Virus record (IMG/VR): IMGVR_UViG_3300033182_001391
Location: 1 to 64,000 of that record
Length of the DNA stretch: 64,000 nt
DNA from: a virus
Strand: one strand, 5' to 3'
The notes beneath the pieces are model-generated. The model worked only from the letters and a program-made list of their open reading frames with translations. It did no database searches and had not been told where the DNA came from. The position numbers were made by a program, and so were the translations under genes. Of the stretch, positions 1 to 64,000 are shown piece after piece (positions within the stretch are counted from its first letter, which is position 1; each line of letters starts with the position of its first letter).

Positions 1-117
1 GGGCGCATCGACCCAGCGACCATGATCTGTCATAACGATAGCATGACCAGTTTTAGCAAGGTCGTCAATTCTTTTAGCGCCGTCTTTAGTGGGAACCATT
101 GTTTCGCCGCCTAAACA
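1..117 (-). other. N-terminal splicing region of an intein inside nrdJ (partial)
   Basis: From codon 109 the reductase reads CLGGETMVPTKDGAKRIDDL. This is the classic intein block A pattern: Cys1, a T-x-V segment, then D-G-x-x-x-I-x-x-L. It replaces the aromatic/hydrophobic residues (WFV type) that normally follow the NNC motif in class II reductases. The insertion site implies that the redox cysteine itself is the +1 residue of the C-extein, so splicing would rebuild the active enzyme. Only 39 intein residues are visible. Whether a homing endonuclease is present, or whether the intein is split, cannot be seen. Confidence 0.82.
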
Positions 118-441
118 GTTCACTAAAGACACACCGCTCATCTGACGGACAAGCGGGGTACCCAACTGCCACAGGGCACGGCCAGCAAAAATGCCCTTAA
201 GGTTGAAGATGTAATCGAATAAACGCTCTGCTTCTTCTTTAGTGTACTCTGCACCTATCTCTTGGGCACCGTTGATTGCTCTAGCAATAGTTTCAAACCA
301 ATACTCCTTACGACCCAAAGCCTCAATATCTCTTGAATATGTGCGTCGATACACTATTTCGCCCATACCATTAAAACCCCAAGGTGGAGTCTTGTCTACA
401 TATTGAGACACAAACTCTGGCGCGATTACATTTTCAGACAT
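1..441 (-). CDS. nrdJ: Adenosylcobalamin-dependent (class II) ribonucleoside-triphosphate reductase, N-terminal part, interrupted by an intein; runs off the window
   Basis: The visible 147 codons start at ATG 441 behind a strong ribosome site (AGGAG, 7 nt upstream). Residues 1-108 match the N-terminus of monomeric class II reductases such as Lactobacillus RTPR: a PPWGFNGMGE segment, YRRTYSR, and GRALWQLGT leading to the SLVNC motif. In the family this cysteine belongs to the redox pair that reduces the active site. Here the sequence turns into an intein right at that cysteine (residue 109). The enzyme makes deoxynucleotides from ribonucleotides using coenzyme B12 and needs no oxygen, so it would feed phage DNA synthesis. 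The start overlaps the stop of the upstream gene by 8 nt (ATGTCTGA), suggesting translational coupling. The rest of the intein and the catalytic barrel lie outside the window. Confidence 0.88.
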   Translation of the reverse strand, partial: MSENVIAPEFVSQYVDKTPPWGFNGMGEIVYRRTYSRDIEALGRKEYWFETIARAINGAQEIGAEYTKEEAERLFDYIFNLKGIFAGRALWQLGTPLVRQMSGVSLVNCLGGETMVPTKDGAKRIDDLAKTGHAIVMTDHGRWVDAP

Positions 442-1150
442 TTTTTACTCCTGATTTATTTATATTAATTATATACTTACTGTTAGTCTTAGATAACTCT
501 GCCTTTTTAATCTTTAAGATTTGGTCGACAGTATAAACCTTGTGTATTTCTTTCTCGAAGAAGTAGCCACTTCTCCAGTTGGGAACATTTGAAACATTCT
601 TCTTATAATTTACAAATACATTACATATAACAGCCCCACCATAAGCCCTAACCAAATTAGCTATCTTTTCCTTAATGTCACCAAGAGAATCAGGGTTAAC
701 AGTCTGATCTTCTTTTACCTTCTCATATAACCAGTTAAATGCTTGACGTGTCATTGGGAGCACGTCTATAGGGTCTATAACACCTTCTACAAGTATTATA
801 TTTCTACTTTGAGATATACGTAAATCTTCTTCAACAATGTCTACATACATCTCAAACCAATCATTTTTATTAAATTGCTCCCACCTAGTGCACCAAAACA
901 AAAGATTACTAGGTGGATCCGGTATAGGAACTTTTTCAACCAGAGGAAGTATAGTAGCACAAGCTATTGCTCTTTTCATCTGATCTTTTGCTACATTTTC
1001 GTTACTTTCCTTTTTTAAGAAAAGATTCCACAACGCAATAATATGATCATTCCACTCTATGTCTGCAACATAAAGTTTCAGATACTTATTTGCAATATCA
1101 ACCGGAAGCGTTTTATCTTTTACTACCGACTCAATACTAGACAACGACAC
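434..1150 (-). CDS. Unknown 238-residue protein upstream of nrdJ
   Basis: I do not recognise this protein. It begins with GTG at 1150 behind AAAGGAAAG and ends with a TGA inside the start of nrdJ. The sequence is soluble and mixed alpha/beta in appearance, with no signal peptide or membrane segment. It has a proline-rich stretch (PIPDPPSN) near residue 78, several tryptophans (LLFWCTRWEQF, WFEMY) and a lysine-rich C-terminus. It is the first gene after the lysis genes and is tightly coupled to the reductase. It may therefore belong to the nucleotide or DNA metabolism block rather than the virion, but this rests on position alone. Confidence 0.7.
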   Translation of the reverse strand: MSLSSIESVVKDKTLPVDIANKYLKLYVADIEWNDHIIALWNLFLKKESNENVAKDQMKRAIACATILPLVEKVPIPDPPSNLLFWCTRWEQFNKNDWFEMYVDIVEEDLRISQSRNIILVEGVIDPIDVLPMTRQAFNWLYEKVKEDQTVNPDSLGDIKEKIANLVRAYGGAVICNVFVNYKKNVSNVPNWRSGYFFEKEIHKVYTVDQILKIKKAELSKTNSKYIININKSGVKNV

Positions 1151-1213
1151 ATCTTTCCTTTATAATCTTCAATAAAAATATCAAAACCTATAAACTTGCT
1201 TATGAAAAGAATA

Positions 1214-1233
1214 ACCCCGCCTAATGGCGGGGT
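1214..1233 (-). terminator. Rho-independent terminator downstream of the holin
   Basis: An 8-bp GC-rich stem (ACCCCGCC pairing with GGCGGGGT) closes a 4-nt loop. On the minus strand it is followed by a T-rich run (TTATTCTTTTC). It lies in the 146-bp gap between the lysis genes and the unknown gene upstream of nrdJ. It probably ends the late structural transcript. Confidence 0.8.
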
Positions 1234-1250
1234 CATCCTATAGAATTTCA

Positions 1251-1270
1251 CCTGTGCATTATAGCACAGG
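1251..1270 (-). promoter_or_regulatory. Inverted repeat with an extended -10 (TGCTATAAT) in its loop; possible operator-promoter or second terminator stem
   Basis: A perfect 7-bp inverted repeat (CCTGTGC and GCACAGG) surrounds a 6-nt loop that reads TATAAT on the minus strand. With the flanking TG it forms TGCTATAAT at 1266-1258. A partial -35 (TTCACG, 1287-1282) lies 18 bp upstream. A terminator hairpin sits just downstream at 1214-1233, so a transcript started here would meet it immediately. The element could be an attenuated promoter for the nrdJ block, or simply the first of two tandem terminator hairpins. There is no U-tract directly after this stem. Confidence 0.4.
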
Positions 1271-1296
1271 AGTAGGTATTACGTGAAGCTTAGGCT

Positions 1297-1497
1297 TCAG
1301 CTCTTGAGGGTAGCAGCGCTCGATGGATCCCCAACGCGCGTAGCAACAAAACCCTTAAGCACGCTGATTGCAGCTGCAACACCAGCTGTGGCAGCAGCCT
1401 TGAGCTCATCAACACCGCCAACGGTGTAAATAGCCAAGAATGCCTGAGCTGCTGTCCAAGCTGCTCTTTCTACTACGTCTCTATAAAGTTTATTCAT
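1297..1497 (-). CDS. Holin
   Basis: This 66-residue protein has two hydrophobic alanine-rich helices (about residues 12-29 and 34-52) and a short polar C-terminus. The ERAAWTAAQAFLA segment, the alanine-rich second helix, the VLKG turn and the final RVGDPSSAATL tail are typical of small two-helix holins of actinobacteriophages. Holins oligomerise in the cytoplasmic membrane and time lysis by making holes. The start is ATG 1497 with AGAGG upstream. It is the last gene of the late block, directly after another small membrane protein and before a terminator. No free endolysin gene is visible in this window, so the endolysin must lie elsewhere. Confidence 0.78.
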   Translation of the reverse strand: MNKLYRDVVERAAWTAAQAFLAIYTVGGVDELKAAATAGVAAAISVLKGFVATRVGDPSSAATLKS

Positions 1498-1509
1498 AAT
1501 TTAACCTCT

Positions 1510-1821
1510 TTAACTAAAATGTTTACGTATTAGCTTCTCTATAAGAAGATGAAAAGTTAAGCCTAACCACGCTCCTATAAATACACTTCCTGTAATTGGT
1601 TTTTCGGTTAGTCTCCAGAAAGATCTTGTTAAGGTTTCAATCTTACTGGACTTTATGGCATATATGTCATACGCCATAATGCCTAGGACCAAACCCACCC
1701 ATCCATAAGCTCCGCTAGTTTTATCTTTAGAATCTAAAACCAGTGGTCCGGAGAATATGTCAGAGAGCTTTGGCCGAAGGAACCCCTTGGAACTCTTTAA
1801 CTCTGTTTTGACCATACTCAT
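1510..1821 (-). CDS. Small two-helix membrane protein next to the holin (possible second holin or antiholin)
   Basis: I take ATG 1821 as the start, giving 103 residues. Longer readings up to 1974 would lie almost entirely inside the preceding gene. The N-terminal 36 residues are polar and basic. Transmembrane segments lie at about residues 37-56 (GAYGWVGLVLGIMAYDIYAI) and 76-94 (around IGAWLGLTFHLL), followed by a basic tail (RKHFS). Position beside the holin and this topology suggest a role in lysis timing. The first 62 nt overlap the 3' end of the upstream gene in another frame, more than elsewhere in this block. The ribosome site is weak (CAGG, 8 nt upstream). Confidence 0.62.
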   Translation of the reverse strand: MSMVKTELKSSKGFLRPKLSDIFSGPLVLDSKDKTSGAYGWVGLVLGIMAYDIYAIKSSKIETLTRSFWRLTEKPITGSVFIGAWLGLTFHLLIEKLIRKHFS

Positions 1822-2398
1822 TATCGTAACCTGTAGGATATGCTTCACCATATCCGGCAGTGAAAACAACAGCACTTTGAACGCCACTGAAGGCAGCAGG
1901 GATAAAGTATCCAAATGAGCTTGGAGCACCCTGAGCTTCTGTTCTCTGAGCATGACCGGTATTGGCCATTGCATTTGCCGAGTCTACACCATCAAAGATA
2001 TAGTTATTGTAGCTATACTCACCAAAGTACTGATTAGCCTGACCAAAATCTCTTGGGAAAGCGACTGATCCAGCTAGACCCTTGTACTCATATGGCCTAA
2101 ATCTTGCACCCTCATATGTCGCACTTCCGTCAGGGAAAGAACCCGAAAGAGGATGAACATAGAAAACTGAACCCGTAAAAAGCTGTGACAAGAACAGGTT
2201 GCCAGGATGACGACCCGTACCAGGTACATGATGATTATCGGGAGCACCATCAAGTACATGATCAGTGCTGTATAATGGGTAGAAAGAATAGGTACCGGTA
2301 CCCTTGGCCTTACCAGTCATTGTGGTATATGGATTGACCATATTAGCGGTACTACGACCCTTTAAAACCGGTCTAGGACCTACGTAAAATGTAGCCAT
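1760..2398 (-). CDS. Glycine/tyrosine-rich structural protein of unknown function
   Basis: This 212-residue protein has ATG 2398 behind a strong AAGGAG. It is rich in Gly, Tyr, Phe, Pro and Asn and contains short aromatic-glycine repeats (YSFYPLYS, YFGEYSYNNY, GYGEAYPTGYDNEYG) and a histidine patch (DNHHVPGTGRHPGN). There is no membrane segment or coiled coil. I do not recognise the family. Its place after the fibre genes and before the lysis genes suggests a late virion component such as a fibre-tip or decoration protein. Base composition looks less AT-rich than the fibre genes upstream, in line with high expression, but this is only an impression. Confidence 0.7.
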   Translation of the reverse strand: MATFYVGPRPVLKGRSTANMVNPYTTMTGKAKGTGTYSFYPLYSTDHVLDGAPDNHHVPGTGRHPGNLFLSQLFTGSVFYVHPLSGSFPDGSATYEGARFRPYEYKGLAGSVAFPRDFGQANQYFGEYSYNNYIFDGVDSANAMANTGHAQRTEAQGAPSSFGYFIPAAFSGVQSAVVFTAGYGEAYPTGYDNEYGQNRVKEFQGVPSAKAL

Positions 2399-2460
2399 TT
2401 CTTATCTCCTTATAAAACGGTATGATATATATAGTAATTTAGAAACTGTTTTTTACCACT

Positions 2461-3714
2461 TTAGTTGTAATCAATTATCAAATCACTCAACACAGGAGCA
2501 GTCTTATCGTCCAGCATGTTTAGAGTCACCTCTATCCACACGCTGTTAGACGCACCAGGATTAGTTAAGGAATAAACTCCACCATTCTCATATATAACCC
2601 TATGAGAAAATGCTGTAGAAATTAAACTCCTTGGAACATTGTATATTTTAGGGTTAACGCTAACAATATTATTAATGACCGAACCATCTGCTGGAGTAAA
2701 TTTAATTATAGTTCTACCAGTGGGAAGATACTTATTGAAACCAACGTCCAGGTCGGCAAGGCCGTAGGTGTAAATTGCTTTACCCTGCTCAGTAAAATAA
2801 CTTCTCTGATTCATCTTAATTCTTAAACCGGTAATATCTGTATCTGGAAATATAAAAGCCAATGGACCAGAATTTGAAATCTTATCTGAACCAACTACAT
2901 CCCAACCACCGGGAGCAACCTTACCCACAGCATCTGCCTCACCATCATACAGCGCACTCCTATTTAACGGTAGCCAGCCATCAGATGCATCTAATGTTGG
3001 ATTAGCCTTTGTCGTATATTCAATACTGGCTATATCTACACCAAATGCTGGATATGGATTAAGTTTTATGATATTAGTCTTTAAGGATCCAGAAACCTCA
3101 GAAGGAACCTGTAAATAAAGCATCATTTGAGCGCCCGGAGCAGAGGGCGTATTCACTATAACAGTCCTTGTCCAAAACTTATCAACACTATCCAAAAGAG
3201 CATTATATATAGGAGTAGAGTCAACAATTGCGCCAGGAGTATCCACTCCAGCAAAGCTAGTATCAACCTTAGCCTTAAAAAAATCTGGGACAATTTGACC
3301 TGTTACAGAACCAGAAAATTTTAACTTAGAATATGAACTACTCTCAACCTTTGGTAGAGTGATAATATTATAAACAGGATCAAAGTGCAGAAGTTCAGTT
3401 CCAGAAACCGCAAAAGAAGATCCAGCTAAAGATGCATAATCTACTTGACTAAAAGAGTGTATAGATATTTTTTTCTCCGCTGCCTCTAGTGCACCAATTC
3501 TGTCTTCTAGATCTTGAACAGCAGAACTTAAAAATATATGATCCTTGAGAACCCTCTCAAAGGCATCTGCGAGCTTTGCATCTATCAATGATGCCTTATT
3601 GTACAGGTAGACAAGGTCCTTATAGTTTTCTTCTATCCTTGCATTATAATCAGAGCTATCGACCGGGCCATTATACTTATAATCTCTCTTCTTGGTATGT
3701 ATTATATCAGCCAT
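2461..3714 (-). CDS. Coiled-coil/discoidin-like baseplate fibre, paralogue 1
   Basis: This 417-residue protein starts at ATG 3714. Residues about 20-100 are helical and end in a coiled coil (LEDRIGALEAAEKK). A beta-rich part follows with the pattern HFD-x5-IITLPK near residue 117. A central domain resembles the F5/8-type carbohydrate-binding fold (a DKFWTR segment near residue 178, then strand-rich sequence). The C-terminus carries a TAPVLSDLIIDY motif. The helix, TLPK, discoidin-like and final strand order recurs in the next three large genes, pointing to tandem duplication. The probable role is a baseplate-attached fibre or receptor/wall-glycan contact. The start overlaps the previous gene's stop by 8 nt. 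Confidence 0.66.
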   Translation of the reverse strand: MADIIHTKKRDYKYNGPVDSSDYNARIEENYKDLVYLYNKASLIDAKLADAFERVLKDHIFLSSAVQDLEDRIGALEAAEKKISIHSFSQVDYASLAGSSFAVSGTELLHFDPVYNIITLPKVESSSYSKLKFSGSVTGQIVPDFFKAKVDTSFAGVDTPGAIVDSTPIYNALLDSVDKFWTRTVIVNTPSAPGAQMMLYLQVPSEVSGSLKTNIIKLNPYPAFGVDIASIEYTTKANPTLDASDGWLPLNRSALYDGEADAVGKVAPGGWDVVGSDKISNSGPLAFIFPDTDITGLRIKMNQRSYFTEQGKAIYTYGLADLDVGFNKYLPTGRTIIKFTPADGSVINNIVSVNPKIYNVPRSLISTAFSHRVIYENGGVYSLTNPGASNSVWIEVTLNMLDDKTAPVLSDLIIDYN

Positions 3715-4111
3715 AATTACTATCTTTCTCTAGCCTTTGAACTTTGTCGAAAATTCTAGACATTTTTGAACTAATTGTATTAATAGTTTTTATATCAACA
3801 TCTTGAGATGTAACACCAGTATCATCAAAGTAGAAATCAACACCATCTAAACTATACGATAAACCCTCACTTAATAGTACTGAAGTATCTATATCTTCAA
3901 CGTCGCCAACAAAATACGTTAGATCATCTAATATTTTAGAGTCAACCGTCTCTAATTGACTATATATTCTTTCTACATCTATTTTAAATAAATTTGTTTC
4001 AACATTTTCTAATTGACTAGACCTATGTGATCTATATTTTGTTCTAAATTTACCAAAAACAGGCTGAAGAATTCTTTCATACTTAGCTCTATTTTTATAC
4101 GTTCTAAACAT
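3707..4111 (-). CDS. Small coiled-coil baseplate protein, unknown function
   Basis: This 134-residue protein has a very basic N-terminus (residues 1-32, rich in R and K), helical middle segments (DVERIYSQLETVDSKILDDL) and a C-terminal helix (MSRIFDKVQRLEKD). It lies between two paralogous fibre genes. It lacks their discoidin-like part and could be a linker, chaperone or truncated relative. It ends 8 nt inside the start of the following gene. I cannot assign a family. Confidence 0.62.
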   Translation of the reverse strand: MFRTYKNRAKYERILQPVFGKFRTKYRSHRSSQLENVETNLFKIDVERIYSQLETVDSKILDDLTYFVGDVEDIDTSVLLSEGLSYSLDGVDFYFDDTGVTSQDVDIKTINTISSKMSRIFDKVQRLEKDSNYG

Positions 4112-4116
4112 ACTAT

Positions 4117-6249
4117 TTAACCATCCGAATGTCTAAATTTAACTTTAATAGAATTTATACTAGGTGTCTTAAGGGGGTTGGCATAGCGGATCAAATCCGC
4201 CCTATACCTAACCGAACTTACAACATCTGACATACTAGAATAGTATCTTATCAAAGATCTTTGATCTATTTTTGTAGAAGAAAGTATTTCTCTCCTGCCA
4301 AATAAAGAATCAACAGTAAATATCTTTAAAGATTCAGAAGATCTTTTTCTAAACTCAATAGGATCAGTGTAGCTATAATAATCCAAGAACACAGTTCCAT
4401 ACTCCTCTAGACTAACCCCAGCCATCAAACTGAAAGAAAAATAGCCAGTTGTGTTCTTATCATAAAGTATATTAATACTATTTACACCTTCAACAAAATT
4501 CCACTCTACTTCTGTAGTAGAAAACCCAGAAGGAACATCTGCTATTAGGACACCATTTAAATAAACCGATAAATTAAAGTCAGGAGAACTCTTTCTAAGC
4601 TTATGTGAAACACTAGTTGCGTTCTGACACAAAAGATTAGTCGAGAAAAAACCAGAGCTTTCAGATGTTAAAGGAGTGTTTGTGGATATTATTTGATCGT
4701 AAATAGTTTCCTTCAGAACAGAAAGATTGCCTTCTCTAGATATTTCCGAAGACCAATACTCAGGAGACTTATATAAAATGGCATCAACTAGATTGCCAGA
4801 ATGAATTTTACCATAATGCCTGAAGTTCTTTAAGCCAACTAGCATGTAGGGCTTTAAAATCTCTTCGTTCTCAGGAATGACAGTAATTCTGTAGGCAGTC
4901 TTCTCGGTAAAAGGTATTTTTGCCGGATTTAGACTACTTGAAAGGTCTGCAGAATCCGCTAAAGGTATAAATGTATAATCAGAATCAGTATTATCTATGA
5001 TTTTATTTTCGTAATTAGAGGAAGCCAAAGTAACAAATTTCTTATTGACCCCGGCAGAAGAACTTAGCGGCTCTATTGGAATCCAGCTAAAATCAGAAAT
5101 ACCAGTATAACTACCAACATCAGCTGCAACATAATACTTAATATCTGTTTCAGACGGAACATTACTAGATACATCTAGCGCAACAGAAGAAATTTCTAAA
5201 AGTGAATTATCTTTCTTACTTAAAGTTATAGGCTTAGAAACAAGAGTTGACCTAATATCATGATAGTCGGAACCTATTGATATTTCCCTAAATCCCATGC
5301 CATAAAAATAAGGATCAGAATCAGAAGCAATAATTCTATCTGGTTCATTTTTAACAAGAGTTATAGTTATAGAACTATATACATCAGCAGGTATATTGAA
5401 AGAAAATCTATTATATTCTTCTGAAGATTTCTTCTCAAAATATCTTCGCTGAAGTGTTCCATCCAAAGGAACACATGTCACATAAATGTTAACCGGCGAA
5501 GCAGTTATCAAAGAACCAGATACCCTAGATATCTCCAAAGAAGAAGACAAAGGTATATCAACAGAAAGAGCTACAATAGCAGGCTTAGAAGAACGATACT
5601 CCTTTTTCCAATAGGTGTCATTTAATCCATCAAATACAAAATCAAAGTTATCAGCAGTGCTGGCACTAACAATCTCTTGACCATCAACCCTCATAGAATA
5701 TGATACAGAATTAGAAGTTATTTGATCTACCGAAAGAACTTCAGATATATTAGAAGTTATCTTAGGTATTGTGACAGTATTATTTAAAAGATCTACATGA
5801 GAAGTAGTCAGAGAAAGATCTACACTGTCTGCTGTAGCAAACGACTCGCCAAAAGAGTAAAAATATCCATCTGAATTAGAGTTTTCAAATAAAAGCTCAT
5901 CAATCCTAGACTCTAACTGTTTCCTTCTAGCCTTAAGACCTTCCATCTTATTGTTCAACACATTTATAACGGCAAACATTTCGTTATTATTTTCAAAAAC
6001 ACAGTCATAGAGAACTTCTAAATTCAAAAGAGTATTTGCCATGAGCTCATTAAGAGCATCTGGATCAATAATATTTACCCTTTGAAGAATATTGTAGTCC
6101 ACATTTACAGGAGAACCAAAACCATAAGTAGAGAAATACCTATTAAAATCTTCTCTAACATCCTGCTCAGATGGCTTACTGCCCTCAGAATAATACAACT
6201 TATATAAATTGTTTAAAAACTTTCTTTTCTGAATTGTAGAAATATCCAT
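4117..6249 (-). CDS. Coiled-coil/discoidin-like baseplate fibre, paralogue 2
   Basis: This 710-residue protein has a helical N-terminus (1-130) with a coiled coil (NNKMEGLKARRKQLESRIDE). Then come a HVDLLNNTVTIPKI segment matching the TLPK motif of the 417-residue paralogue and an F5/8-type galactose-binding-like domain around 190-310 (FDFVFDGLNDTYWKKEY is a typical opening). A second beta region and a C-terminal KTPSINSIKVKF strand motif complete it. Tail proteins with such domains usually contact surface glycans. The gene's first base is the last base of the upstream stop codon (TAATG), so the two should be co-translated. No enzyme motif is visible. Confidence 0.68.
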   Translation of the reverse strand: MDISTIQKRKFLNNLYKLYYSEGSKPSEQDVREDFNRYFSTYGFGSPVNVDYNILQRVNIIDPDALNELMANTLLNLEVLYDCVFENNNEMFAVINVLNNKMEGLKARRKQLESRIDELLFENSNSDGYFYSFGESFATADSVDLSLTTSHVDLLNNTVTIPKITSNISEVLSVDQITSNSVSYSMRVDGQEIVSASTADNFDFVFDGLNDTYWKKEYRSSKPAIVALSVDIPLSSSLEISRVSGSLITASPVNIYVTCVPLDGTLQRRYFEKKSSEEYNRFSFNIPADVYSSITITLVKNEPDRIIASDSDPYFYGMGFREISIGSDYHDIRSTLVSKPITLSKKDNSLLEISSVALDVSSNVPSETDIKYYVAADVGSYTGISDFSWIPIEPLSSSAGVNKKFVTLASSNYENKIIDNTDSDYTFIPLADSADLSSSLNPAKIPFTEKTAYRITVIPENEEILKPYMLVGLKNFRHYGKIHSGNLVDAILYKSPEYWSSEISREGNLSVLKETIYDQIISTNTPLTSESSGFFSTNLLCQNATSVSHKLRKSSPDFNLSVYLNGVLIADVPSGFSTTEVEWNFVEGVNSINILYDKNTTGYFSFSLMAGVSLEEYGTVFLDYYSYTDPIEFRKRSSESLKIFTVDSLFGRREILSSTKIDQRSLIRYYSSMSDVVSSVRYRADLIRYANPLKTPSINSIKVKFRHSDG

Positions 6250-8447
6250 TATCTCTTCACCTTAGCTATCAACTGATAAGAATTAATACTTGGAGTAATA
6301 TTATCATTCCTATTCTTTGACACCTCCATTTTAACACGCACCTGCTTTACATTTTGCGGAACATCAGGATAGTTAAAATACGCAACTCCGGGCAGTTTAA
6401 ACGAATCAGCTATATTTTTATTGAAACAAATAACCTCTGGTATACCCTTATGATCTAATTGAACAGGAGATATTGATATCCAGTTACCATCCTCTACAGA
6501 TATATAGTAATTTGCATCTATCTTATTTAGATAATCATTTCCGATGTCAGTATCAACAGAAAGCATTATAGAATCAAGAGGGATATCAAAATCATAAACA
6601 GTAGAAACTATTTCTATATTGCTAGAGTAAGTTTCATAATTCACAGAAACATCCCTCAAACCTACAGCCATCCTTTTAGCTGGAAGAATCTCTTTCTCGA
6701 GCGCAATAGGCACATTATAGGTTTCTGACCTAGATGTTGAGCTATAATTATAATCAGATACAGCAATAGCGCTAGGATCTATTCTTACATCTGGCAATGT
6801 ATTGCCAGGACTGTACAAATAAGAACCATCTCCTTGATCAACTGCGTAATTTTGAATCACCAGTTCAAATACCGACTTTGCCGTGTTGGCATCCTCTTGG
6901 CTTGCAAAACGAGAAGTTTGAGCAAAAACATTATCGTAGATAAATTCATTTGAATATAAGAACCCCGGAGGAGTACCACCCAAAGTTATCCCAGAAGACT
7001 CAGTAAATCCAGCAAAGTAGTAAGTGCTATTGGTGTCTAGATCGGTAAAAGTTATGACCTTAAATGCCTCAGAACCAGATACATTCGTTAATGTTACAGG
7101 AACATTTCTAAACTCACTACTGCCAACTTTATACTCAAGAGTATCAGACAATGTAGGAAGAAGAGAACGAACATCATACTCGACAGAAGCGTAGCCCTGT
7201 AGCTGATCTGGAGCAAATCTATCTAATCCAACAAAAGGACTATTTGATGTATCGGAATCAGAATAATTAGGCCTCCAATAGGCATGTTGTATTTCAACCT
7301 GCTGGAACTCTTCTTGCTCAAAAACTATTTCAATCTTAGCAACTAGTCTTTCGCTAAACTTTATTGAAGCCTTATTGTAAAAATAATTCTTGTTTGCCGA
7401 AGAATTAAGAGGAGCCATTGAAGACCCAATATAAATACTCTCATCTAAAATTTCCTCAGAAGAACCATCCGCAGAAAACACCTTTATTGATGAAACTTTT
7501 AATATTCTCATAGAAGAAAAATATGGAACTATATCTACTGAGTTTGCTTTTTCTGACTTAGTCTTTTCAAGAACCAAAGTCATAGTTAAAGGTTCATTTA
7601 TATTATGGTCAGACCAATTAACTAATGACCCCTCGGCAATAGAAGGATCAAACTCTCCATCTGCTACGAAACAAAACTCTTTTTCAGAAGGAAGATTGCC
7701 TACCGAATATAAATTTTCCTTATCAACATTTAAAGCTTCATATTCAAAAAATGTTAAAGGACTAGAGTCTGACGCAGAGCGTATGTAATTAATTGAAGGC
7801 GTGTCCTCAAAAATATACTTGTAATAGTCGGCTCCCTCTGAGTTAATAGATTTTATTACCTGATGGTTATTTCCCAAAAACCCATTTCCAGAACTAATAG
7901 ATACAGAACCGGGCGTCCAACTCTTTAAAGTGGAAACAGGAAAGTTGGCACTGCCAGAACTAATTATAGGAATAAAACCTTTTTTGATTTTAGTCACGTC
8001 AACTTTGTCTAAATTATCAAAAGAATCTCCAACATAAATTATATCTTCAGCTTCACTCATGCTGTACATTTGAAGTATTTTAGACTTAGAAGATATTCTT
8101 TCTACATATTTTTTTTCATTTTCTAATTCTTCAAAAAACAAGTTAAAAGAACTTACAACTCTTGCGCTTAAGTAGTCAATCTGCGGCATTATGGCATTAA
8201 TATCTTGAGCTAGATCTTGAGAGAAAGTATTAATCTTCTCAGAATAAGGTGGCTCACCCTTTATGACTGGAACATACTTAGTCATTGGTGCTGAGATGTT
8301 TTCGTATATCTCAGACAATATTTTATTATATTCCTGAATACGTTCTTGATTAGACTTAAATTCATTTCTAGCCTCTTTGACATAGAAAGATCTAAGCTTC
8401 ATAAATATTTGATGATAACTTAACGTATTAGAAGATAACTGTGCCAT
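6249..8447 (-). CDS. Coiled-coil/discoidin-like baseplate fibre, paralogue 3
   Basis: This 732-residue protein begins with long amphipathic helices (about 1-145, ending in FFEELENEKKYVERISSKSK), followed by beta-rich domains. Around residues 260-400 it shows a discoidin-like layout (FVADGEFDPS, TMTLVLEKT, then AKIEIVFEQEEFQQVEI). The C-terminus has ITPSINSYQLIAKV, the same terminal motif as the 710-residue neighbour. It is serine- and acid-rich with no signal peptide, as expected for a virion protein. It is probably a second subunit of a heteromeric baseplate fibre. A four-gene expansion with similar order but diverged sequence suggests several distinct fibres or rings rather than redundancy. 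Confidence 0.68.
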   Translation of the reverse strand: MAQLSSNTLSYHQIFMKLRSFYVKEARNEFKSNQERIQEYNKILSEIYENISAPMTKYVPVIKGEPPYSEKINTFSQDLAQDINAIMPQIDYLSARVVSSFNLFFEELENEKKYVERISSKSKILQMYSMSEAEDIIYVGDSFDNLDKVDVTKIKKGFIPIISSGSANFPVSTLKSWTPGSVSISSGNGFLGNNHQVIKSINSEGADYYKYIFEDTPSINYIRSASDSSPLTFFEYEALNVDKENLYSVGNLPSEKEFCFVADGEFDPSIAEGSLVNWSDHNINEPLTMTLVLEKTKSEKANSVDIVPYFSSMRILKVSSIKVFSADGSSEEILDESIYIGSSMAPLNSSANKNYFYNKASIKFSERLVAKIEIVFEQEEFQQVEIQHAYWRPNYSDSDTSNSPFVGLDRFAPDQLQGYASVEYDVRSLLPTLSDTLEYKVGSSEFRNVPVTLTNVSGSEAFKVITFTDLDTNSTYYFAGFTESSGITLGGTPPGFLYSNEFIYDNVFAQTSRFASQEDANTAKSVFELVIQNYAVDQGDGSYLYSPGNTLPDVRIDPSAIAVSDYNYSSTSRSETYNVPIALEKEILPAKRMAVGLRDVSVNYETYSSNIEIVSTVYDFDIPLDSIMLSVDTDIGNDYLNKIDANYYISVEDGNWISISPVQLDHKGIPEVICFNKNIADSFKLPGVAYFNYPDVPQNVKQVRVKMEVSKNRNDNITPSINSYQLIAKVKR

Positions 8448-8456
8448 TTTAACCTA

Positions 8457-11066
8457 TCAAACTATTTGATTTAAAAAATTTAACTTATCATAATAAGGAT
8501 TATAATTGTCTGCCTTCATCTTTAAGAGAACGGAATCAACTTTTCCTGGAGCTTCTACAGAATAAACATTTTTTCTTACAATTAATCTGAATCTTAAATT
8601 ATTAGGAACATAATCATATTCAACAAAAAACGTGTCAGAAATAGCTCTGTCAAAAACAATCTGGTTTCCATTCTGGATAAACAAAGGAGTATCAGAAGCA
8701 AAGAAAGAAACGCTTTGTGGCTTACCTGTATAATTGGTTAAATTTATTCCATAACTTCCATTTGAAAATCTAACTCTCACAGGCATGTAGGTCCCAGACG
8801 TATCCAAGAATATCGTACCAACATTACTAACATATCTAGAATTTGCCACATAAGAACTATTAACATAAGGATTATACTTTAAGGACACAGTTCTATCAGA
8901 ACCGGTACTAGTAAACCTCTGACCTGAACCCTGACTAGTAGAATACTTTTTCACTGCATTATTAAATATGTTAGACTTTACGAAATCAACTTCATAGGGA
9001 TTAAAATTAGATAAATTAGGAATATAACCAGCACAAAAAATACTGTTGCTAGAATACAAATCTCGATCTAAAATTATTAACTTATTTAAAGATTGATTAT
9101 ACTTATACTTAGTTGCATTAACGAGCATTCCATCCTTGTAAAGTAGAACAGAGGTTGGTACAGCATTAAACCTAAGTTTAGCTGAAAGATCAACCGAGTC
9201 CAGATAAAGAACCTCAGATTTCACATCATCTAAGTCAGATGGAAAAACTGGATACCAATCAGACTCAGAGGACGGAGATTGACTTGTAGATATAGATAAC
9301 TCATAAGATGTTAACTCTGGTATATCATATCTCATATTGGAAGACAAAAAAGAGTCGTCAGTTACTTTAACCTTGCCCTTTAAACCAAGAACCTGGCCAG
9401 CTGACTGTATACGCTTACTGACAAAAGCGGCCTTAGAGTTGTTGGTGTATGCTGTAGACAAAAACTCAACTGATCTTATAGAAAAAGTATACTCGTAAAG
9501 ATCTGAAGATTCATTAATTAAAGTCGACCTTACCGCATCTTTGTAGCCCCTACCTATAATCGGCCTCTTGTAAAATTGCCTCTTAATATCTACTAAATCA
9601 TTCGAATTTTTTCTTGCCAAAAATCCAGAGCTAGCAAGATTATTAGAGTTAGCCGTAGCAGAGCGCGCTTCAATAAAGCTAGATGATCTAACTATATCTG
9701 AATTCTTATCTAGCGTTTCCATTATGGATAAAACTAAATCAATAAATATAGGTGATCTGTAGAATATTGGTTGATCTTCAAAATCAAAATTATTAATCAT
9801 ATATATTTCATTTTGAATTTTATTCTCATAAGTATTTTTATCTTGAGAAAACTTATAGCTGTAGTAATTATAATCTTGAGACCTATTTTTTCTCAGACCA
9901 GACACAGTACTTTTTCTCTTAAAGAAATCAAAAACAATATCCTGCATTAAACTAAACTTACCGCTTCTTTCTGCCACTCTTTTATTAGCAAAATCTTGAA
10001 CAAGCTTAGAATTTAACTCACCAGAAATAGGTGTCATCTTACTTCTGAAATAAGTAGACTGATTGAAAATCAGAATTACCTTTCTAATCAACTGCCTGGA
10101 AAAGGAAATCTCTAAATCATTAGATAAAAGTCTAGGCGAATCTAAAAGAAGAAGATAATTATCATCTTGCAATGAACTATTAGTGTTATTTACGTCATCA
10201 AAAAACACAACGGCCTGAAGAAGTTGAAGTCCATTACCAAAATTAGGAGAAACCCTTAATGTATCCATCTCAACACTAGATACAAATTCAAAATCTACTG
10301 CAACCTGCGCACCCGATATACCATCTAAATTATAGTTGAGATATTTCTCATAACCAAATACATTTGTATTCAAAATTACCGGACTCTTAGCAGTAACGCT
10401 CCATGCATCTTTAATCACATCATTAAAAACATTTCCAAAATCACTTTGACTCGTAATATAGTTATCGTAGTTAGTTTGAATTGAAACTGATTTTATATTG
10501 TCAATGACATTATTAGAAGAATAAGAATTACCTATTTTAAACATTCCCATTTTTGAATCAACAAAACCATTTCCACCTACAGGAAATCCTTCACCATCTC
10601 TGTCGGGAATAGCAAAAGTTACCGAATCATAAATATAGCTATCTAAAATATTATCAAATTTTTCAACATAATTAGTATTATAATAGTCGTCTTTACCAGC
10701 TAGAAATTCATAATTATCTATAAACAACTCTAAATTAGATATATCTTTTTTTATTTTCTCTATCTCAGAATCAAAAACATTTATCATTGAATTGGTAACT
10801 ATACCAATTGAATTTGTTATTGAAAACAGCTGCCTAATTCTTAAAAAAGAATCCCTAAATAAATCTACAATAACATCTCTATCCAACAAAGATAGAGCAG
10901 GTATCCTGCTGGTAGCGAACTCGGTGTTATTAGAGTACTGACCAATAGTATCTATCAAAGCCCTCATGTCAGACTTCTGAACCTTCATAGTTCTAATCAA
11001 AGAAGACACATTAGTCCTACTAGAATTAGAAAGTGCATTTATTGTATCCGGTAATACGTTTAACAT
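8457..11066 (-). CDS. Coiled-coil/discoidin-like baseplate fibre, paralogue 4
   Basis: This 869-residue protein has a helical N-terminus with a coiled coil near residues 85-115 (VFDSEIEKIKKDISNLELFI). A discoidin-like domain follows at about 200-350 (FGNVFNDVIKDAWSV, then VAVDFEFVSSVEMDTLRVSP). A helical segment at 370-450 precedes beta-rich C-terminal domains. The ending (KMKADNYNPYYDKLNFLNQI) differs from the shorter paralogues and could be a trimer-tip or attachment segment. It lies 1 nt from the stop of the peptidoglycan-binding gene upstream. I infer a baseplate or fibre role from position and architecture. Confidence 0.64.
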   Translation of the reverse strand: MLNVLPDTINALSNSSRTNVSSLIRTMKVQKSDMRALIDTIGQYSNNTEFATSRIPALSLLDRDVIVDLFRDSFLRIRQLFSITNSIGIVTNSMINVFDSEIEKIKKDISNLELFIDNYEFLAGKDDYYNTNYVEKFDNILDSYIYDSVTFAIPDRDGEGFPVGGNGFVDSKMGMFKIGNSYSSNNVIDNIKSVSIQTNYDNYITSQSDFGNVFNDVIKDAWSVTAKSPVILNTNVFGYEKYLNYNLDGISGAQVAVDFEFVSSVEMDTLRVSPNFGNGLQLLQAVVFFDDVNNTNSSLQDDNYLLLLDSPRLLSNDLEISFSRQLIRKVILIFNQSTYFRSKMTPISGELNSKLVQDFANKRVAERSGKFSLMQDIVFDFFKRKSTVSGLRKNRSQDYNYYSYKFSQDKNTYENKIQNEIYMINNFDFEDQPIFYRSPIFIDLVLSIMETLDKNSDIVRSSSFIEARSATANSNNLASSGFLARKNSNDLVDIKRQFYKRPIIGRGYKDAVRSTLINESSDLYEYTFSIRSVEFLSTAYTNNSKAAFVSKRIQSAGQVLGLKGKVKVTDDSFLSSNMRYDIPELTSYELSISTSQSPSSESDWYPVFPSDLDDVKSEVLYLDSVDLSAKLRFNAVPTSVLLYKDGMLVNATKYKYNQSLNKLIILDRDLYSSNSIFCAGYIPNLSNFNPYEVDFVKSNIFNNAVKKYSTSQGSGQRFTSTGSDRTVSLKYNPYVNSSYVANSRYVSNVGTIFLDTSGTYMPVRVRFSNGSYGINLTNYTGKPQSVSFFASDTPLFIQNGNQIVFDRAISDTFFVEYDYVPNNLRFRLIVRKNVYSVEAPGKVDSVLLKMKADNYNPYYDKLNFLNQIV

Positions 11067-11067
11067 G

Positions 11068-14000
11068 TTAGCTCCAAGTATTGCCGTTCATGTCTTGCAA
11101 ATCATAAGCAATTCCGGCAGTGAGGTTATTGGATATAACGGAGTATATTTCCTGATCATCAATGAAGTTATCTCTAACTTCTTCAGGAATTCTGATTATA
11201 ACATATCCACCCTTCGAATATGCTTCACCCTGAGCTGAATATACATCCCAATTAGATAGTACCTCTGGTATATCATTTAATAACTCATAATTGGTTCTAT
11301 CCTGTGAAACTCCACCACCCTTTATTCTAATATCCAGGAGGCTAGGCGGAGTATTTCTCGGCCTACTAAGAACATATACAATTGCCATAGGTATTGCTAG
11401 TGGATTATAATCCTTAGAAGAAGAATCAAATAAAGTATAATCCCAAGTATAGTTTATAATACTAGACGGCGAATAATCCGTAACCTGCTCGTACACCCCA
11501 GCATTTGTTTCTAATACAGAACTGCCATAACTTCTCTTGTACAAATCCTTAGGTAAGATGTAAACATACATAGGCGTATCAAAGAAGATGTCTTCATAAT
11601 TTAAAACTGGATTAATGGGTATAGAAGATCCATTAATATGACGAACCATACTGCTTTTATTTTTTGTTGTATAAGAAATTTTTATCAATTTTCTATCAGA
11701 AGGAATCTTTGCCTCTTTAAGCTCTATAACTCCAGTTTCACAGTTAACATCTCTTACATCACTGTAAGGAATTTCGACCCAGTTATCAAATATTGAATCT
11801 CTAATAGAGATTGAGAACTCAGGTTTAACTATTCCAAATACGGAGCTAAAATAATTTGTAGGATGATTCCAAGAAAGAATAGGAGCTCTTCTAACTCTTA
11901 TCTTTCTTTCGTCCATTATAATAGGTGACTCATCGTAAACATCATAATTACCATAGCCATATATCTTAGACCAAGAACCAGTAGACAAATCAACAGTACT
12001 ATATTCGGCTAAAAGTTCTTGATTCAAATAATTATCTTCCCAAGAACCAAGATTATATGATCTGTTAAATAGCACTTTCTTTTTAAATGATCCGCTTTTA
12101 ACAGGAAGCTCCCAAGTTTCAAATCTAGATATATCCTTTGAAAAATTACCAATACCTATAGACGACGGTGTGTTAATTGAAATCGAATAAACTGGAGCAA
12201 TATACTTAACTGGAACCTGAACTGGCCTAAAGGTTGTATCTACTACAGGTCCAATGAACTCATTATCATTTTGAGTATTTCCATCAGCATCGATAGCGCA
12301 AACACCTATGAAAATATTTCCTACACCTCTTCTAACAAAATCTATATACTGAATATTTTTACCCAAGAATTCTTTTTCGTTTATATCATAGAACCCGTAA
12401 ACCAATCCCTCTTCTGATGTTTCATTAGAAACTATAAAACTACCAAATCTTAGATCACCCTGATCATCAATATTATCAACAGCGGCCGCAGCAATATCAG
12501 ATGCACTGGGAAGACCAAAAGGCCTGCCAGCAGAATTACACAGAAGCATAACTCCATCATTTACAGTTACATCTTTTCTACCATCTTTATAAATAAGTCC
12601 TTCATCCTTAAAACTTCTTAAAGAATATCCAGAAGAAAGATCTCTAGAAACACTAACGACATCAGCGTCTGCAAAATAAATTTCTGAAGTACCCAAAACA
12701 CCGGTAACATAAGTCGTTCCATTGGCTATATTCGTAACACCAACAGGCGAGACACCAATAGAATCAGAAGACCAAATCAGCTGATTTGTTGGAGTCGTAA
12801 CCTTAGAAACCGTAAAGACACCATTCTTAACAGCAGATGGTCTAGATCTAGAGTGACTAAAAGTAGATTCGTTTAATTTAAGTTTAATTGTATCTCTATT
12901 ATTAATCTGCACAAATATTTCTCTACCATTTAAAATATCATACACATCAAAATCTAGACCATATGTCCTACCACCATAACTTAAACCAGTTATATTCAAA
13001 GAATAATCACTATTATCAAATCTCTTGATTAGTTCATTTGTACCTACGCGAACTCGTTGCTCTGCTCCTATTTCCACAATTCCATTAACAGGAATATTCC
13101 TAACATCAAAAATTAAATCAACAGAAACAGGACTTTCATTATCTTCAAATTCTCCAGTTCCTTGACTAGGAACACCATTTGTTATACCCTCTGCTTTTAT
13201 TCTCTTGATACCAAAACCCTCGGCCCTACCATACTTAGAACCCAAAGATCCACCAACAAGTTTTATGTAACCAAATCTATTCTGAGAACCAGGACCATTA
13301 ATATCTATCGCAATCTTGCTTCCGGAAATATTTAATGTAGTATTAGTAACCCTATAGGAACCTCTGTCGTTACCTCCAGAAGAACTCAAACCATACTCTG
13401 CGACCTTAAAGTTAGTCCAACCATCAACACCTTCAATGACAATTCTATTAACAGTTTCTAAGTGAGTTGGAATAGAGAAATAGATATAGTCAACACCCTC
13501 ACTAGGGCCAGTTGTTCCTGTAAAAGTTATCTTTCTATAATTGTCTTTAATATTTATTTTATCTGCAGTTACAGTAGATGCGGCTGCTAGAATGAAATTT
13601 CTAACTCTATCATTTACCTGAGATGGTGCAGCGTTGACGCTCTGATCGTAGCTGGGCCTATGGTTTTCTTTTGCATTTTTCCAAAACCTAGCCATCAACC
13701 ACTTGGTTTCACTATCTACTATACCATCAATATATCTGGCCCCTTCTTGCTGCTGAAACTGCCTGATTCCGTTAGCGGTTTGTGGACCATAAAAACCGTC
13801 TAAAGGATAAGGGTAGAAGTTTCTTCCGGTTATATTTTTATAAGTCCATAAAGTATATTGTATATAGGTTGCGTAATCACCAGAATTTCCATTAGTCCAA
13901 ATGGCAGTTTTGTTCCCTAAATCTATATCTCCTGTATAAGGGAAAATATTAGAAGGACTACTAGTGTTAGCTTCCCTGCCCTGACCCAAATCATCCAAAG

Positions 14001-16566
14001 CAGACCTAAAACTGAAACAGTTGGGTGAAGTATCTTCTCCAGGAAGGGGCTCAGACATTATCTCTTCAGGCTGATTTAAAGTAGCAGTAAATGTTGCTGA
14101 GCATGAGAAGTTTACCTTGACATTGAATCTTGATGCCTTCTCTTCAGGAACAGCAACATAAGAATAAGAAGAAGAAAGCTTAAAGGGATAAGACTTAAAC
14201 GAATTTAAAACGCCAATATTATTTGAAAGAACTGCATTACCAGACGCACTTACCGGCTTAGTCAGAATAGTATAAGGGCCCATAGAAGAAAGGACACGTA
14301 GAATAGGGGATCCCTTAGTAGTATACGCATAAAGTTTTTCATCGTTATCATTCATCTTCCAAACAGTATAAGAAGACGGTATATCTTCTTCTTCTATTGC
14401 TAAGTCATTACTAATCAAAGTCGAATTATAAACTTCAACATCTGGATTAGTAGTCTCTATATACATCTCTATGGTGTCAACATTAGTAGCTATTTTATCT
14501 CTCTGATAATCTGGGAGAATTTTACTTAATTCATTTTTATAGAAATCAAGAATAGTAGGATAATCTTTAATCAAATCTCTAGCGTAAAACTGACTAGAAG
14601 AATTACTAGAAACATTTACATACAATTCCTCTCTTTCATCATCTAAAAGAGCATCATTGTTCATCACCCAAGAAGAATTCCAATCCGAAACAAAATTGTA
14701 TACAGCGGATCGGGTATCTATAATTCTACTTGAATGTGCCTTACAGTATGTCGCATACGCAGAAATGTTAAACAAAAGCTTTAGGGGACCCTCAACTACA
14801 CCAGAGTAAAAATTTCTATCCTCGGTATCAAGTGAACTGTTACCATAGTTACTGTTCAAGGGCTCTTGATTTTGAGAAGTTGAATAAATAGAGTTACAGT
14901 ACTGCAAGAAAGGGAAAGTAGTTGCAATTATATTTCCTCTGGAAATCCTATCCGAAGAAGTTATAAATGGAAGCAATGTGCCTATAGATGACGCAGCTGA
15001 AGTCTCATCAAATCCTGAAAGTATAAAAGAATTCTCAGAAGAAGAAAAAGACCTGTATCTACGATACACGGGATCTCCAGTTCTAGCAGTATTAGAAGAA
15101 CCAAATATCCCATAATACGGTTGATCAAAAGCCGTGTCATTAAGATTCCATCCACCACTTTTAGCTGAAGATAAAATTGGAGAAGTTTCACTCATGATAA
15201 TGTGATTACCAGGAATCGTATCTCTTTCAACCTGCAAGAAAGAATCCAACTCTGTTGCGTCTGCATCACCCAAGCTTAAATCTAAAACAACAGTTCCATT
15301 ATTCCTTAGAAATGTAGTTAATTTATTAGCATGAACTTCACTTATTTTAAAATTTGGAGACCAAACAAGAATATCATAATCCCTTAAATCATCTACAGTA
15401 TCTATGTCAACTTTCCAATAATCAGCCAGCAAAGTATCATCTAAGTCTGAATTTGGATTTACATATCTATACTTAAATAGATTAAAAGGAGATTTCTCAA
15501 GCCTCTGAAAAGCGTAAGGATTGATTACACTATTGGTTTTCTGATTAGAAGAACTATAAAGAACTCCAGCATTGACAGTTCTTAGGGCCAGCAGATCTCC
15601 GTCTAATTCGTCGCCAAAATCAATTTCATCAAGATTAATTGAAAGCCTAGACTTAGCTATAAGTCTCCAGTTAAAAATCTCATATGTTCTATAATCAGAA
15701 AAACCTTTTGAAGGAGAAAAAATCTGATAACCACCAGCTATATTGGAACTATCAACTAAAGTACTATATTTGTCATTAACTTTCTTTAAAGAAAAAATAT
15801 TTTTGTTATAACTATTTTTATCTACTACAGTACTTTCTTCTGGAACCTCGCTCATGTAAGGAACTGCATTAACCGTCTCAGCATAAGCCAGCTCTTGGCT
15901 AAATATATTTCCATACTCGTCAGAGTCTACCTTATCATAAACAAGCTTTAAATTAATTGGTGGATCTGCATTAAAAAATACAACTACTCTACAAGGTATT
16001 TCGTTTCTTGAATAATTATTTGAAGTTTTAAATGGCTCTAAAAGAATTCTATACTTTCTTTTTCCAGAAATAGTGTCTAAATACTCAAAGCCTTCAGAGT
16101 CAATAACTTTAATTGAGAGATCTGACAACTTGTCTGGATCAAGAAAATCTCTATCCGAGGAAGGACTAAAGAATGGAGGAGCTGAGATGAAATATCTACT
16201 AACATACTTATAGTGAATAAAATCATTTACATCGACACTATCGACATAAACACGCTGAGTGGTAAATGCTTCTGTTAGAGGAACATTTGAAATTGTCAAA
16301 TCATTGGAATAGAAATTATAATTTCCATCAAGCCTATGTAGAACACCTAGCTCATCAGCGTAGGCTAAAACTTTTTCTCCAGATATACCATTACCAACCC
16401 TATTTTCCTGTATTGAAGTAGATATATCTATGAAGCTAAGAGAATTTCCTGCAGTTATCTCTTCCGAGTTAAACCAAGCCAAGCCTACGGAATTATCGGG
16501 AACATTATTTCCTATCTTAACCGCTTTTTCTTTCCCATCAGAAGTTAAGTTAACAAACTTTTCCAT
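11068..16566 (-). CDS. Large baseplate/tail-fibre protein with a peptidoglycan-binding domain
   Basis: This 1832-residue protein is a chain of beta domains with recognisable inserts. Residues about 365-470 (LRDYDILVWSP, ANKLTTFLRNNGTVVLD) look like a GATase1/ThuA-like Rossmann domain. Residues about 885-960 are a peptidoglycan_binding_1 domain: IQYTLWTYK, then DGFYGPQTANGIRQFQQQEG and DGIVDSETKWLM, with the usual G-x-x-T-x-x-A-[IV]-x-x-F-Q core. A discoidin-like domain follows at about 1010-1130. The C-terminus has PPSLLDIRIKGGG, resembling the terminal motif of the downstream fibres. The wall-binding domain suggests this protein anchors the baseplate to the cell wall. The start shares one base with the upstream stop (TAATG). 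Confidence 0.7.
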   Translation of the reverse strand: MEKFVNLTSDGKEKAVKIGNNVPDNSVGLAWFNSEEITAGNSLSFIDISTSIQENRVGNGISGEKVLAYADELGVLHRLDGNYNFYSNDLTISNVPLTEAFTTQRVYVDSVDVNDFIHYKYVSRYFISAPPFFSPSSDRDFLDPDKLSDLSIKVIDSEGFEYLDTISGKRKYRILLEPFKTSNNYSRNEIPCRVVVFFNADPPINLKLVYDKVDSDEYGNIFSQELAYAETVNAVPYMSEVPEESTVVDKNSYNKNIFSLKKVNDKYSTLVDSSNIAGGYQIFSPSKGFSDYRTYEIFNWRLIAKSRLSINLDEIDFGDELDGDLLALRTVNAGVLYSSSNQKTNSVINPYAFQRLEKSPFNLFKYRYVNPNSDLDDTLLADYWKVDIDTVDDLRDYDILVWSPNFKISEVHANKLTTFLRNNGTVVLDLSLGDADATELDSFLQVERDTIPGNHIIMSETSPILSSAKSGGWNLNDTAFDQPYYGIFGSSNTARTGDPVYRRYRSFSSSENSFILSGFDETSAASSIGTLLPFITSSDRISRGNIIATTFPFLQYCNSIYSTSQNQEPLNSNYGNSSLDTEDRNFYSGVVEGPLKLLFNISAYATYCKAHSSRIIDTRSAVYNFVSDWNSSWVMNNDALLDDEREELYVNVSSNSSSQFYARDLIKDYPTILDFYKNELSKILPDYQRDKIATNVDTIEMYIETTNPDVEVYNSTLISNDLAIEEEDIPSSYTVWKMNDNDEKLYAYTTKGSPILRVLSSMGPYTILTKPVSASGNAVLSNNIGVLNSFKSYPFKLSSSYSYVAVPEEKASRFNVKVNFSCSATFTATLNQPEEIMSEPLPGEDTSPNCFSFRSALDDLGQGREANTSSPSNIFPYTGDIDLGNKTAIWTNGNSGDYATYIQYTLWTYKNITGRNFYPYPLDGFYGPQTANGIRQFQQQEGARYIDGIVDSETKWLMARFWKNAKENHRPSYDQSVNAAPSQVNDRVRNFILAAASTVTADKINIKDNYRKITFTGTTGPSEGVDYIYFSIPTHLETVNRIVIEGVDGWTNFKVAEYGLSSSGGNDRGSYRVTNTTLNISGSKIAIDINGPGSQNRFGYIKLVGGSLGSKYGRAEGFGIKRIKAEGITNGVPSQGTGEFEDNESPVSVDLIFDVRNIPVNGIVEIGAEQRVRVGTNELIKRFDNSDYSLNITGLSYGGRTYGLDFDVYDILNGREIFVQINNRDTIKLKLNESTFSHSRSRPSAVKNGVFTVSKVTTPTNQLIWSSDSIGVSPVGVTNIANGTTYVTGVLGTSEIYFADADVVSVSRDLSSGYSLRSFKDEGLIYKDGRKDVTVNDGVMLLCNSAGRPFGLPSASDIAAAAVDNIDDQGDLRFGSFIVSNETSEEGLVYGFYDINEKEFLGKNIQYIDFVRRGVGNIFIGVCAIDADGNTQNDNEFIGPVVDTTFRPVQVPVKYIAPVYSISINTPSSIGIGNFSKDISRFETWELPVKSGSFKKKVLFNRSYNLGSWEDNYLNQELLAEYSTVDLSTGSWSKIYGYGNYDVYDESPIIMDERKIRVRRAPILSWNHPTNYFSSVFGIVKPEFSISIRDSIFDNWVEIPYSDVRDVNCETGVIELKEAKIPSDRKLIKISYTTKNKSSMVRHINGSSIPINPVLNYEDIFFDTPMYVYILPKDLYKRSYGSSVLETNAGVYEQVTDYSPSSIINYTWDYTLFDSSSKDYNPLAIPMAIVYVLSRPRNTPPSLLDIRIKGGGVSQDRTNYELLNDIPEVLSNWDVYSAQGEAYSKGGYVIIRIPEEVRDNFIDDQEIYSVISNNLTAGIAYDLQDMNGNTWS

Positions 16567-19500
16567 TAGCTATCCTCATAGTCTGGATGTAAATTATTGT
16601 AATCAGTTATCTGATTAGGAGTCGAACCCAAAATTCCTAGCTGATATTGATCATATCTCCTAATTGGTATCCAATCACTAGGAATCCAATTAGGAGTTGA
16701 ATCAGAATAATAAACTAAATCAGGGTTGCTATGATCATAAACAAATGATGGTGTTGACAGCATTTGGCTTTCACTATCTAAATCAACCGTAAAGACCGAA
16801 GACATCGGAAGCAATTCGTTGGTGTAATGCAAATTGTCATAAAGCTCATGCCAGTAAACAACATCTCCCGATATAGTAACATCAGAAGCTGTTAAAACCT
16901 CACCATTAGACTGCAGCAAACTTACCACAGCTGCGGGATCCTTAAGCTCAACTCTAACAAATCTTAAACCAGGATTCAGATTATTATTTACAGTTATTAA
17001 GTCATTCAGGTAGAATGTACCATCTGGATTAGTTGTAATTACTGAAGGTGTCGTATCGGTAAACAAATCTCTGTAAGAAGAATTCTCATACCAATACAAC
17101 TCTATTTCCTCCTCAAGAGGTCTATCATCCCAATAAACTCTACCAGCCACAGTTACATCAGATTCTCCGTCAGCATCAAGGGAAAATCTTACCGGAATAG
17201 CTTTTATCTTTAACCTAAAATTATTACCCCTAAGAATATTATAATCTACAGTTTCAAGATATCCTTCAGAACTACTATTGGGTCCACCGTTCGGAGTTGC
17301 AGAACCTATACCCTCTATCGTTATTGTATCCTGTGCCACCGTAGCTGGAATTGCACCAGAGTACCTAATTACACTATAGCCGAATCCATTATCGTTAGTA
17401 GTTACAAACTGAGGTGTTGCATCTATATTTGAACCATAAATTTTGAAAGTTTGACCTGGCTTTAAATTGTTATTTTCATCATAAGAGACTAAAGAAAGAT
17501 TCATATAATCTTGAACGTCATCCTCTATGTAGGCCGGCGATAATATTGGCTCCACATAGCTAAAGTTAAAGCTATCGTTAGAAACGTAAACAAATCCTTC
17601 GTGAAGAGGATTGTCAATTTGATCTATCTCTAAATCAATAGATCTAAGAGAATCTTTTTTACTGGTTTCATAAGTAATTTCATATGAAGAAGATAAAGAA
17701 GGTGTGGATGAGAAGTAGATTATTGAATTGTACTGATCAGATGAATCATCATATACATCGGGATCAACAAAGAAAGAATCTTCAACTTTGTAAGAAACTA
17801 AATACTCTCTACCTTTTACTGCAGGTGTACTAGAATCAAATGGTGTTATAGTTGAATCCTGACTACTCAGGCCACTAAACAAAACAGTATTATTGTAAGC
17901 ATCCGTTACTGTGACGTCTGAGATATTTTGATATGCCAAGTAGAGAGAGTTACCCTCATTGCCATAAACTGACTCTAGGTTATAGAAGCTATGCTTTCCA
18001 GGAGTAGCCGAATCTTCAAAAGCAACATTTCTATATTCTACACCGTCAACATTTGCTATAACAGGAGCACTAAGAATAGGTGTCTCATCTAATGTTAATG
18101 AGAAGAATTTGCCTGTTTCATTTTGTGTATTAGAAACAGAATATATATACCTATCTTCTTCGCCGTAATATATCCAACCTGGATTTAAGGCTAGCTTATA
18201 TGGCTCCTCTTTGAATGCCATAAACGAAGATGTTGCCTGCTCGCTGTTCTCTATTGCATAATTTAAATCGGAAACAACTTGCGCAGGATTATCTATAGCA
18301 ACTCTTACATCTACATTGTTACCATATATTTTAATATTTTCTATAATATGCTCAAGACTATCATTTATACCAAAATCATTTGCACCTAACAAATATTTAT
18401 CTATTAGATTATCCTTATTAAAGAATACGTTAGTTAACTCTTCTCCGTCCCTGTAGGCATTCCCGTAACTATCCATAAATCCACTAAAGAATGGATTGTT
18501 AGTTGTAGCAGAGAAGAAGTCGTAGTAAAGATATCTTAAAGGATAAAAATCACCGCTAGCAGACTCTAAAGATAGATAGTCAACACTTCCATCATAATCT
18601 ATCGTTGCCGATTCAAAATAATCCTGGCCAACAACAACTGAGTCTGAAGAATCATACTGCGTAAACACAATGTTTGGAGAAGAAGGAATAAAATATATGT
18701 CTTCATCATTTGGATCTTTTGCAACACCGCCATAAGTATAGATATCTAATTCATTATTATTTTTTGTGTAAACAGTATTCTCACTAACATTAAAATAAAT
18801 ATCTTGCGGAGTAGCAGAGGATGGATAAACAATATAATCCTTAAGACTTTGAACCTCTAACACTGAAGGTGTAGCTGAAGTAGAAGAAAAAGTATTTCCA
18901 GAATTAATAATTAAAGAATCTGAAAGAGTATCAGTATAGCGAATGGTTGGCGTTGAGTCATATCTATCAGAAACTAAAAGAAGATTAACATTATAGCCAT
19001 CTATATTAGGACTGGCTATAGAAATAGCGGATCCATCACCATCTCTATAATTTGGTGTTGACTCATCAAAAGAAATCTTGTAATCATTTACCCCTACTGA
19101 ATCATAAACTTGAGCAATAGCATTCCACGCTTTAGCGGGAACAACCCTAATTTCGTCGGCATCAGTTATCGCTATTCTTGTAGAATTAGGTGTAGATAAA
19201 GTATTTGAATATTGCTGATTATAAATCTTGTCTCTAAATACTATTGTATCCTCAGTTACACTATCTGCTCCAAAAATTTTATAAGATATATACTCTGGGC
19301 TAGCTGAACTATTTTCAGGATAAAGATTTTCTAAAAGTAAAGATGGATCATCTTCATACGTAAAGTTAGCGTAGAAGGTAGATGGAGTTGCATAATTGTC
19401 GTGAGATTGAAGATCAATCTCGTAAACGAATGCTGCACCTATTCCATCGGTAGGCAATATGGAATCGTAGATATCTACAGAGCCACCATTAGGAGAAGCA

Positions 19501-22415
19501 TATTCGTCATCGCCCGGACTACCAACCACAAAAGTACTTGCATAATCTGAAAATGAAAAACTATTACCAAAACTAGTTGTAGTTTCACTAGATACAGGAC
19601 TCAGTCTACCAACCTCTGTAATTGTTTTATCTTTATCGTAAGAATAAACATAGACATCACCATCATCTAAAGCAGTTCCTACAGCCAAGGTTCTCTTATC
19701 ATTAGATATGGACACATAACTTCCAAAACCGTCATTTAATGAAGAATCTTGCGGAGAATACTTTAATTTTTCTATCCACTCAAACGTAGATCCATCATTA
19801 GAACTATTAACAAAAACAGATATATAACCCGTTCCTGGAGTAGCTACATCATTTTCATTTGCGCCAACCAAAAGATAAGAACCATCATAAGAACAATCAA
19901 CTGATATGCCAAAGTAATTCTTATCACTTATAGAATCAACAACAATCTCCTGCTGATTCAACCACTCAACTGCGGTATCAGGATACTTAACTGAATTAAC
20001 GTCATACACATATACAATTCCAGTATCTGAGCCAGACTGATAATCAAAATTTGGAGCTCCAACAAAAACCTTAGAAACATCATCGGCAAGAGCTATACTC
20101 CAACCAACATCATCACCAGCAGAAGTACCAGATGGCACAGTTGCACCATCGTAGACCCAAGAAGAACTTAAATAATAGAAGCTATGGAAAGCTCCACCAA
20201 TAATTGATGCATCTTCCCATGCAGGAGATCCAACAACAACAACATCACCATCATAAGAAATATCTAAACTAAATCCGAATAAAGAATCTTCTTGAGAAAC
20301 AGCTGGAACAAGATAGTCTTCGTAAGACCAGGATCCACCGCTATATCTATAAATAAATACCGCACCGGAATTTACAGCGCCGCCGCCAAAAATTGCAGCT
20401 GAACTATTATACGGGGAACCGACCGCTATCGTTAAGCCATCACCAGAAATAGCTATAGAGTAGCCGTAAAGGTCATCTTCTGCGGCTCCAGCACCACCAT
20501 TAACACCGGTCTGATCTAGCTTAGCGACCTGCGTCCATGTAGAACCAGATCTATTGAAGACATAAACTGCCCCCACACCTTCAGTGTCAATATTAAGAGG
20601 AAAACCAGTAAGCTCTATATTAGCCTTATAAGAAGATACAACTAAAGTATTTCCATCTCTAGATAAAACGGTTTTGTATCCAAATTGATCTAGAGCATCT
20701 ATATCATCGCTCGTTAGATCAATTTGACTTGAAGCAAAAGTTTGAACAACATCTTTCTGGGCATCCAAGTCGGCAACATTTATAAGATAAGACATATACC
20801 AGGAGTAGTTGACAACAATCGGCATGTAGGCATCGCTGTAATCAACTTCTTTCAATCCAGTTACTTCAACATATCCATTAAAAGAAACAGTTGCAGCCGA
20901 GTCGTCTTCAATATCTATGTAAAGCTTTGCATCGTCGAAATCTCCAACCCCAGGCTGATAATCGGAACCAAGAGGAGAAGCATCTTCATCGTAAACAGAT
21001 GGAACTCTAGAAATACCTTCTCCTAATAAGCCACCGTAATCCCAGTTGCCCTCCTCCCATTTAACATATCCGTAATTTGCTGGATACCTTTCATTCAATG
21101 ATGTTACAAAATCTTTAAAAGCTTTTTGTGGTTTACCTGAATTAGAAAAATAAGGACTTGAACTTTCTATGTCAGAAATTTCTAAGATTTCCGGCGTAGC
21201 TCCAAGATAATTGGAATCAGGAGTAGATCCATATGCTCTCCAAATATCTAACTCTCTTCTGAGAATAAGCTTAAGACCTTCCAAATTAGATGCTCCAGGA
21301 TTCGCAGCTGCATCTAATATTCTCTTCTTAAAAGAGGAATTGGATTCAAGATATAATCTAGGGAGACTTACCCTTGCACCAAACTCATCGAAATCATTAA
21401 ATATATTTATAGCTTCTTGTTCAAAAGAAATACCATTAACAGTAAGGGTATCAAAACTTCTTATTGAATACAGCCTCTTATTTAGGGGATCATAATAGTA
21501 CGCATAATCTTCTTTTCTAAGAGAAACAAAATCGTTGAAACTAGATACAACAGCAAGAGATACACCATCACCCTTAACGCTACTTATATTAGGTGGAACA
21601 TTATAACTTACATATATCCATGCCAACATATCTTCGTCGGCACTATTAATAAATGCGTTGACTTGCTCTGTATCAACATTCCTTTGAAAATATTCAAAAT
21701 TATCTTGCACTAAAGCTGTTAAAAACTTACCGCCCTCAGACTCTGGTACATCTAAAGCTGGTGTTGCTGAGTCTTTAGAGTCAGAAAAAAGAGCTGTCCA
21801 ACTAGGAAATCTCTTTAAAACATTCTTAACTCTTCTAGTGCTAACCGGAGATACTGGATCATGAATTCCAACCTCAAGATAAAAAACTAAACCAACAGAA
21901 CTCAAATCGGCTTCATCGGAATTAATAACTAATTCAATTTGCACATATGGCTTAACATCGGTAATAAATAAAGTTCCTATTTCACCGGAAGCAACGTTCT
22001 TCAACCATGGACCATCTGCTGAATCAGACTCATAAATATTTATTTGAAAGTTAGGAGCAGTAATACCCTGAAGGTTTGTAAAAGTATATTTATAAGAAAG
22101 TATATCTATCTCCGAAGAAGTATCAACAAACCTTAATATACTAGGTGTAGCAGAATCGTAAACAACTTCACCAAAATCAGTTACATACACAGCATTACTA
22201 TCTATAGGCGTTGCGTGATTCCCAGCTGTATTAGGGGAAGCTATCTCTGTACCGGAAAAAACTCTTGTACCAATAAGATCTAAACCAGTAGAAAACCTGC
22301 TGTAAGAAAAGTTTTTATACTGATCATTAGAATACAGATTTATAGAAGAAGAACGCCAAACATCATTACTCTTAATGAAGTCGCCACTTCTTAAAGTATA
22401 TAAATACTGCTTCAT
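16566..22415 (-). CDS. Giant baseplate wedge/receptor-binding protein with a seven-bladed FG-GAP propeller
   Basis: This 1949-residue protein follows the J-like wedge gene, the place of tail protein I/gp7-type genes. Residues about 195-400 resemble tail protein I-type wedge proteins (LPRLYLESNSSFKKRILDAA, then NLEGLKLILRREL). Residues about 575-990 contain seven FG-GAP repeats, each with an FGxSxxxSxDG-like start and a [AV]VGSP-like strand. This is the integrin-alpha beta-propeller pattern. Further beta and Ig-like domains fill the C-terminal half, including a carboxypeptidase-regulatory-like one around 1720-1800. The propeller is a good candidate for receptor recognition. A short (S/D)-(A)-TP-(S/N/A/G) motif recurs more than 20 times. 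It ends one base inside the next gene's start. Confidence 0.72.
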   Translation of the reverse strand: MKQYLYTLRSGDFIKSNDVWRSSSINLYSNDQYKNFSYSRFSTGLDLIGTRVFSGTEIASPNTAGNHATPIDSNAVYVTDFGEVVYDSATPSILRFVDTSSEIDILSYKYTFTNLQGITAPNFQINIYESDSADGPWLKNVASGEIGTLFITDVKPYVQIELVINSDEADLSSVGLVFYLEVGIHDPVSPVSTRRVKNVLKRFPSWTALFSDSKDSATPALDVPESEGGKFLTALVQDNFEYFQRNVDTEQVNAFINSADEDMLAWIYVSYNVPPNISSVKGDGVSLAVVSSFNDFVSLRKEDYAYYYDPLNKRLYSIRSFDTLTVNGISFEQEAINIFNDFDEFGARVSLPRLYLESNSSFKKRILDAAANPGASNLEGLKLILRRELDIWRAYGSTPDSNYLGATPEILEISDIESSSPYFSNSGKPQKAFKDFVTSLNERYPANYGYVKWEEGNWDYGGLLGEGISRVPSVYDEDASPLGSDYQPGVGDFDDAKLYIDIEDDSAATVSFNGYVEVTGLKEVDYSDAYMPIVVNYSWYMSYLINVADLDAQKDVVQTFASSQIDLTSDDIDALDQFGYKTVLSRDGNTLVVSSYKANIELTGFPLNIDTEGVGAVYVFNRSGSTWTQVAKLDQTGVNGGAGAAEDDLYGYSIAISGDGLTIAVGSPYNSSAAIFGGGAVNSGAVFIYRYSGGSWSYEDYLVPAVSQEDSLFGFSLDISYDGDVVVVGSPAWEDASIIGGAFHSFYYLSSSWVYDGATVPSGTSAGDDVGWSIALADDVSKVFVGAPNFDYQSGSDTGIVYVYDVNSVKYPDTAVEWLNQQEIVVDSISDKNYFGISVDCSYDGSYLLVGANENDVATPGTGYISVFVNSSNDGSTFEWIEKLKYSPQDSSLNDGFGSYVSISNDKRTLAVGTALDDGDVYVYSYDKDKTITEVGRLSPVSSETTTSFGNSFSFSDYASTFVVGSPGDDEYASPNGGSVDIYDSILPTDGIGAAFVYEIDLQSHDNYATPSTFYANFTYEDDPSLLLENLYPENSSASPEYISYKIFGADSVTEDTIVFRDKIYNQQYSNTLSTPNSTRIAITDADEIRVVPAKAWNAIAQVYDSVGVNDYKISFDESTPNYRDGDGSAISIASPNIDGYNVNLLLVSDRYDSTPTIRYTDTLSDSLIINSGNTFSSTSATPSVLEVQSLKDYIVYPSSATPQDIYFNVSENTVYTKNNNELDIYTYGGVAKDPNDEDIYFIPSSPNIVFTQYDSSDSVVVGQDYFESATIDYDGSVDYLSLESASGDFYPLRYLYYDFFSATTNNPFFSGFMDSYGNAYRDGEELTNVFFNKDNLIDKYLLGANDFGINDSLEHIIENIKIYGNNVDVRVAIDNPAQVVSDLNYAIENSEQATSSFMAFKEEPYKLALNPGWIYYGEEDRYIYSVSNTQNETGKFFSLTLDETPILSAPVIANVDGVEYRNVAFEDSATPGKHSFYNLESVYGNEGNSLYLAYQNISDVTVTDAYNNTVLFSGLSSQDSTITPFDSSTPAVKGREYLVSYKVEDSFFVDPDVYDDSSDQYNSIIYFSSTPSLSSSYEITYETSKKDSLRSIDLEIDQIDNPLHEGFVYVSNDSFNFSYVEPILSPAYIEDDVQDYMNLSLVSYDENNNLKPGQTFKIYGSNIDATPQFVTTNDNGFGYSVIRYSGAIPATVAQDTITIEGIGSATPNGGPNSSSEGYLETVDYNILRGNNFRLKIKAIPVRFSLDADGESDVTVAGRVYWDDRPLEEEIELYWYENSSYRDLFTDTTPSVITTNPDGTFYLNDLITVNNNLNPGLRFVRVELKDPAAVVSLLQSNGEVLTASDVTISGDVVYWHELYDNLHYTNELLPMSSVFTVDLDSESQMLSTPSFVYDHSNPDLVYYSDSTPNWIPSDWIPIRRYDQYQLGILGSTPNQITDYNNLHPDYEDS

Positions 22416-22441
22416 CTACTAACCTTTGCGCAAATAAAATA

Positions 22442-23611
22442 TTAGTAAGTACTGTTGCCTATTATAACAGAGAAAACACTTATATTTCCAGCCGCCAAGT
22501 ATTCCCTAACTCCAGAAGGAGAAAAATCTTTTAGCGGCACCTCTCTACCATCTGCGGTCATAGAATTAATTGTCACACCCTTAATAATATCTGAAGACAA
22601 CTTAACCTGTCGCTCTATTTCATTTAAAGAAACAGAATCTCCTATAGTTAAAGAATTCAAATATCTTTTAACAAAAAGAGATGATTGATTCCTAACGCCT
22701 TGAATAACACCAGAAGTATTTCCAGAAGGAAGTGTAATCGTTATATTTAGACCAACACTAACCTTTTCTGCAACTGAAACATTAAACCTAATCCCAACAG
22801 GCTTGACAGCATTTATGGCAGCAAGAACAGCTTCAGGCATTCTCTTTACCGAAGATCCAACTTCCGGAACAACAATAACATCACAAGAACCTATCCCAAA
22901 AGAAGCCTCACGAATACGAACATCTTTTACACCGGAAACAGAAAGTGCAGCAAACCTCACCGACTCTGCGGTACCAGCAACTCTAGTCTTCATAGAAGCA
23001 ACTATTCTCCTCCTATAGTTGGCATCTGACTCAGCAGAGATGTTTGCGTAAACTTCTTTAGGGTTTGTGCAGAAAACTATTACAGAAGGGGCAGCAACAT
23101 AATTATGCTTAGTTAAGGTCCCCTTTGGTGCAACATAGGTATTGTTATTAAAATTGGGCTGAACTCTACCGTAAGCTTTTGTTGAACCTGCTGGTATTGT
23201 TACGGCCTCCTGCAAAGAATAGCTATACTGTTTAGAGGCAAAATTTGTAACATCATTATAGACAAGAGTATTAGCTGGAATAACAACAGAAGTACTATGA
23301 GGCTTAGAAAGATAAAACTCTATGTTAAATGATCTTCTCTCAGTAGCAACCTGATCACTTACACTCTTTCTACGAACACCATACAAATCTCCTATAAGAT
23401 CCAAATTTCTACCAGAAGCCGTAGAAAGATCAGATTGACTTACAGTAAACCTAAAAGCCTCATATAAATCAGAAACTTCATCACTGACTGCCTCAGCAAA
23501 TGCTCTAGCAACAGAACCAGGATGAACGGCAGTAATACTAGCATTCTTTTGTAGGCCATCAAGAATAGAGACTAAAATTTCAGACTTACTTTTTACACCA
23601 TAAATACTCAT
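22442..23611 (-). CDS. Baseplate J-like protein (wedge, gp6/gpJ family)
   Basis: This 389-residue protein has family landmarks. The N-terminal ASGRNLDLIGDLYGVRRK (residues about 63-80) is the signature of baseplate J proteins. VVIPANTLV is the central beta-sandwich. DANYRRRIVASMKTRVAGTAESVRFAA (about 198-224) leads to the SGVKDVRI domain. The C-terminal domain contains VNAVKPVG-like sequence (INAVKPVGIRFNV). J/gp6 proteins form the wedge ring that couples hub and sheath. The gene starts directly next to the stop of the gp25-like gene, the classic W-J order. Confidence 0.9.
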   Translation of the reverse strand: MSIYGVKSKSEILVSILDGLQKNASITAVHPGSVARAFAEAVSDEVSDLYEAFRFTVSQSDLSTASGRNLDLIGDLYGVRRKSVSDQVATERRSFNIEFYLSKPHSTSVVIPANTLVYNDVTNFASKQYSYSLQEAVTIPAGSTKAYGRVQPNFNNNTYVAPKGTLTKHNYVAAPSVIVFCTNPKEVYANISAESDANYRRRIVASMKTRVAGTAESVRFAALSVSGVKDVRIREASFGIGSCDVIVVPEVGSSVKRMPEAVLAAINAVKPVGIRFNVSVAEKVSVGLNITITLPSGNTSGVIQGVRNQSSLFVKRYLNSLTIGDSVSLNEIERQVKLSSDIIKGVTINSMTADGREVPLKDFSPSGVREYLAAGNISVFSVIIGNSTY

Positions 23612-23992
23612 TTATGCTCCCAATTCTTGATTTATAGATAAGGTTACAGGCTGATCTAGGTCAGACATTATATGAATATCAAATCTAATAGTATCCGGTC
23701 CTGTAGGTATAGCATCTATCTTAATCATTCTTTCCTTAAATAAACCTTCTCTTTGAAGGGCTGTACGAATTATTTTTTTACCCAACTCACCTGTTGACTG
23801 CCTTTGAGGCATGCCGTAAAGAACGGATAGATCTGTACCCAAAAGAGGATATATATAAAAATCGCCAGGTTCAGTCATAAGCCTAATGTAAACCTGCTGA
23901 ATATCAGACTGCATAGACGAATTCGTTAATGCAACATCCTTAGAACCATTTAAAGCTATATCGCCATTAAGTGTGAAGTAAAAATCACTCAT
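23612..23992 (-). CDS. gp25-like baseplate wedge protein (lysozyme-fold W family)
   Basis: This 126-residue protein is the usual length for gpW/gp25 wedge proteins. It has ALNGSKDVALTNS at the N-terminus, DIQQVYIRLMTEPGDFYIYP and LLGTDLSVLYGMP in the core, then KIIRTALQREGLF and a final beta segment. The family links inner wedge to sheath and helps start sheath assembly. Despite its lysozyme-related name it is not catalytic. It overlaps the spike gene's stop by 8 nt (ATGAGTGA) and abuts the J-like gene, as in many contractile injection systems. Confidence 0.87.
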   Translation of the reverse strand: MSDFYFTLNGDIALNGSKDVALTNSSMQSDIQQVYIRLMTEPGDFYIYPLLGTDLSVLYGMPQRQSTGELGKKIIRTALQREGLFKERMIKIDAIPTGPDTIRFDIHIMSDLDQPVTLSINQELGA

Positions 23993-24638
23993 TTGTTTCC
24001 CTCAATGCTCTTTCATGAGCTTGATTAAAATCTAAACCTTCTTGAATAAACTTTACAATTAAATTTATATGCTCTGAAGAATAGTCTGTAGAGTATGCCT
24101 CCAGAAGCCCTATTTGCTCAACAGAAAGATTAGAATAATCTATATTTGAAGTGAGATTTTGCTCTGGTAAAATCTGAGAGTCACCAAAACCATATCCCTT
24201 ATCTATAGTAATGGTCTTTTGCTTCTCTTCCTCTTCTAAAACGGGAATCATATTGATATAATGAGATAGTCCATTTTGTGCAGAATGTATATTTTTTCTA
24301 TTAATTTTAACCAAAGTTGGCTCTATATAACTAGAGGCAGCGTAATTAAAAGAATAATTATTCCATCTTAAACCATCTTCCTTACAAAAGAATCTAATCG
24401 AATCCGCAAAAAAAGATATGCTTTTGGATTTAGATGATATGACTATACCAACACCGGGAGCAGCAAATATTTCTATATCACCCTGATCATTTAATCGTAA
24501 AAAGCTTAAAAGATCTGGATGAGTTAAGCCTACTTCTCTATCGGAAAATTCATTTCTTCTTTTTAGTTCTTCTGAAATAGGATAATAAGTTTTCTGATCA
24601 TAAATTTTTCTTAAAGAATTAAAATTAACTTCCGGCAT
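23985..24638 (-). CDS. Probable central spike/beta-prism protein
   Basis: This 217-residue protein has residues 50-95 (GDIEIFAAPGVGIVISS, then SISFFADSIRFF) arranged as alternating short strands with glycine turns. Central-spike beta-prism or beta-helix proteins look like this. The C-terminal third is helical and acidic (EEEEKQK, NLSVEQIGLLEAY, FNQAHERALRE). It lies between the OB-fold protein and the gp25-like wedge, where spike genes occur in contractile systems. It is probably the tip that first pierces the envelope. No metal-binding HxH or PAAR motif is obvious. The spike assignment rests on strand pattern plus position. Confidence 0.58.
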   Translation of the reverse strand: MPEVNFNSLRKIYDQKTYYPISEELKRRNEFSDREVGLTHPDLLSFLRLNDQGDIEIFAAPGVGIVISSKSKSISFFADSIRFFCKEDGLRWNNYSFNYAASSYIEPTLVKINRKNIHSAQNGLSHYINMIPVLEEEEKQKTITIDKGYGFGDSQILPEQNLTSNIDYSNLSVEQIGLLEAYSTDYSSEHINLIVKFIQEGLDFNQAHERALRETNE

Positions 24639-25007
24639 TTATCTCACCATAAACCTTGGGACACCAGTTCTAACACCATAATTCATATTAAAATATATAT
24701 TTGCATTATTATCTTCAAAATAATTTAAAACATAAGGACTTGATTCATTATTATCCCTAAAACCCACAAGACACCTTGTCCCTAAAACCGGGGAAACAGT
24801 TTGTAGACCTTGAGTTATTGGGCAGGGTACGTTTCTTAAAGATGAACCCATTTGATCTGAATATTGTTCGTCTAATATAATGTTTGCGGTATTATTTTGC
24901 TTACTATAACCAACAATAATTCCAGGTCTAGTTCTAGCGTTTTGCATCCTGGCAAGGTCTATATGATCTTGTATTTTTTTATCAAATTTAGGATAATTAA
25001 CCGGCAT
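24639..25007 (-). CDS. gp5/VgrG-like OB-fold baseplate hub protein
   Basis: This 122-residue protein has strand patterns of the OB domain at the base of central spikes: RPGIIVGYSKQNNTANIIL, then VPCPITQGLQTVSPVLGTRCLVGF and SPYVLNYF. In the family this trimeric domain adapts the three-fold spike to the hub. It is encoded between the wall-hydrolase gene and the spike-like gene. That suggests the usual gp5 functions (OB fold, lysozyme, spike) are divided over three separate proteins here. Only 11 nt separate it from the hydrolase gene. Confidence 0.7.
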   Translation of the reverse strand: MPVNYPKFDKKIQDHIDLARMQNARTRPGIIVGYSKQNNTANIILDEQYSDQMGSSLRNVPCPITQGLQTVSPVLGTRCLVGFRDNNESSPYVLNYFEDNNANIYFNMNYGVRTGVPRFMVR

Positions 25008-25018
25008 TATAACTCCAT

Positions 25019-27949
25019 TTAATAATTTATTATAGTTCTTCTAACAGGACCCTGAGGCTGCCATCCACCCGAATATATAACTTCATAGTACCATCCATTT
25101 ACCCAATTCTGTGCATACTGAGAAGATTTCGAAGAAGCACCAGCGGTATTAAACATCTCTAAAACCCAATCTCTTAACACTGTTTTACTCTTACCCGTTG
25201 AAGCCTCATATACTTCTACTGCTGTTTGAAAATCAACATTAGAGATCCAACCATAATCCGGACCACCACCATAATCCCCCCAGGCAAAGAAATAGTACGA
25301 AGATTGTGGATCTAAGCCAAGTTTTTGATCTTCTGTCAAAACACCATTAGGAGTAGTTCCTGTTATTATTTTATATAACATAAATGCTTGATTAACAGGA
25401 ATCAAAATTTCATCAGAAAGATATCTGTACATCTCAGAAAGCTCATAGCCAGAAACATTCGCCCTATAATTATTTCCAGCATTTCCTGCTGCTGTTAAAA
25501 ACTGTTCAAAATTAGATATACCCTCATCTAACCACTCATCATAAGCCAACTTCCAACCATACTGAGTGCCATTATTAGGAAAGAAGAAAGAGAAATCCTT
25601 ATCACCATGAGCTAACATATTTATTTGCCACATAGTAGCAGACCAATCTCCGGTAACAGAACCAGACTGGCTAGACTCAATGTTATCACTGTAGTTAACA
25701 CCAGGAAAATAACCGACATGAGTCCATTTATATGTTCCATCAATATACTTATAGGCGCTAGCGGTGGCATCACTTAACTTTAAGCCATCTATACTATTTG
25801 CCGCATTAATAATCTGATAACCATTGCCCATAGATATTCCAACATGCCCACTTACCCCATTACTGGCCCCTGGGCTCACGGGAAGATTGGTATCCCTATC
25901 GGTCCAAGGATAGACCAGAATCGCACCAGGTGTATTTAAGGCAGTTTCGACATCAGGAGTTCCATTATCTAAGGTAAAGAGATTACCGGCATCTACCATA
26001 ATATCTCTAATAGTGTTAGTCGTACTCCAATCCGCATTTTCTGATGCGATATTTGTTAGTTGCCATCTTCCGCCAACTTGCTTAAAATATATTCCAAGTT
26101 GGTAGGCAATCCAATATATAAAACCCGAACAATCCCAACCCGAAATTTGACTAGCAGGTTTAGCAACATCTGCAGCTGTAGGTGAATTGCTTATATACAG
26201 CGAGTACCCCCTTGACGATTGTTGACCAAGGGCCTCTTGCCCTTTTGCTATAAAACTATTTGGAGTAACAAAAGATTCTCCACTAGAGCCAGAAGTAGAT
26301 CCAGATATTCTTGCTTGAGGATTAAAAGCTGCCGGTCTAAAATTACTTTCTCTTTCTGCTATAGCAGTGAAGATTGCAGCAGCTTCGTCTGAACACACAG
26401 TTCCCCTTAAAAGGTCAAAGACTTCCTGGGCAGAAAGGCTAGTGACTTGAGAGTTCCTATAACTAGTATTAAGTCTTGGGTTAGAGAATATATCCCCCAC
26501 CAAAACATAGGTACCCTCAATCTGAGGCAAAGCATCTAGGTGTCCATCAGAGAAATCCACACTACTATCAAGACCATTTGCCTCTAAGGCCAAAACTCCA
26601 GGACCCGAATAAATTCCCGATCTGTACGCACCAAAGCTCAGATGTATATGATTTCTATGCTCAGAAATACCGCTATGAAAATCAACATTAGCCAAACCAG
26701 GATATCTTACTCTTAGCGGAGAATTTCCCAACTCAAAATCATCGTCAGTAATTTCATACTCAGTTGCAAGATCTGGATGAACAGATATTGAGTCAGGAAG
26801 AAGATATGGATGACTCATACCTATTATATTTAGCTCTTCCATCAATAGCTCAAAACCAACCCTAAAGGTAGAACCAGAAACACCACCACCATTATTATTA
26901 AAATTAACAGAATCTTGACCATTTCTTCTAGAAATATTAGTTATATCAACCGCTCTACCAAAAACATGATCTAAAACATACATTCCAACAGTAGAACCGT
27001 TGATGTTATATACGTCATTAGAAGACACAATTTGACTACTTACTCCAGTATTGCACTTAATAGATATTCCTGAATCATCAGAAGACAAATAGATTAAAAG
27101 TTCTATAAGAGCAGGGGCAAGGTAGGCTACAGAAGAACTTGTTCCATTAATTAAATCTTGACTAACTTGTGAAGTAGAGAAACTACCACCATAGCTCTGT
27201 TCAGTTTGTCTAAGATTAGCAATATCATTAGGTATGTCAAAAGCAAAGCCATTAACTAAGTTTTCAGAATCTTCTACAATACCCGTATCATTAAGAACTC
27301 TTAACCTGTCCCTATGCCAACCTAATTCTTGCTCAGACATGGTAGAACCCAATGCTATATCTCTTCCTACTGCTCCCGTTAATTCAACTCCAGTAATATA
27401 ATTATAAGTTCCATCATGTATATTTCCATCAATAGAAGTTGCAGAAAGGCTAGTTCCTTCTGATGAAATTGCTCCATTTAATCTTGCCATTGCTCTTGCA
27501 ATGCTATTTTTTAAAACCTGATCTTGACCACTTTTAGCTATGCTAGCCATCAAAGCTGCTTGTGCAGCACCTCGTGTTTTAACTATTGCAGATTTCGGGT
27601 CAGCAGAAAGGCTATCTTCAGAAAGAAGGCTAATACCACCTTCAGCGTTTTCATCTGAATTATTAGATCGCAGAGTAACAGCATTCTCCGCACCGCCGAC
27701 AATAATACCATCAAAAGTACTCTCTGTACTATTTAAGCCATCCAATAATCCGTATTTTGCACTCCTATAAATGCCATGGCCAGATAAATAATCTGCTTGA
27801 GTGCTTCCTGACAAACTGTTCTTGTATGGACCCTCTACAGAATTTGTTGTAGCCTTTGCCTTAATCTCTCCTTTAGGATAGGTGTTTTCAACAACTTTTC
27901 TTGTTAAACTACCAAACGTAACAAGATTATCAGCACTAAAACTTGTCAT
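25019..27949 (-). CDS. Tail-associated wall hydrolase: M15-like peptidase plus lysozyme/transglycosylase domain split by an NlpC/P60 domain
   Basis: I place the start at ATG 27949 (976 residues); an earlier TTG would overlap the hub stop. Three enzyme signatures are visible. First, DHVFGRAVDI (H328, D335) and NHIHLSFG (H434, H436) match the zinc ligands of M15/VanY-type DD-peptidases. Second, AIAERESNFRP (E534) opens a lysozyme-like transglycosylase fold whose second half resumes at SATMWQINMLAHGDKD (W774). Third, between them lies an NlpC/P60 domain with WDCSGFIYW (C607) and GHVGIS (H702). Together they could cut glycan strands and peptide crosslinks during injection. The C-terminal 180 residues are unassigned. 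It follows the hub by 2 nt, consistent with a hub-mounted enzyme. Confidence 0.82.
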   Translation of the reverse strand: MTSFSADNLVTFGSLTRKVVENTYPKGEIKAKATTNSVEGPYKNSLSGSTQADYLSGHGIYRSAKYGLLDGLNSTESTFDGIIVGGAENAVTLRSNNSDENAEGGISLLSEDSLSADPKSAIVKTRGAAQAALMASIAKSGQDQVLKNSIARAMARLNGAISSEGTSLSATSIDGNIHDGTYNYITGVELTGAVGRDIALGSTMSEQELGWHRDRLRVLNDTGIVEDSENLVNGFAFDIPNDIANLRQTEQSYGGSFSTSQVSQDLINGTSSSVAYLAPALIELLIYLSSDDSGISIKCNTGVSSQIVSSNDVYNINGSTVGMYVLDHVFGRAVDITNISRRNGQDSVNFNNNGGGVSGSTFRVGFELLMEELNIIGMSHPYLLPDSISVHPDLATEYEITDDDFELGNSPLRVRYPGLANVDFHSGISEHRNHIHLSFGAYRSGIYSGPGVLALEANGLDSSVDFSDGHLDALPQIEGTYVLVGDIFSNPRLNTSYRNSQVTSLSAQEVFDLLRGTVCSDEAAAIFTAIAERESNFRPAAFNPQARISGSTSGSSGESFVTPNSFIAKGQEALGQQSSRGYSLYISNSPTAADVAKPASQISGWDCSGFIYWIAYQLGIYFKQVGGRWQLTNIASENADWSTTNTIRDIMVDAGNLFTLDNGTPDVETALNTPGAILVYPWTDRDTNLPVSPGASNGVSGHVGISMGNGYQIINAANSIDGLKLSDATASAYKYIDGTYKWTHVGYFPGVNYSDNIESSQSGSVTGDWSATMWQINMLAHGDKDFSFFFPNNGTQYGWKLAYDEWLDEGISNFEQFLTAAGNAGNNYRANVSGYELSEMYRYLSDEILIPVNQAFMLYKIITGTTPNGVLTEDQKLGLDPQSSYYFFAWGDYGGGPDYGWISNVDFQTAVEVYEASTGKSKTVLRDWVLEMFNTAGASSKSSQYAQNWVNGWYYEVIYSGGWQPQGPVRRTIINY

Positions 27950-27951
27950 AA

Positions 27952-30900
27952 TCAATCCACCCTTCTAGGTAGCGCTGCCTGCTCATACGAACCTACAACA
28001 GACATAGATTCTTTTTGCAAATCTTTAACATAAACTTTAGCTAAATTATTAACAACCAACTCCCAGTTTAAAGTAACCGGAGTGCCATCTTCATAGTACT
28101 CATCCCATAAGGTAATTGGCCATTGTGAAGCAGTCTCGTAAACGCTTTCAAGACACTTAATGTAAACCAAAGTATCAAATACAACATAATTATTCTCTAC
28201 AAGTTGCTGACCTAATTCAGATAATTCTGGAACATAGTTCTCAAAAAAGTTATATTTATTTTCTGCAACAAGTGAGCTGATAACTTCAGCGTAAAGTTTA
28301 TCGTATCCCATGAAAAATACTGATAGATCATCTAGCTTCTGCTTATATTTTTCTTTTACTTCAACAAAATTATTCACATTACCTGACTCTAATAAAGAAT
28401 TAAATATAGAAGAAACAAAACTAACACTTTGAGAAATAACATCATCAGTAAAATGATAGAAAATAGTAGCAATAGTTCTATCAAACTGATCCTGAACATA
28501 ACTAGACGGCTTATTATAATCTGCACCTGCATCAAAGTCCTCATTTGTCCCAGCCAAAGACTCACGAGATCTATTAACCCTCAAAACAATAACCTTATTT
28601 AAAATTTTATCCTTAACAAAGAACTTAGCTTTACCACCAGGAGTTGATACATCTAAAATACTTAAAGTATAAGATTCAGAATTTTCCTCTGAATAAACTT
28701 TTCCTTCCATAACATTTGTTTCTTCGGTGTTAATGCCATCAAAACGAATTGTGAACGGATCGCCACCCCTTAAGATGTCAACAACTTTTATAGTGTCACC
28801 GTCAACAACATCAACAACTTTTACCAAAACTTTAAACTGAGGCTCTAATTGAGCCTTGTCTGGACCCAAACTAGAAAGATTCAAAACCCTAGAATGAACC
28901 AAAGCGTTTTCATAACTGATATATCTTACGGCTTCTTTTATTTCTGTTTCTCGCCAACCCAAACTCTTAAACAAATCATCACTTCTAACATAAGAATATC
29001 CTTCAGGAGTTCTTATCTTAGTCCTAACCCCCAATATACCAGGCAATAATGCTTTGCTATGGTATTGACCAACAACCATACCCTGACTATAAGAAAGGCC
29101 AGAATCCATAGGTTGACCATTTCTATTTAAATACTGAACATAGCATCCGTGTTGATCTAGCAGATTATCCCTAACCCACTTCCACCCCTTCCAGCCTAAT
29201 TGGGATCCAAGAGAACCAACAATCGGACCAGCCACTAAACCTGCTGCACCTCCAGTAGCAACAGTTGCAACTGTACCAGCTAAAACACCGAATCCAATAG
29301 AAGCAAGCGCGGCACCGCCGGCAGCATTTGTATTGGCCTGAGTCTGCCTTATAACTGCTTCGGCTGCATCTGGCATAGACTTAGCTGTTTCTAGAGCTAT
29401 TGCATCTTTAACTATTGCACTAGAACCATGGGTAAACTGTAGCCCTCCAACAATTTGAGTCGAAAGCATGTCGCTCAATCTGTCGATAGAAATAGATCCA
29501 CCAATCATCATTGAAGAATCACCATCTCTAATACTGTCAAGATAAATTCTTGCATCGTTTCTAATTGCTTGAGTGTTCATCCAGGAACTTATCCAAGAAC
29601 TTAAATACCATCTACTTGGATCATTAACGGTAACAAGCGCATTCGGTGTAATCGCCGTAACAAAACCTAGATCGCTAGTAAAATGATGGACAACTTGTTC
29701 AACCTCAAATAAACCATACATCCTCTCATAAACATCAGACAAATAAACCATGTCATGAGGTCTAATATCTGGATTGCCAATAACTAACAATTCTCCACCA
29801 TAAATATCTTTAATAGATTCCTTCAAATGAGCAAGAGCAACCCTTCTGGCACTTAGCTCATCTGGACTTCCCTGAATATTCTTTGCGACCCCCCTAAAGG
29901 TTTCCAATGGATGCATAAGCGGATGCAGGAAACCAAAGAAACCACTTCCAACCATATTATCATAGTACAATCCAGTTTCTACTGTTTTTTCTGTTTGGCG
30001 TTCAGCTGGAGCCCCTTTATCTAGAGCTACAGTTACCGGATATTTTCCATCAGAGACTGCAGTGACGACTGTTGAAACGCCATTTAAATTTTCCTCTATG
30101 TTGTTAGCTAAAATGTGAGAGAAAGAACTTATATAGTGCAGTCTTTGGAAAGGCTCCCTAACTTCCAAAACAGGTTCTCCATATTCCCTTGTAAAAGGAT
30201 TGTCCACAGCTCTGAGTAAAGATCCCTCCCTACCCAAAGAGTAGTAAATGGAATCATTAAGAACCTTATTCATTACGTGTGCGTGCTTCCTAAAGTCTGC
30301 CGCCTCAGACACACCATATCCCAACTGCTGCATACTCAACTTAAACATAGAATATAGGCCACTAAGACCAGTAGTCAATGCTGTAAAAATAGGACCAACA
30401 TTTTCACTAAAGAAATCTTTTACGCTAGAGACAGAATAAGATATAATGTTATTAGAACTATTTCCCTCTGCTTTAGTTGCAACCAAAAGTTTTAAGAATT
30501 TGCTTTGACCAGAATCTGAAGACAAAGCTCCTTTCGCGTAATCTGCGTATGGGTCAATGAATGCTCTAAAAACCTTATCGACAGACCTAAAAGACCACTG
30601 CTCGTCAGTAAAAGAATTTCCACCAAATAACTTTCTATCTGGCTGAAGCACGAGCCAAGCTCTTCCGTAGGCATTATTCCAGAGAGCCTGCCTAAACATT
30701 CCAACCATCAGCAAGAATAATTGCTTAGGAGTATCTATCTGCGAAGCCAGTGAAATAGAAGGTTGTTCCGTATCAGAACCCTCTATACTGACCTGTAGCA
30801 CATTATTAATACTAGGGTCATCAAAGAAGTTTTCCTTGAACTTTTGCAGCCTTTTAACTAAGAAGTTGTTTAAGCTTTCAATGAGGCCACCTTGATCCAA

Positions 30901-33900
30901 TGGAGCATCTATAAATGAAGTTCTTACAAATTCTAATGCTTCTTCAACAGAAGTCTGATATTCTACAGAAGAAGTAGTGGGATTATATTCATAGCTAGAA
31001 TCTCCTGAATAAATAAACTCATCTCCTAAAATAAGAGAGAACTTATCTAAAGCACCAGTTGTAGAAAAATTTCTAATTGCATCTATAGGTTGAGAACCTC
31101 GTAAAATATCCAAAATATAATCTGGCATTGTGGCCTCAGAATCTGGATCCATACCATAAAGATCTGCAAATATTTGCTTAACACTATCTAATGTATGATA
31201 TGAATACCTAAATTCATCCCATATATCCTGGGCATCGGCTAGGTGTCTTCCGTCTCCAGCTATAACCGAAACATCTGGACTAAAATTCTCATCATAAAAT
31301 GCTCTTGCCTCCATAGAAAGCTGATCAGCTTCAGTATAAACAGGAGTAAATGTTCCCACAATTCTTTTTGAGGCCTGCTCCGTATAGCTATTAGATCCTT
31401 CTATTGACTCCATTTCTGTTAGATATATATCTCTTAAATAATTAAACTCAAGTACATCAAATCTTTTTTGAATAACTGCTTCAAAATAACTTGAGTCATC
31501 AATAAAACCATTTCCACTATACGCATAGCTATCCAGATAAGATAGACTAGATGTTTCCACTGCTAAATATCTATCTAAAATATTATTATGATCAAAAGAA
31601 CCATTTAAAATCTGAACTGGATTACCAGACTCATTTTTTTCTGCATATAAATTGTCTGAGTCAGAATTAACAAAAGAACCAAAACCAATCAAAAAATCTT
31701 CAGACCCCTCATCAGAATCGCTAACTCTTAAAGAAAACTCTTGTGCACTAGCAACCTGCGGAGAAACAACTCCAACTGGAACCGAATCAGGAACAAAAGC
31801 AAAAAAACATTCACGTTTTATAGGATACCTTCTAAAACCAAACTGATCTACACCAGTCTCAACATCTACAAACGGTATCGCGTCTAGCACAGTTTCGGCA
31901 GCATCTCTAGCCCCCACTTCAAAATTATTTCCATGGAACCACCCTGTTATTATATTCAAATAGTATGCTGCGTCAGGAGAAACAAGCGCATCAATATCAG
32001 AAAGATTATTCAAATCAGAATCTTCAAGTTCACCCCACAAAAAATAAGCTGGCTTACAAACTACAGCTCTTTTATTAATAGGATTATAAACTAGAATTTT
32101 TCTATTCTTATAATCTGAAGCCGTTCCATATAAGTTATCAAAACCATACCTATCTTTGAACCTTTCAAGATCTACTCCGCCATTTGAAGAAGGATTATAT
32201 GGCCATTTCATGGCAACATAAAATTGCTCATCTTCTTCAGATGCTGGCTTGCCCCATTCTGATGCAATTAACGTATCGATCTCAGAAGCGCCATCGATTT
32301 CAGGTTTAGGCATTTCTACAATATCATTGGTGTTTGATAAATAATTAAGAAGATTATTAGTTCCCATTGAAATTCTTAAAGGATTTTCTAGTTCTAAAAC
32401 ATCATTTTCACCAATAAGTGTCTGAGAAGTCTCTTTTAAATAATCTCTTTCTATTTCCATTAGTTTGCCAAAATTATCAGAATAACTAGTCTCATCTTCT
32501 TCCATATCAAAAGCTGGACTCTTTAAAATTCTAACACTTTTTGTATTCGCAAAGAAAGGATATCTGTATCTATCAGGAAGATTACTTATATGACGATGCT
32601 CTTCAGAAACAATATTGACCTTACCTTCTATAGGTAAATGAAATCCGATATAGGCATTGCCTCTTGAAACCGGAATCTTAGATACTATTTCATTTCCACT
32701 ACTATCTCCATAGTAAACAAGCGACTTTGGATCAGAAAAATTAATTACTTTATTTCTCAGAGAATTAGTTGGAGCATATATTCCAGTAGAATTATTTATA
32801 TTATAGGCAGTAGAAGCAAATATTTCGTTGACATCTGATGCACCAAAAAAAGCTGCGTAATCTGCAAGAGGATTCGTAGATCTATTTAGGCCATCCAATA
32901 GTTCTGCAAGGAAATTATCTTCCTTTCTTGCAGCAGGCGCCTTGTCAACCCTGTAGCCAGTCGTGACAGGAACAACACCAGAAGTGTAAAGCCAATGAGG
33001 CTTACCATAAAAAACGGTAGACCTGTCTTCAAATGGTCTTACGGCAACAATGTAATTTGGAAGAAGACGTGCACAAGTTTGGAAAAGATCCCAAACAGTT
33101 CTCATATAAGTTTGAGCCCTAAAAGAAACTTCATCAAAACCAGGAAGATCATCATCATCATTCATAGATATAACGCCCATAGTTTTGAATAAATTTTTGC
33201 CCCCTCTACCAACAAGAATTCCCAAAAGGCTTGACCCAACAGAAACTCCTTTACCAAGATAAACTGGATTACGTGTCACTAATGTACCTACAACCGTAGT
33301 TGCAGAAGCCGTAAACGCACTAGTTCCAACCCCTAAAACAGTATTCAATATACCGCCACCCAACAAACCAGTTACTATGTCACCCGAAGGAGATTTATTA
33401 AGCTGATTATCTGCAACCAATGTATCTACTGCAAAATTGGAACCCGGTATTCCCTGACCCGACTCCATAACCAACCTGTTCCAAGATCTATCAGTAAGAG
33501 AAGCTAAATCTCTTACTGATCTAGCATTACTGTCTTCAGGGGTCAATGAGGCAACAGTTGACCAACCGTCATCAATATCGCCGCCCAAGAATTGTGCTAT
33601 CCCAGTACCATTTCCAGGATAAATATTTCTCTTAAACAATTCTAAATCAACGTCAGATTGCATATTGGCCATAAGGGTCTCTATCAAAGGAATTATAGAA
33701 GAACGCTCATTGCTAGAAAAGTTGTTTTCATCTTTTCCACGCCCTATATAATTAAAAGCTCCACTTATAGCACTAGATATCTGATCATGTTTAACCTGAT
33801 CATCACCCATAAAATCGTAGAGTATGCTACCAAAATGTCTGATACCAAATCTATTTTCAGAAAAAATGATCCCCTTAGTCGCCCTAAGTAGAGCTTCTCT

Positions 33901-36900
33901 AGTTCTAGAAGACCCCATGCTTAAAAGTCTAACCATCAAATCCCTAGGCTCAGAAAGCCACATACCAGTGTTTATACCGCCATCAATTTTTCCACTATCA
34001 CCCTTTTTATTAGTGCTATTAACCATTGCACCAAGCTCTATTGCATCAGACTGAGCTGTTACTGTTACTATTTCTCCCTGCTCAACACTTGTAATTATTC
34101 CATTAAAAAGAGTATTTAATGAATTAGGATTAGAACCATATCCAGCTCTTAGATGAACTCTAACACCAGGCTTTAACCTTATATTGTTAATATCGACTAC
34201 ATATTCATGCCTCATGTGCCCCAGCATATTTCGAGACATATTTAAAGTTCTTTCAACTATATTAGCTAAACCCTCAGTCAAAGATAATTCATCTTGATTA
34301 AATTCGTCTAAATTAGGATTGAATATCTTACTTGACTCAGGTCTAGTTATCTTAGAATACATATTAGACAATCTAAGAATTAGAGTATCACCCATAATAT
34401 CTTCAGAAGAAACAACAGAGAAATCTATTATCGACTGCAATCCGTAGAAATTATCAAAAAGTTTTACACCAGCAAAATATCCACCCTCATCAATAAGCCA
34501 CAACATATAAGTAGGGAACGCCCTTAGCATGCGTCCAGAAATATCGCGATACGAAGTATCAACCATCATCTTTTCCCAGTGACGATACTCATCACCGTCA
34601 TATGCGTTTTGATACTCTGACACACCCTTAAGAGTTGCTATGCCGCTGTTAACGGTAGTGTTTCCGGTGTCAGGAGTCTGAACATCTTGAGTTAGATTTG
34701 GTCTTAAAGAATACCTTCTGTCTTCAGATGATATTTGAACATTACTGCCTGCAACCGTCAGATAAAATCTTCCATTATTATTATCTATATAACCAAAATG
34801 TGTACCGGCTGCTGTCAACATCATGGCTGAAATCTTGTTTTCATCTAACTGGGTTTGATCATTAGCGGGAATAACCAAAATAACTTTATGGAAATCTACG
34901 TTATCAGGATGAAAACTAACGTACTCTTCATCTGGTAAACTGTAGGCACCCTCTAATGCGGCTTCTAAAGATTCTTTCATGTGATAATCAGTACCGGTAG
35001 ATAGGTCACCAACAATAAAGGAACCAACACCAGAAACTTCATTCATAAACGGATTATTCTCATCATCTTCTTCTTCAGCAAAGTTGATGAACGACGTTAA
35101 AAGCTGCCACTTTTCAACATTATTATAACCAGGAATTGTAGAGCCAAGAACTAGCTCAAAAGCTCTTATGAACTTAGCCTGAGTAATCCCCTCTTCTTTA
35201 ACATAATCAACAAGAAGCTTAATAATTAATTGTCTTTTTTCTTCTGCGCTTAAACTAGGTAGATCTGCAGACATCAAATTCTTAATCCTATCTGCAATGG
35301 CTGTTATAGGAAGATTCTGTCCATCCATTTCATAATTCCACGATGTTCCATCCCAACCAACTTGAACTTCTTCATCGTCAAAAAAGAAATCCGTAACCCT
35401 AGGAATTTCATTAGTTATATTATTAGTGACATCATCGTCAAACATCTCAAAACTTCTAAAATAGAAATCTGGATCTAGATGACCAACAGTTTCTCCAGAA
35501 GAATCTTTTAACTGTAAAGGTAAATCGGGGTAGGCATTGAAGGCACCCCACATTTGCTTAATTCTTAAAAATGGATTTTTCTTAGTTGTAAACTGCTCGA
35601 CCATATCCTTCTGCTGTTTACTACTTAACTCTTCTCTCTTTTGCTGGAAAATGTCAAAATCAACAAGAGTAAGATTTACATCATAGACATGAGGAAAACC
35701 AGGTTTTGTAGAAACCTGATAGTTCATAGGCATTACATACTTCATGCCAGACAAAGCTGTTATAACATTTTTAATACCAAGAAAACCTATAACACCTGTT
35801 GCATGCTCCAGTCTTGCGAGAGCTGTAATATGATCAAAAATTCTTTTAAACTTTACAAGTTCTTTCTCACCAATAACTGTCATAGAAATATTAATAAAGC
35901 TATCTTTACCGCCGATATGCTGATAAGAAGGTTCGTCTTGCATCTGAACCTGAAGCTTTGCAAAGTTATTAGAAAGAGAAACAGTTACACCATTAACTAT
36001 TACGGCATCAGGGTCCATGTCGACCTTAACCATTGGAACTTCCCATTCGTTAAAAGTATAGTTACCAACCCTGGCCCTAGCAGCCTCCATTAAAGACTGA
36101 ATACTTCCACTCTTAAAGAAGTTCTCGTAAAGGTAAACATTAAAAGATTTCTTAAACTCTTCCTCTATCGAAGTTATGTCAGGATGAATTCCGTTTCTAT
36201 TATAGAAATCGCTGGCGGCATCATCGACCAACTTATCCAAGAGAGAAGTAGGGTTCTTGGAGAAATCTGAGAAAAACTTTTTTACACCATTTAAATTCAT
36301 ATTTACAGAATCAGGTGCGACACCAACTGAAAGAACTTTGCCGCCAAAGAAATATGGACCTATCTCACCAGGATACTGACTGAAATCGTTATCATAAGAT
36401 CTTAACCATTCCTCAATTTCCTCCCTGTCTGCCTGGCTATTAGGAAGCCTTGCACTATTCTCGGATATAAAATCTTCAACTAAGAAACGATAGACTGCTT
36501 CAGAATCACTGTTAGTATTAATTCCTGCAGTTAAAACATTTATAGAATCTGTAACTAAACTATATATATCTTTGCTATACTCATTAGATCTAGATAAATC
36601 AACAACCTGGTTTAATTTAATTCCATACTTTGAACTTTCATTGATATCAATATCAAAGAACTTAAGTAATTCGCGCCAAGTAGTCTCACCTAAATCACTA
36701 AAGGTTTCTTCCTGAGTCGTTCTAAATGAAGCTGTATCTGGAAGAAACAGCTTTGTTTGAACTTCGGCTGGAGTATAGAAAGTAATATTATTACCATTTC
36801 TCCATTCATCAATTATATTTGTTTCTAAAATGTAGTCCCTATAAGAATCTGTAACCGTTTCGTTTTCATAGTCAGTACTGTAGGCGGCATCAGAAGGTGG

Positions 36901-38955
36901 CAAGGAAACATACTCCCTATCATTGAGCCCCACATACGCCGCATCACCGGGTGGCAAGGAAATGTAAGAGTCAGTTTCATTTACCGTATCTTGCTCTTTT
37001 GAATCCGATGTCTTAAGTAGGAATTCTTCATTAACATATTTATGTAATATGTTGGCGGCTTTACCTATATACTGACGATACTTACCCCAATGAACAGACT
37101 GATTGAAGTCTCTTAACATTGGTAGAAATGGCTTATGATTAAAATTCAGTAGTTCTATATCTACAGCCAGAGCAAACGGGAACCCTGGAACGGTAGATAT
37201 TGTCATGTTAGACAGAGCCACACCGGTTATTCCATGAATACTATTTAGGTAATGATTTTTTATTGGAAGAATAGGAGAAAACTTAAAGGCGGCAACTAAG
37301 CCCCTAAGAGAAGACAAAAATTTATCTATCTTTTCTTCACTATCACCAATTATTCTATTTCCATTTTCATCTTCTCTATATCTAAAATCTATCTCAAAAT
37401 TTTCGTTTAAATTTATTTGAGATATACCATCTATAGAAACACCCCATATTTCCTGATAGTTAGGAAAGAAAAGCCTCATAGAGACAACGGTTTCTCTGTA
37501 ACCTGAATTAAATTTTGGGCTATTAGTTTGACGTATTGCACCACCAGTTAAACTACCAGTCTTAAATCTGGTATTAACATTTATATTTACAGGTGGCACA
37601 TAGAAATTAGCTGCACCTAAACGCAAATGGAAAATATCTGGATTATTAGGAGCAATATTCTTTCTATAAGGCGATCTTTCAAGAACTTTTTTAATTCTAC
37701 TAGCTGTCGTATCAAACTCAAAAGCTAACTCAAAAACATTTTTATTACTCTCATCTGTTTGCTTTACACCAAAAGCAGCCTCTAAAGTTTCCTTAAACTC
37801 TTGAGCCGTTTCCGCAACCAAACCCCCACCAAGACCATCATTAGAATAATCAACTATAGTCGACAATGCCATAGCATAAAAATCTACTAAACTAGGAAAG
37901 TAATAGTTTATTGAGGCAAATATAATTGGATTATTATTCCAATTCTTATGAACATCTATCAATTTCATTAACCAAGGTAAATCTACCGATGGGTCAATAT
38001 ATTCAGAAGAATTCTGTTGCGCATCATAAACACTAACAAACCTCTTCTTAGCGAACTCGCCTATTTCATAAGCGTAACTTGCCAATTGAAATAAGCCTGT
38101 CTCTACTAAATTTGAATACAAAGATTTAGCCATAGAAACATCTAAAGAAGAAACATTGTTATCAATTCTAGAAAAAACTCTATAAAAATTCCCAAGATTA
38201 GAAGGAGCGCTTCTTGCCGGAGAAAAAGAATCTGAAACAAATTTATTTAAAGCTAGATCTGATCTAACACCATCTTCTTCGGTACCCAATATTGCTTTGT
38301 TTAAAAAAGTTCTTAGAGGCCCAAGATCATTTAACGTCTCTACAAAATCTGACCCCTCATCAATTGCCTCCTGCCTATCTTCAGATGCTACAACATTTTC
38401 TATTTGAGATAAATTATCTTTATTTAAATTCCCCTCATCGTGCAAAGCTTTTGCATTTTGCAATCTTTTAAGACACTGTTGAGAAAAGAAATCAATACAC
38501 TTTTCATCCAATAACCAATTATAGCTAGCAAAAAGATCTAGCAATATCTCCGCATCGTTGCTCTGATCAAAAACACCAGATAGAGAAGGATAAACTATCC
38601 TGTCACTATCGTAAGAGAAAAAGCCCTGACCATATCTATCAACTAATGAATCGACCCTGCCTACGTATAAGTCATAGTAGGTTACTACATCAAAGTCAGC
38701 TCCCGCCTGAATATCTACATCGCCTCTAGCTCCACTAACAAAAAGTGCAAACATACTACTCCAAGTTACGTAGGAGTAAGAATCATCATACGAAAATTGA
38801 ACTATTAATTTTCTTCCAACACTTTCATGAAAATAATCTTTTACGCCCTGAGCATTCGAGTTAGAGTTAGACAGAATATCAACAACTCTTTGATATTCGC
38901 TGTCATTTTCAACAATATATTTAATTTCATCAAAGGCATCGTTTGAAATTGACAT
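27952..38955 (-). CDS. Giant baseplate hub protein with a C-terminal staphylococcal-nuclease-like domain
   Basis: At 3667 residues this is the largest gene here. Two copies of a domain ending in STxPGFPxxxxVxxxLxxF lie around residues 460-620 and 950-1110. A gpD/gp27-like hub core is seen near 1570-1645 (NMLGHMRHEYVVDINNIRLK, then SLNTLFNGIITSVEQG). A second hub-like part is near 3015-3065 (PDIRPHDMVYLSDVYERMYG). Two Gly/Ala-rich hydrophobic stretches occur at about 1862-1920 and 3208-3250. Residues about 3374-3650 form an SNase-like domain: DGDT 3385-3388, R3404, E3412 and R3493 match the calcium ligand and catalytic Arg/Glu/Arg of the family. The hub would sit at the tube end beneath the tape measure. 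The nuclease role is inferred from motif conservation. Confidence 0.75.
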   Translation of the reverse strand: MSISNDAFDEIKYIVENDSEYQRVVDILSNSNSNAQGVKDYFHESVGRKLIVQFSYDDSYSYVTWSSMFALFVSGARGDVDIQAGADFDVVTYYDLYVGRVDSLVDRYGQGFFSYDSDRIVYPSLSGVFDQSNDAEILLDLFASYNWLLDEKCIDFFSQQCLKRLQNAKALHDEGNLNKDNLSQIENVVASEDRQEAIDEGSDFVETLNDLGPLRTFLNKAILGTEEDGVRSDLALNKFVSDSFSPARSAPSNLGNFYRVFSRIDNNVSSLDVSMAKSLYSNLVETGLFQLASYAYEIGEFAKKRFVSVYDAQQNSSEYIDPSVDLPWLMKLIDVHKNWNNNPIIFASINYYFPSLVDFYAMALSTIVDYSNDGLGGGLVAETAQEFKETLEAAFGVKQTDESNKNVFELAFEFDTTASRIKKVLERSPYRKNIAPNNPDIFHLRLGAANFYVPPVNINVNTRFKTGSLTGGAIRQTNSPKFNSGYRETVVSMRLFFPNYQEIWGVSIDGISQINLNENFEIDFRYREDENGNRIIGDSEEKIDKFLSSLRGLVAAFKFSPILPIKNHYLNSIHGITGVALSNMTISTVPGFPFALAVDIELLNFNHKPFLPMLRDFNQSVHWGKYRQYIGKAANILHKYVNEEFLLKTSDSKEQDTVNETDSYISLPPGDAAYVGLNDREYVSLPPSDAAYSTDYENETVTDSYRDYILETNIIDEWRNGNNITFYTPAEVQTKLFLPDTASFRTTQEETFSDLGETTWRELLKFFDIDINESSKYGIKLNQVVDLSRSNEYSKDIYSLVTDSINVLTAGINTNSDSEAVYRFLVEDFISENSARLPNSQADREEIEEWLRSYDNDFSQYPGEIGPYFFGGKVLSVGVAPDSVNMNLNGVKKFFSDFSKNPTSLLDKLVDDAASDFYNRNGIHPDITSIEEEFKKSFNVYLYENFFKSGSIQSLMEAARARVGNYTFNEWEVPMVKVDMDPDAVIVNGVTVSLSNNFAKLQVQMQDEPSYQHIGGKDSFINISMTVIGEKELVKFKRIFDHITALARLEHATGVIGFLGIKNVITALSGMKYVMPMNYQVSTKPGFPHVYDVNLTLVDFDIFQQKREELSSKQQKDMVEQFTTKKNPFLRIKQMWGAFNAYPDLPLQLKDSSGETVGHLDPDFYFRSFEMFDDDVTNNITNEIPRVTDFFFDDEEVQVGWDGTSWNYEMDGQNLPITAIADRIKNLMSADLPSLSAEEKRQLIIKLLVDYVKEEGITQAKFIRAFELVLGSTIPGYNNVEKWQLLTSFINFAEEEDDENNPFMNEVSGVGSFIVGDLSTGTDYHMKESLEAALEGAYSLPDEEYVSFHPDNVDFHKVILVIPANDQTQLDENKISAMMLTAAGTHFGYIDNNNGRFYLTVAGSNVQISSEDRRYSLRPNLTQDVQTPDTGNTTVNSGIATLKGVSEYQNAYDGDEYRHWEKMMVDTSYRDISGRMLRAFPTYMLWLIDEGGYFAGVKLFDNFYGLQSIIDFSVVSSEDIMGDTLILRLSNMYSKITRPESSKIFNPNLDEFNQDELSLTEGLANIVERTLNMSRNMLGHMRHEYVVDINNIRLKPGVRVHLRAGYGSNPNSLNTLFNGIITSVEQGEIVTVTAQSDAIELGAMVNSTNKKGDSGKIDGGINTGMWLSEPRDLMVRLLSMGSSRTREALLRATKGIIFSENRFGIRHFGSILYDFMGDDQVKHDQISSAISGAFNYIGRGKDENNFSSNERSSIIPLIETLMANMQSDVDLELFKRNIYPGNGTGIAQFLGGDIDDGWSTVASLTPEDSNARSVRDLASLTDRSWNRLVMESGQGIPGSNFAVDTLVADNQLNKSPSGDIVTGLLGGGILNTVLGVGTSAFTASATTVVGTLVTRNPVYLGKGVSVGSSLLGILVGRGGKNLFKTMGVISMNDDDDLPGFDEVSFRAQTYMRTVWDLFQTCARLLPNYIVAVRPFEDRSTVFYGKPHWLYTSGVVPVTTGYRVDKAPAARKEDNFLAELLDGLNRSTNPLADYAAFFGASDVNEIFASTAYNINNSTGIYAPTNSLRNKVINFSDPKSLVYYGDSSGNEIVSKIPVSRGNAYIGFHLPIEGKVNIVSEEHRHISNLPDRYRYPFFANTKSVRILKSPAFDMEEDETSYSDNFGKLMEIERDYLKETSQTLIGENDVLELENPLRISMGTNNLLNYLSNTNDIVEMPKPEIDGASEIDTLIASEWGKPASEEDEQFYVAMKWPYNPSSNGGVDLERFKDRYGFDNLYGTASDYKNRKILVYNPINKRAVVCKPAYFLWGELEDSDLNNLSDIDALVSPDAAYYLNIITGWFHGNNFEVGARDAAETVLDAIPFVDVETGVDQFGFRRYPIKRECFFAFVPDSVPVGVVSPQVASAQEFSLRVSDSDEGSEDFLIGFGSFVNSDSDNLYAEKNESGNPVQILNGSFDHNNILDRYLAVETSSLSYLDSYAYSGNGFIDDSSYFEAVIQKRFDVLEFNYLRDIYLTEMESIEGSNSYTEQASKRIVGTFTPVYTEADQLSMEARAFYDENFSPDVSVIAGDGRHLADAQDIWDEFRYSYHTLDSVKQIFADLYGMDPDSEATMPDYILDILRGSQPIDAIRNFSTTGALDKFSLILGDEFIYSGDSSYEYNPTTSSVEYQTSVEEALEFVRTSFIDAPLDQGGLIESLNNFLVKRLQKFKENFFDDPSINNVLQVSIEGSDTEQPSISLASQIDTPKQLFLLMVGMFRQALWNNAYGRAWLVLQPDRKLFGGNSFTDEQWSFRSVDKVFRAFIDPYADYAKGALSSDSGQSKFLKLLVATKAEGNSSNNIISYSVSSVKDFFSENVGPIFTALTTGLSGLYSMFKLSMQQLGYGVSEAADFRKHAHVMNKVLNDSIYYSLGREGSLLRAVDNPFTREYGEPVLEVREPFQRLHYISSFSHILANNIEENLNGVSTVVTAVSDGKYPVTVALDKGAPAERQTEKTVETGLYYDNMVGSGFFGFLHPLMHPLETFRGVAKNIQGSPDELSARRVALAHLKESIKDIYGGELLVIGNPDIRPHDMVYLSDVYERMYGLFEVEQVVHHFTSDLGFVTAITPNALVTVNDPSRWYLSSWISSWMNTQAIRNDARIYLDSIRDGDSSMMIGGSISIDRLSDMLSTQIVGGLQFTHGSSAIVKDAIALETAKSMPDAAEAVIRQTQANTNAAGGAALASIGFGVLAGTVATVATGGAAGLVAGPIVGSLGSQLGWKGWKWVRDNLLDQHGCYVQYLNRNGQPMDSGLSYSQGMVVGQYHSKALLPGILGVRTKIRTPEGYSYVRSDDLFKSLGWRETEIKEAVRYISYENALVHSRVLNLSSLGPDKAQLEPQFKVLVKVVDVVDGDTIKVVDILRGGDPFTIRFDGINTEETNVMEGKVYSEENSESYTLSILDVSTPGGKAKFFVKDKILNKVIVLRVNRSRESLAGTNEDFDAGADYNKPSSYVQDQFDRTIATIFYHFTDDVISQSVSFVSSIFNSLLESGNVNNFVEVKEKYKQKLDDLSVFFMGYDKLYAEVISSLVAENKYNFFENYVPELSELGQQLVENNYVVFDTLVYIKCLESVYETASQWPITLWDEYYEDGTPVTLNWELVVNNLAKVYVKDLQKESMSVVGSYEQAALPRRVD
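28053..28834 (-). other. SNase-like (thermonuclease fold) domain of the hub, interrupted by an insertion
   Basis: The order of motifs follows staphylococcal nuclease: VVDVVDGDTIKVV (first hairpin, D3387 as the calcium ligand), FTIRFDGINTEET (R3404, N3409, T3410, E3412), GGKAKFFVKDKILNKVIVL (helix 1 and strand), and DQFDRTIATIF (R3493). The last helix, NWELVVNNLAKVYV, matches VNEALVRQGLAKVAYV of the enzyme but comes about 120 residues later, so an insertion separates the beta-barrel from the final helix. The second calcium ligand (Asp40 in the Staphylococcus enzyme) is Asn here. Confidence 0.78.
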
Positions 38956-38959
38956 TACA

Positions 38960-39394
38960 TCACCTAAACATCATGTTATTGCTAACTATATTATTCATTC
39001 TAAAACTAGAAGTATCTTTAGTATGCGCAGAACTATAATTGTCCATTATACTATAATTTGAGGAAGATTGAAACTTATCAAAAACAAAATTTGCGTTATT
39101 GTGAGAAACAATTTCCTTATTATACCTAGCCGTCTGCAAAGCCTTATTATCATAACCAGTATTATCTGGATTAATTAAAGTACCAGAACTATGCTGCAAT
39201 CCCTCAAAAGAACCTTTGACAGGATCAGACTTAACTTCTCTAGCATCATTTCTGGAAGAACTTAACTTAGAACGACCTTGAGCTTGAGATCTAGAAATTT
39301 TAGCTGAAAAATTATCTGAATTCTCTTTCCTATGAGATGTATCCTTAGGGGTACGTGCAGCTTGGGAAAGTCTTTTATTCTGATCAGCGATCAT
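38960..39394 (-). CDS. Small disordered protein between tape-measure region and hub
   Basis: This 144-residue protein is dominated by Ser, Asn, Lys, Arg, Asp and Gln, with almost no hydrophobic core and many charged tripeptides (SHRKENSDN, SRSQAQGRSK). It looks intrinsically disordered. A slightly more hydrophobic C-terminus (NNIVSNNMMF) could be a binding motif. It lies 4 nt before the hub start and 11 nt after the stop of the 1607-residue protein. That suggests a linker or assembly factor joining tape measure and hub. I do not recognise a family. Confidence 0.62.
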   Translation of the reverse strand: MIADQNKRLSQAARTPKDTSHRKENSDNFSAKISRSQAQGRSKLSSSRNDAREVKSDPVKGSFEGLQHSSGTLINPDNTGYDNKALQTARYNKEIVSHNNANFVFDKFQSSSNYSIMDNYSSAHTKDTSSFRMNNIVSNNMMFR

Positions 39395-39405
39395 CCAACA
39401 CTTCC

Positions 39406-42400
39406 TTAGAAGGCTTCCATTATACTACGTAATGGATTTCGAGAAAAATCTGGAGCTCTATCATACATAGTAGTGTTAATACTAGCATTAGTTAACCCAC
39501 CAATCTCCGAGTTAAATCTATCCAAATCATCTCGACTACCATTAACAGAAACCTGATAACTCATACCAGGCGAATAGCCTTGACCAGAAAAACTACCAAT
39601 TTCAGGAATCCTAAAAGGATAATCTTCTTCATATGCAGAACCGCCAGGAAGCAAAGGCGGGCCCTGCATATCGGCATGAGTCCTATCCTTATACGAAGAA
39701 TACGCAAAGCTTCCTAAGACCAAAGCCCCTATAGCTAAGCCGGTATTTCTAATGGGCGCGCTTTTCAAGAATCTTCTAAAATCATCTTCTTTAAGTTTAT
39801 CCCCAATTCTCTTGTATGCTCTTTCACGAACAGTTCCAATGCCCTCAGCTTCATCATCCATAGTCTGAAAAATATCTTTTAAGAAAGAATCATCTGCAAC
39901 TTGCGATAAATCATCGATAACACCAGCAGTAGTTAAATCGTCAATAATTCCAGGATCAATTCCACGTACATTAGCCCTACTTCTAATTAAAGTTGCCACC
40001 CTATCAGCCTCCGCCCTAGAAGCTGCATCAGCTATTTCCTCAGACCTTCCCACCATAGACAGTAACACTTCTTCAACTGATTGATCATACATACCAGTAG
40101 GCCTGAGGGTTTTCAATAATTGTGCAGCCTGCTTATCTAAACGATCCGCTTCAAAATCTCCACCCAACATAAAATTAAGCCTTGATTCCACAGCAGATCC
40201 TACACCACCAGATAAATCATCCATACGACTATAATAATTAGCTCTTCTGATAGATTTTATATCCATAATTCTTTTAGATAACTCAAAGGCATTATCGGGA
40301 TTTGCTTCATTAAATACTGCACTTAAATTTTCTAAACGAAATCTTCTACCATGAGACAGGCGGTCAATTTCATTAACCAAGTCCATCATAGACACACCTC
40401 TAACCTTGACGGCTTCAGCCATATCATCTAAAACAGCTCGGCCATGATACTGCAAGGCGCCAACCTTTTCCATAATTTCCTCTTCAGACAGTGAAGCTGC
40501 TACGGAATCAACCCTATTATAAATATTTTCCATAAGATCTGCATGCTTATCCATGATAGCTTTTGCTGCAGCTTGTGTTTCGGAATTGGCAACAAAGTTA
40601 GACAGGGTTTCATCTCTACCTATTCTACCTATAGCAGATCTTCTGACAGCATCAAACATTTCTTGAGCATTGCTAGCATCGACATTTGCTAAAGATGCGT
40701 ACTTATTTCCCCTAACCAAGCCAATAGTTCTAGATAAATAATCCCTTATATCCTGCTCATTTTTATTTTTAAGAACACTTTTCATTTCCGCTATTCTATT
40801 TTGCACCAACGTGGAATCAGCTGTAGCCAAGCCAGCTTTCTGCATTTCTTCCGCACCAGAAATCATTCCCTCCAAAAGAATCTTTAAATCTTCTCCCTTT
40901 ATTCTAGTGTTCAACAATATTGAATCAAGTCCAGCACCTATGTCTTTAACCTCATCCAAAGTTCCAACTCCACCAATAATCTTACCCAAAGAAGAAATTG
41001 CCTTTCTACCAACATCATCTAAAGATCCCATTTGACCAGTTATTTGATTTACTGCAGCCTCTACACCTTTAACATTTAAACTAAAACCACTCTCAGCAAT
41101 CGCGCTACCTATCGCAGCATTCATTTGCCTTGATGCGCTAAAGTTAATTGCATAGTCGATAGCAGACTCCTGTGCCAGCAAACCTATTTGAAAGTTCTCA
41201 AGCAAAAACTTTCCTGCTTTTTGATTACTTATTTGCAGATTACCTAATATATCTTCATACTGATTTAGAAATGATCCAACAGCCATTGATCTATTTACAT
41301 ATAAACCAAGTATATCTGCTCCAGATTCTTGTGCAGCGCGCGCAGATTCCTGAAATGCCATACTGAAAATAGCTCTGGCACTAGGGTCGCCTGGAAAAAA
41401 CTTAGATAATTCCTGCATTGCTAGACCAAAATCTCCACCAGAAGACTGAAGTATATTTTTCATTCTTGAATAAGAAGAAGCTTTAATGTTATCCTTATTT
41501 GCCTCTAAGGCAGACATCATTTCATCTGCCAAACTAAAGGCACCATTTTCAGACATAATCTTATATATACCCTGTCTCGTATACTTGGCATCATCCTCTA
41601 AAACATCCTCAATTCTAAGAGAAGTTGCCCCAAACTTTTTCATTCTATCAAGAACATTAAACTTTTTAGACAAATCACTAACACGAGTTAATCCTTTTGC
41701 CTGTAGCCTTTCATAAACACCTATAATTGCTTGCTCTATATCATCAGGAATAGCCTGAATATTTTTAGGTGTACCAGAATACATTCCATAAACTCTTCTC
41801 ATTTCTGGATCTTCTGCTAAAAGTCTATCTTTTAAATCAGAACCCAAAACATGCTTTAAGGCCCTAAAACGATCTGCACCTGGAGCGTTCTCTGATATCA
41901 ATTCATCTAATGCATTAGTAAACTGATCACCACTAAATAAAGCTTGAATAGTTTCAAAGTCCATGCTCATTCTACCAAAAATAACTTCTTCTGGACCAGA
42001 AGGCTGTCTAAAAATATTGAAACCTAATCTTCTAATACCTTTATCGTCCTCAAAAGTACTGATCTTAGGCAAGCCTTTATCGTCTAGGTCAAAACCACCC
42101 AAAGCGTGCCTGACATCGCCAACAACACCTGGGGCAAACATCATTTTGTGACCTTTAACCCTAAACTTCACAGCCTCAAAAGGCTCGTACACACCCTTAG
42201 TTTTTTCATGCTTAATCAATAGACCATTATTAATATCTTTTATACCACCAATTTTTTCATATCCGGTACCCAAGATAGGATTAATGTTTTTAGACCCATA
42301 AGAAATAGCTTCAGTATCAATAGCAAAACGATAAACATCAGGAAGGACTGCTTGAACAAATCCATCCTTTTCCCTGAAGGCTTGAGAAGCCATCATGGAA

Positions 42401-44229
42401 GCAAGAAGGTTCATCATTTTTGGAGACTGTCTTGGACCAACACCGCTACGATGTAACTCTAAAATTTGTCTTGCATACTCTCTATTTCTTAAAGCTGAAT
42501 ACCTTAAATGAGGAGCAATCATATCGACATCTTCACTAGCAGACTTTTCTAACATTGCTTTTAGCCTTTGTGGCAATACATTATTATCTATAGAGCTTTG
42601 AAACTCTGAAATTATGGAATTAATCCTACCCCTTATAGCTTGCTGAGTTTCAAGGTCTGCAAAATACTCTGGCTGAAAAGCAGTCAAAACAGGGTCAGCA
42701 TAAACCAGGCCCCTAGATCGTCCCTGCAATATGTCATCTGCAAGGTCGCCAAAACCGCCCAAAATAAGAGACTCCTGATCACCCATAAGACCAAGGTCAT
42801 CCTTTAATGAGAACTTACTAATAATCCCAGCGTACTTATTTAACCTAGGATCTAAATCCGTTATATGAAACGCTGTTTTTACATCACCTCTGCCAGCAAT
42901 TCTACCTCTACCAGTAATCTGATCACCATGCTTTAATCCTAGATCTATACTTTTTAATTGCTGATCAATTTCAGCGACTTGTTGTATAGCTTGCTTTTTT
43001 GCATCTCCTGTCAAACTCGCAATTCTTCCTTCTAATCTATTTCTTTCTGATTGAAGACTATTTCTATAATTCTTTAAATGCCTAGAGTTAAGAACATCTG
43101 AACCATCAAAACCATATTCAATAGTTTTAAATATTTGCTCTACTAATCTGACTTGTTGTTTTATAATTTTTTCACGATCAGCAATATTTTTAAGCTTAGG
43201 ATCATTCTCAATACTTTTTATCAATTCATTGAATAAATCTTTACTATTGCCAACACCTTTAGTTATAAGACTATTTATTCTATCTTTAAGCCCATTAGAA
43301 TCTATATCACTCATATATTTACTTAAGAACTCTGTTGGATCAGCTTTAGCGTAATAAATATCAAGATCTCGCTTTAAATTTTGACCAGCAAGCTTTTTCA
43401 GCAAATCAAACTGAGGATCAACATATAAAAATGCCTCATTTAAGTTCTTTGCATTTTTGCCTATAAATCTAGATAATTCACTACCAGCCAAAGAAACCTC
43501 ACGCTCAGCCAAAAAAGCCCTAGCCCTCTTAGGTATCTTCATTAAGGCTTTAGATAGATCTGACGTGCTTCCACTTTTAAGAATATCAGTAAATCTTTGA
43601 GAATCCAACATGTCATGACCAGTAACAGAAAGAAGAAGATTAGTCTGATAACTATTTAAAAGATTTTTACCAGCCCTAAACTGAACAACACGACCACCCT
43701 CGTCATCAACTACAGTTAACCCATGAAGACTACCACGCTCCCGCATAACCCTAATTCTTTCAGCAATCTGCTTAGCATTAGACTCACCCTTACGAGCATG
43801 CATAGTCAATATGTCCATATTGCCATTCTTCACTAATTCATCAACATCAATACCTGCATCCCTTAAAAGCTGAAGATCTTGAGAACCGATAGCACCAAGT
43901 TGATTAATTACAGAACTAAACATAGCCGCGGCAGCAGAAGTTTTATTACCGGCAAAAGATCTACCCCTGTTCACCATTTTTGCACGAACTGAAGAAACAG
44001 AAGTTAGCTCAGTTAAATTTAAAGGCTGAACCTCCCTTACGGCAGAATCAAGATTTGCATGAACCTTGCCCGTAACAGAAGAAATAAACACAACATTGTC
44101 ACCATCTAGGTCGGCCCTAATAATATTGCCCCTACCATAAGTAGAGGCACGCAACATAGACTGAGCTGCCATCAACTTTTCGGCAGGAGTCTTATACCTA
44201 TTGTAATAATCTGTAACTCTAGTTGCCAT
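39406..44229 (-). CDS. Large helical virion protein, second tape-measure-like protein
   Basis: This 1607-residue protein is almost entirely predicted helix, rich in Ala, Leu, Lys and Asp (for example SERNRLEGRIASLTGDAKKQAIQQVAEIDQQ, here split by eye into heptads around residues 390-430). One hydrophobic segment lies near residues 1490-1510 (NTGLAIGALVLGSFAY). The C-terminal 100 residues are Gly/Ser/Pro-rich. It starts on the last base of the tape-measure stop codon (TAATG). Position and helix content suggest a second lumen or tail-tip protein, perhaps ejected with the tape measure. No enzyme motif is visible. Confidence 0.6.
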   Translation of the reverse strand: MATRVTDYYNRYKTPAEKLMAAQSMLRASTYGRGNIIRADLDGDNVVFISSVTGKVHANLDSAVREVQPLNLTELTSVSSVRAKMVNRGRSFAGNKTSAAAAMFSSVINQLGAIGSQDLQLLRDAGIDVDELVKNGNMDILTMHARKGESNAKQIAERIRVMRERGSLHGLTVVDDEGGRVVQFRAGKNLLNSYQTNLLLSVTGHDMLDSQRFTDILKSGSTSDLSKALMKIPKRARAFLAEREVSLAGSELSRFIGKNAKNLNEAFLYVDPQFDLLKKLAGQNLKRDLDIYYAKADPTEFLSKYMSDIDSNGLKDRINSLITKGVGNSKDLFNELIKSIENDPKLKNIADREKIIKQQVRLVEQIFKTIEYGFDGSDVLNSRHLKNYRNSLQSERNRLEGRIASLTGDAKKQAIQQVAEIDQQLKSIDLGLKHGDQITGRGRIAGRGDVKTAFHITDLDPRLNKYAGIISKFSLKDDLGLMGDQESLILGGFGDLADDILQGRSRGLVYADPVLTAFQPEYFADLETQQAIRGRINSIISEFQSSIDNNVLPQRLKAMLEKSASEDVDMIAPHLRYSALRNREYARQILELHRSGVGPRQSPKMMNLLASMMASQAFREKDGFVQAVLPDVYRFAIDTEAISYGSKNINPILGTGYEKIGGIKDINNGLLIKHEKTKGVYEPFEAVKFRVKGHKMMFAPGVVGDVRHALGGFDLDDKGLPKISTFEDDKGIRRLGFNIFRQPSGPEEVIFGRMSMDFETIQALFSGDQFTNALDELISENAPGADRFRALKHVLGSDLKDRLLAEDPEMRRVYGMYSGTPKNIQAIPDDIEQAIIGVYERLQAKGLTRVSDLSKKFNVLDRMKKFGATSLRIEDVLEDDAKYTRQGIYKIMSENGAFSLADEMMSALEANKDNIKASSYSRMKNILQSSGGDFGLAMQELSKFFPGDPSARAIFSMAFQESARAAQESGADILGLYVNRSMAVGSFLNQYEDILGNLQISNQKAGKFLLENFQIGLLAQESAIDYAINFSASRQMNAAIGSAIAESGFSLNVKGVEAAVNQITGQMGSLDDVGRKAISSLGKIIGGVGTLDEVKDIGAGLDSILLNTRIKGEDLKILLEGMISGAEEMQKAGLATADSTLVQNRIAEMKSVLKNKNEQDIRDYLSRTIGLVRGNKYASLANVDASNAQEMFDAVRRSAIGRIGRDETLSNFVANSETQAAAKAIMDKHADLMENIYNRVDSVAASLSEEEIMEKVGALQYHGRAVLDDMAEAVKVRGVSMMDLVNEIDRLSHGRRFRLENLSAVFNEANPDNAFELSKRIMDIKSIRRANYYSRMDDLSGGVGSAVESRLNFMLGGDFEADRLDKQAAQLLKTLRPTGMYDQSVEEVLLSMVGRSEEIADAASRAEADRVATLIRSRANVRGIDPGIIDDLTTAGVIDDLSQVADDSFLKDIFQTMDDEAEGIGTVRERAYKRIGDKLKEDDFRRFLKSAPIRNTGLAIGALVLGSFAYSSYKDRTHADMQGPPLLPGGSAYEEDYPFRIPEIGSFSGQGYSPGMSYQVSVNGSRDDLDRFNSEIGGLTNASINTTMYDRAPDFSRNPLRSIMEAF

Positions 44230-47200
44230 TATCCGACTCCAGCGTAAACATTAACTTGATCGGAACCAAAAGGAGTCATAACAGGAGTGACACTCCCAGA
44301 CAACCCCATGCTAGACATCATTTGTCTTATATTATCCAACATAGAATTATTTCTGGTCCCACCAAAAATTTCAGGATAAGAAGGGTTAGCTAAATTAGCT
44401 TGCTTTATCTGTTGAGGATAGTAACCCATTTGAGACATTTCTAGACCCATAGACTGACCCATCTTAATCTTAACATGATCTAAATTAGTATTAGGATGCC
44501 AACCCTCCCATGACGCATCAGGTAATTCGTGCCTACTGAAATACTCTTGTAACTCTGGCCTCTTTTCAACTCTCATACCCCAGGCAGCCTGATAAATTCT
44601 TCTCTCCAATCTTCCCGCAGTAGAAAGAATTCTCTCCCTATCTTCAACAGGAGCACCTATCATAGCCTTAAAATGCTCTCTCTTTCTTTTCGGAACAGCA
44701 AGAGCTAAAGTATCAACATCTCCACCATATATATCTGCACCATACATTGTTCTCTTAGCTGCCATTCTAAACTGAACAGCAGCCCTACCATTTCCGGCAG
44801 CTTGCGCCTCGGCAGCTAGCTTAGTGTTCTTAACATAATTTAATATATCAGTATACTCTTCAAGTGCTAATTCCTTTTTTCTTTCTTGCGGAAGAAATCT
44901 GTCACCAGTAACTGCCTCTGCTACATTGCCGACCAAAGAAGCACCAACTCCGACTGCACCGCCAACAACCGAACCAAAAAGCCTAGCCCTAGGAGTTCTA
45001 GCAAAAAGTGCACCTGCGGTAGCAAGAGTAGCACCGGCAACAACAGGATTTCTCTGAGTAGCCCTATTAACCATCGGCTCAATAAAGCTCTCATAAGGCC
45101 TACTCCATTCGGGGAAAGTAGCACCATAAACATTTCTTCTTTCCCAATCCTCTACCGCATTTCTTTTACCACCAAACTTATGAACTATAAAGTTGTCAGT
45201 ATGAGCAATGTACTCACCAACTCTACCTAAGGCATACTGCGTGCCACTTATGCCAAGCTCTTCAGGACTAGAACCCTTATACCTGTAATCTTCAAAATCA
45301 TATTTTTTAGTTGTAGTCTCAACTTGAGATCTAATATCCTGGACTCTAATTCTCTCTTCAGGAGAAAGACCCATTTTATCTATCTGTCTATTTAAAGTTT
45401 TAAACTGCTTAGAGTAAGGAGCAACATCAGCAAGAATATCCAACTGATTTACTGGACCATACCTATTAATATTATCGCCATAAAGTTGATTAAATCTTTC
45501 ATAACCAACTCCAGGCAGTCTTATCTCACCCTCTTGAACTTTAGTGAAAGGATCACCAGTTTTAAAATTAGTAAAATAATCTGCACCCGGCAAGAAAGGA
45601 TGCTGCATACCCATAGTGTTAGCTATCGGGTTAATGTAATCAATTCCCTTTCTATCTTTGGGAACAAATCTTCTTACAATTTCAGAGAACTCTAAATTTC
45701 CTAGAGCATCTCTTGATGGTAAAGGAACGTCACCTAAACCGCCAAGATTTAAATCCCAGAAAGAACGAGAAGACCCATAAGCTTTAGAGGCAGATTGAAG
45801 CACGGATCTCTGCGGCTCAAAATCTCCCTCACCGAAACCAAAAGCCTCTCTCATAGAAGCAAATCCGAAGCCGTAAATACCAGCCATTTCCTGAATTCTA
45901 TAACCTATCTCACCAGCCTGATAAGCCAAAGATTCTGGACCTATTGGTGCACCCGCAGCAATAAGATTAGGCTGCATAACACCAGAAACCTTAGGTGGAC
46001 CATAAGAAGCACTAATTAAGCCGGCATTAAAATCAGATATACCAGATCTCACACTTCCTGCCGCAAGGTTTCTGCTTCCAGCATTAGCAGCAAGCGCAGC
46101 ATTAGTCTGAGAAATACCGAAGCCGCCAACACCACCACCTACAGCCGTACCAACAGAAATTGGTGCAGCTCCGGCTATACCGGCGCCGTACCCGAATCCA
46201 CCAGTTCCAGTAGCCATATAGGCGGAAGCATCAAAAGCACCAAACTCTCCTGCTCTAACATAATTAGCAAGTCCTGCGGCGGTTTCCTCTTCGTGCATAC
46301 GAATTTGTGGCTTGAGAATCTTACCTATAGTCGCATTTGCTATAGGTGTCATAGGTCCAAAGGGTCCACTAAAATATTCGCCAGTTACAGGATAAGGCCT
46401 ATCTTCATAATGCTTTCTTTCAAATCTGTAAGGATCTAAAGGCCTTAAGGGAGAGATGTCATTATAGAATAAAAACTTCTCCATAGGACTTCCATAAGTG
46501 TCGCTAGTAAAGAGCGCGCCACCTTGCAGCTTTCTGTACCAAGAAGGACGATAATACATAACCTTACCGCCCTCAAAAGGAGTATTGCCCAATGGCCAGA
46601 ATCTACCCTGCCTAATAGGAACTTCACCCTCAACTAGCTGCTCCTTCTTTTCCGAATATGTCATACCACCAGGAGTAATGCCGGCAGCAAGTGCCTGCCC
46701 TTCAACAACACCCCTAGCAATATTTCCCATTATTAAAGGAGAATAAACTCTCTCACCAGTTTGATCCTCTCCATTAACCATTCCACCCAAAGTTCTATCA
46801 ACAGTAAAGGCAGTTGTCCCAGCAGCATATAGTGGCAGAACTCTCTTACCAACCATTCCTCTAGCAAAAAGATCTAATGGCCCCTTAAAGTCTGATACAT
46901 CTAACTGCATACCTAAAGTACCGAAATATCTATTCAATCTCTCAACAGAGTGGGCAACAGGTACAGAGGCACCAGAATACGCTGCTGGATTAGAATATGT
47001 ATTTATACCCAATGCGCTAGCGATAGCAGCAAATGGATCTCTACCAAAAGTAGTTCCAAAAGTAGGAACTGCGGTAAAACCGCCAGAGCTGCCTAAGGCA
47101 TCAACGGATAGATCATCCATCTCATAGGGTGCGACACCAAACCTTCTCTTAAGAGGAGAAATTAATGGAGAGAATTTTTTCCTTATAGAACTGCTGACTT

Positions 47201-50200
47201 GCCCTATCTCACCCTTTGTAAAGGGATCAAATAACCTTCCTAATTCAGGAACGGCACCGACATGACTTCTTAACTCAGCTATATTCCTACGGGCATTCAA
47301 AGTCCCAGTCGCAGATCCCCTAAAGGTACTAAATGCACTAATATTAAATAGTGTTGAAAGACCTGCTGCTTGAGCTTCTGTTCTTTGAGCCGAACTAATA
47401 ACGCCTCTTGCAACTAAATCATCTACAGCTTTTTGAAGATTAGTAAGGTTTGAAATCATATCAACCTTACCCGTCCCGGCATTTAGCATCGGGTTGACTT
47501 GAGATATATATCTAAATATTTCGTTCTTTAACTCATCTAACCTTGTATTAATAGTTGGAGATTTATCAAACCTTCTAGATACCGCACCAAGGTCTGCATC
47601 TTGCAGAATATTTCTTATCCTTGAACCAGATGTCAAAATATAATCAGGATCATACCCTGAAGCTCTTAGCTGTTTTGCCACCATAGATTCTGCAGCAAGT
47701 ATGTCTTCAGCAAAAGAAACAACCTGAGATTGAGACTGAAGATCACTAACCCTTCTACCCAGGTAGCTAAATGCTTGAGGACTTCTCTTTTCCAACTCCT
47801 GAATGACCGGCATAGGTACACCGTACTCAAAAGATCTTCTTCTTAAAGAGTCATACGCCCTTATTATGTCCTCTTCTGCAAAATCATCTAAACCAAGTTG
47901 TCTCGAACCATACTTTACTCTTTCACCCTTAAGAAGTTTAGATAGAACAACTGGGTTTCCAGGATCATAAGATCTTCTATTGAATCTTGATGCAAGACCA
48001 AAAAGAGAATTAGGCTGCTCAGAATCTATACTTAAACGCCTCTTAAATCTAAGCGCATTTTCTTCACCAAGAATCTTATTTAAAAATCTAGATCCACTAT
48101 TGCCCTTAATCTGATCTATGGTCTCACCCTCCATGCCTGAGGCAAGACGGGCCTGCCTAGAGAGTAGGTCTGCAGAATTAGTTGGAACACCTCTGTAAGC
48201 TCCCTCTAAAGTTCTGCCAAAAACAGCTCCAGACATTTGATCTTTTTCATACGCAATTATATTACCTTTTGTTCCACCCTTCTTAAACCATATACCAAAA
48301 TCTCCCCTACTCTGACCACCCAAGAATGGCTGAACATCTCTACCAGACATATATTGAACAGGAGACCTTCTAGCCATCTCGCTGAAAGATCTATAACCAA
48401 AGAGATCAGCCGGATTAAAACCTAAAATTGGAATCTGAAACTCTGACGCAAAAAAGTTAGCAGTTCTGCTAAAGGTAGACTTTACTGCAGTAAAGTCTAA
48501 AAGCTTGCCGCTAGCGGTTTTATATACTCCGTCTAATTTTGAAAAACCTATACTACTAGATACTGGATCGTCAAGAGCCTGTCTAACAGCTAGCTGGTTA
48601 ACTATCTTTTGCTCCTGAGGACGCATATGCTTAAAGAATCCGCGTGACTGCGCCTCGTTTACAGTAACCGACTGAAGGCCAAAAAGATTAAAACCTCCAC
48701 CCATAACACCAGAAGTCATCTGACGATTCTTAATTAAAAATGCTCTAAGATCAACAAAATTATTAGGATCAAAACCCTTATTAGCCAAAGCTTTATTAAC
48801 AACATCATCCGCCACCAAAGAACCATCAGACTTCTTCAAAGGCACACCGAGAACCTGAGCGGTTTTTCTCTGAAGGAACTGTTGCTTAGCCGCAGAAAGA
48901 TTATGTACACCAACAAAATCTTGATACTGAGCCTTTTGAGGCCTCATTACTGTACTAGCTATATCTGCTAAATCATTGCGATGAAAAGTGTTCCAATTTT
49001 TCTCAATAGAATTCTTTAAATTCTTTTGAAAATCAGCGGATAGATAAACACCTTTGGCGTCTTCTATTGCATTAAGAAGAGCCTTATTGGCATCTTGGCC
49101 AAGAGCAGCTTCTACTGCACTACCATTTTTAATTCCTCTATATCTCTTTAATATAGTAGAAGCGAAATCTTCAGCTATTTCCTGTTCAGTTGATCCAGCT
49201 CCATATATTTTAGTCTTACCAATGGAAACAATATTTGTTGCATTTGATCCAGGCTTAGGAACATTTACCTTAAGGTAGTCAACAAACTGGCGTGCGTCTG
49301 TTTTACCAACACCGGTAGAAATTAATTGCTGCTCAATAAGATCCTTAAATGCATCTCTTTTTTGCCCCATGGCAAAATCGCTAACAGCAAAAGGCTTATC
49401 TCCAGGACCACCAGCACCCAAAACTCTTAACCCAGTAGCAAGGTCGGAAATCCTACTCTTATGTTGAGATTGTATTTTATTTATAGAACTTAAAAGATCA
49501 TCTGAACTACTGAATATATGTTTTTGCTGCGAAAGAATCCTATTGAACGCAACAGAATTCTCCATCGCATCATACGCAAAACCTGTCTTTTTAAACTCTT
49601 TAGCACCAACCTTAAGGGACTCACCTATACCCCTATAGGCAGGGATTAAATCTAATATTCCCCTATATGTTTGCTGGCTTGCAGGATCGGTATAACCAAA
49701 AACAGTAGCCTTAAAATTAGTTGCCCTAATCTGCCTCTTAGAAGCTCCAGCAGCCCTAGCTGCCTTCAGGGCATTCTCCCTACCTGCTCTTAAGCTATGT
49801 AAAGTTTGAACCAAACCAGTTTGATTAGTAAAAGCATCAGCAGCAGCGCTCAAAGCGCCAGACGATTGAGCAGACGTTCTCAAGAACTTATCTGTTAAAG
49901 TTGCAAAATCATGACCAACTTCTCGCAACAACTCTGTTGTGTCTATAAAGTTTTCATGCATAACCTTCTTAAAACCGGTTAAACGACGCATGTCGTTAAC
50001 AGAATAACGAAGAGTATGTAAAGAAGATCTTCCTGCGCTTGCAGCAGCTCCAGCAAACTCAAACGGCAAGATCATTGTTGCGAGATTAGTTACAGACTGC
50101 TTAGTAAAATCAGCTATAACATCTGCAGGGTTATACCATTTAATCTTTCTGTCTTCAGCTTCTCGCTCACCAAAAAGCGGATCAGTAATCCCCCTTTGAA

Positions 50201-50795
50201 CACCATACATAGCTGGAAGCTCATACGGCAGCCTTCTACCAGCCCTAACTAAACGCTGCTGTAAAGCATCCCTAAATTCCCAGACTGCCGCAGGCTCATT
50301 AAAACCTCCAGTACCAGCCTGCTGCTTTTCTGCCTTAGTTAAAAGTGTATAGCTAAATCTTTCGCTTTTAACACCCTCATATCCGGTAAGAAACTCATCT
50401 CCACGAGTACCTTTTATCGTATGAATAATTTTCGAATAAGGATCATCTGGAGAATCTATCTGACGAGTAACACCCTGAAGCTCATCAAGATGCCTCCTTA
50501 TATCAGTAACACTCTTAACAATAGAAGTTGCATAAGTGGAACCATCATCAGCTTTTTGCTGAACAAACTTAGCTAATTTAATACCGCCACTTCTAGTCAG
50601 CTTAGACGCAGCAACAGCACCCACCATAGTGAGCGCCGTAGCAGAAAAGAACCGCATTATAGGATGATCATTTAAGGCCCTAGCAACAAAACCAGAGTTA
50701 GGCGCTACACCCTCAGTCTCCCCTTCGTTAATGGGTACATCACGAGAAGTAACGCTAAAACCTAAATTATGTATTGGGCCAGGATCGCGTATCAA
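44229..50795 (-). CDS. Tape measure protein
   Basis: This 2188-residue protein directly follows two tail assembly chaperones, the defining place of tape measures. It is mostly helical and basic, with hydrophobic stretches near residues 47-66 (FFSATALTMVGAVAAS) and 1917-1963 (VVAGATLATAGALF, then FGSVVGGAVGVGASLVG). A Gly/Ala-rich stretch lies around 1525-1575. Such segments in tape measures are thought to enter the host membrane during ejection. No lysozyme or peptidase motif is seen, in keeping with the wall hydrolases being in the hub-associated protein. At roughly 1.5 angstrom per residue it would span a tail of around 300 nm if fully helical; this is only an estimate. Confidence 0.75.
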   Translation of the reverse strand: MIRDPGPIHNLGFSVTSRDVPINEGETEGVAPNSGFVARALNDHPIMRFFSATALTMVGAVAASKLTRSGGIKLAKFVQQKADDGSTYATSIVKSVTDIRRHLDELQGVTRQIDSPDDPYSKIIHTIKGTRGDEFLTGYEGVKSERFSYTLLTKAEKQQAGTGGFNEPAAVWEFRDALQQRLVRAGRRLPYELPAMYGVQRGITDPLFGEREAEDRKIKWYNPADVIADFTKQSVTNLATMILPFEFAGAAASAGRSSLHTLRYSVNDMRRLTGFKKVMHENFIDTTELLREVGHDFATLTDKFLRTSAQSSGALSAAADAFTNQTGLVQTLHSLRAGRENALKAARAAGASKRQIRATNFKATVFGYTDPASQQTYRGILDLIPAYRGIGESLKVGAKEFKKTGFAYDAMENSVAFNRILSQQKHIFSSSDDLLSSINKIQSQHKSRISDLATGLRVLGAGGPGDKPFAVSDFAMGQKRDAFKDLIEQQLISTGVGKTDARQFVDYLKVNVPKPGSNATNIVSIGKTKIYGAGSTEQEIAEDFASTILKRYRGIKNGSAVEAALGQDANKALLNAIEDAKGVYLSADFQKNLKNSIEKNWNTFHRNDLADIASTVMRPQKAQYQDFVGVHNLSAAKQQFLQRKTAQVLGVPLKKSDGSLVADDVVNKALANKGFDPNNFVDLRAFLIKNRQMTSGVMGGGFNLFGLQSVTVNEAQSRGFFKHMRPQEQKIVNQLAVRQALDDPVSSSIGFSKLDGVYKTASGKLLDFTAVKSTFSRTANFFASEFQIPILGFNPADLFGYRSFSEMARRSPVQYMSGRDVQPFLGGQSRGDFGIWFKKGGTKGNIIAYEKDQMSGAVFGRTLEGAYRGVPTNSADLLSRQARLASGMEGETIDQIKGNSGSRFLNKILGEENALRFKRRLSIDSEQPNSLFGLASRFNRRSYDPGNPVVLSKLLKGERVKYGSRQLGLDDFAEEDIIRAYDSLRRRSFEYGVPMPVIQELEKRSPQAFSYLGRRVSDLQSQSQVVSFAEDILAAESMVAKQLRASGYDPDYILTSGSRIRNILQDADLGAVSRRFDKSPTINTRLDELKNEIFRYISQVNPMLNAGTGKVDMISNLTNLQKAVDDLVARGVISSAQRTEAQAAGLSTLFNISAFSTFRGSATGTLNARRNIAELRSHVGAVPELGRLFDPFTKGEIGQVSSSIRKKFSPLISPLKRRFGVAPYEMDDLSVDALGSSGGFTAVPTFGTTFGRDPFAAIASALGINTYSNPAAYSGASVPVAHSVERLNRYFGTLGMQLDVSDFKGPLDLFARGMVGKRVLPLYAAGTTAFTVDRTLGGMVNGEDQTGERVYSPLIMGNIARGVVEGQALAAGITPGGMTYSEKKEQLVEGEVPIRQGRFWPLGNTPFEGGKVMYYRPSWYRKLQGGALFTSDTYGSPMEKFLFYNDISPLRPLDPYRFERKHYEDRPYPVTGEYFSGPFGPMTPIANATIGKILKPQIRMHEEETAAGLANYVRAGEFGAFDASAYMATGTGGFGYGAGIAGAAPISVGTAVGGGVGGFGISQTNAALAANAGSRNLAAGSVRSGISDFNAGLISASYGPPKVSGVMQPNLIAAGAPIGPESLAYQAGEIGYRIQEMAGIYGFGFASMREAFGFGEGDFEPQRSVLQSASKAYGSSRSFWDLNLGGLGDVPLPSRDALGNLEFSEIVRRFVPKDRKGIDYINPIANTMGMQHPFLPGADYFTNFKTGDPFTKVQEGEIRLPGVGYERFNQLYGDNINRYGPVNQLDILADVAPYSKQFKTLNRQIDKMGLSPEERIRVQDIRSQVETTTKKYDFEDYRYKGSSPEELGISGTQYALGRVGEYIAHTDNFIVHKFGGKRNAVEDWERRNVYGATFPEWSRPYESFIEPMVNRATQRNPVVAGATLATAGALFARTPRARLFGSVVGGAVGVGASLVGNVAEAVTGDRFLPQERKKELALEEYTDILNYVKNTKLAAEAQAAGNGRAAVQFRMAAKRTMYGADIYGGDVDTLALAVPKRKREHFKAMIGAPVEDRERILSTAGRLERRIYQAAWGMRVEKRPELQEYFSRHELPDASWEGWHPNTNLDHVKIKMGQSMGLEMSQMGYYPQQIKQANLANPSYPEIFGGTRNNSMLDNIRQMMSSMGLSGSVTPVMTPFGSDQVNVYAGVG

Positions 50796-50808
50796 CCCTA
50801 CTCCTTAA

Positions 50809-51438
50809 CTACTGAAGACCCCACAGCTTCTGAGCAATTGGATCTTGAATACCAGCAGCTCCTGTAGGTTTGGCTTTATCATATCTTTCAGAGAAATCTT
50901 TAGCCTTTTGAGCTTCCTCTTCCGGATCTATTAACTGAAGTCTAAGTTCATTAGACTCTAAACCATTCATACCCTGTTTAATCTCAATAATTTTTTCCGC
51001 CAATGCGACCTTCTCAGATAGCTGAGAAAAAGTCATCTCTTCCAAATCTTCAGGCGAATATGTAGATATAGTAGCGAGAACAAACGCTTTCATTAAATTT
51101 TTAACTTGATTAGCTTCTTCTCTTTTTTCCTCCATAATAGCTTTTGCAAGCCCAGCGGAATAAAAGCCAGATAAATCAAGTATTTCTTCAGCAAGCAGAG
51201 ATACTGTACCAGCAGGAATTTGATATATATCAAAACCTTCAGGATAAACAATTGCACTTTGAAGAATATAATCTTCTATGTCTGCAGAAGAAAATTCGTC
51301 AGACTCTTGAAAATAAACAATCTTACCGTATTCACTAAAAGTTAATTCCCTAAATATTAGAGGAATTTCTTTTATATTTACAGAATATATTTTACCGTAT
51401 TTATTTTTTAGGTCAAAGATTGCATTATGATCCAACAT
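50809..51438 (-). CDS. Tail assembly chaperone, second paralogue
   Basis: This 209-residue acidic helical protein aligns by eye with the gene just upstream. KNKYGKIYSVNIKEIPLIFR matches KSQYGEVYVTSISFDKHVVWR; AIVYPEGFDIYQIPAGTVS matches CILYPSYNSSAIKNEMAGLPS; EEILDLSGF matches QEVLEASGF. Such chaperones coat the tape measure before tube assembly and are not in the finished virion. It starts at ATG 51438, 4 nt after the upstream stop. It has an extra C-terminal helical region (130-209) ending in IAQKLWGLQ, which may hold the tape measure. In many phages the longer form is made by a ribosomal frameshift; here it is a separate gene. Confidence 0.7.
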   Translation of the reverse strand: MLDHNAIFDLKNKYGKIYSVNIKEIPLIFRELTFSEYGKIVYFQESDEFSSADIEDYILQSAIVYPEGFDIYQIPAGTVSLLAEEILDLSGFYSAGLAKAIMEEKREEANQVKNLMKAFVLATISTYSPEDLEEMTFSQLSEKVALAEKIIEIKQGMNGLESNELRLQLIDPEEEAQKAKDFSERYDKAKPTGAAGIQDPIAQKLWGLQ

Positions 51439-51442
51439 CTCA

Positions 51443-51970
51443 TCAGAGCTGCCTAACCTCTAGAGCAACAAAGCCAGAAGCCTCTAAAACCTCCTGGGCA
51501 ATAAGAGACGGAAGACCAGCCATCTCATTCTTAATAGCAGACGAATTATAACTTGGATACAAAATGCATAACTCAGAAACAGTCTCCTCATTCCACATAT
51601 TTGCCTCTGCAGAAGAAAGCTCACCAGTCTGAATCATATCTTCCATCTTCTTAACAATCTGCTTGTACTCTAATCGATTAAGTACACGCCAAACGACATG
51701 CTTATCGAAAGAAATAGAAGTTACATAAACCTCACCGTACTGACTCTTCCACTGCTTGATCATAGCAGCAGTAGGGCCGCCGTCCCAAATCTCCTCATTA
51801 TCATCAAGATCCTCGACAGCAACAGATTCTTCAACCTCAAGATCTAATTCCTCATCCCTAACATCTACAGCATCAGGATCTTCAGAAATAGACAGTGTTG
51901 TTACATCATCAAACTCTAAATTTTTTATAGCTTCTGGAGTTTCAGAAACCACAACTTTTTTATCGGACAT
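51443..51970 (-). CDS. Tail assembly chaperone, first paralogue
   Basis: This 175-residue protein has a very acidic, probably disordered N-terminus (residues 20-65, rich in D and E). A folded part shared with the following gene begins at IKQWKSQYGEVYV. ATG 51970 is preceded by AAGGAG, and a promoter-like TGATATAAT lies 29 nt further upstream. With its neighbour it occupies the position between tail-tube genes and tape measure where chaperones G and GT are found. The acidic extension is absent from the second paralogue and may block early tube polymerisation (inference). Confidence 0.68.
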   Translation of the reverse strand: MSDKKVVVSETPEAIKNLEFDDVTTLSISEDPDAVDVRDEELDLEVEESVAVEDLDDNEEIWDGGPTAAMIKQWKSQYGEVYVTSISFDKHVVWRVLNRLEYKQIVKKMEDMIQTGELSSAEANMWNEETVSELCILYPSYNSSAIKNEMAGLPSLIAQEVLEASGFVALEVRQL

Positions 51971-51998
51971 TATAATCTCCTTACAGTATACTCATAAC

Positions 51999-52007
51999 AT
52001 TATATCA
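51999..52007 (-). promoter_or_regulatory. Extended -10 promoter (TGATATAAT) for the chaperone/tape-measure block
   Basis: The minus strand reads TGATATAAT, a consensus extended -10. It ends 29 nt before the chaperone start codon and leaves a leader of about 20 nt that contains the AAGGAG ribosome site. No good -35 is seen 17 bp upstream, which is acceptable for extended -10 promoters. The element follows a weak hairpin after the tube-like gene, so a new transcription unit could begin here. Confidence 0.5.
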
Positions 52008-52021
52008 CTTACGTGAAACAA

Positions 52022-52040
52022 AATCTATACAAAATAGATT
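52022..52040 (-). terminator. Weak A/T-rich terminator-like hairpin after the third tube paralogue
   Basis: A 7-bp stem (AATCTAT with ATAGATT) and a 5-nt loop are followed on the minus strand by TTGTTTC, giving a run of T interrupted by G. The stem has only one G-C pair, so termination would be partial. It lies between the tube paralogues and the chaperone promoter-like element. Confidence 0.35.
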
Positions 52041-52049
52041 AATAAAAAA

Positions 52050-52970
52050 TTAGGCGTAAGTACCGCCAGTATAATTCGTAGAAGGAATAAAAGAACTTTC
52101 ATCATCCTGCCCCACAGGATAATCATCCGAAGAAACAGTTGTTCTAATATTCTTAACAAAAGAAAGATCTATCTTACTGAAATAATAATCTCTAGCAATA
52201 AACTGATAGCTCTCAGCAACTGGTTGGCCGCCCGGCGTATATGCAGTAGACATATTCATTAGGTGCACTTGTTGCAAAACTATTTTCATAGGATCTTTAA
52301 ACTGATCAACCTGAACACTTCTCTCGTTAACATCTGAATGCATTAATCTATCTAAAGAATCTGAAACATCTTGATCAGTGTTCCTTAAAAGACCAGAAGG
52401 AGTAAGGGCTGTTTCTTCAGCACCGTACATTATAACAAAGTTAAATGGTGGATGAGCGCTAAAAATATTTCTTCCATCTATACCATCGGATGCAGGATCT
52501 GAAGTTATTCTATCTAGCTGACTATATGACCAGTACTTTTGAAGATTAGCCTCATCTTGACGAGTAGTATTTTGTGGCGACATCCTAGTAAGAACCTTAT
52601 CATTGCTGCCCCTATTCTCCACATTAGTTCTAACCTCTGCGGCCTTTGCTAGCATATCGGTCATTCTCTGAGGATATCTAGTAAACAATGTTATTTCGCC
52701 AGTAATCACTCTCGTACCTAGCATGACAGTGTCATAGTTATATGACCAAAAACCATAAAGAGGCTGCTTCTCCTGTCTAACCGAATATGCAAACGAAGCA
52801 ATATCTAACTCATCTGTAGGATCATACAAACCGTCAATAAAAACCTTTACATCTTCACCACTAAAATAATAGTCATAGTATGTATTAAATTTAGCGTAAG
52901 ATGAATCTGACTGACCAGACCAAACAAGATCTATCTCATCAGACAAAAGATTAAATGTTCTATTATCCAT
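52050..52970 (-). CDS. Tail-tube-like protein, diverged paralogue (possible tube initiator or baseplate tube ring)
   Basis: This 306-residue protein shares landmarks with the two upstream tube proteins. FAYSVRQEKQPLYGFWS matches ITFSVTREKAPIYTMGS; GTRVITGEITLFTRYP matches GKRGIAGSLIFTVFDRP; PPFNFVIMYGAEE matches PPFDITITFVNEY. The pair SYQFIARDY and TMTYVARELG also aligns. It has an insertion of about 60 residues (95-155) absent from the others. In contractile phages, extra tube-like proteins cap the hub or start the tube, and its place next to the chaperones fits. The start shares one base with the upstream stop (TAATG). Confidence 0.68.
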   Translation of the reverse strand: MDNRTFNLLSDEIDLVWSGQSDSSYAKFNTYYDYYFSGEDVKVFIDGLYDPTDELDIASFAYSVRQEKQPLYGFWSYNYDTVMLGTRVITGEITLFTRYPQRMTDMLAKAAEVRTNVENRGSNDKVLTRMSPQNTTRQDEANLQKYWSYSQLDRITSDPASDGIDGRNIFSAHPPFNFVIMYGAEETALTPSGLLRNTDQDVSDSLDRLMHSDVNERSVQVDQFKDPMKIVLQQVHLMNMSTAYTPGGQPVAESYQFIARDYYFSKIDLSFVKNIRTTVSSDDYPVGQDDESSFIPSTNYTGGTYA

Positions 52971-53725
52971 TACGGTCCTAAGGGCTCTGATACTTCAACG
53001 GTTTGCAAAAAAGAACTATACTCATCTATAACATCACCAAAAATATTCTTAGAAATTTGAATATCTCTATCTATTTCAGCTTGAGACCTAAAGAAACTTT
53101 CATCCTTACCAACTAGCCTGGTAAGAGGCTGAATATTTCTAGCCATATAGGTATAAGTCTGTTCAGTAATTAGGTCATCTATAGATATAGTCTGACCTTC
53201 ATCCACTATAGTAACACCCATAATCTTCATTTTTGAGGCTTGACCATATTCATTAAAGAAGGAAATTACAATATCAAACGGCGGCAACATGTCAGCCAAT
53301 GGCGCAAAGAAACCTTGACGAGCAAGAAATTCCCTATACTGAGATATCCTATAGAAAGCATACTCGTTAAAAACAGTAAAAATTAAGCTGCCAGCAATAG
53401 TTCTACCGCCCTTAATAAAACCCCTAGGATTAACATGGCCAAGAGTTCTAACTGGAGAGTTTTCTCTGTGTATAGAATAAGATATTGTCTGCAATTCGCC
53501 AAGTTCTATTGGTTGACCGGGGCCAATAGCATTACCGTCTGGTGATATTTCTGGTACAACTATAGTTACAGTAGCATCAGAACCAGAAAAAGAATTATAA
53601 GTAGATCTATAACCAACAGTATTCGTATTTACATAATAATTAGAATTTGCATCTGTAGAATCTGAATCATTACCTACAACGGGATTTGGATTCCCGGTAT
53701 CAGGTTCTCTATTTTGCTCTGGCAT
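52970..53725 (-). CDS. Tail-tube-like protein, second paralogue
   Basis: I take ATG 53725 (251 residues), because GAGGAG lies 6 nt upstream; an earlier GTG at 53749 would sit inside a terminator stem. The N-terminal 40 residues are polar and probably disordered (rich in N, D, P and S). The core shares TISYSIHRENSPV, GGRTIAGSLIFTVF and LPPFDIVISFFNEYGQAS with the major tube gene. It is probably a minor tube, tube-initiator or tail-completion ring. Separation from the major tube by a terminator suggests lower expression. Confidence 0.72.
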   Translation of the reverse strand: MPEQNREPDTGNPNPVVGNDSDSTDANSNYYVNTNTVGYRSTYNSFSGSDATVTIVVPEISPDGNAIGPGQPIELGELQTISYSIHRENSPVRTLGHVNPRGFIKGGRTIAGSLIFTVFNEYAFYRISQYREFLARQGFFAPLADMLPPFDIVISFFNEYGQASKMKIMGVTIVDEGQTISIDDLITEQTYTYMARNIQPLTRLVGKDESFFRSQAEIDRDIQISKNIFGDVIDEYSSFLQTVEVSEPLGP

Positions 53726-53738
53726 AAATCTCCTCAAA

Positions 53739-53775
53739 AAAATGCGCACGAAGAATAATACTCCGTGCGCATTTT
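53739..53775 (-). terminator. Strong rho-independent terminator after the major tail-tube gene
   Basis: A 12-bp perfect stem (AAAATGCGCACG with CGTGCGCATTTT) encloses a 13-nt loop and is followed on the minus strand by seven T. The other strand also ends in TTTTAATAA, so it may act both ways. It lies directly after the major tube gene, before its paralogue, and so would reduce transcription of everything downstream. Confidence 0.85.
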
Positions 53776-53795
53776 AATAACTATAAATATTTTTA

Positions 53796-54464
53796 TCAGG
53801 GTCTGATAATAGTGCTATCTAACTGATTCTCAACGACTAAACCTTCATCATTGGAAGTGACTGTACCATCATCATTCTTAGCCTTAATTGTATACATTGG
53901 GCCAAGCTCTCTGGCAACGTAAGTCATTGTCTCTTCAATAACAATATCATCCATCGAAGCGCCAGAACCCTCATTAAGAAGCTCAACGCCATAGATGGAT
54001 CTAGCTGAACCCTGACCGTATTCATTAACAAAAGTTATTGTAATGTCAAACGGAGGAATTTGATCCGCATAAAATGGCATCTCTCTAACAACACCTGTCT
54101 CGTCGCTGTAAACAGAAGAAATGCCACGAGTTCTGCCACCATCATTATCTGTGGTAGCAGGAATGGCGTTATGTGTCCTGGTGTAATAGTATTGCGCATC
54201 TCTGCCATAATTCTCTGCAAGCATCGTGTAGAGAGCAGGGCGGTCAAAGACCGTAAAGATTAATGAACCAGCAATACCTCTTTTACCACGAGAGAAAGAA
54301 CGCGGGTTAGGTGAGCCCATTGTATAAATAGGTGCTTTTTCTCTTGTAACAGAGAAGGTGATACCAGAAAGAGCACCAATTTCTACGCCACCAAAAGTAG
54401 CTACAATGTCTGCACCAGAGAATGTAGTGTAAGTATTTAAATATTTGTTTACATCATCAGCCAT
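53796..54464 (-). CDS. Major tail tube protein
   Basis: This 222-residue protein has the compact beta-rich pattern of contractile-tail tube subunits: DIVATFGGVEIGALSGITFS, GKRGIAGSLIFTVF, PPFDITITFVNEYGQGS, and a final TMTYVARELG strand. It lies just after the second sheath gene, the standard sheath-tube order. It is followed by a strong terminator, as expected for an abundant product. The tube lines the tail channel through which DNA passes. Two diverged relatives follow. I choose this one as the major subunit because it is shortest, lacks insertions and is next to the sheath gene. Confidence 0.78.
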   Translation of the reverse strand: MADDVNKYLNTYTTFSGADIVATFGGVEIGALSGITFSVTREKAPIYTMGSPNPRSFSRGKRGIAGSLIFTVFDRPALYTMLAENYGRDAQYYYTRTHNAIPATTDNDGGRTRGISSVYSDETGVVREMPFYADQIPPFDITITFVNEYGQGSARSIYGVELLNEGSGASMDDIVIEETMTYVARELGPMYTIKAKNDDGTVTSNDEGLVVENQLDSTIIRP

Positions 54465-54491
54465 TTTAGTTTACCCTCCAATCGGTAATTA

Positions 54492-55733
54492 TCATATATC
54501 AACGGCTACTTGCACTTCGATATTCTTAAGTTCGAAGGCAGGTGTGATAACGAGATCAACTATCGCCTTATTTTGTGCAGGAAGATACGTTACCGCAAAG
54601 TCACTGCTTAACAAGGCACCTAGTAGCTGCATCCCTCTTAGGCCAGAGCTAATCGCTGTTTCCATTGAATTTCTGACCTGAATATTAGAAGGTTGACCGA
54701 TAAACTTTTGGCAAACTCTTCTAACAATATTTGTTGCATCATCAACAATTCTCTTAGTAGTAATTCTAGTATAATCTGAAGTTGCGGAAGCAAAAGTCAC
54801 TGCGTCAGCAAAAACTGGAATCCTATTAAAGTTAACGATAGCTGCATTAATACCCTTCGTTGCTAACGTATTCTGTACTGTTCTTGAAGGTGAGTAACGA
54901 ACCGAATCAACATTAAACAGTGGCTTATTAACAACAGAGACATATGAAGAGGTTGAAGTTAATGTGGCGGCCATTGAGGCGGCTGCGTTAGTGTAACCAA
55001 AATCCACTCCATTAGAGTTGTAGTTAATGGGCTTAATTTCCCCGGCAACAACGATAACATAAGGTCCAACAGCTGAAAGTGTTAAATCAGATGTAGAAGG
55101 AAGATTACTGAGGGCGAGATGACTATTGATCTGTGATGGAGTCATCTTCTCTGTAGTTGAAATGTAAGGCTTAACACCCATCACCGCTATGCAAGGATTA
55201 GTATTCTCGGAAATAGACTTAACCTTTAAGCCAACCTGATATGCCCAGTTTTGAGAGACGGTCGAACTATTATCAGCATGGAAACCGTACTCCGCATCGT
55301 TACTAGGTGTGGCCGGATCTTCCCAGTCGTCTGGATGACCACCACGACCCCAAGGAATAATAATGTCTGGAACTGAAGACTCAGCTGCATCAAAAGCTGC
55401 ATCAAAAAGACCAGCGCCAAAATCTGAACTAGTAACAGCACCATTTGTATGATTAAAAACCGTGTCACTAGGAAGTGGTACTAGGTAGATCCTATCAGCG
55501 CCAGCTGAAACAAGCTCTTTATATGATCTGTGAATATCGGAACCATCACCGAATGCAGTTATAACATCTGCTTCGTTGGTTGCACGATAAGAATCAACGT
55601 CAGCTATCCCACCAGTATTGTTCGCTGTGCTTCTACGAGCAATAGCGACAACCCTAGGACCAGTTGGCGTGTCGGTGCGAGAAACGCTATAAAAACGATC
55701 TCTAATAATCGTATTTACTCCAGGTGTAGCCAT
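54492..55733 (-). CDS. Tail sheath protein (major)
   Basis: This 413-residue protein starts MATPGVNTIIRDR and has features of contractile sheaths. EADVITAFGDGSDIHRSYKELVSAGADRIYLVPL is the nucleotide-fold-like domain start (given here as the region around residues 55-90). DATNIVRRVCQKFIGQPSN is the conserved C-terminal helix. The end, FAVTYLPAQNKAIVDLVITP followed by the final strand, inserts into neighbours. Sheath contraction drives the tube through the envelope. The ribosome site GGAGGT lies 11 nt before the ATG. A 109-bp leader precedes it and the tube gene follows 27 nt downstream. High expression is expected. Confidence 0.88.
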   Translation of the reverse strand: MATPGVNTIIRDRFYSVSRTDTPTGPRVVAIARRSTANNTGGIADVDSYRATNEADVITAFGDGSDIHRSYKELVSAGADRIYLVPLPSDTVFNHTNGAVTSSDFGAGLFDAAFDAAESSVPDIIIPWGRGGHPDDWEDPATPSNDAEYGFHADNSSTVSQNWAYQVGLKVKSISENTNPCIAVMGVKPYISTTEKMTPSQINSHLALSNLPSTSDLTLSAVGPYVIVVAGEIKPINYNSNGVDFGYTNAAASMAATLTSTSSYVSVVNKPLFNVDSVRYSPSRTVQNTLATKGINAAIVNFNRIPVFADAVTFASATSDYTRITTKRIVDDATNIVRRVCQKFIGQPSNIQVRNSMETAISSGLRGMQLLGALLSSDFAVTYLPAQNKAIVDLVITPAFELKNIEVQVAVDI

Positions 55734-55842
55734 ATTGTCTTAAGACCTCCGATTATGGAACTTACTAATCTCCACATATAGTAACGTACAACTTATAAAA
55801 ACAACCATCAAACAGTTTTCTGACTACAACAAATATATAAGA
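55734..55842 (-). other. Leader region of the major sheath gene, no clear promoter
   Basis: This 109-bp gap is one of the longest in the block. It contains a strong GGAGGT at 55750-55745 and, overlapping it, a 10-bp perfect palindrome GTCTTAAGAC (55737-55746). It is T-rich, with short stems only. I see neither a convincing terminator nor a promoter with both elements, though a late phage promoter with its own consensus could be hidden here. Confidence 0.4.
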
Positions 55843-56715
55843 TTATAGCGAATTTGGTGTTGCACCCTGGAAAAGATCCGTTTGAGTAAAAGAAATACTA
55901 CCATCAATAGCAGAAATATCTGGTGTCGCGGCATTGCTCGCAACCCAAAGTCTAATATCGCCAGAAATATTTTGAATCACGTTATTTCTAATCGCAAAAA
56001 CCTTTTCAGTTGTTAACATGTATGTAACAGTTCTTTTATGAATATCTTTTCCATCTCTATTTATTTCAGAATCAGAAAGTCTCCTAGAATAAACTAGATC
56101 TGAGGCACCAGCTGCTTTGAATATGGGTGTAAATTCTAACATGAAATCTTCAAAAGCTTCAATAACTTCATCACACAGAACAGCTGCATCTAAATCATCT
56201 CTAGTTGTAGTGGTGTTTTCTCCTTGAAAAGTACCAACTTTAGACATAATTGTGAAGCCAACTATATTTTGAAACTTTTGACCATAGATAGTATATTCAT
56301 TATTTATTACATTCTGGCGCATTCTTGGCTTTGGTTCTGTAGTGTGGCTTTTACGAAGCTCTAAAGAATATCCTATTATTGCAGGGTATTCATCTAGACT
56401 AGATGTACCAGTAAAGCTGGGACTATCAGCCGAATTTGAAACAGAAGAAGTTATATTTGCTGAATCGCCAGAAAAACTGTAAGTAGAAAAAGCTTCCCTA
56501 TTAGCTGAATAAGGAAACATTGGAATATTAGGATGGCTATCTTCCCATATTTTTTTAACCATTAAAATAAATTCTAGATAACTTAAACTACCTGTTTGAA
56601 AAATCTCTAAATTATTGTTTATATACCCAGGAGAAATTAAAACTGGCTCACTTAAAATATCAGGCCAACTACTGTTAACATTATCTATTGGAAAATTTCT
56701 ATTAATATAAGCCAT
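55843..56715 (-). CDS. Possible tail terminator/completion protein between two sheath genes
   Basis: This 290-residue protein is not firmly recognised. It has an N-terminal region with SYLEFILMVKKIWEDSHP. A middle section contains AIIGYSLELRKSHTTEPKPR and QKFQNIVGFTIMSK. A helical EVIEAFEDFMLEFTPIFK precedes RTVTYMLTTEKVFAIRN near residue 235. The alternation of strands and one long helix, plus position just downstream of the neck genes and a sheath-like protein, would suit a tail terminator or completion protein. That is inference. It ends with a stop that overlaps a TATAAT sequence, probably by chance. Confidence 0.5.
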   Translation of the reverse strand: MAYINRNFPIDNVNSSWPDILSEPVLISPGYINNNLEIFQTGSLSYLEFILMVKKIWEDSHPNIPMFPYSANREAFSTYSFSGDSANITSSVSNSADSPSFTGTSSLDEYPAIIGYSLELRKSHTTEPKPRMRQNVINNEYTIYGQKFQNIVGFTIMSKVGTFQGENTTTTRDDLDAAVLCDEVIEAFEDFMLEFTPIFKAAGASDLVYSRRLSDSEINRDGKDIHKRTVTYMLTTEKVFAIRNNVIQNISGDIRLWVASNAATPDISAIDGSISFTQTDLFQGATPNSL

Positions 56716-56716
56716 A

Positions 56717-58309
56717 TTACACCGCCGGACCAGCTGAGAGTGAGAAGTTAATATTCTTCAAACCCAGTGAAGATAGTACATCTACATAAAATATTAACTC
56801 ACCAGGATTATCAGTTCTCTTAGTTATATTTAAAGAATAATCTGAAATAACATTATTAAATTTTAAATCATTCAAAAAATCAACAGACTGACTTTTTACC
56901 TTATCATAACTAAAGCGACCGATAGCCCCTTCAGCAAAGAACTTTATTTCACTAACTATCCTTGCTACAAGTTTCATCTGAGCAAGTTTGTGAAGAGAAG
57001 AAGATGAATGAGACAACGTATATTCATTGGAAACATAAACCTCAAAAGGAACAGAACGACGAGTTTTCTTACCTCGATAAATAGTATTTATACCATAAGA
57101 GTCCAAAAGATTGTGCTGTTCTTGAGTTAGATCTAAACCATATAGAGACATGGCCTCAGGAATTCTTTTTCTAACCAACGACTGAGACAGGCTTGCCGCA
57201 GCGCTCATGCCAGCAATAGCTGCAACTGGCGAACCTATATATGATCTAAATAGATGGGGATGTTTAAATACAACTTCACCATAAACAGGAACAACAAATC
57301 TACCATTATCACTAGTTATTTGATTACCAGAAAAAGTAGTTAACTTATTTATCAATACTGAATTAGATTGTATAGAATCTATATCTGCAGAATTGACTCC
57401 ACCAGATCTGGATCCAATGAACCCAATTTGAACATTACCAGTATAATTATGAAAATCTGTACAATAATTAGCTAGCTGCGAAACAAAGTCAACATCACCA
57501 GTATTTATAATAGAAGTTTCTAGCGGAACAACAATATCTACAAAATCCAAATCTTTTATAAAAGAATATGTCGTTTCTAACCTTTCATAATATTTCTCAT
57601 AAAAAGTTTTCTGCGCAGGGCTAATTTCATCGTACTCAAAAGCAGAAGTCGAAACCAATCTATTCTCAAAAAGATTAACATACTCATTCATTCTTGCAAC
57701 AGAACAAACAACTATATCCCTAGCACCTGCTGCATAGGCGTCAAATACACCCCTTAGTAAAGGAGAGGAATCATCTGCACCAAGAATATCAACTGCAGAC
57801 TGAACACTAGGTATTCTTACGGGCTCATTTAAAGGAAGATTATTTGAGTGACCCAACAACAATATAGTTGAAGTATTAGACTTATTTACCTGGTCATAAT
57901 TAGCCCTATAATTTACAACAGTATTAGAATTATTAGAGATAACAACAGGATTTAAGGAAACAGCCCCTTCATTTACTTGAAAGAAAGATTGAATTTCAAG
58001 AGACCCATTTTCATCAAACGTATTAGCTAAAACAGAGTACTTACCCTGAAAAAGTCCATTAGGAACCTTGTAATTAAAAGTATATTCTCCGCTTGCAGAA
58101 ACTTCTATATAAGTATCACTATCTGGAGTAGAAGGCTGAGAAAGATACGAATAAGGACCATCAATAACAGGACCATTACCCATCTCACCACGAATAATAT
58201 TAAATCTAACATCAACAGGTGTAGCAGCATTAACTGGATCGTAAACTACACCATCTCTAATAAACAAAAATTTAAACGATGCAACAGATCCTCTTTGAAC
58301 AGTAAACAT
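56717..58309 (-). CDS. Second tail-sheath-like protein with an N-terminal Ig-like domain
   Basis: This 530-residue protein has residues about 1-110 beta-rich and Ig-like (SGEYTFNYKVPNGLFQGKYS). From residue 145 the sheath pattern appears: TILLLGHSNNLPLNEPVRI, SVQSAVDILGADDSSPL, FDAYAAGARDIVVCSVA. Later come the LVRKRIPEAMSLYG and KMKSQSV-like C-terminal helix region (RFSYDKVKSQSVDFLNDL) and a final strand. It is longer than the other sheath protein and directly follows the head-stopper gene. It could form the first sheath ring at the collar or a distinct sheath layer. Two sheath genes separated by one gene is unusual. Confidence 0.72.
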   Translation of the reverse strand: MFTVQRGSVASFKFLFIRDGVVYDPVNAATPVDVRFNIIRGEMGNGPVIDGPYSYLSQPSTPDSDTYIEVSASGEYTFNYKVPNGLFQGKYSVLANTFDENGSLEIQSFFQVNEGAVSLNPVVISNNSNTVVNYRANYDQVNKSNTSTILLLGHSNNLPLNEPVRIPSVQSAVDILGADDSSPLLRGVFDAYAAGARDIVVCSVARMNEYVNLFENRLVSTSAFEYDEISPAQKTFYEKYYERLETTYSFIKDLDFVDIVVPLETSIINTGDVDFVSQLANYCTDFHNYTGNVQIGFIGSRSGGVNSADIDSIQSNSVLINKLTTFSGNQITSDNGRFVVPVYGEVVFKHPHLFRSYIGSPVAAIAGMSAAASLSQSLVRKRIPEAMSLYGLDLTQEQHNLLDSYGINTIYRGKKTRRSVPFEVYVSNEYTLSHSSSSLHKLAQMKLVARIVSEIKFFAEGAIGRFSYDKVKSQSVDFLNDLKFNNVISDYSLNITKRTDNPGELIFYVDVLSSLGLKNINFSLSAGPAV

Positions 58310-58311
58310 AA

Positions 58312-58683
58312 TTATCTCTCTCTAGAAGCACCAACAATCCAATAGTTTATTTTACCTAGTCTACCACGAACAGGGGTAACGGCATCAATTTTAAATACAG
58401 TATAATTCTTATTTAACTTACTAGAAAACCCTTCATATATTCTATCACCCTCAGTAGGATTTACAATATCCTCAAAATAATAAACTGCATCATACCTGAC
58501 AACCAAGCCCTCATCCATCTCATGTGCAGACGTAGTATTTGCTATTCCTGACTGCCCAACCTGCCTCGTAGTAACCATCTCAAATTCATCACAATAATTA
58601 CCATTAGACAAAAGTCTTTGCAGATAAACGTCATGACCCCATTCTTTAAGAATCTTTTTGAAAGTTCTTTTAGGATCAATCAT
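58312..58683 (-). CDS. Head-tail stopper (head closure) protein
   Basis: This 123-residue protein has the size and strand pattern of SPP1 gp16-type stoppers. A short N-terminal helix precedes VYLQR. A central loop follows (TTSAHEMDEG), then YYFEDIVNPTEGDRIYEGF, and YTVFKIDAVTPVRGRLGKIN leads to a final strand. Stoppers close the connector channel after packaging and provide the tail docking surface. It overlaps the adaptor gene by 8 nt and precedes the sheath-like gene by 2 nt, the expected neck order. Confidence 0.66.
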   Translation of the reverse strand: MIDPKRTFKKILKEWGHDVYLQRLLSNGNYCDEFEMVTTRQVGQSGIANTTSAHEMDEGLVVRYDAVYYFEDIVNPTEGDRIYEGFSSKLNKNYTVFKIDAVTPVRGRLGKINYWIVGASRER

Positions 58684-59581
58684 AACTTCTCAGATCCCTA
58701 TCTGGCATTGGGTCATCCTTAAGGGTAACCTTTCTACCCGGACCATAAAGATCTCTGTCCGTAAGATATACCACCTTACCCGTCTCGGCCTCAATTTGCT
58801 TACCACTAGTTGTTACTCTCTTACCAGGAAGACCCTTAGGCTGAATCGAAGTAGGTCCAACTCTACCTGCCAACATTTCTTTTCTTAAAGCTGTAGCTAT
58901 CTGACACCACGTTGTCGCATTATCTCTATTGACAACATTTCTTGGAATAGATCTATTACTTATAGAAAGATCACCAAGTGAAATAGATGTTTCATCGTCC
59001 CCACCAAAACCATATGTTCTAGTCAAGTCACAAGCAGTAGCAGCTTTTATATACTCGGAAACTATAAACGGTAAACCTGATCCATCTTCACTATCTTGAA
59101 GATTATAAATAGATTTAACTTCTAAAGAATATGAATGAATTATCTCACCTATCTCAAGCAGAGTTGCATCAGGGAAAATGGCAAGAAGTGATTCTGGATC
59201 TATATACAAAGGATCAACATCTGGAGCAAATGCAATAACCTCATCAGACTTCAGGGTTACCGTTGGCTTATACTCTTGCTCAGGAGTAAAAGAACTAACA
59301 TACAATCTTTGCTTAACTACAACAGAGTTACCAGAGCTTAAAGTGCCAGTAAAAGTAATCTCATAAGTATCTGCAGAATCAGGAACATAATCATAATAGA
59401 ATACAGATGCAGACTCCTGAACCGCATCATCAGCTAAGACTTCTGTACCAGAACTATTAACAATTTTAATTAGTACGGTAGCAGGAAAAATATCAACCTC
59501 ATTACCTGTTAATGGGTCAACATCTACAAATCTTACACGTATTCTTACAGTATCATTAACTAGAATTTGCTGAGTAGACAT
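58676..59581 (-). CDS. Head-tail connector/adaptor with N-terminal Ig-like domain
   Basis: This 301-residue protein has residues 1-100 forming a beta-sandwich-like domain (TVRIRVRFVDVDPLTG, then DTYEITFTGTLSSGN). Residues about 120-215 are helical and resemble SPP1 gp15/HK97 gp6-type adaptors: DPESLLAIFPDATLLEIGEI, FIVSEYIKAATACDLTRTYG, then SLGDLSISN. The basic C-terminal tail (about 245-301) may contact DNA or the portal. Adaptors dock under the portal. The gene's position between head genes and the stopper supports this call. The extra Ig-like domain could decorate the neck. Confidence 0.6.
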   Translation of the reverse strand: MSTQQILVNDTVRIRVRFVDVDPLTGNEVDIFPATVLIKIVNSSGTEVLADDAVQESASVFYYDYVPDSADTYEITFTGTLSSGNSVVVKQRLYVSSFTPEQEYKPTVTLKSDEVIAFAPDVDPLYIDPESLLAIFPDATLLEIGEIIHSYSLEVKSIYNLQDSEDGSGLPFIVSEYIKAATACDLTRTYGFGGDDETSISLGDLSISNRSIPRNVVNRDNATTWCQIATALRKEMLAGRVGPTSIQPKGLPGKRVTTSGKQIEAETGKVVYLTDRDLYGPGRKVTLKDDPMPDRDLRSYD

Positions 59582-59594
59582 AAAAACTCCCGTA

Positions 59595-59966
59595 TTACGA
59601 TGTTGGTATTATAGTAACGTCTACTGTACCAGCTGAATTTTCTTCCAGTACAATTGTTTCCGCACTAGTTATGGCATAAGCTTCTTCGTCTAAAACGCTG
59701 AAAGCTATATATCCACTATCATACGTCTCAAAAGTCATTGATGACGGGCTAATAGTATTATCAACTACACCAGTTGAAATAATAACTTTTGTAGCGTCAA
59801 CAAAAACTAAAGTAGAACCAATAGTCTCTGGAGATAAAAGTATTACTTTTAATACTTTGAAATCAGTTACAACAGAAGTGGGACCAAAAGAACTTGGCTC
59901 TACAACCCTTACACCATTATACTGAAAATACGGCTCATTATACGTTACTGCTTCACTATAAAGCAT
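59595..59966 (-). CDS. Small beta-rich protein, unknown function
   Basis: This 123-residue protein is almost all beta-strand by composition (Val, Ile, Thr, Ser), with no helix-rich or membrane region. It shows FKVLKVILLSPETIGSTLVFV and a repeating V-x-I pattern at the C-terminus (TVDVTIIPTS). It sits between the 600-residue fibre and the adaptor, so it may be a neck, collar or fibre-attachment protein. No family is recognised. Confidence 0.6.
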   Translation of the reverse strand: MLYSEAVTYNEPYFQYNGVRVVEPSSFGPTSVVTDFKVLKVILLSPETIGSTLVFVDATKVIISTGVVDNTISPSSMTFETYDSGYIAFSVLDEEAYAITSAETIVLEENSAGTVDVTIIPTS

Positions 59967-59981
59967 GACGAGCCTTTCTTA

Positions 59982-61784
59982 TCAGAATGTACCGCAGTCG
60001 ATAGTTATACCGTCAAAAGTAGTAAGGTTAATAATACTGCCGCCAGTAATGTTCACATTATTAGCATTCTGAACTGCAATAGTGCCAAGGCCAAGAGTTG
60101 TTCTTGCGGTTGCAGCGTCAGCGTCATCCAAGAGAGTTCTTGCATAAGCCGTCATAGTTGTAAGGGCGGCAGTTCCACTACCTGTAAAGTATGGAAGCTG
60201 ATCAGCAGCAGATGTAAGACCAGCAATTGCTGCTAACTCAGCGTCGTAAGCCTGTACATCAGTTCCTATTGCTAACCCAAGATTTGTTCTAGCCCCCGAT
60301 GCAGTGGTTGCACCGGTGCCACCGTAAGCTATGGCGACTTCAGTGCCCTGCCAAACACCAGTTGCGATAGTTCCAACTGAAGTTAGACTAGAATTAACGA
60401 CACCAGAACCGAGAGTTGTAGAACTAAGAACTTCAGTAGTACCAATATGATAAGCTTTACCCGAAGCTAGATCCATATGCTCAGAAGATGTCCACGAATC
60501 TGACGCATCAACCCAGTTGAAAGTCTTATCGGTTGTACCCTTTAAGGTTAAACCGCCGCCATCGGCAGTAGCGTCCGACGGGGAAGCCGTTGACCCTAAT
60601 TCGATGTTCTTATCGTCAACAGTAACAGTAGTAGAGTTAACTGTAGTGACAGTACCGTTAACAGTTAAGTCTCCACCAACAACAAGATCATTTCCGATAC
60701 TAGTTGTTGAAGTAGCTGAACCAATGTTTATCGCAGTTGCACCAGTGGTAAATATGTTACCAGTTGCAGAAGTGGTTGTAATATCACCACCATTTACCGC
60801 TGCATCACCGGTAAGTGTAATATTGACAAATGTGGGACTAGCCCCAGTATGAATATCCTGAGGAGTAGAAAGCGTTACCGCACGTCCCTCGGTGCCAGCA
60901 CCAGAAACAATAACTTGATTAGTTGTACCCGCAATAGTCGCAACATAGTCGCCAGTTGTTTGACTAGTAAGATTTACATTAGAGATACTTACCGCACCGC
61001 TTGATACAGAAAAATCGCTAGAATTAAACGAAGCCACACCCTTATTTGTGGTGCTAGCATCTTCGCCAGAAATTGTGACCTTATCGATACCAGTAACACC
61101 ATCGGTAGAAACTACAGTATCAATACCTTCACCAGCTTCAAAAACTAAACCTTCAGTCAATAGATCAATAGAACCACTACCAGACTCTCCAGAAAAATCT
61201 AGCGTAGTAGCAACTGAAGCTGTACTAGCAGCAGTTAGACGTCCCTGCTGATCAACCGTAAATGTAGGTATCGCGGTCGAAGAACCATATGAACCAGGCG
61301 TAACCGCAGTATCATCCAAATCTACGGTAATAGTGTTTGTGCCACTAGCAGTTGTGGTTAAGCCGGTACCACCAGCAATAGTTACAGTTTCCTCATCGTC
61401 TACCGTCTGAGTAGTTCCACCATCACCAGCAAGATCAAAGGTATATGTTGCAGTTACTATTGCGCTATCAACATAAGCTGTGGTTGCAACAGAAGTCGAA
61501 TTATCTCCAGCTGTCTGAGTAGTGGCTGTAGCTGAAGAGCCAAGGGCAACTGTTCCGGTAAATGTCTTATTACCAGAAATGGTCTGATTCGTTGCAAGTG
61601 TAGCGAAAGCACCAGAGCCACCAATGGCCTCTACGGTAGTAGCAGTGCCGCCTGTACCACCAGTACCCTTACCATAATAGAGTACGTCACCTACTTCATT
61701 AAATGCTAACTCGGCGTTCTCGAGTGAACTAGGTGCACCTGCAACACCGCTAGACCTTCTTTTAATTCTAATTGTATTAGCCAT
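59982..61784 (-). CDS. Head- or neck-associated fibre protein of the aquatic-phage type
   Basis: This 600-residue protein begins [18 protein letters not shown] and has [17 protein letters not shown], an N-terminal module I recall from many marine cyanophage structural proteins. [20 protein letters not shown] and repeated T/S/G/V-rich beta segments follow. [30 protein letters not shown] and [13 protein letters not shown] are modules also familiar from those phages. The C-terminus has [20 protein letters not shown] and [18 protein letters not shown], typical of trimeric fibre shafts. It is encoded among head and neck genes, so it may be a head fibre or whisker. Codon use looks more GC-rich than in the baseplate genes. 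Confidence 0.72.
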
Positions 61785-61786
61785 TA

Positions 61787-62125
61787 CTAAAAGTTTCCTC
61801 CATCAACAAGGTTTTCCTCAGGGTAATTAACCCATTCAGACCCGCTATAACGCAAAACGTCACCATTATTAGCTGTACTTATAGTAACGTCAGTTAAACC
61901 ATTTAAAACTGATTGATTACTTATATCAATTTCAGCAGCTATAATTCTATCTTTGACGGTAAGGTGTGCACCAGCTGGATTTATACCCAAAACAGTTTGA
62001 AGTGCCTCAATGGCATCATTCGCATCGGCATGCTGCCTAGCATGAGGTACGGTTACAGAATTTAATCTGTCAGTATCTGTAGGATTAATTAAAGTATCTA
62101 AAGAATTTGGATAATTGGTTGCCAT
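61787..62125 (-). CDS. Small fibre-associated protein
   Basis: This 112-residue protein has [20 protein letters not shown] at the N-terminus and [19 protein letters not shown] in the middle. This N-terminal attachment module is frequent in phage fibre proteins. [16 protein letters not shown] ending follows. It is 2 nt upstream of the fibre gene and likely an adaptor or short partner of that fibre. Such modules are usually fused to longer fibres; here it stands alone, perhaps after splitting. Confidence 0.62.
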
Positions 62126-62133
62126 ATCTTTCC

Positions 62134-62544
62134 TTACAAACTAAATATCTTAGTAGCTAGGTCGCTCCACTGTATAGTAATAGAAATAGTCTCATTAGTG
62201 CTATTAACAGGTAACCCGTCAGCTGTGTCTATATATGCTATCAATCTAGAAGTAGATGATAAACCACTATCTTGATATATAATCAAATAACTAAAACCGC
62301 TAGTTCCATAATTTTCTATAGTTTCATTTTCCGCGTCAAACACACCATCATCAATTGTTATTTGCTCTAAAGCAACAGATGTTGCTGCAATATTAGAAGC
62401 GCCCACATCAGAAAGAAACTCATGATTAACCAAATCAACAATGTAAGTACTTTTAACTAATGCAGTCTTTAGAGAAACATTTAAAAGATCTAAATCGGCT
62501 CCAAGAAAAGCTTCTTTAGCTTTGGCATAAAGAGCGTTAGCCAT
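62134..62544 (-). CDS. Phage structural protein of a widespread small beta family
   Basis: This 136-residue protein has the pattern ALYAKAKEAFLGADLDLLN, then VKSTYIVDLVNHEFLSD, a VTLEQITIDDG-like middle (VALEQITIDDGVFDAEN), SSTSRLIAYIDTADGLPV and a final IQWSDLATKIFSL. I recognise this layout from many tailed-phage structural clusters, where it usually lies near head or fibre genes. The exact role is unknown. Its start overlaps the upstream stop by one base (TAATG). Confidence 0.7.
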   Translation of the reverse strand: MANALYAKAKEAFLGADLDLLNVSLKTALVKSTYIVDLVNHEFLSDVGASNIAATSVALEQITIDDGVFDAENETIENYGTSGFSYLIIYQDSGLSSTSRLIAYIDTADGLPVNSTNETISITIQWSDLATKIFSL

Positions 62545-63323
62545 TATATACCCACCTCCGAAGAAACAATCACACGATACTTGTAGCCTGTTTCGAAATA
62601 AGTTTTTCCATCAACATAATAAACCGGAGTAGAATCATTAGAAGGAAAATCTACATAAACATCAGGCTTCCAAGAATGCATCGAAATTGCAGGAGATAAG
62701 CTCTCCCATCTAGAAGGAGCTTTTTGTATTTTCTTTCTCTGAATTTTAAAGAACTTAGAAGTTAAAAAGTTAGATGCTGGACGTGAACTAAAAGTTATAA
62801 TAACTCTACCATTATTTTCATCATTATTTAAATAAAAGTCACCATTAGTTGGTGTAACTTCTTCAATATAAAAATTAGGGTTCTTAGCTATAATTTGATA
62901 GCCAGTTTCAATATCTGCCCTAATAGACTTATCTTCTATTAAAACTTCATTTATAATAGTTCCCGCATTCTGCGTCTCCTGAATATAAGAAGGAGTAGCG
63001 GAAGTGGTTGAACTAGTAAAAGTAATTTGCTCTTCAGGAACAGATATCCCAGAGGCATCGACAAGATTATTGATCTTTAAAACATAATCGGTAGCAGGAG
63101 AAAGAATATTATCCCAATACAAAGTCAATACACGACTTACCTGATTATAATCAGTTAATGTATCTATCGGCCTAAAAGGAGATACAACTTCTACAGGGGT
63201 AGCCTCATCTGTAAAGACGGTAAAAGAACTATCTTTAATAGAAGATATTTTTATAGTTCTACCAAATTTTATCGTTACCGTGTTAACAGTAACAATAGCA
63301 CTGTCTACAAGAAAAAGCGCCAC
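62544..63323 (-). CDS. Ig-like (SbsA/Big_5-type) head decoration or fibre protein
   Basis: This 259-residue protein has a GTG start at 63323 with GAGGT upstream. It seems to hold two Big_5-like beta domains. One lies around residues 15-110 (VLTLYWDNILSPATDYVLKI, then LVDASGISVP). A second lies around 150-259 (IEEVTPTNGDFYLN, then FETGYKYRVIVSS). A basic stretch (KIQRKKIQKAPSRW) falls inside the second. It is the first gene after the capsid gene and its terminators, so a decoration or head-fibre base is plausible. Confidence 0.62.
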   Translation of the reverse strand: MALFLVDSAIVTVNTVTIKFGRTIKISSIKDSSFTVFTDEATPVEVVSPFRPIDTLTDYNQVSRVLTLYWDNILSPATDYVLKINNLVDASGISVPEEQITFTSSTTSATPSYIQETQNAGTIINEVLIEDKSIRADIETGYQIIAKNPNFYIEEVTPTNGDFYLNNDENNGRVIITFSSRPASNFLTSKFFKIQRKKIQKAPSRWESLSPAISMHSWKPDVYVDFPSNDSTPVYYVDGKTYFETGYKYRVIVSSEVGI

Positions 63324-63382
63324 TACTCTACCTCACAATAAGAACCTACAACAATAGTAACAACTATAGATGAATATAGAAC

Positions 63383-63414
63383 TAGGGGGCGGCAGATTTC
63401 TCCACCGCCCCCTA
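63383..63414 (-). terminator. GC-rich hairpin downstream of the capsid gene
   Basis: A 10-bp stem (TAGGGGGCGG with CCGCCCCCTA) encloses a 12-nt loop. On the minus strand the stem is followed by GTTCTATATTC, a weak T-rich tail. Together with the second hairpin just upstream it should reduce read-through from the capsid gene. Confidence 0.68.
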
Positions 63415-63421
63415 ATCCATC

Positions 63422-63447
63422 AGGGCATTCCGTAACTATAACGCCCT
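63422..63447 (-). terminator. Hairpin directly after the capsid stop codon
   Basis: An 8-bp stem (AGGGCGTT with AATGCCCT on the minus strand, one G-U pair) has a 10-nt loop and starts 9 nt after the capsid stop codon. No T-run follows. It may stabilise the 3' end of the capsid mRNA rather than terminate. Confidence 0.45.
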
Positions 63448-63456
63448 AAGGCTTTA

Positions 63457-64000
63457 TCAGGTAGCCTCGTTAGTAACCTGAACCTCGTAGTTGCGAGCCA
63501 GGCTGACATTCTTAGCAACAGTGATACCCTCACCATCACCAAGCATGACGATGTCGTAGCGCTCCTTCATCTTGAGGGAACGAATGTCACGTGTAGGATC
63601 ATCAAACTGATCCGTGCTCATGTCATCCTTAACCAGCATGGTCCCCACCTCATTACGATCAATGAGGAAGAGGTCTGACTTGGCAGGTGTTGCGCCACTC
63701 TTAGCTGTGAAGCTTACGAATGGTGAAACTAGAACGTTCAGACCCATAGGAGCGGTAGCGTTGAGTGCACCCTCAGCTGACTGAGGACGATAACCCCAAC
63801 TTGAACCAACGCCAGAGGCGGCGCCACCCATATGGAAGATGGCATCCTTAAGGAATACCGACCACATTAGTGGGTGGAGAATGAAATCTGTTGGAACATG
63901 ATTTTCGGCCATAAGAACAGCAGCCATGTCTACGATATCATCCCAAGTAACGGTCTTGTTGGCGACACCATCAATGTCGAGACCTGTGGTGTTATCGTAG
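63457..64000 (-). CDS. Major capsid protein, C-terminal part (5' end outside the window)
   Basis: The frame is open to the window edge, giving 180 residues before the TGA. HVPTDFILHPLMWSVFLKDA is typical of HK97-fold capsid proteins. Then come GLNVLVSPFVSF, KSDLFLIDRNEVGTMLVKDD and the closing KERYDIVMLGDGEGITVAKN, matching the P-domain ending of that family. The methionine at 63927 is internal, since 24 sense codons precede it in frame (for example GLDIDGVANKTVTWDDIVD). The base composition is more GC-rich than the neighbours, fitting strong codon adaptation. Two hairpins follow the gene. Confidence 0.78.
   Translation of the reverse strand, partial: YDNTTGLDIDGVANKTVTWDDIVDMAAVLMAENHVPTDFILHPLMWSVFLKDAIFHMGGAASGVGSSWGYRPQSAEGALNATAPMGLNVLVSPFVSFTAKSGATPAKSDLFLIDRNEVGTMLVKDDMSTDQFDDPTRDIRSLKMKERYDIVMLGDGEGITVAKNVSLARNYEVQVTNEAT

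Follow-up and report, generated by a model that had tools for sequence, protein, structure and literature searches.

The N-terminal part of an intein at the redox cysteine codon of a phage class II ribonucleotide reductase gene

The viral DNA analysed here (the window) covers bases 1-64000 of a virus record 71,140 bp long. It opens with the 5' portion of an nrdJ gene from a phage, and this gene very probably harbours a mobile intein of class 1, placed immediately ahead of the codon for the redox cysteine Cys119 of the encoded ribonucleotide reductase (RNR). Comparison with homologous sequences confirmed that the gene is interrupted exactly at this codon by an intein, of which the window encodes the first 39 residues. 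The N-terminal junction, the host gene and the insertion site can be read directly in this copy; intein-free alleles occur among its relatives, and a complete related intein occupies the same codon in another lineage.

The nrdJ open reading frame (ORF) runs on the minus strand from window position 441 to position 1, with an ATG start and 147 codons, and is open up to window base 1. Since this is also the first base of the record, nothing precedes the window, and the ORF is truncated by the contig end without a stop codon. The gene upstream of it shares 78% identity (tblastn) with genes adjoining the RNR genes of L042, L045 and L046, and the DNA of L046 is 82% identical over window positions 185-4854. 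The order of the two genes is kept in intein-free relatives, which argues that the contig is not chimeric around them. The opposite end of the record (L082) codes for structural proteins, among them one resembling a tail fibre and one resembling a portal, and neither an RNR fragment nor an intein fragment was found there. The coordinates of the features are collected in Table 1.

Table 1. Features at the nrdJ end of the window
Feature	Position	Strand	Evidence
N-extein, residues 1-108 of a monomeric class II RNR (MSENVIAP...SGVSLVN)	118..441	-	RNR_Alpha, 1L1L alignment, 80 viral relatives
Intein residues 1-39 (block A, CLGGETMV... to GRWVDAP), cut by the contig end	1..117	-	Profile, L174 identity, drop in DNA identity
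Codon TGT, intein Cys1 at the RTPR redox Cys119 position	115..117	-	1L1L alignment, junctions of relatives
Upstream gene, function not assigned, 8-base overlap with the RNR start	434..1150	-	tblastn, synteny

Homology searches confirmed the host gene as a phage nrdJ encoding a monomeric adenosylcobalamin-dependent class II RNR of the RTPR type. Residues 8-95 of the ORF matched the Pfam family RNR_Alpha (E=2.5e-23), and residues 6-122 aligned with RTPR of L. leichmannii (PDB 1L1L, E=5.6e-10), placing SLVNC on SLNNC and C109 of the window on C119 of RTPR. The TIGR02505 model of RTPR gave E=1.5e-8 on the ORF fragment, below its full-length cut-off. In RTPR, Cys119 and Cys419 form the redox pair and Cys408 is the radical site. 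The initial annotation had named both a class II RNR and its redox cysteine; the former is upheld by the Pfam and 1L1L matches together with the 80 viral relatives, the latter by the position of the junction cysteine on RTPR Cys119. The closest intein-free relative, L002, shares 95% identity with the window ORF across residues 1-109; it aligns end to end with RTPR and has a cysteine at all the catalytic positions (119, 408, 419, 731 and 736), among which only position 119 falls inside the window.

The insertion point was defined against 80 IMG/VR relatives with 75-96% protein identity over residues 1-109, all of which continue as ...SLVN/CWMTT... (the slash marks the junction) with no insert at codon 109. 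DNA identity to these intein-free relatives is 0.68-0.90 up to codon 108 and 0.20-0.25, the chance level, from codon 110. The 39-residue tail of the window ORF, CLGGETMVPTKDGAKRIDDLAKTGHAIVMTDHGRWVDAP, is encoded by window positions 117-1 and contains block A, with Cys1 and the pattern CxxG[DE]TxV. Searching these 39 residues against library models with hmmscan returned no match, as the fragment is too short for such models, and a site-specific profile was used in their place. Built from 13 inteins of the same RNR site with the nearest intein left out, the profile matched the tail at E=1e-9, whereas none of 3000 shuffles, and none of the other window ORFs, scored better than E about 0.9. Relative to its homologues, the tail is thus an in-frame insertion at an exact codon with the block A features of a class 1 intein. 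The proposal that an intein starts at SLVN/C is therefore borne out by the exact homology break, by the profile and by a complete relative at the same codon. Two further matches were set aside: one to L063, extended to residues 5-135, is a chance extension, L063 being devoid of an intein, and the short peptide VMTDDGRWV, common to the intein and L236:1385-1410 (minus strand), lies there in an unrelated ORF and is probably due to chance. Searches with patterns for the N-terminal junction and for an intein end before CWMTT did not turn up this intein in any sister contig from the RNR lineage of the window. The suggestion of the initial annotation that insertion at an invariant residue would hinder loss of the intein is a general argument; at the Cys119 codon, alleles free of an intein greatly outnumber those that have one.

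Scanning with degenerate codons for N-C-h-x-G-[DE]-T-x-V detected the window's type of intein at the identical codon of L174, L180, L165 and L137, which represent one lineage in several IMG/VR samples. This lineage shares with the window the type of host gene, the N/C site and 26 of the 39 visible intein residues (67%), whereas its extein is only 55% identical (57/103) and its intein is complete, with LAGLIDADG motifs and a penultimate Gly. In L174 the intein is contiguous (6066-6980, 305 aa) and includes the block B TxxH motif (T65, H68), both LAGLIDADG/DOD Asp motifs (GLVYGDG and GYFAADG) and a C-terminal junction, LLTGN/CWFVD, with the redox cysteine at +1. Its AlphaFold model (mean pLDDT 88, pTM 0.84) adopts a Hint fold and matches in the PDB the intein endonucleases PI-SceI, TliVMA and PI-PfuI, as well as the Hint domains of mini-inteins. 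The best TMq (0.74) was obtained with PI-PfuI (1dq3), the RNR intein of P. furiosus; the two have in common the Hint and LAGLIDADG fold, but PI-PfuI is archaeal, 454 aa long and 11% identical.

Further inteins at the Cys119 site were found in L121, L140, L186, L181, L117, L122, L153 and L100, in the bacterial genomes L198 and L213, and in the cultured Thermobifida phage P318. Block B TxxH (T65, H68) is present in all aligned relatives, and LAGLIDADG motifs are absent from the mini-inteins of L140 and L186. The nrdJ gene of P318 (MK240575.1, orf7), annotated solely as a ribonucleoside-triphosphate reductase, resembles the window in carrying an intein at the same RNR cysteine, in this case with LAGLIDADG, and differs in that its intein is about 29% identical to that of L174 and ends TGQ/C. 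In every Cys119-site relative with a visible intein end, the +1 residue is the redox cysteine, preceded mostly by TGN, also by THN, and in one case by TGQ. The initial annotation had assigned the +1 role to the catalytic cysteine, which holds for all these relatives and is predicted from them for the C-terminal junction of this copy; its expectation of an HN/C ending was not a fair test, because relatives at the same site mostly end TGN/C. Glycine in place of the penultimate His is a known variation in phage inteins (PMC5050341). As a separate observation, a single nrdJ ORF in L140 (4313-7672) contains three mini-inteins of 148, 138 and 140 aa, located before Cys119, before the Ser of RRSAEI and before Cys408. 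Similarly, nrdJ of L181 (8692 bp) contains inteins before Cys119 and before the equivalent of Cys419; the second of these ends TYQ/CLVE and, in the tree, clusters with the Cys462 inteins of phage NrdA (support 97/94), though on a single long branch.

By analogy with these relatives, the intein would extend beyond the 39 visible residues and be spliced. The RNR and the intein would be translated as one precursor chain; Cys1 of the intein would attack the SLVN-Cys bond, the host Cys119, as the +1 residue, would take over the N-extein, and the terminal Asn of the intein would cyclise. SLVN would thereby be joined to CWMTT..., restoring the Cys119/Cys419 redox pair of a reductase expected to be inactive before splicing is complete. 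A precedent for an effect on the enzyme is the R2 protein of A. aeolicus, whose RNR active-site residues are separated by an intein (PMC8772380). By analogy with L174 in particular, this intein probably contains an in-frame LAGLIDADG homing endonuclease and probably spread by homing into intein-free nrdJ alleles. Since the +1 nucleophile would be the redox cysteine of the enzyme itself, oxidation of Cys1/Cys+1 or of Cys119/Cys419 could conceivably gate both splicing and reductase activation, an idea to which we give little credence; if true, an oxidised pair would hold back the precursor from maturing into reductase until conditions in the infected cell become reducing.

Among the alternatives, the visible residues might be the N-half of a split intein, with the remaining enzyme encoded by another gene and spliced to it in trans. 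Phage RNRs are known to contain split inteins, and Thermus phage TSP4 is a likely case, its nrdJ consisting of two ORFs divided inside an intein at NP/C408; in the present record, the C-terminal part of nrdJ is not adjacent. However, the gene ends by the contig edge rather than at a stop codon, the nearest relatives are contiguous, and no C-terminal nrdJ piece, C-extein or intein block B, F or G was found anywhere in the 71-kb record, making this arrangement quite unlikely. Even less probable is that the nrdJ gene is dead and its intein degenerate and unable to splice. Decay of phage RNR inteins is on record (PMC3653736), and with 39 intein residues visible a frameshift or stop may lie past the contig end; against this, the 147 visible codons are free of both, neither Cys1 nor the block A residues have been lost, and extein identity to the best intact relatives is 94-96%. 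An assembly artefact, in which a chimeric contig end fused the RNR 5' part with the intein of another genome, is hardly credible: the insert does begin 117 bases from the contig end, a zone where assembly errors concentrate, and no sister contig shares the junction, but the flank is syntenic with relatives and the junction is in frame at the exact codon that holds the closest known intein in another lineage, which a random join would not produce.

Besides Cys119, other catalytic cysteines of phage RNRs carry inteins. The RNR of L024, 93% identical to that of the window, has no intein at Cys119 and a 351-aa LAGLIDADG intein at NP/CGEI (Cys408, from position 5998 onwards); it is the only one of the 80 relatives with an intein at Cys408. 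Together with the RNRs of Nodularia phages, such as the "intein-containing RnR" of kac65v151, it resembles the window as a phage class II RNR with an intein directly before a catalytic cysteine, and differs in the site (NP/C, the radical cysteine C408 of RTPR) and in belonging to a separate intein branch. The two nrdJ ORFs of TSP4 (L093:3992-6781) probably encode a split intein: the first ends ...HEFVLVDGSKR, and the second comprises a LAGLIDADG-like stretch and the intein end HSGN/CAEI. NrdJ-1 is a split intein that follows the NPC motif and has Ser as its +1 residue. Like the present intein it sits in a phage-like nrdJ gene, from which point the two diverge, NrdJ-1 being split and inserted elsewhere than at the Cys119 site. 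In class III, full-length inteins are found at the position of T4 NrdD Cys79 in Morganella phage MP1, where the position is exact, Klebsiella phage FBKp34, Vibrio phage V6Aob and two faecal phages (L226, L229, L230, L227 and L228). No intein is mentioned in the GenBank product names of NrdD in MP1, FBKp34 and V6Aob, and the records of the two faecal phages are unannotated. In class I, phage NrdA genes carry an intein at SNL/C, which presumably corresponds to E. coli Cys462.

The origin of the Cys119 inteins was explored with two trees, one of 25 RNR inteins and one in which 17 non-RNR inteins were added. In the first, the class II Cys119 inteins grouped with the class III NrdD Cys79 inteins (support 100/99). 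In the second, RtcB, primase and RecD inteins with an N/C junction fell inside this group, and the clade was rejected (AU p=7e-73). The notion of one intein lineage tracking the homologous cysteine across RNR classes was consequently dropped, the clade being a sampling effect of the RNR-only tree. As the Cys119 inteins fall in at least three groups of the second tree, with L174 near primase and RtcB inteins, we conclude that a broad family of N/C inteins has, by this phylogeny, invaded the RNR Cys119 site at least three times.

Phage nrdJ inteins were already on record (PMC3653736), and so were inteins at catalytic sites in general (PMC2814812, PMC5874633); the principle that inteins occupy active centres of phage replication proteins is already published. 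A description of an intein at exactly the RNR Cys119 site was not found in the literature searched, which excluded most subscription papers. The present case adds a sequence-defined example in which the catalytic cysteine of an enzyme would act as splicing nucleophile, a +1 role predicted here from the relatives, and it presents RNR Cys119 as a site repeatedly invaded by related N/C inteins in phages. Moreover, the approximately 80 intein-free alleles, one of them at 95% protein identity, provide ready empty-site controls for homing and splicing.

Elsewhere in the window, a Baseplate_J domain (22442-23611) and FG-GAP repeats (16566-22415) point to a contractile-tailed phage. A 3671-codon ORF lacking a Pfam match (27952-38967, minus strand) stands among a block of very large minus-strand ORFs.

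Follow-up and report, generated by a model that had tools for sequence, protein, structure and literature searches.

The window considered here, i.e., the whole stretch of 64,000 nucleotides that was analyzed, derives from a 71 kb virus record and contains an open reading frame of 976 amino acids (P0001) on the minus strand, starting with an ATG at 27949 and ending with a stop codon at 25021-25019. The original prediction had placed a nested wall hydrolase at 25019-27949 and these coordinates are correct, the reading frame itself lying on the minus strand; the residue numbers used there for E534, C607, H702, W774, and H328 likewise all match the translation. The features of the locus are listed in Table 1. 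From its N-terminus, the protein would comprise a variable region, a LAS-type zinc-peptidase-like domain, and a lysozyme/lytic-transglycosylase-like domain. Residues 1-190 are the least conserved part in the comparison with the independent contig L002 (49% identity). This N-terminal part forms its own upstream ORF in the L024, L028, L030, L031, L013, and L032 groups of relatives, so that separate coding of the N-terminal region and of the enzymatic part is possible.

Table 1. Features of the hydrolase locus, in positions of the window
Feature	Position	Strand	Evidence
Predicted baseplate wall hydrolase, ORF P0001, 976 aa	25022..27949	-	Full-length homologue L002 (n=1, 72% identity)
N-terminal region, residues 1-190	27380..27949	-	Separate ORF in several relatives, e.g., L024, L030
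LAS/MD-clan zinc-peptidase-like domain, residues 268-455	26585..27148	-	Invariant motif residues; Extensin-like_C matches
HxxGxAxD motif, H328-D335	26945..26968	-	Alignment of relatives
HxxHxH motif, H431-H436	26642..26659	-	Alignment of relatives
Lysozyme-like domain piece 1, residues 488-545	26315..26488	-	Leave-out profile, 60 bits
Putative catalytic Glu534 codon	26348-26350	-	Conserved in 43/43 homologues readable there
Inserted segment, residues 546-766 (~221 residues)	25652..26314	-	Absent from 41 homologues; present in L002
Linker 1, Ser/Gly-rich, residues 546-560	26270..26314	-	Sequence; fast-changing relative to L002
NlpC/P60 cysteine-peptidase domain, residues 561-750	25700..26269	-	Cys607, His702, Asn715; hhalign, Foldseek
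Linker 2, Ser/Gly-rich, residues 751-766	25652..25699	-	Sequence; 53% identity to L002
Lysozyme-like domain piece 2, residues 767-956	25082..25651	-	Motif GDWSATMWQIN; leave-out profile, 173 bits
Baseplate-J / gp6-like wedge protein, anchor for relatives	22442..23611	-	phrog_6, E 1.3e-38
Small baseplate-like protein	23612..23992	-	Weak baseplate matches phrog_975, phrog_120, phrog_2669

The neighbouring genes match tail sheath, major head, baseplate-J (gp6-like), and baseplate-like families, which places the protein within the baseplate module of a contractile tail, and the synteny of the hydrolase gene with baseplate genes is retained in relatives. Such a position is that of a tail-associated lysin, for which a location in the virion is predicted. 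Searches with the whole protein against PHROGs and PDB, with the protein against phage records, and with query A1 against genome contigs found nothing, and the window protein used as a query in viral contigs retrieved L002 only. The neighbouring baseplate-J protein was used as an anchor, alone at first and then as an 18-sequence alignment, leading to about 100 loci; at most of these a homologue of the 976-aa protein sits a few kb upstream of the baseplate-J gene. The minus strand of the window also encodes a giant baseplate-region protein of 3667 aa (27952-38955), with a thermonuclease-like sequence in its C-terminal part (KVVDVVDGDTIKV...IRFDGINTEETNV) and no Pfam match over the whole protein, as well as a protein of 1832 aa (11068-16566) with a weak mid-protein match to an endolysin family (phrog_1493, residues 885-960, E 1.5e-4).

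Interruption of the lysozyme-like domain

Insert-free homologues align to the window protein up to residue ~545 and again from ~766, with few residues in between. From Glu534 to Gln775 the window protein spans 241 residues and L002 spans 243, compared with 18-32 in 41 homologues, and both positions are conserved (Gln775 in 44/44 homologues, Glu534 in all of those readable there). A profile of 25 insert-free relatives, from which the window protein and L002 were excluded, matched the window protein with 233.7 bits in total. The match falls into two collinear pieces, which adjoin the insert on either side: residues 490-546 correspond to profile positions 8-64 (60 bits) and residues 763-956 to positions 63-250 (173 bits). 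None of 500 shuffled copies exceeded 4.4 bits. Based on the homologue spacing and on this two-piece match, we assign the E and QIN motifs to one lysozyme/transglycosylase-like domain (residues ~488-545 and 767-956) that is interrupted by residues 546-766, i.e., to a true domain insertion. The view that an NlpC/P60 domain lies inside a single lysozyme/transglycosylase domain is supported by both the insert-free homologues and the profile comparison.

Alternatively, the segments carrying the E and QIN motifs could be separate tandem modules with NlpC/P60 standing between them, and not one domain. This would fit the Pfam matches of single proteins, which are weak and restricted to the first piece, and the structural model, in which the QIN region is unresolved (pLDDT ~30 around WQIN, so that the packing of E534 and W774 is not readable). 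On the other hand, the two pieces are contiguous in the 41 homologues and the leave-out profile stays in register across the insert, which makes a tandem arrangement very improbable. Tandem modules without a shared fold were rejected on the E-to-Q spacing of the homologues.

As for the family to which the interrupted domain belongs, Phage_lysozyme2 matched residues 507-552 of the window protein with an E-value of 0.072, under the Pfam cut-off. Across 27 family members, the matches were to SLT_3 (13), Phage_lysozyme2 (9), and SLT (8), with a best E of about 1e-4, and among the matches listed with cut-offs none reached the Pfam gathering score of a named lysozyme/transglycosylase family. Once the insert is absent, the catalytic Glu lies closely before a GxxQxN-type motif in a single domain. 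The family profile aligned without gaps to lysozyme C (5xuw; also 6ukc and 1ivm) over the catalytic Glu and the DYGLFQLN strand. We take Asn543, Gln545, and Gly767 to be the equivalents of Asn44, Asn46, and Gly49 of hen lysozyme (HEWL). By this alignment and numbering, the insert would thus take the place of the tip of the first beta-hairpin (about HEWL residues 46-49), bordering the cleft. Ser770 takes the place of HEWL Asp52; two residues earlier there is Asp768, which is found in 30/44 sequences, being kept in the nearer homologues and absent from the distant ones. Since Ser770 stands at the Asp52 position and Asp768 is partly conserved, the domain could be either a lysozyme or a lytic transglycosylase.

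The inserted NlpC/P60 domain and its borders

Within the insert, residues 561-750 form an NlpC/P60 domain. When the two nested inserts were compared with 7 NlpC/P60 sequences, hhalign gave a probability of 95.3% (E 2.3e-8) and brought the DCSGF and GHVGI motifs into register; the profile comparison thereby bore out the assignment made in the original prediction. Taken one by one, the sequences score low: NLPC_P60 (Pfam) covers residues 601-637 of the window protein (E=0.022, under the cut-off), the window copy alone reaches 14.5-17.3 bits against PF00877 (under the cut-off of 23), and the L002 copy scores 17.1 bits in a whole-protein scan, although in a six-frame search it passes the cut-off with 23.4 bits. 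The PDB profile matches to the insert are headed by NlpC/P60 enzymes (7cfl, CwlO first, LytE lower), each of them weak singly. Cys607, His702, and Asn715 are all retained in both nested inserts (n=2), and the Cys and His align with 25 NlpC sequences. The domain is divergent and enlarged, with a long segment between Cys and His.

AlphaFold2 run from the single sequence gave a pLDDT of 32 and that model was discarded. A mixed alignment that forced NlpC fragments onto the insert produced a model with a mean pLDDT of 58.5; in the Cys/His-aligned fragment set the fragment ends overrun lysozyme columns, and the model was used only for the NlpC core. Here, with moderate confidence, Cys607 starts a helix and His702 is on a strand. 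The top PDB match of the model in Foldseek was the P60 domain 3i86 (prob 0.98, E 0.029), with papain-like proteases next, and the NlpC/P60 topology proposed around C607 is found in the model core. The predicted activity of the insert is that of an endopeptidase acting on stem peptides.

In L002 the insert occupies the identical site; the two proteins are 72% identical overall and about 71% identical within the insert. For this pair, dN/dS amounts to 0.13 in the NlpC domain, 0.13 in piece 2 and 0.04 in piece 1 of the lysozyme-like domain, 0.09 in the zinc-peptidase-like domain, and 0.31 in linker 1, all of these ratios being rough because synonymous sites are near saturation. They indicate that the insert is under purifying selection. 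An assembly chimera, or a recent functionless insertion in one genome, would account for the scarcity of nested examples and for nothing more, and hardly any credence can be given to it in view of the shared site, the insert identity, and the purifying selection seen with L002. A chimera is refuted by L002 unless the artefact is common to both contigs. It is also conceivable that the nested NlpC/P60 has no catalytic activity and is kept as a spacer or wall-binding module for substrate binding or spacing, as its divergence and enlargement might suggest, and only two nested sequences document the conserved triad. However, both sequences retain Cys607, His702, and Asn715 in typical DCSGF/GHVGI contexts, dN/dS in the domain is low, and the modeled positions of Cys607 and His702 are those described above; we consider an idle module improbable.

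The borders of the insert are Gly/Ser-rich (SGSTSGSSGES and SSQSGSVTGD). Linker 1 has 67% identity to L002 and changes faster than the adjoining domains, and residues 750-766 form another fast-changing border (53% identity). The proposal that nesting would couple the positions of the two hydrolases is unsupported, since such stretches flank the insert on both sides. Flexible borders of this kind make it less probable that the lysozyme and the NlpC/P60 enzyme are rigidly fixed relative to each other; a functional link between them would still be compatible.

The zinc-peptidase-like domain and variation among relatives

The domain that precedes the lysozyme had been described as M15-like. Among 31 relatives, H328, G331, R332, D335, H431, and H436 do not vary, and H434 is almost invariant. 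Pfam searches of these relatives matched Extensin-like_C in 18/31, M15_4 in 3/31, and M15_3 in 1/31, with a best E of 0.0013; Extensin-like_C, Peptidase_M15_4, and M15_3 belong to one clan. A PDB sequence-profile search with the domain gave no meaningful chain match. The HxxGxAxD zinc motif and the terminal His ligand of the LAS/MD clan are both present. The catalytic Glu of the E-x-x-H motif of M15 is absent, and its position is held by the invariant His431 (HxxHxH). An H-x-H motif has been reported for MepA and E-x-x-H for VanX (PMC3927764), so that the arrangement here resembles the former and differs from the latter. Because HxxHxH replaces E-x-x-H, we call residues 268-455 a LAS/MD-clan zinc-peptidase-like domain, nearest to Extensin-like_C, and not a canonical M15 peptidase. 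The M15-like label thus holds at the level of the clan and fails for M15 proper.

A search of 77 distinct records, made in two batches, detected NlpC/P60 nowhere except in the two nested cases and the two L006/L007 records. In the latter, the NlpC/P60 domain is C-terminal and above the Pfam cut-off, and the near relative L006 has the tandem order with the lysozyme first. Within the sampled set, neither the nested NlpC nor the C-terminal copy of L006 is the other's closest match. C-terminal extensions with a GCEGF/GCDRF...GH(N/D)GIS pattern were also observed in L080 (residues about 860-1030) and L089 (about 770-930); their scores are weak and they are possibly divergent CHAP/NlpC-like Cys-His peptidases.

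The same lysozyme loop that holds the NlpC insert shows a frame change of +1 or -2 in L073-L076 and L084-L086, e.g., at about 2240-2280 in L084 and about 5900-5940 in L085. In these contigs, frame 1 runs from the catalytic-Glu helix to FVNN and frame 2 starts with SGAFGLWQF, with no nearby start codon. The seven contigs fall into two sublineages with a synonymous divergence around 0.6-0.7, and dN/dS is 0.07 and 0.10 on either side of the change. Given two diverged sublineages and low dN/dS on both sides, the frame change looks old and maintained, and a programmed frameshift is possible in L073/L084-type contigs. Of these frames, L077 has only part of the downstream one. In L079, a frame change occurs later in the lysozyme domain (about 6213-6260), after the first 160 profile positions.

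Proposed role and comparison with known systems

We consider it very likely that the 976-aa protein is a baseplate entry hydrolase of a contractile-tailed phage, with three predicted active sites and a nested NlpC/P60 domain. In this protein, the hairpin tip at the mouth of the lysozyme cleft would be replaced by a complete NlpC/P60 domain carried on two flexible linkers. Judging from the gene context, the protein would be located at the tail tip and act at tail contraction, when the baseplate would press it against the cell wall. The families involved suggest which bonds would be cut, i.e., the glycan by the lysozyme part and stem peptides or cross-bridges by the zinc and cysteine peptidases, and the conserved residues point to cutting by all three sites. 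In this way, a single protein might perforate the wall locally so that the tail tube can pass. More speculatively, and with considerable doubt, the insertion may itself be functional: an NlpC/P60 domain near subsites E/F (HEWL) could meet the stem peptide of the very glycan bound by the lysozyme, the two cuts then following one another at one site, or the peptidase could gate access to the glycan cleft.

Bifunctional wall hydrolases of the CwlT type (Tn916 family) have a lysozyme-like domain followed by NlpC/P60. Like the window protein, CwlT unites glycosidase (lysozyme-like) and peptidase (NlpC/P60) domains in one polypeptide for wall crossing; its domains, however, are in tandem rather than nested, and it belongs to a conjugative element and not to a phage baseplate. 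The phage tail enzyme phi29 gp13 (PDB 3csq) also joins a lysozyme-like (Phage_lysozyme2-like) domain to a peptidase, and there are a weak match of the model to 3csq and weak PF18013 matches in the family. Unlike the window protein, gp13 has an M23 zinc peptidase appended C-terminally, without insertion. In the Bacillus phage vB_BauM_KLEB27-3, gp036 is annotated as an LT-like structural protein, carries an SLT-like motif and an HxxGxAxD motif, and occupies the same slot as the window protein, between a giant baseplate protein and gp25/gp6-like genes. Nevertheless, its domain order is reversed, its SLT motif is classical, it is without NlpC/P60, and it had no detectable homology to either family profile. 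Together with the relatives that have a C-terminal peptidase, KLEB27-3 suggests that this gene position in the baseplate module has repeatedly been filled by proteins uniting glycan-cleaving and peptidase domains, nesting being the unusual form.

The bacterial enzymes CwlO, LytE, and RipA have the Cys-His-polar triad and the sequence profile in common with the insert. They are free-standing or terminal domains, whereas the copy studied here lies within an enzyme loop and has an enlarged Cys-to-His segment. In mycobacteria, the NlpC/P60 peptidase RipA acts together with the lysozyme-like transglycosylase RpfB (PMC2262848); these are two separate proteins, while the window protein joins both activities permanently by insertion. 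Open-access papers, searched by word matches only and thus giving weak evidence of novelty, contained no NlpC/P60 or other peptidase inside a lysozyme/transglycosylase. All components are known, as are their tandem combinations, and within this limited literature search the nested form of NlpC/P60 in a lysozyme is newly described.

Phage entry enzymes and endolysins are usually described as beads on a string, whereas here one enzyme lies within the fold of another. The locus points to a loop of the lysozyme fold that accepts a whole enzyme of 200 residues, and the reading-frame change in the same loop of other relatives singles out that loop further. Moreover, the bare lysozyme (about 41 proteins), the appended peptidase (L006), and the nested form constitute a natural series that would allow a direct test of whether nesting alters activity or only adds it.
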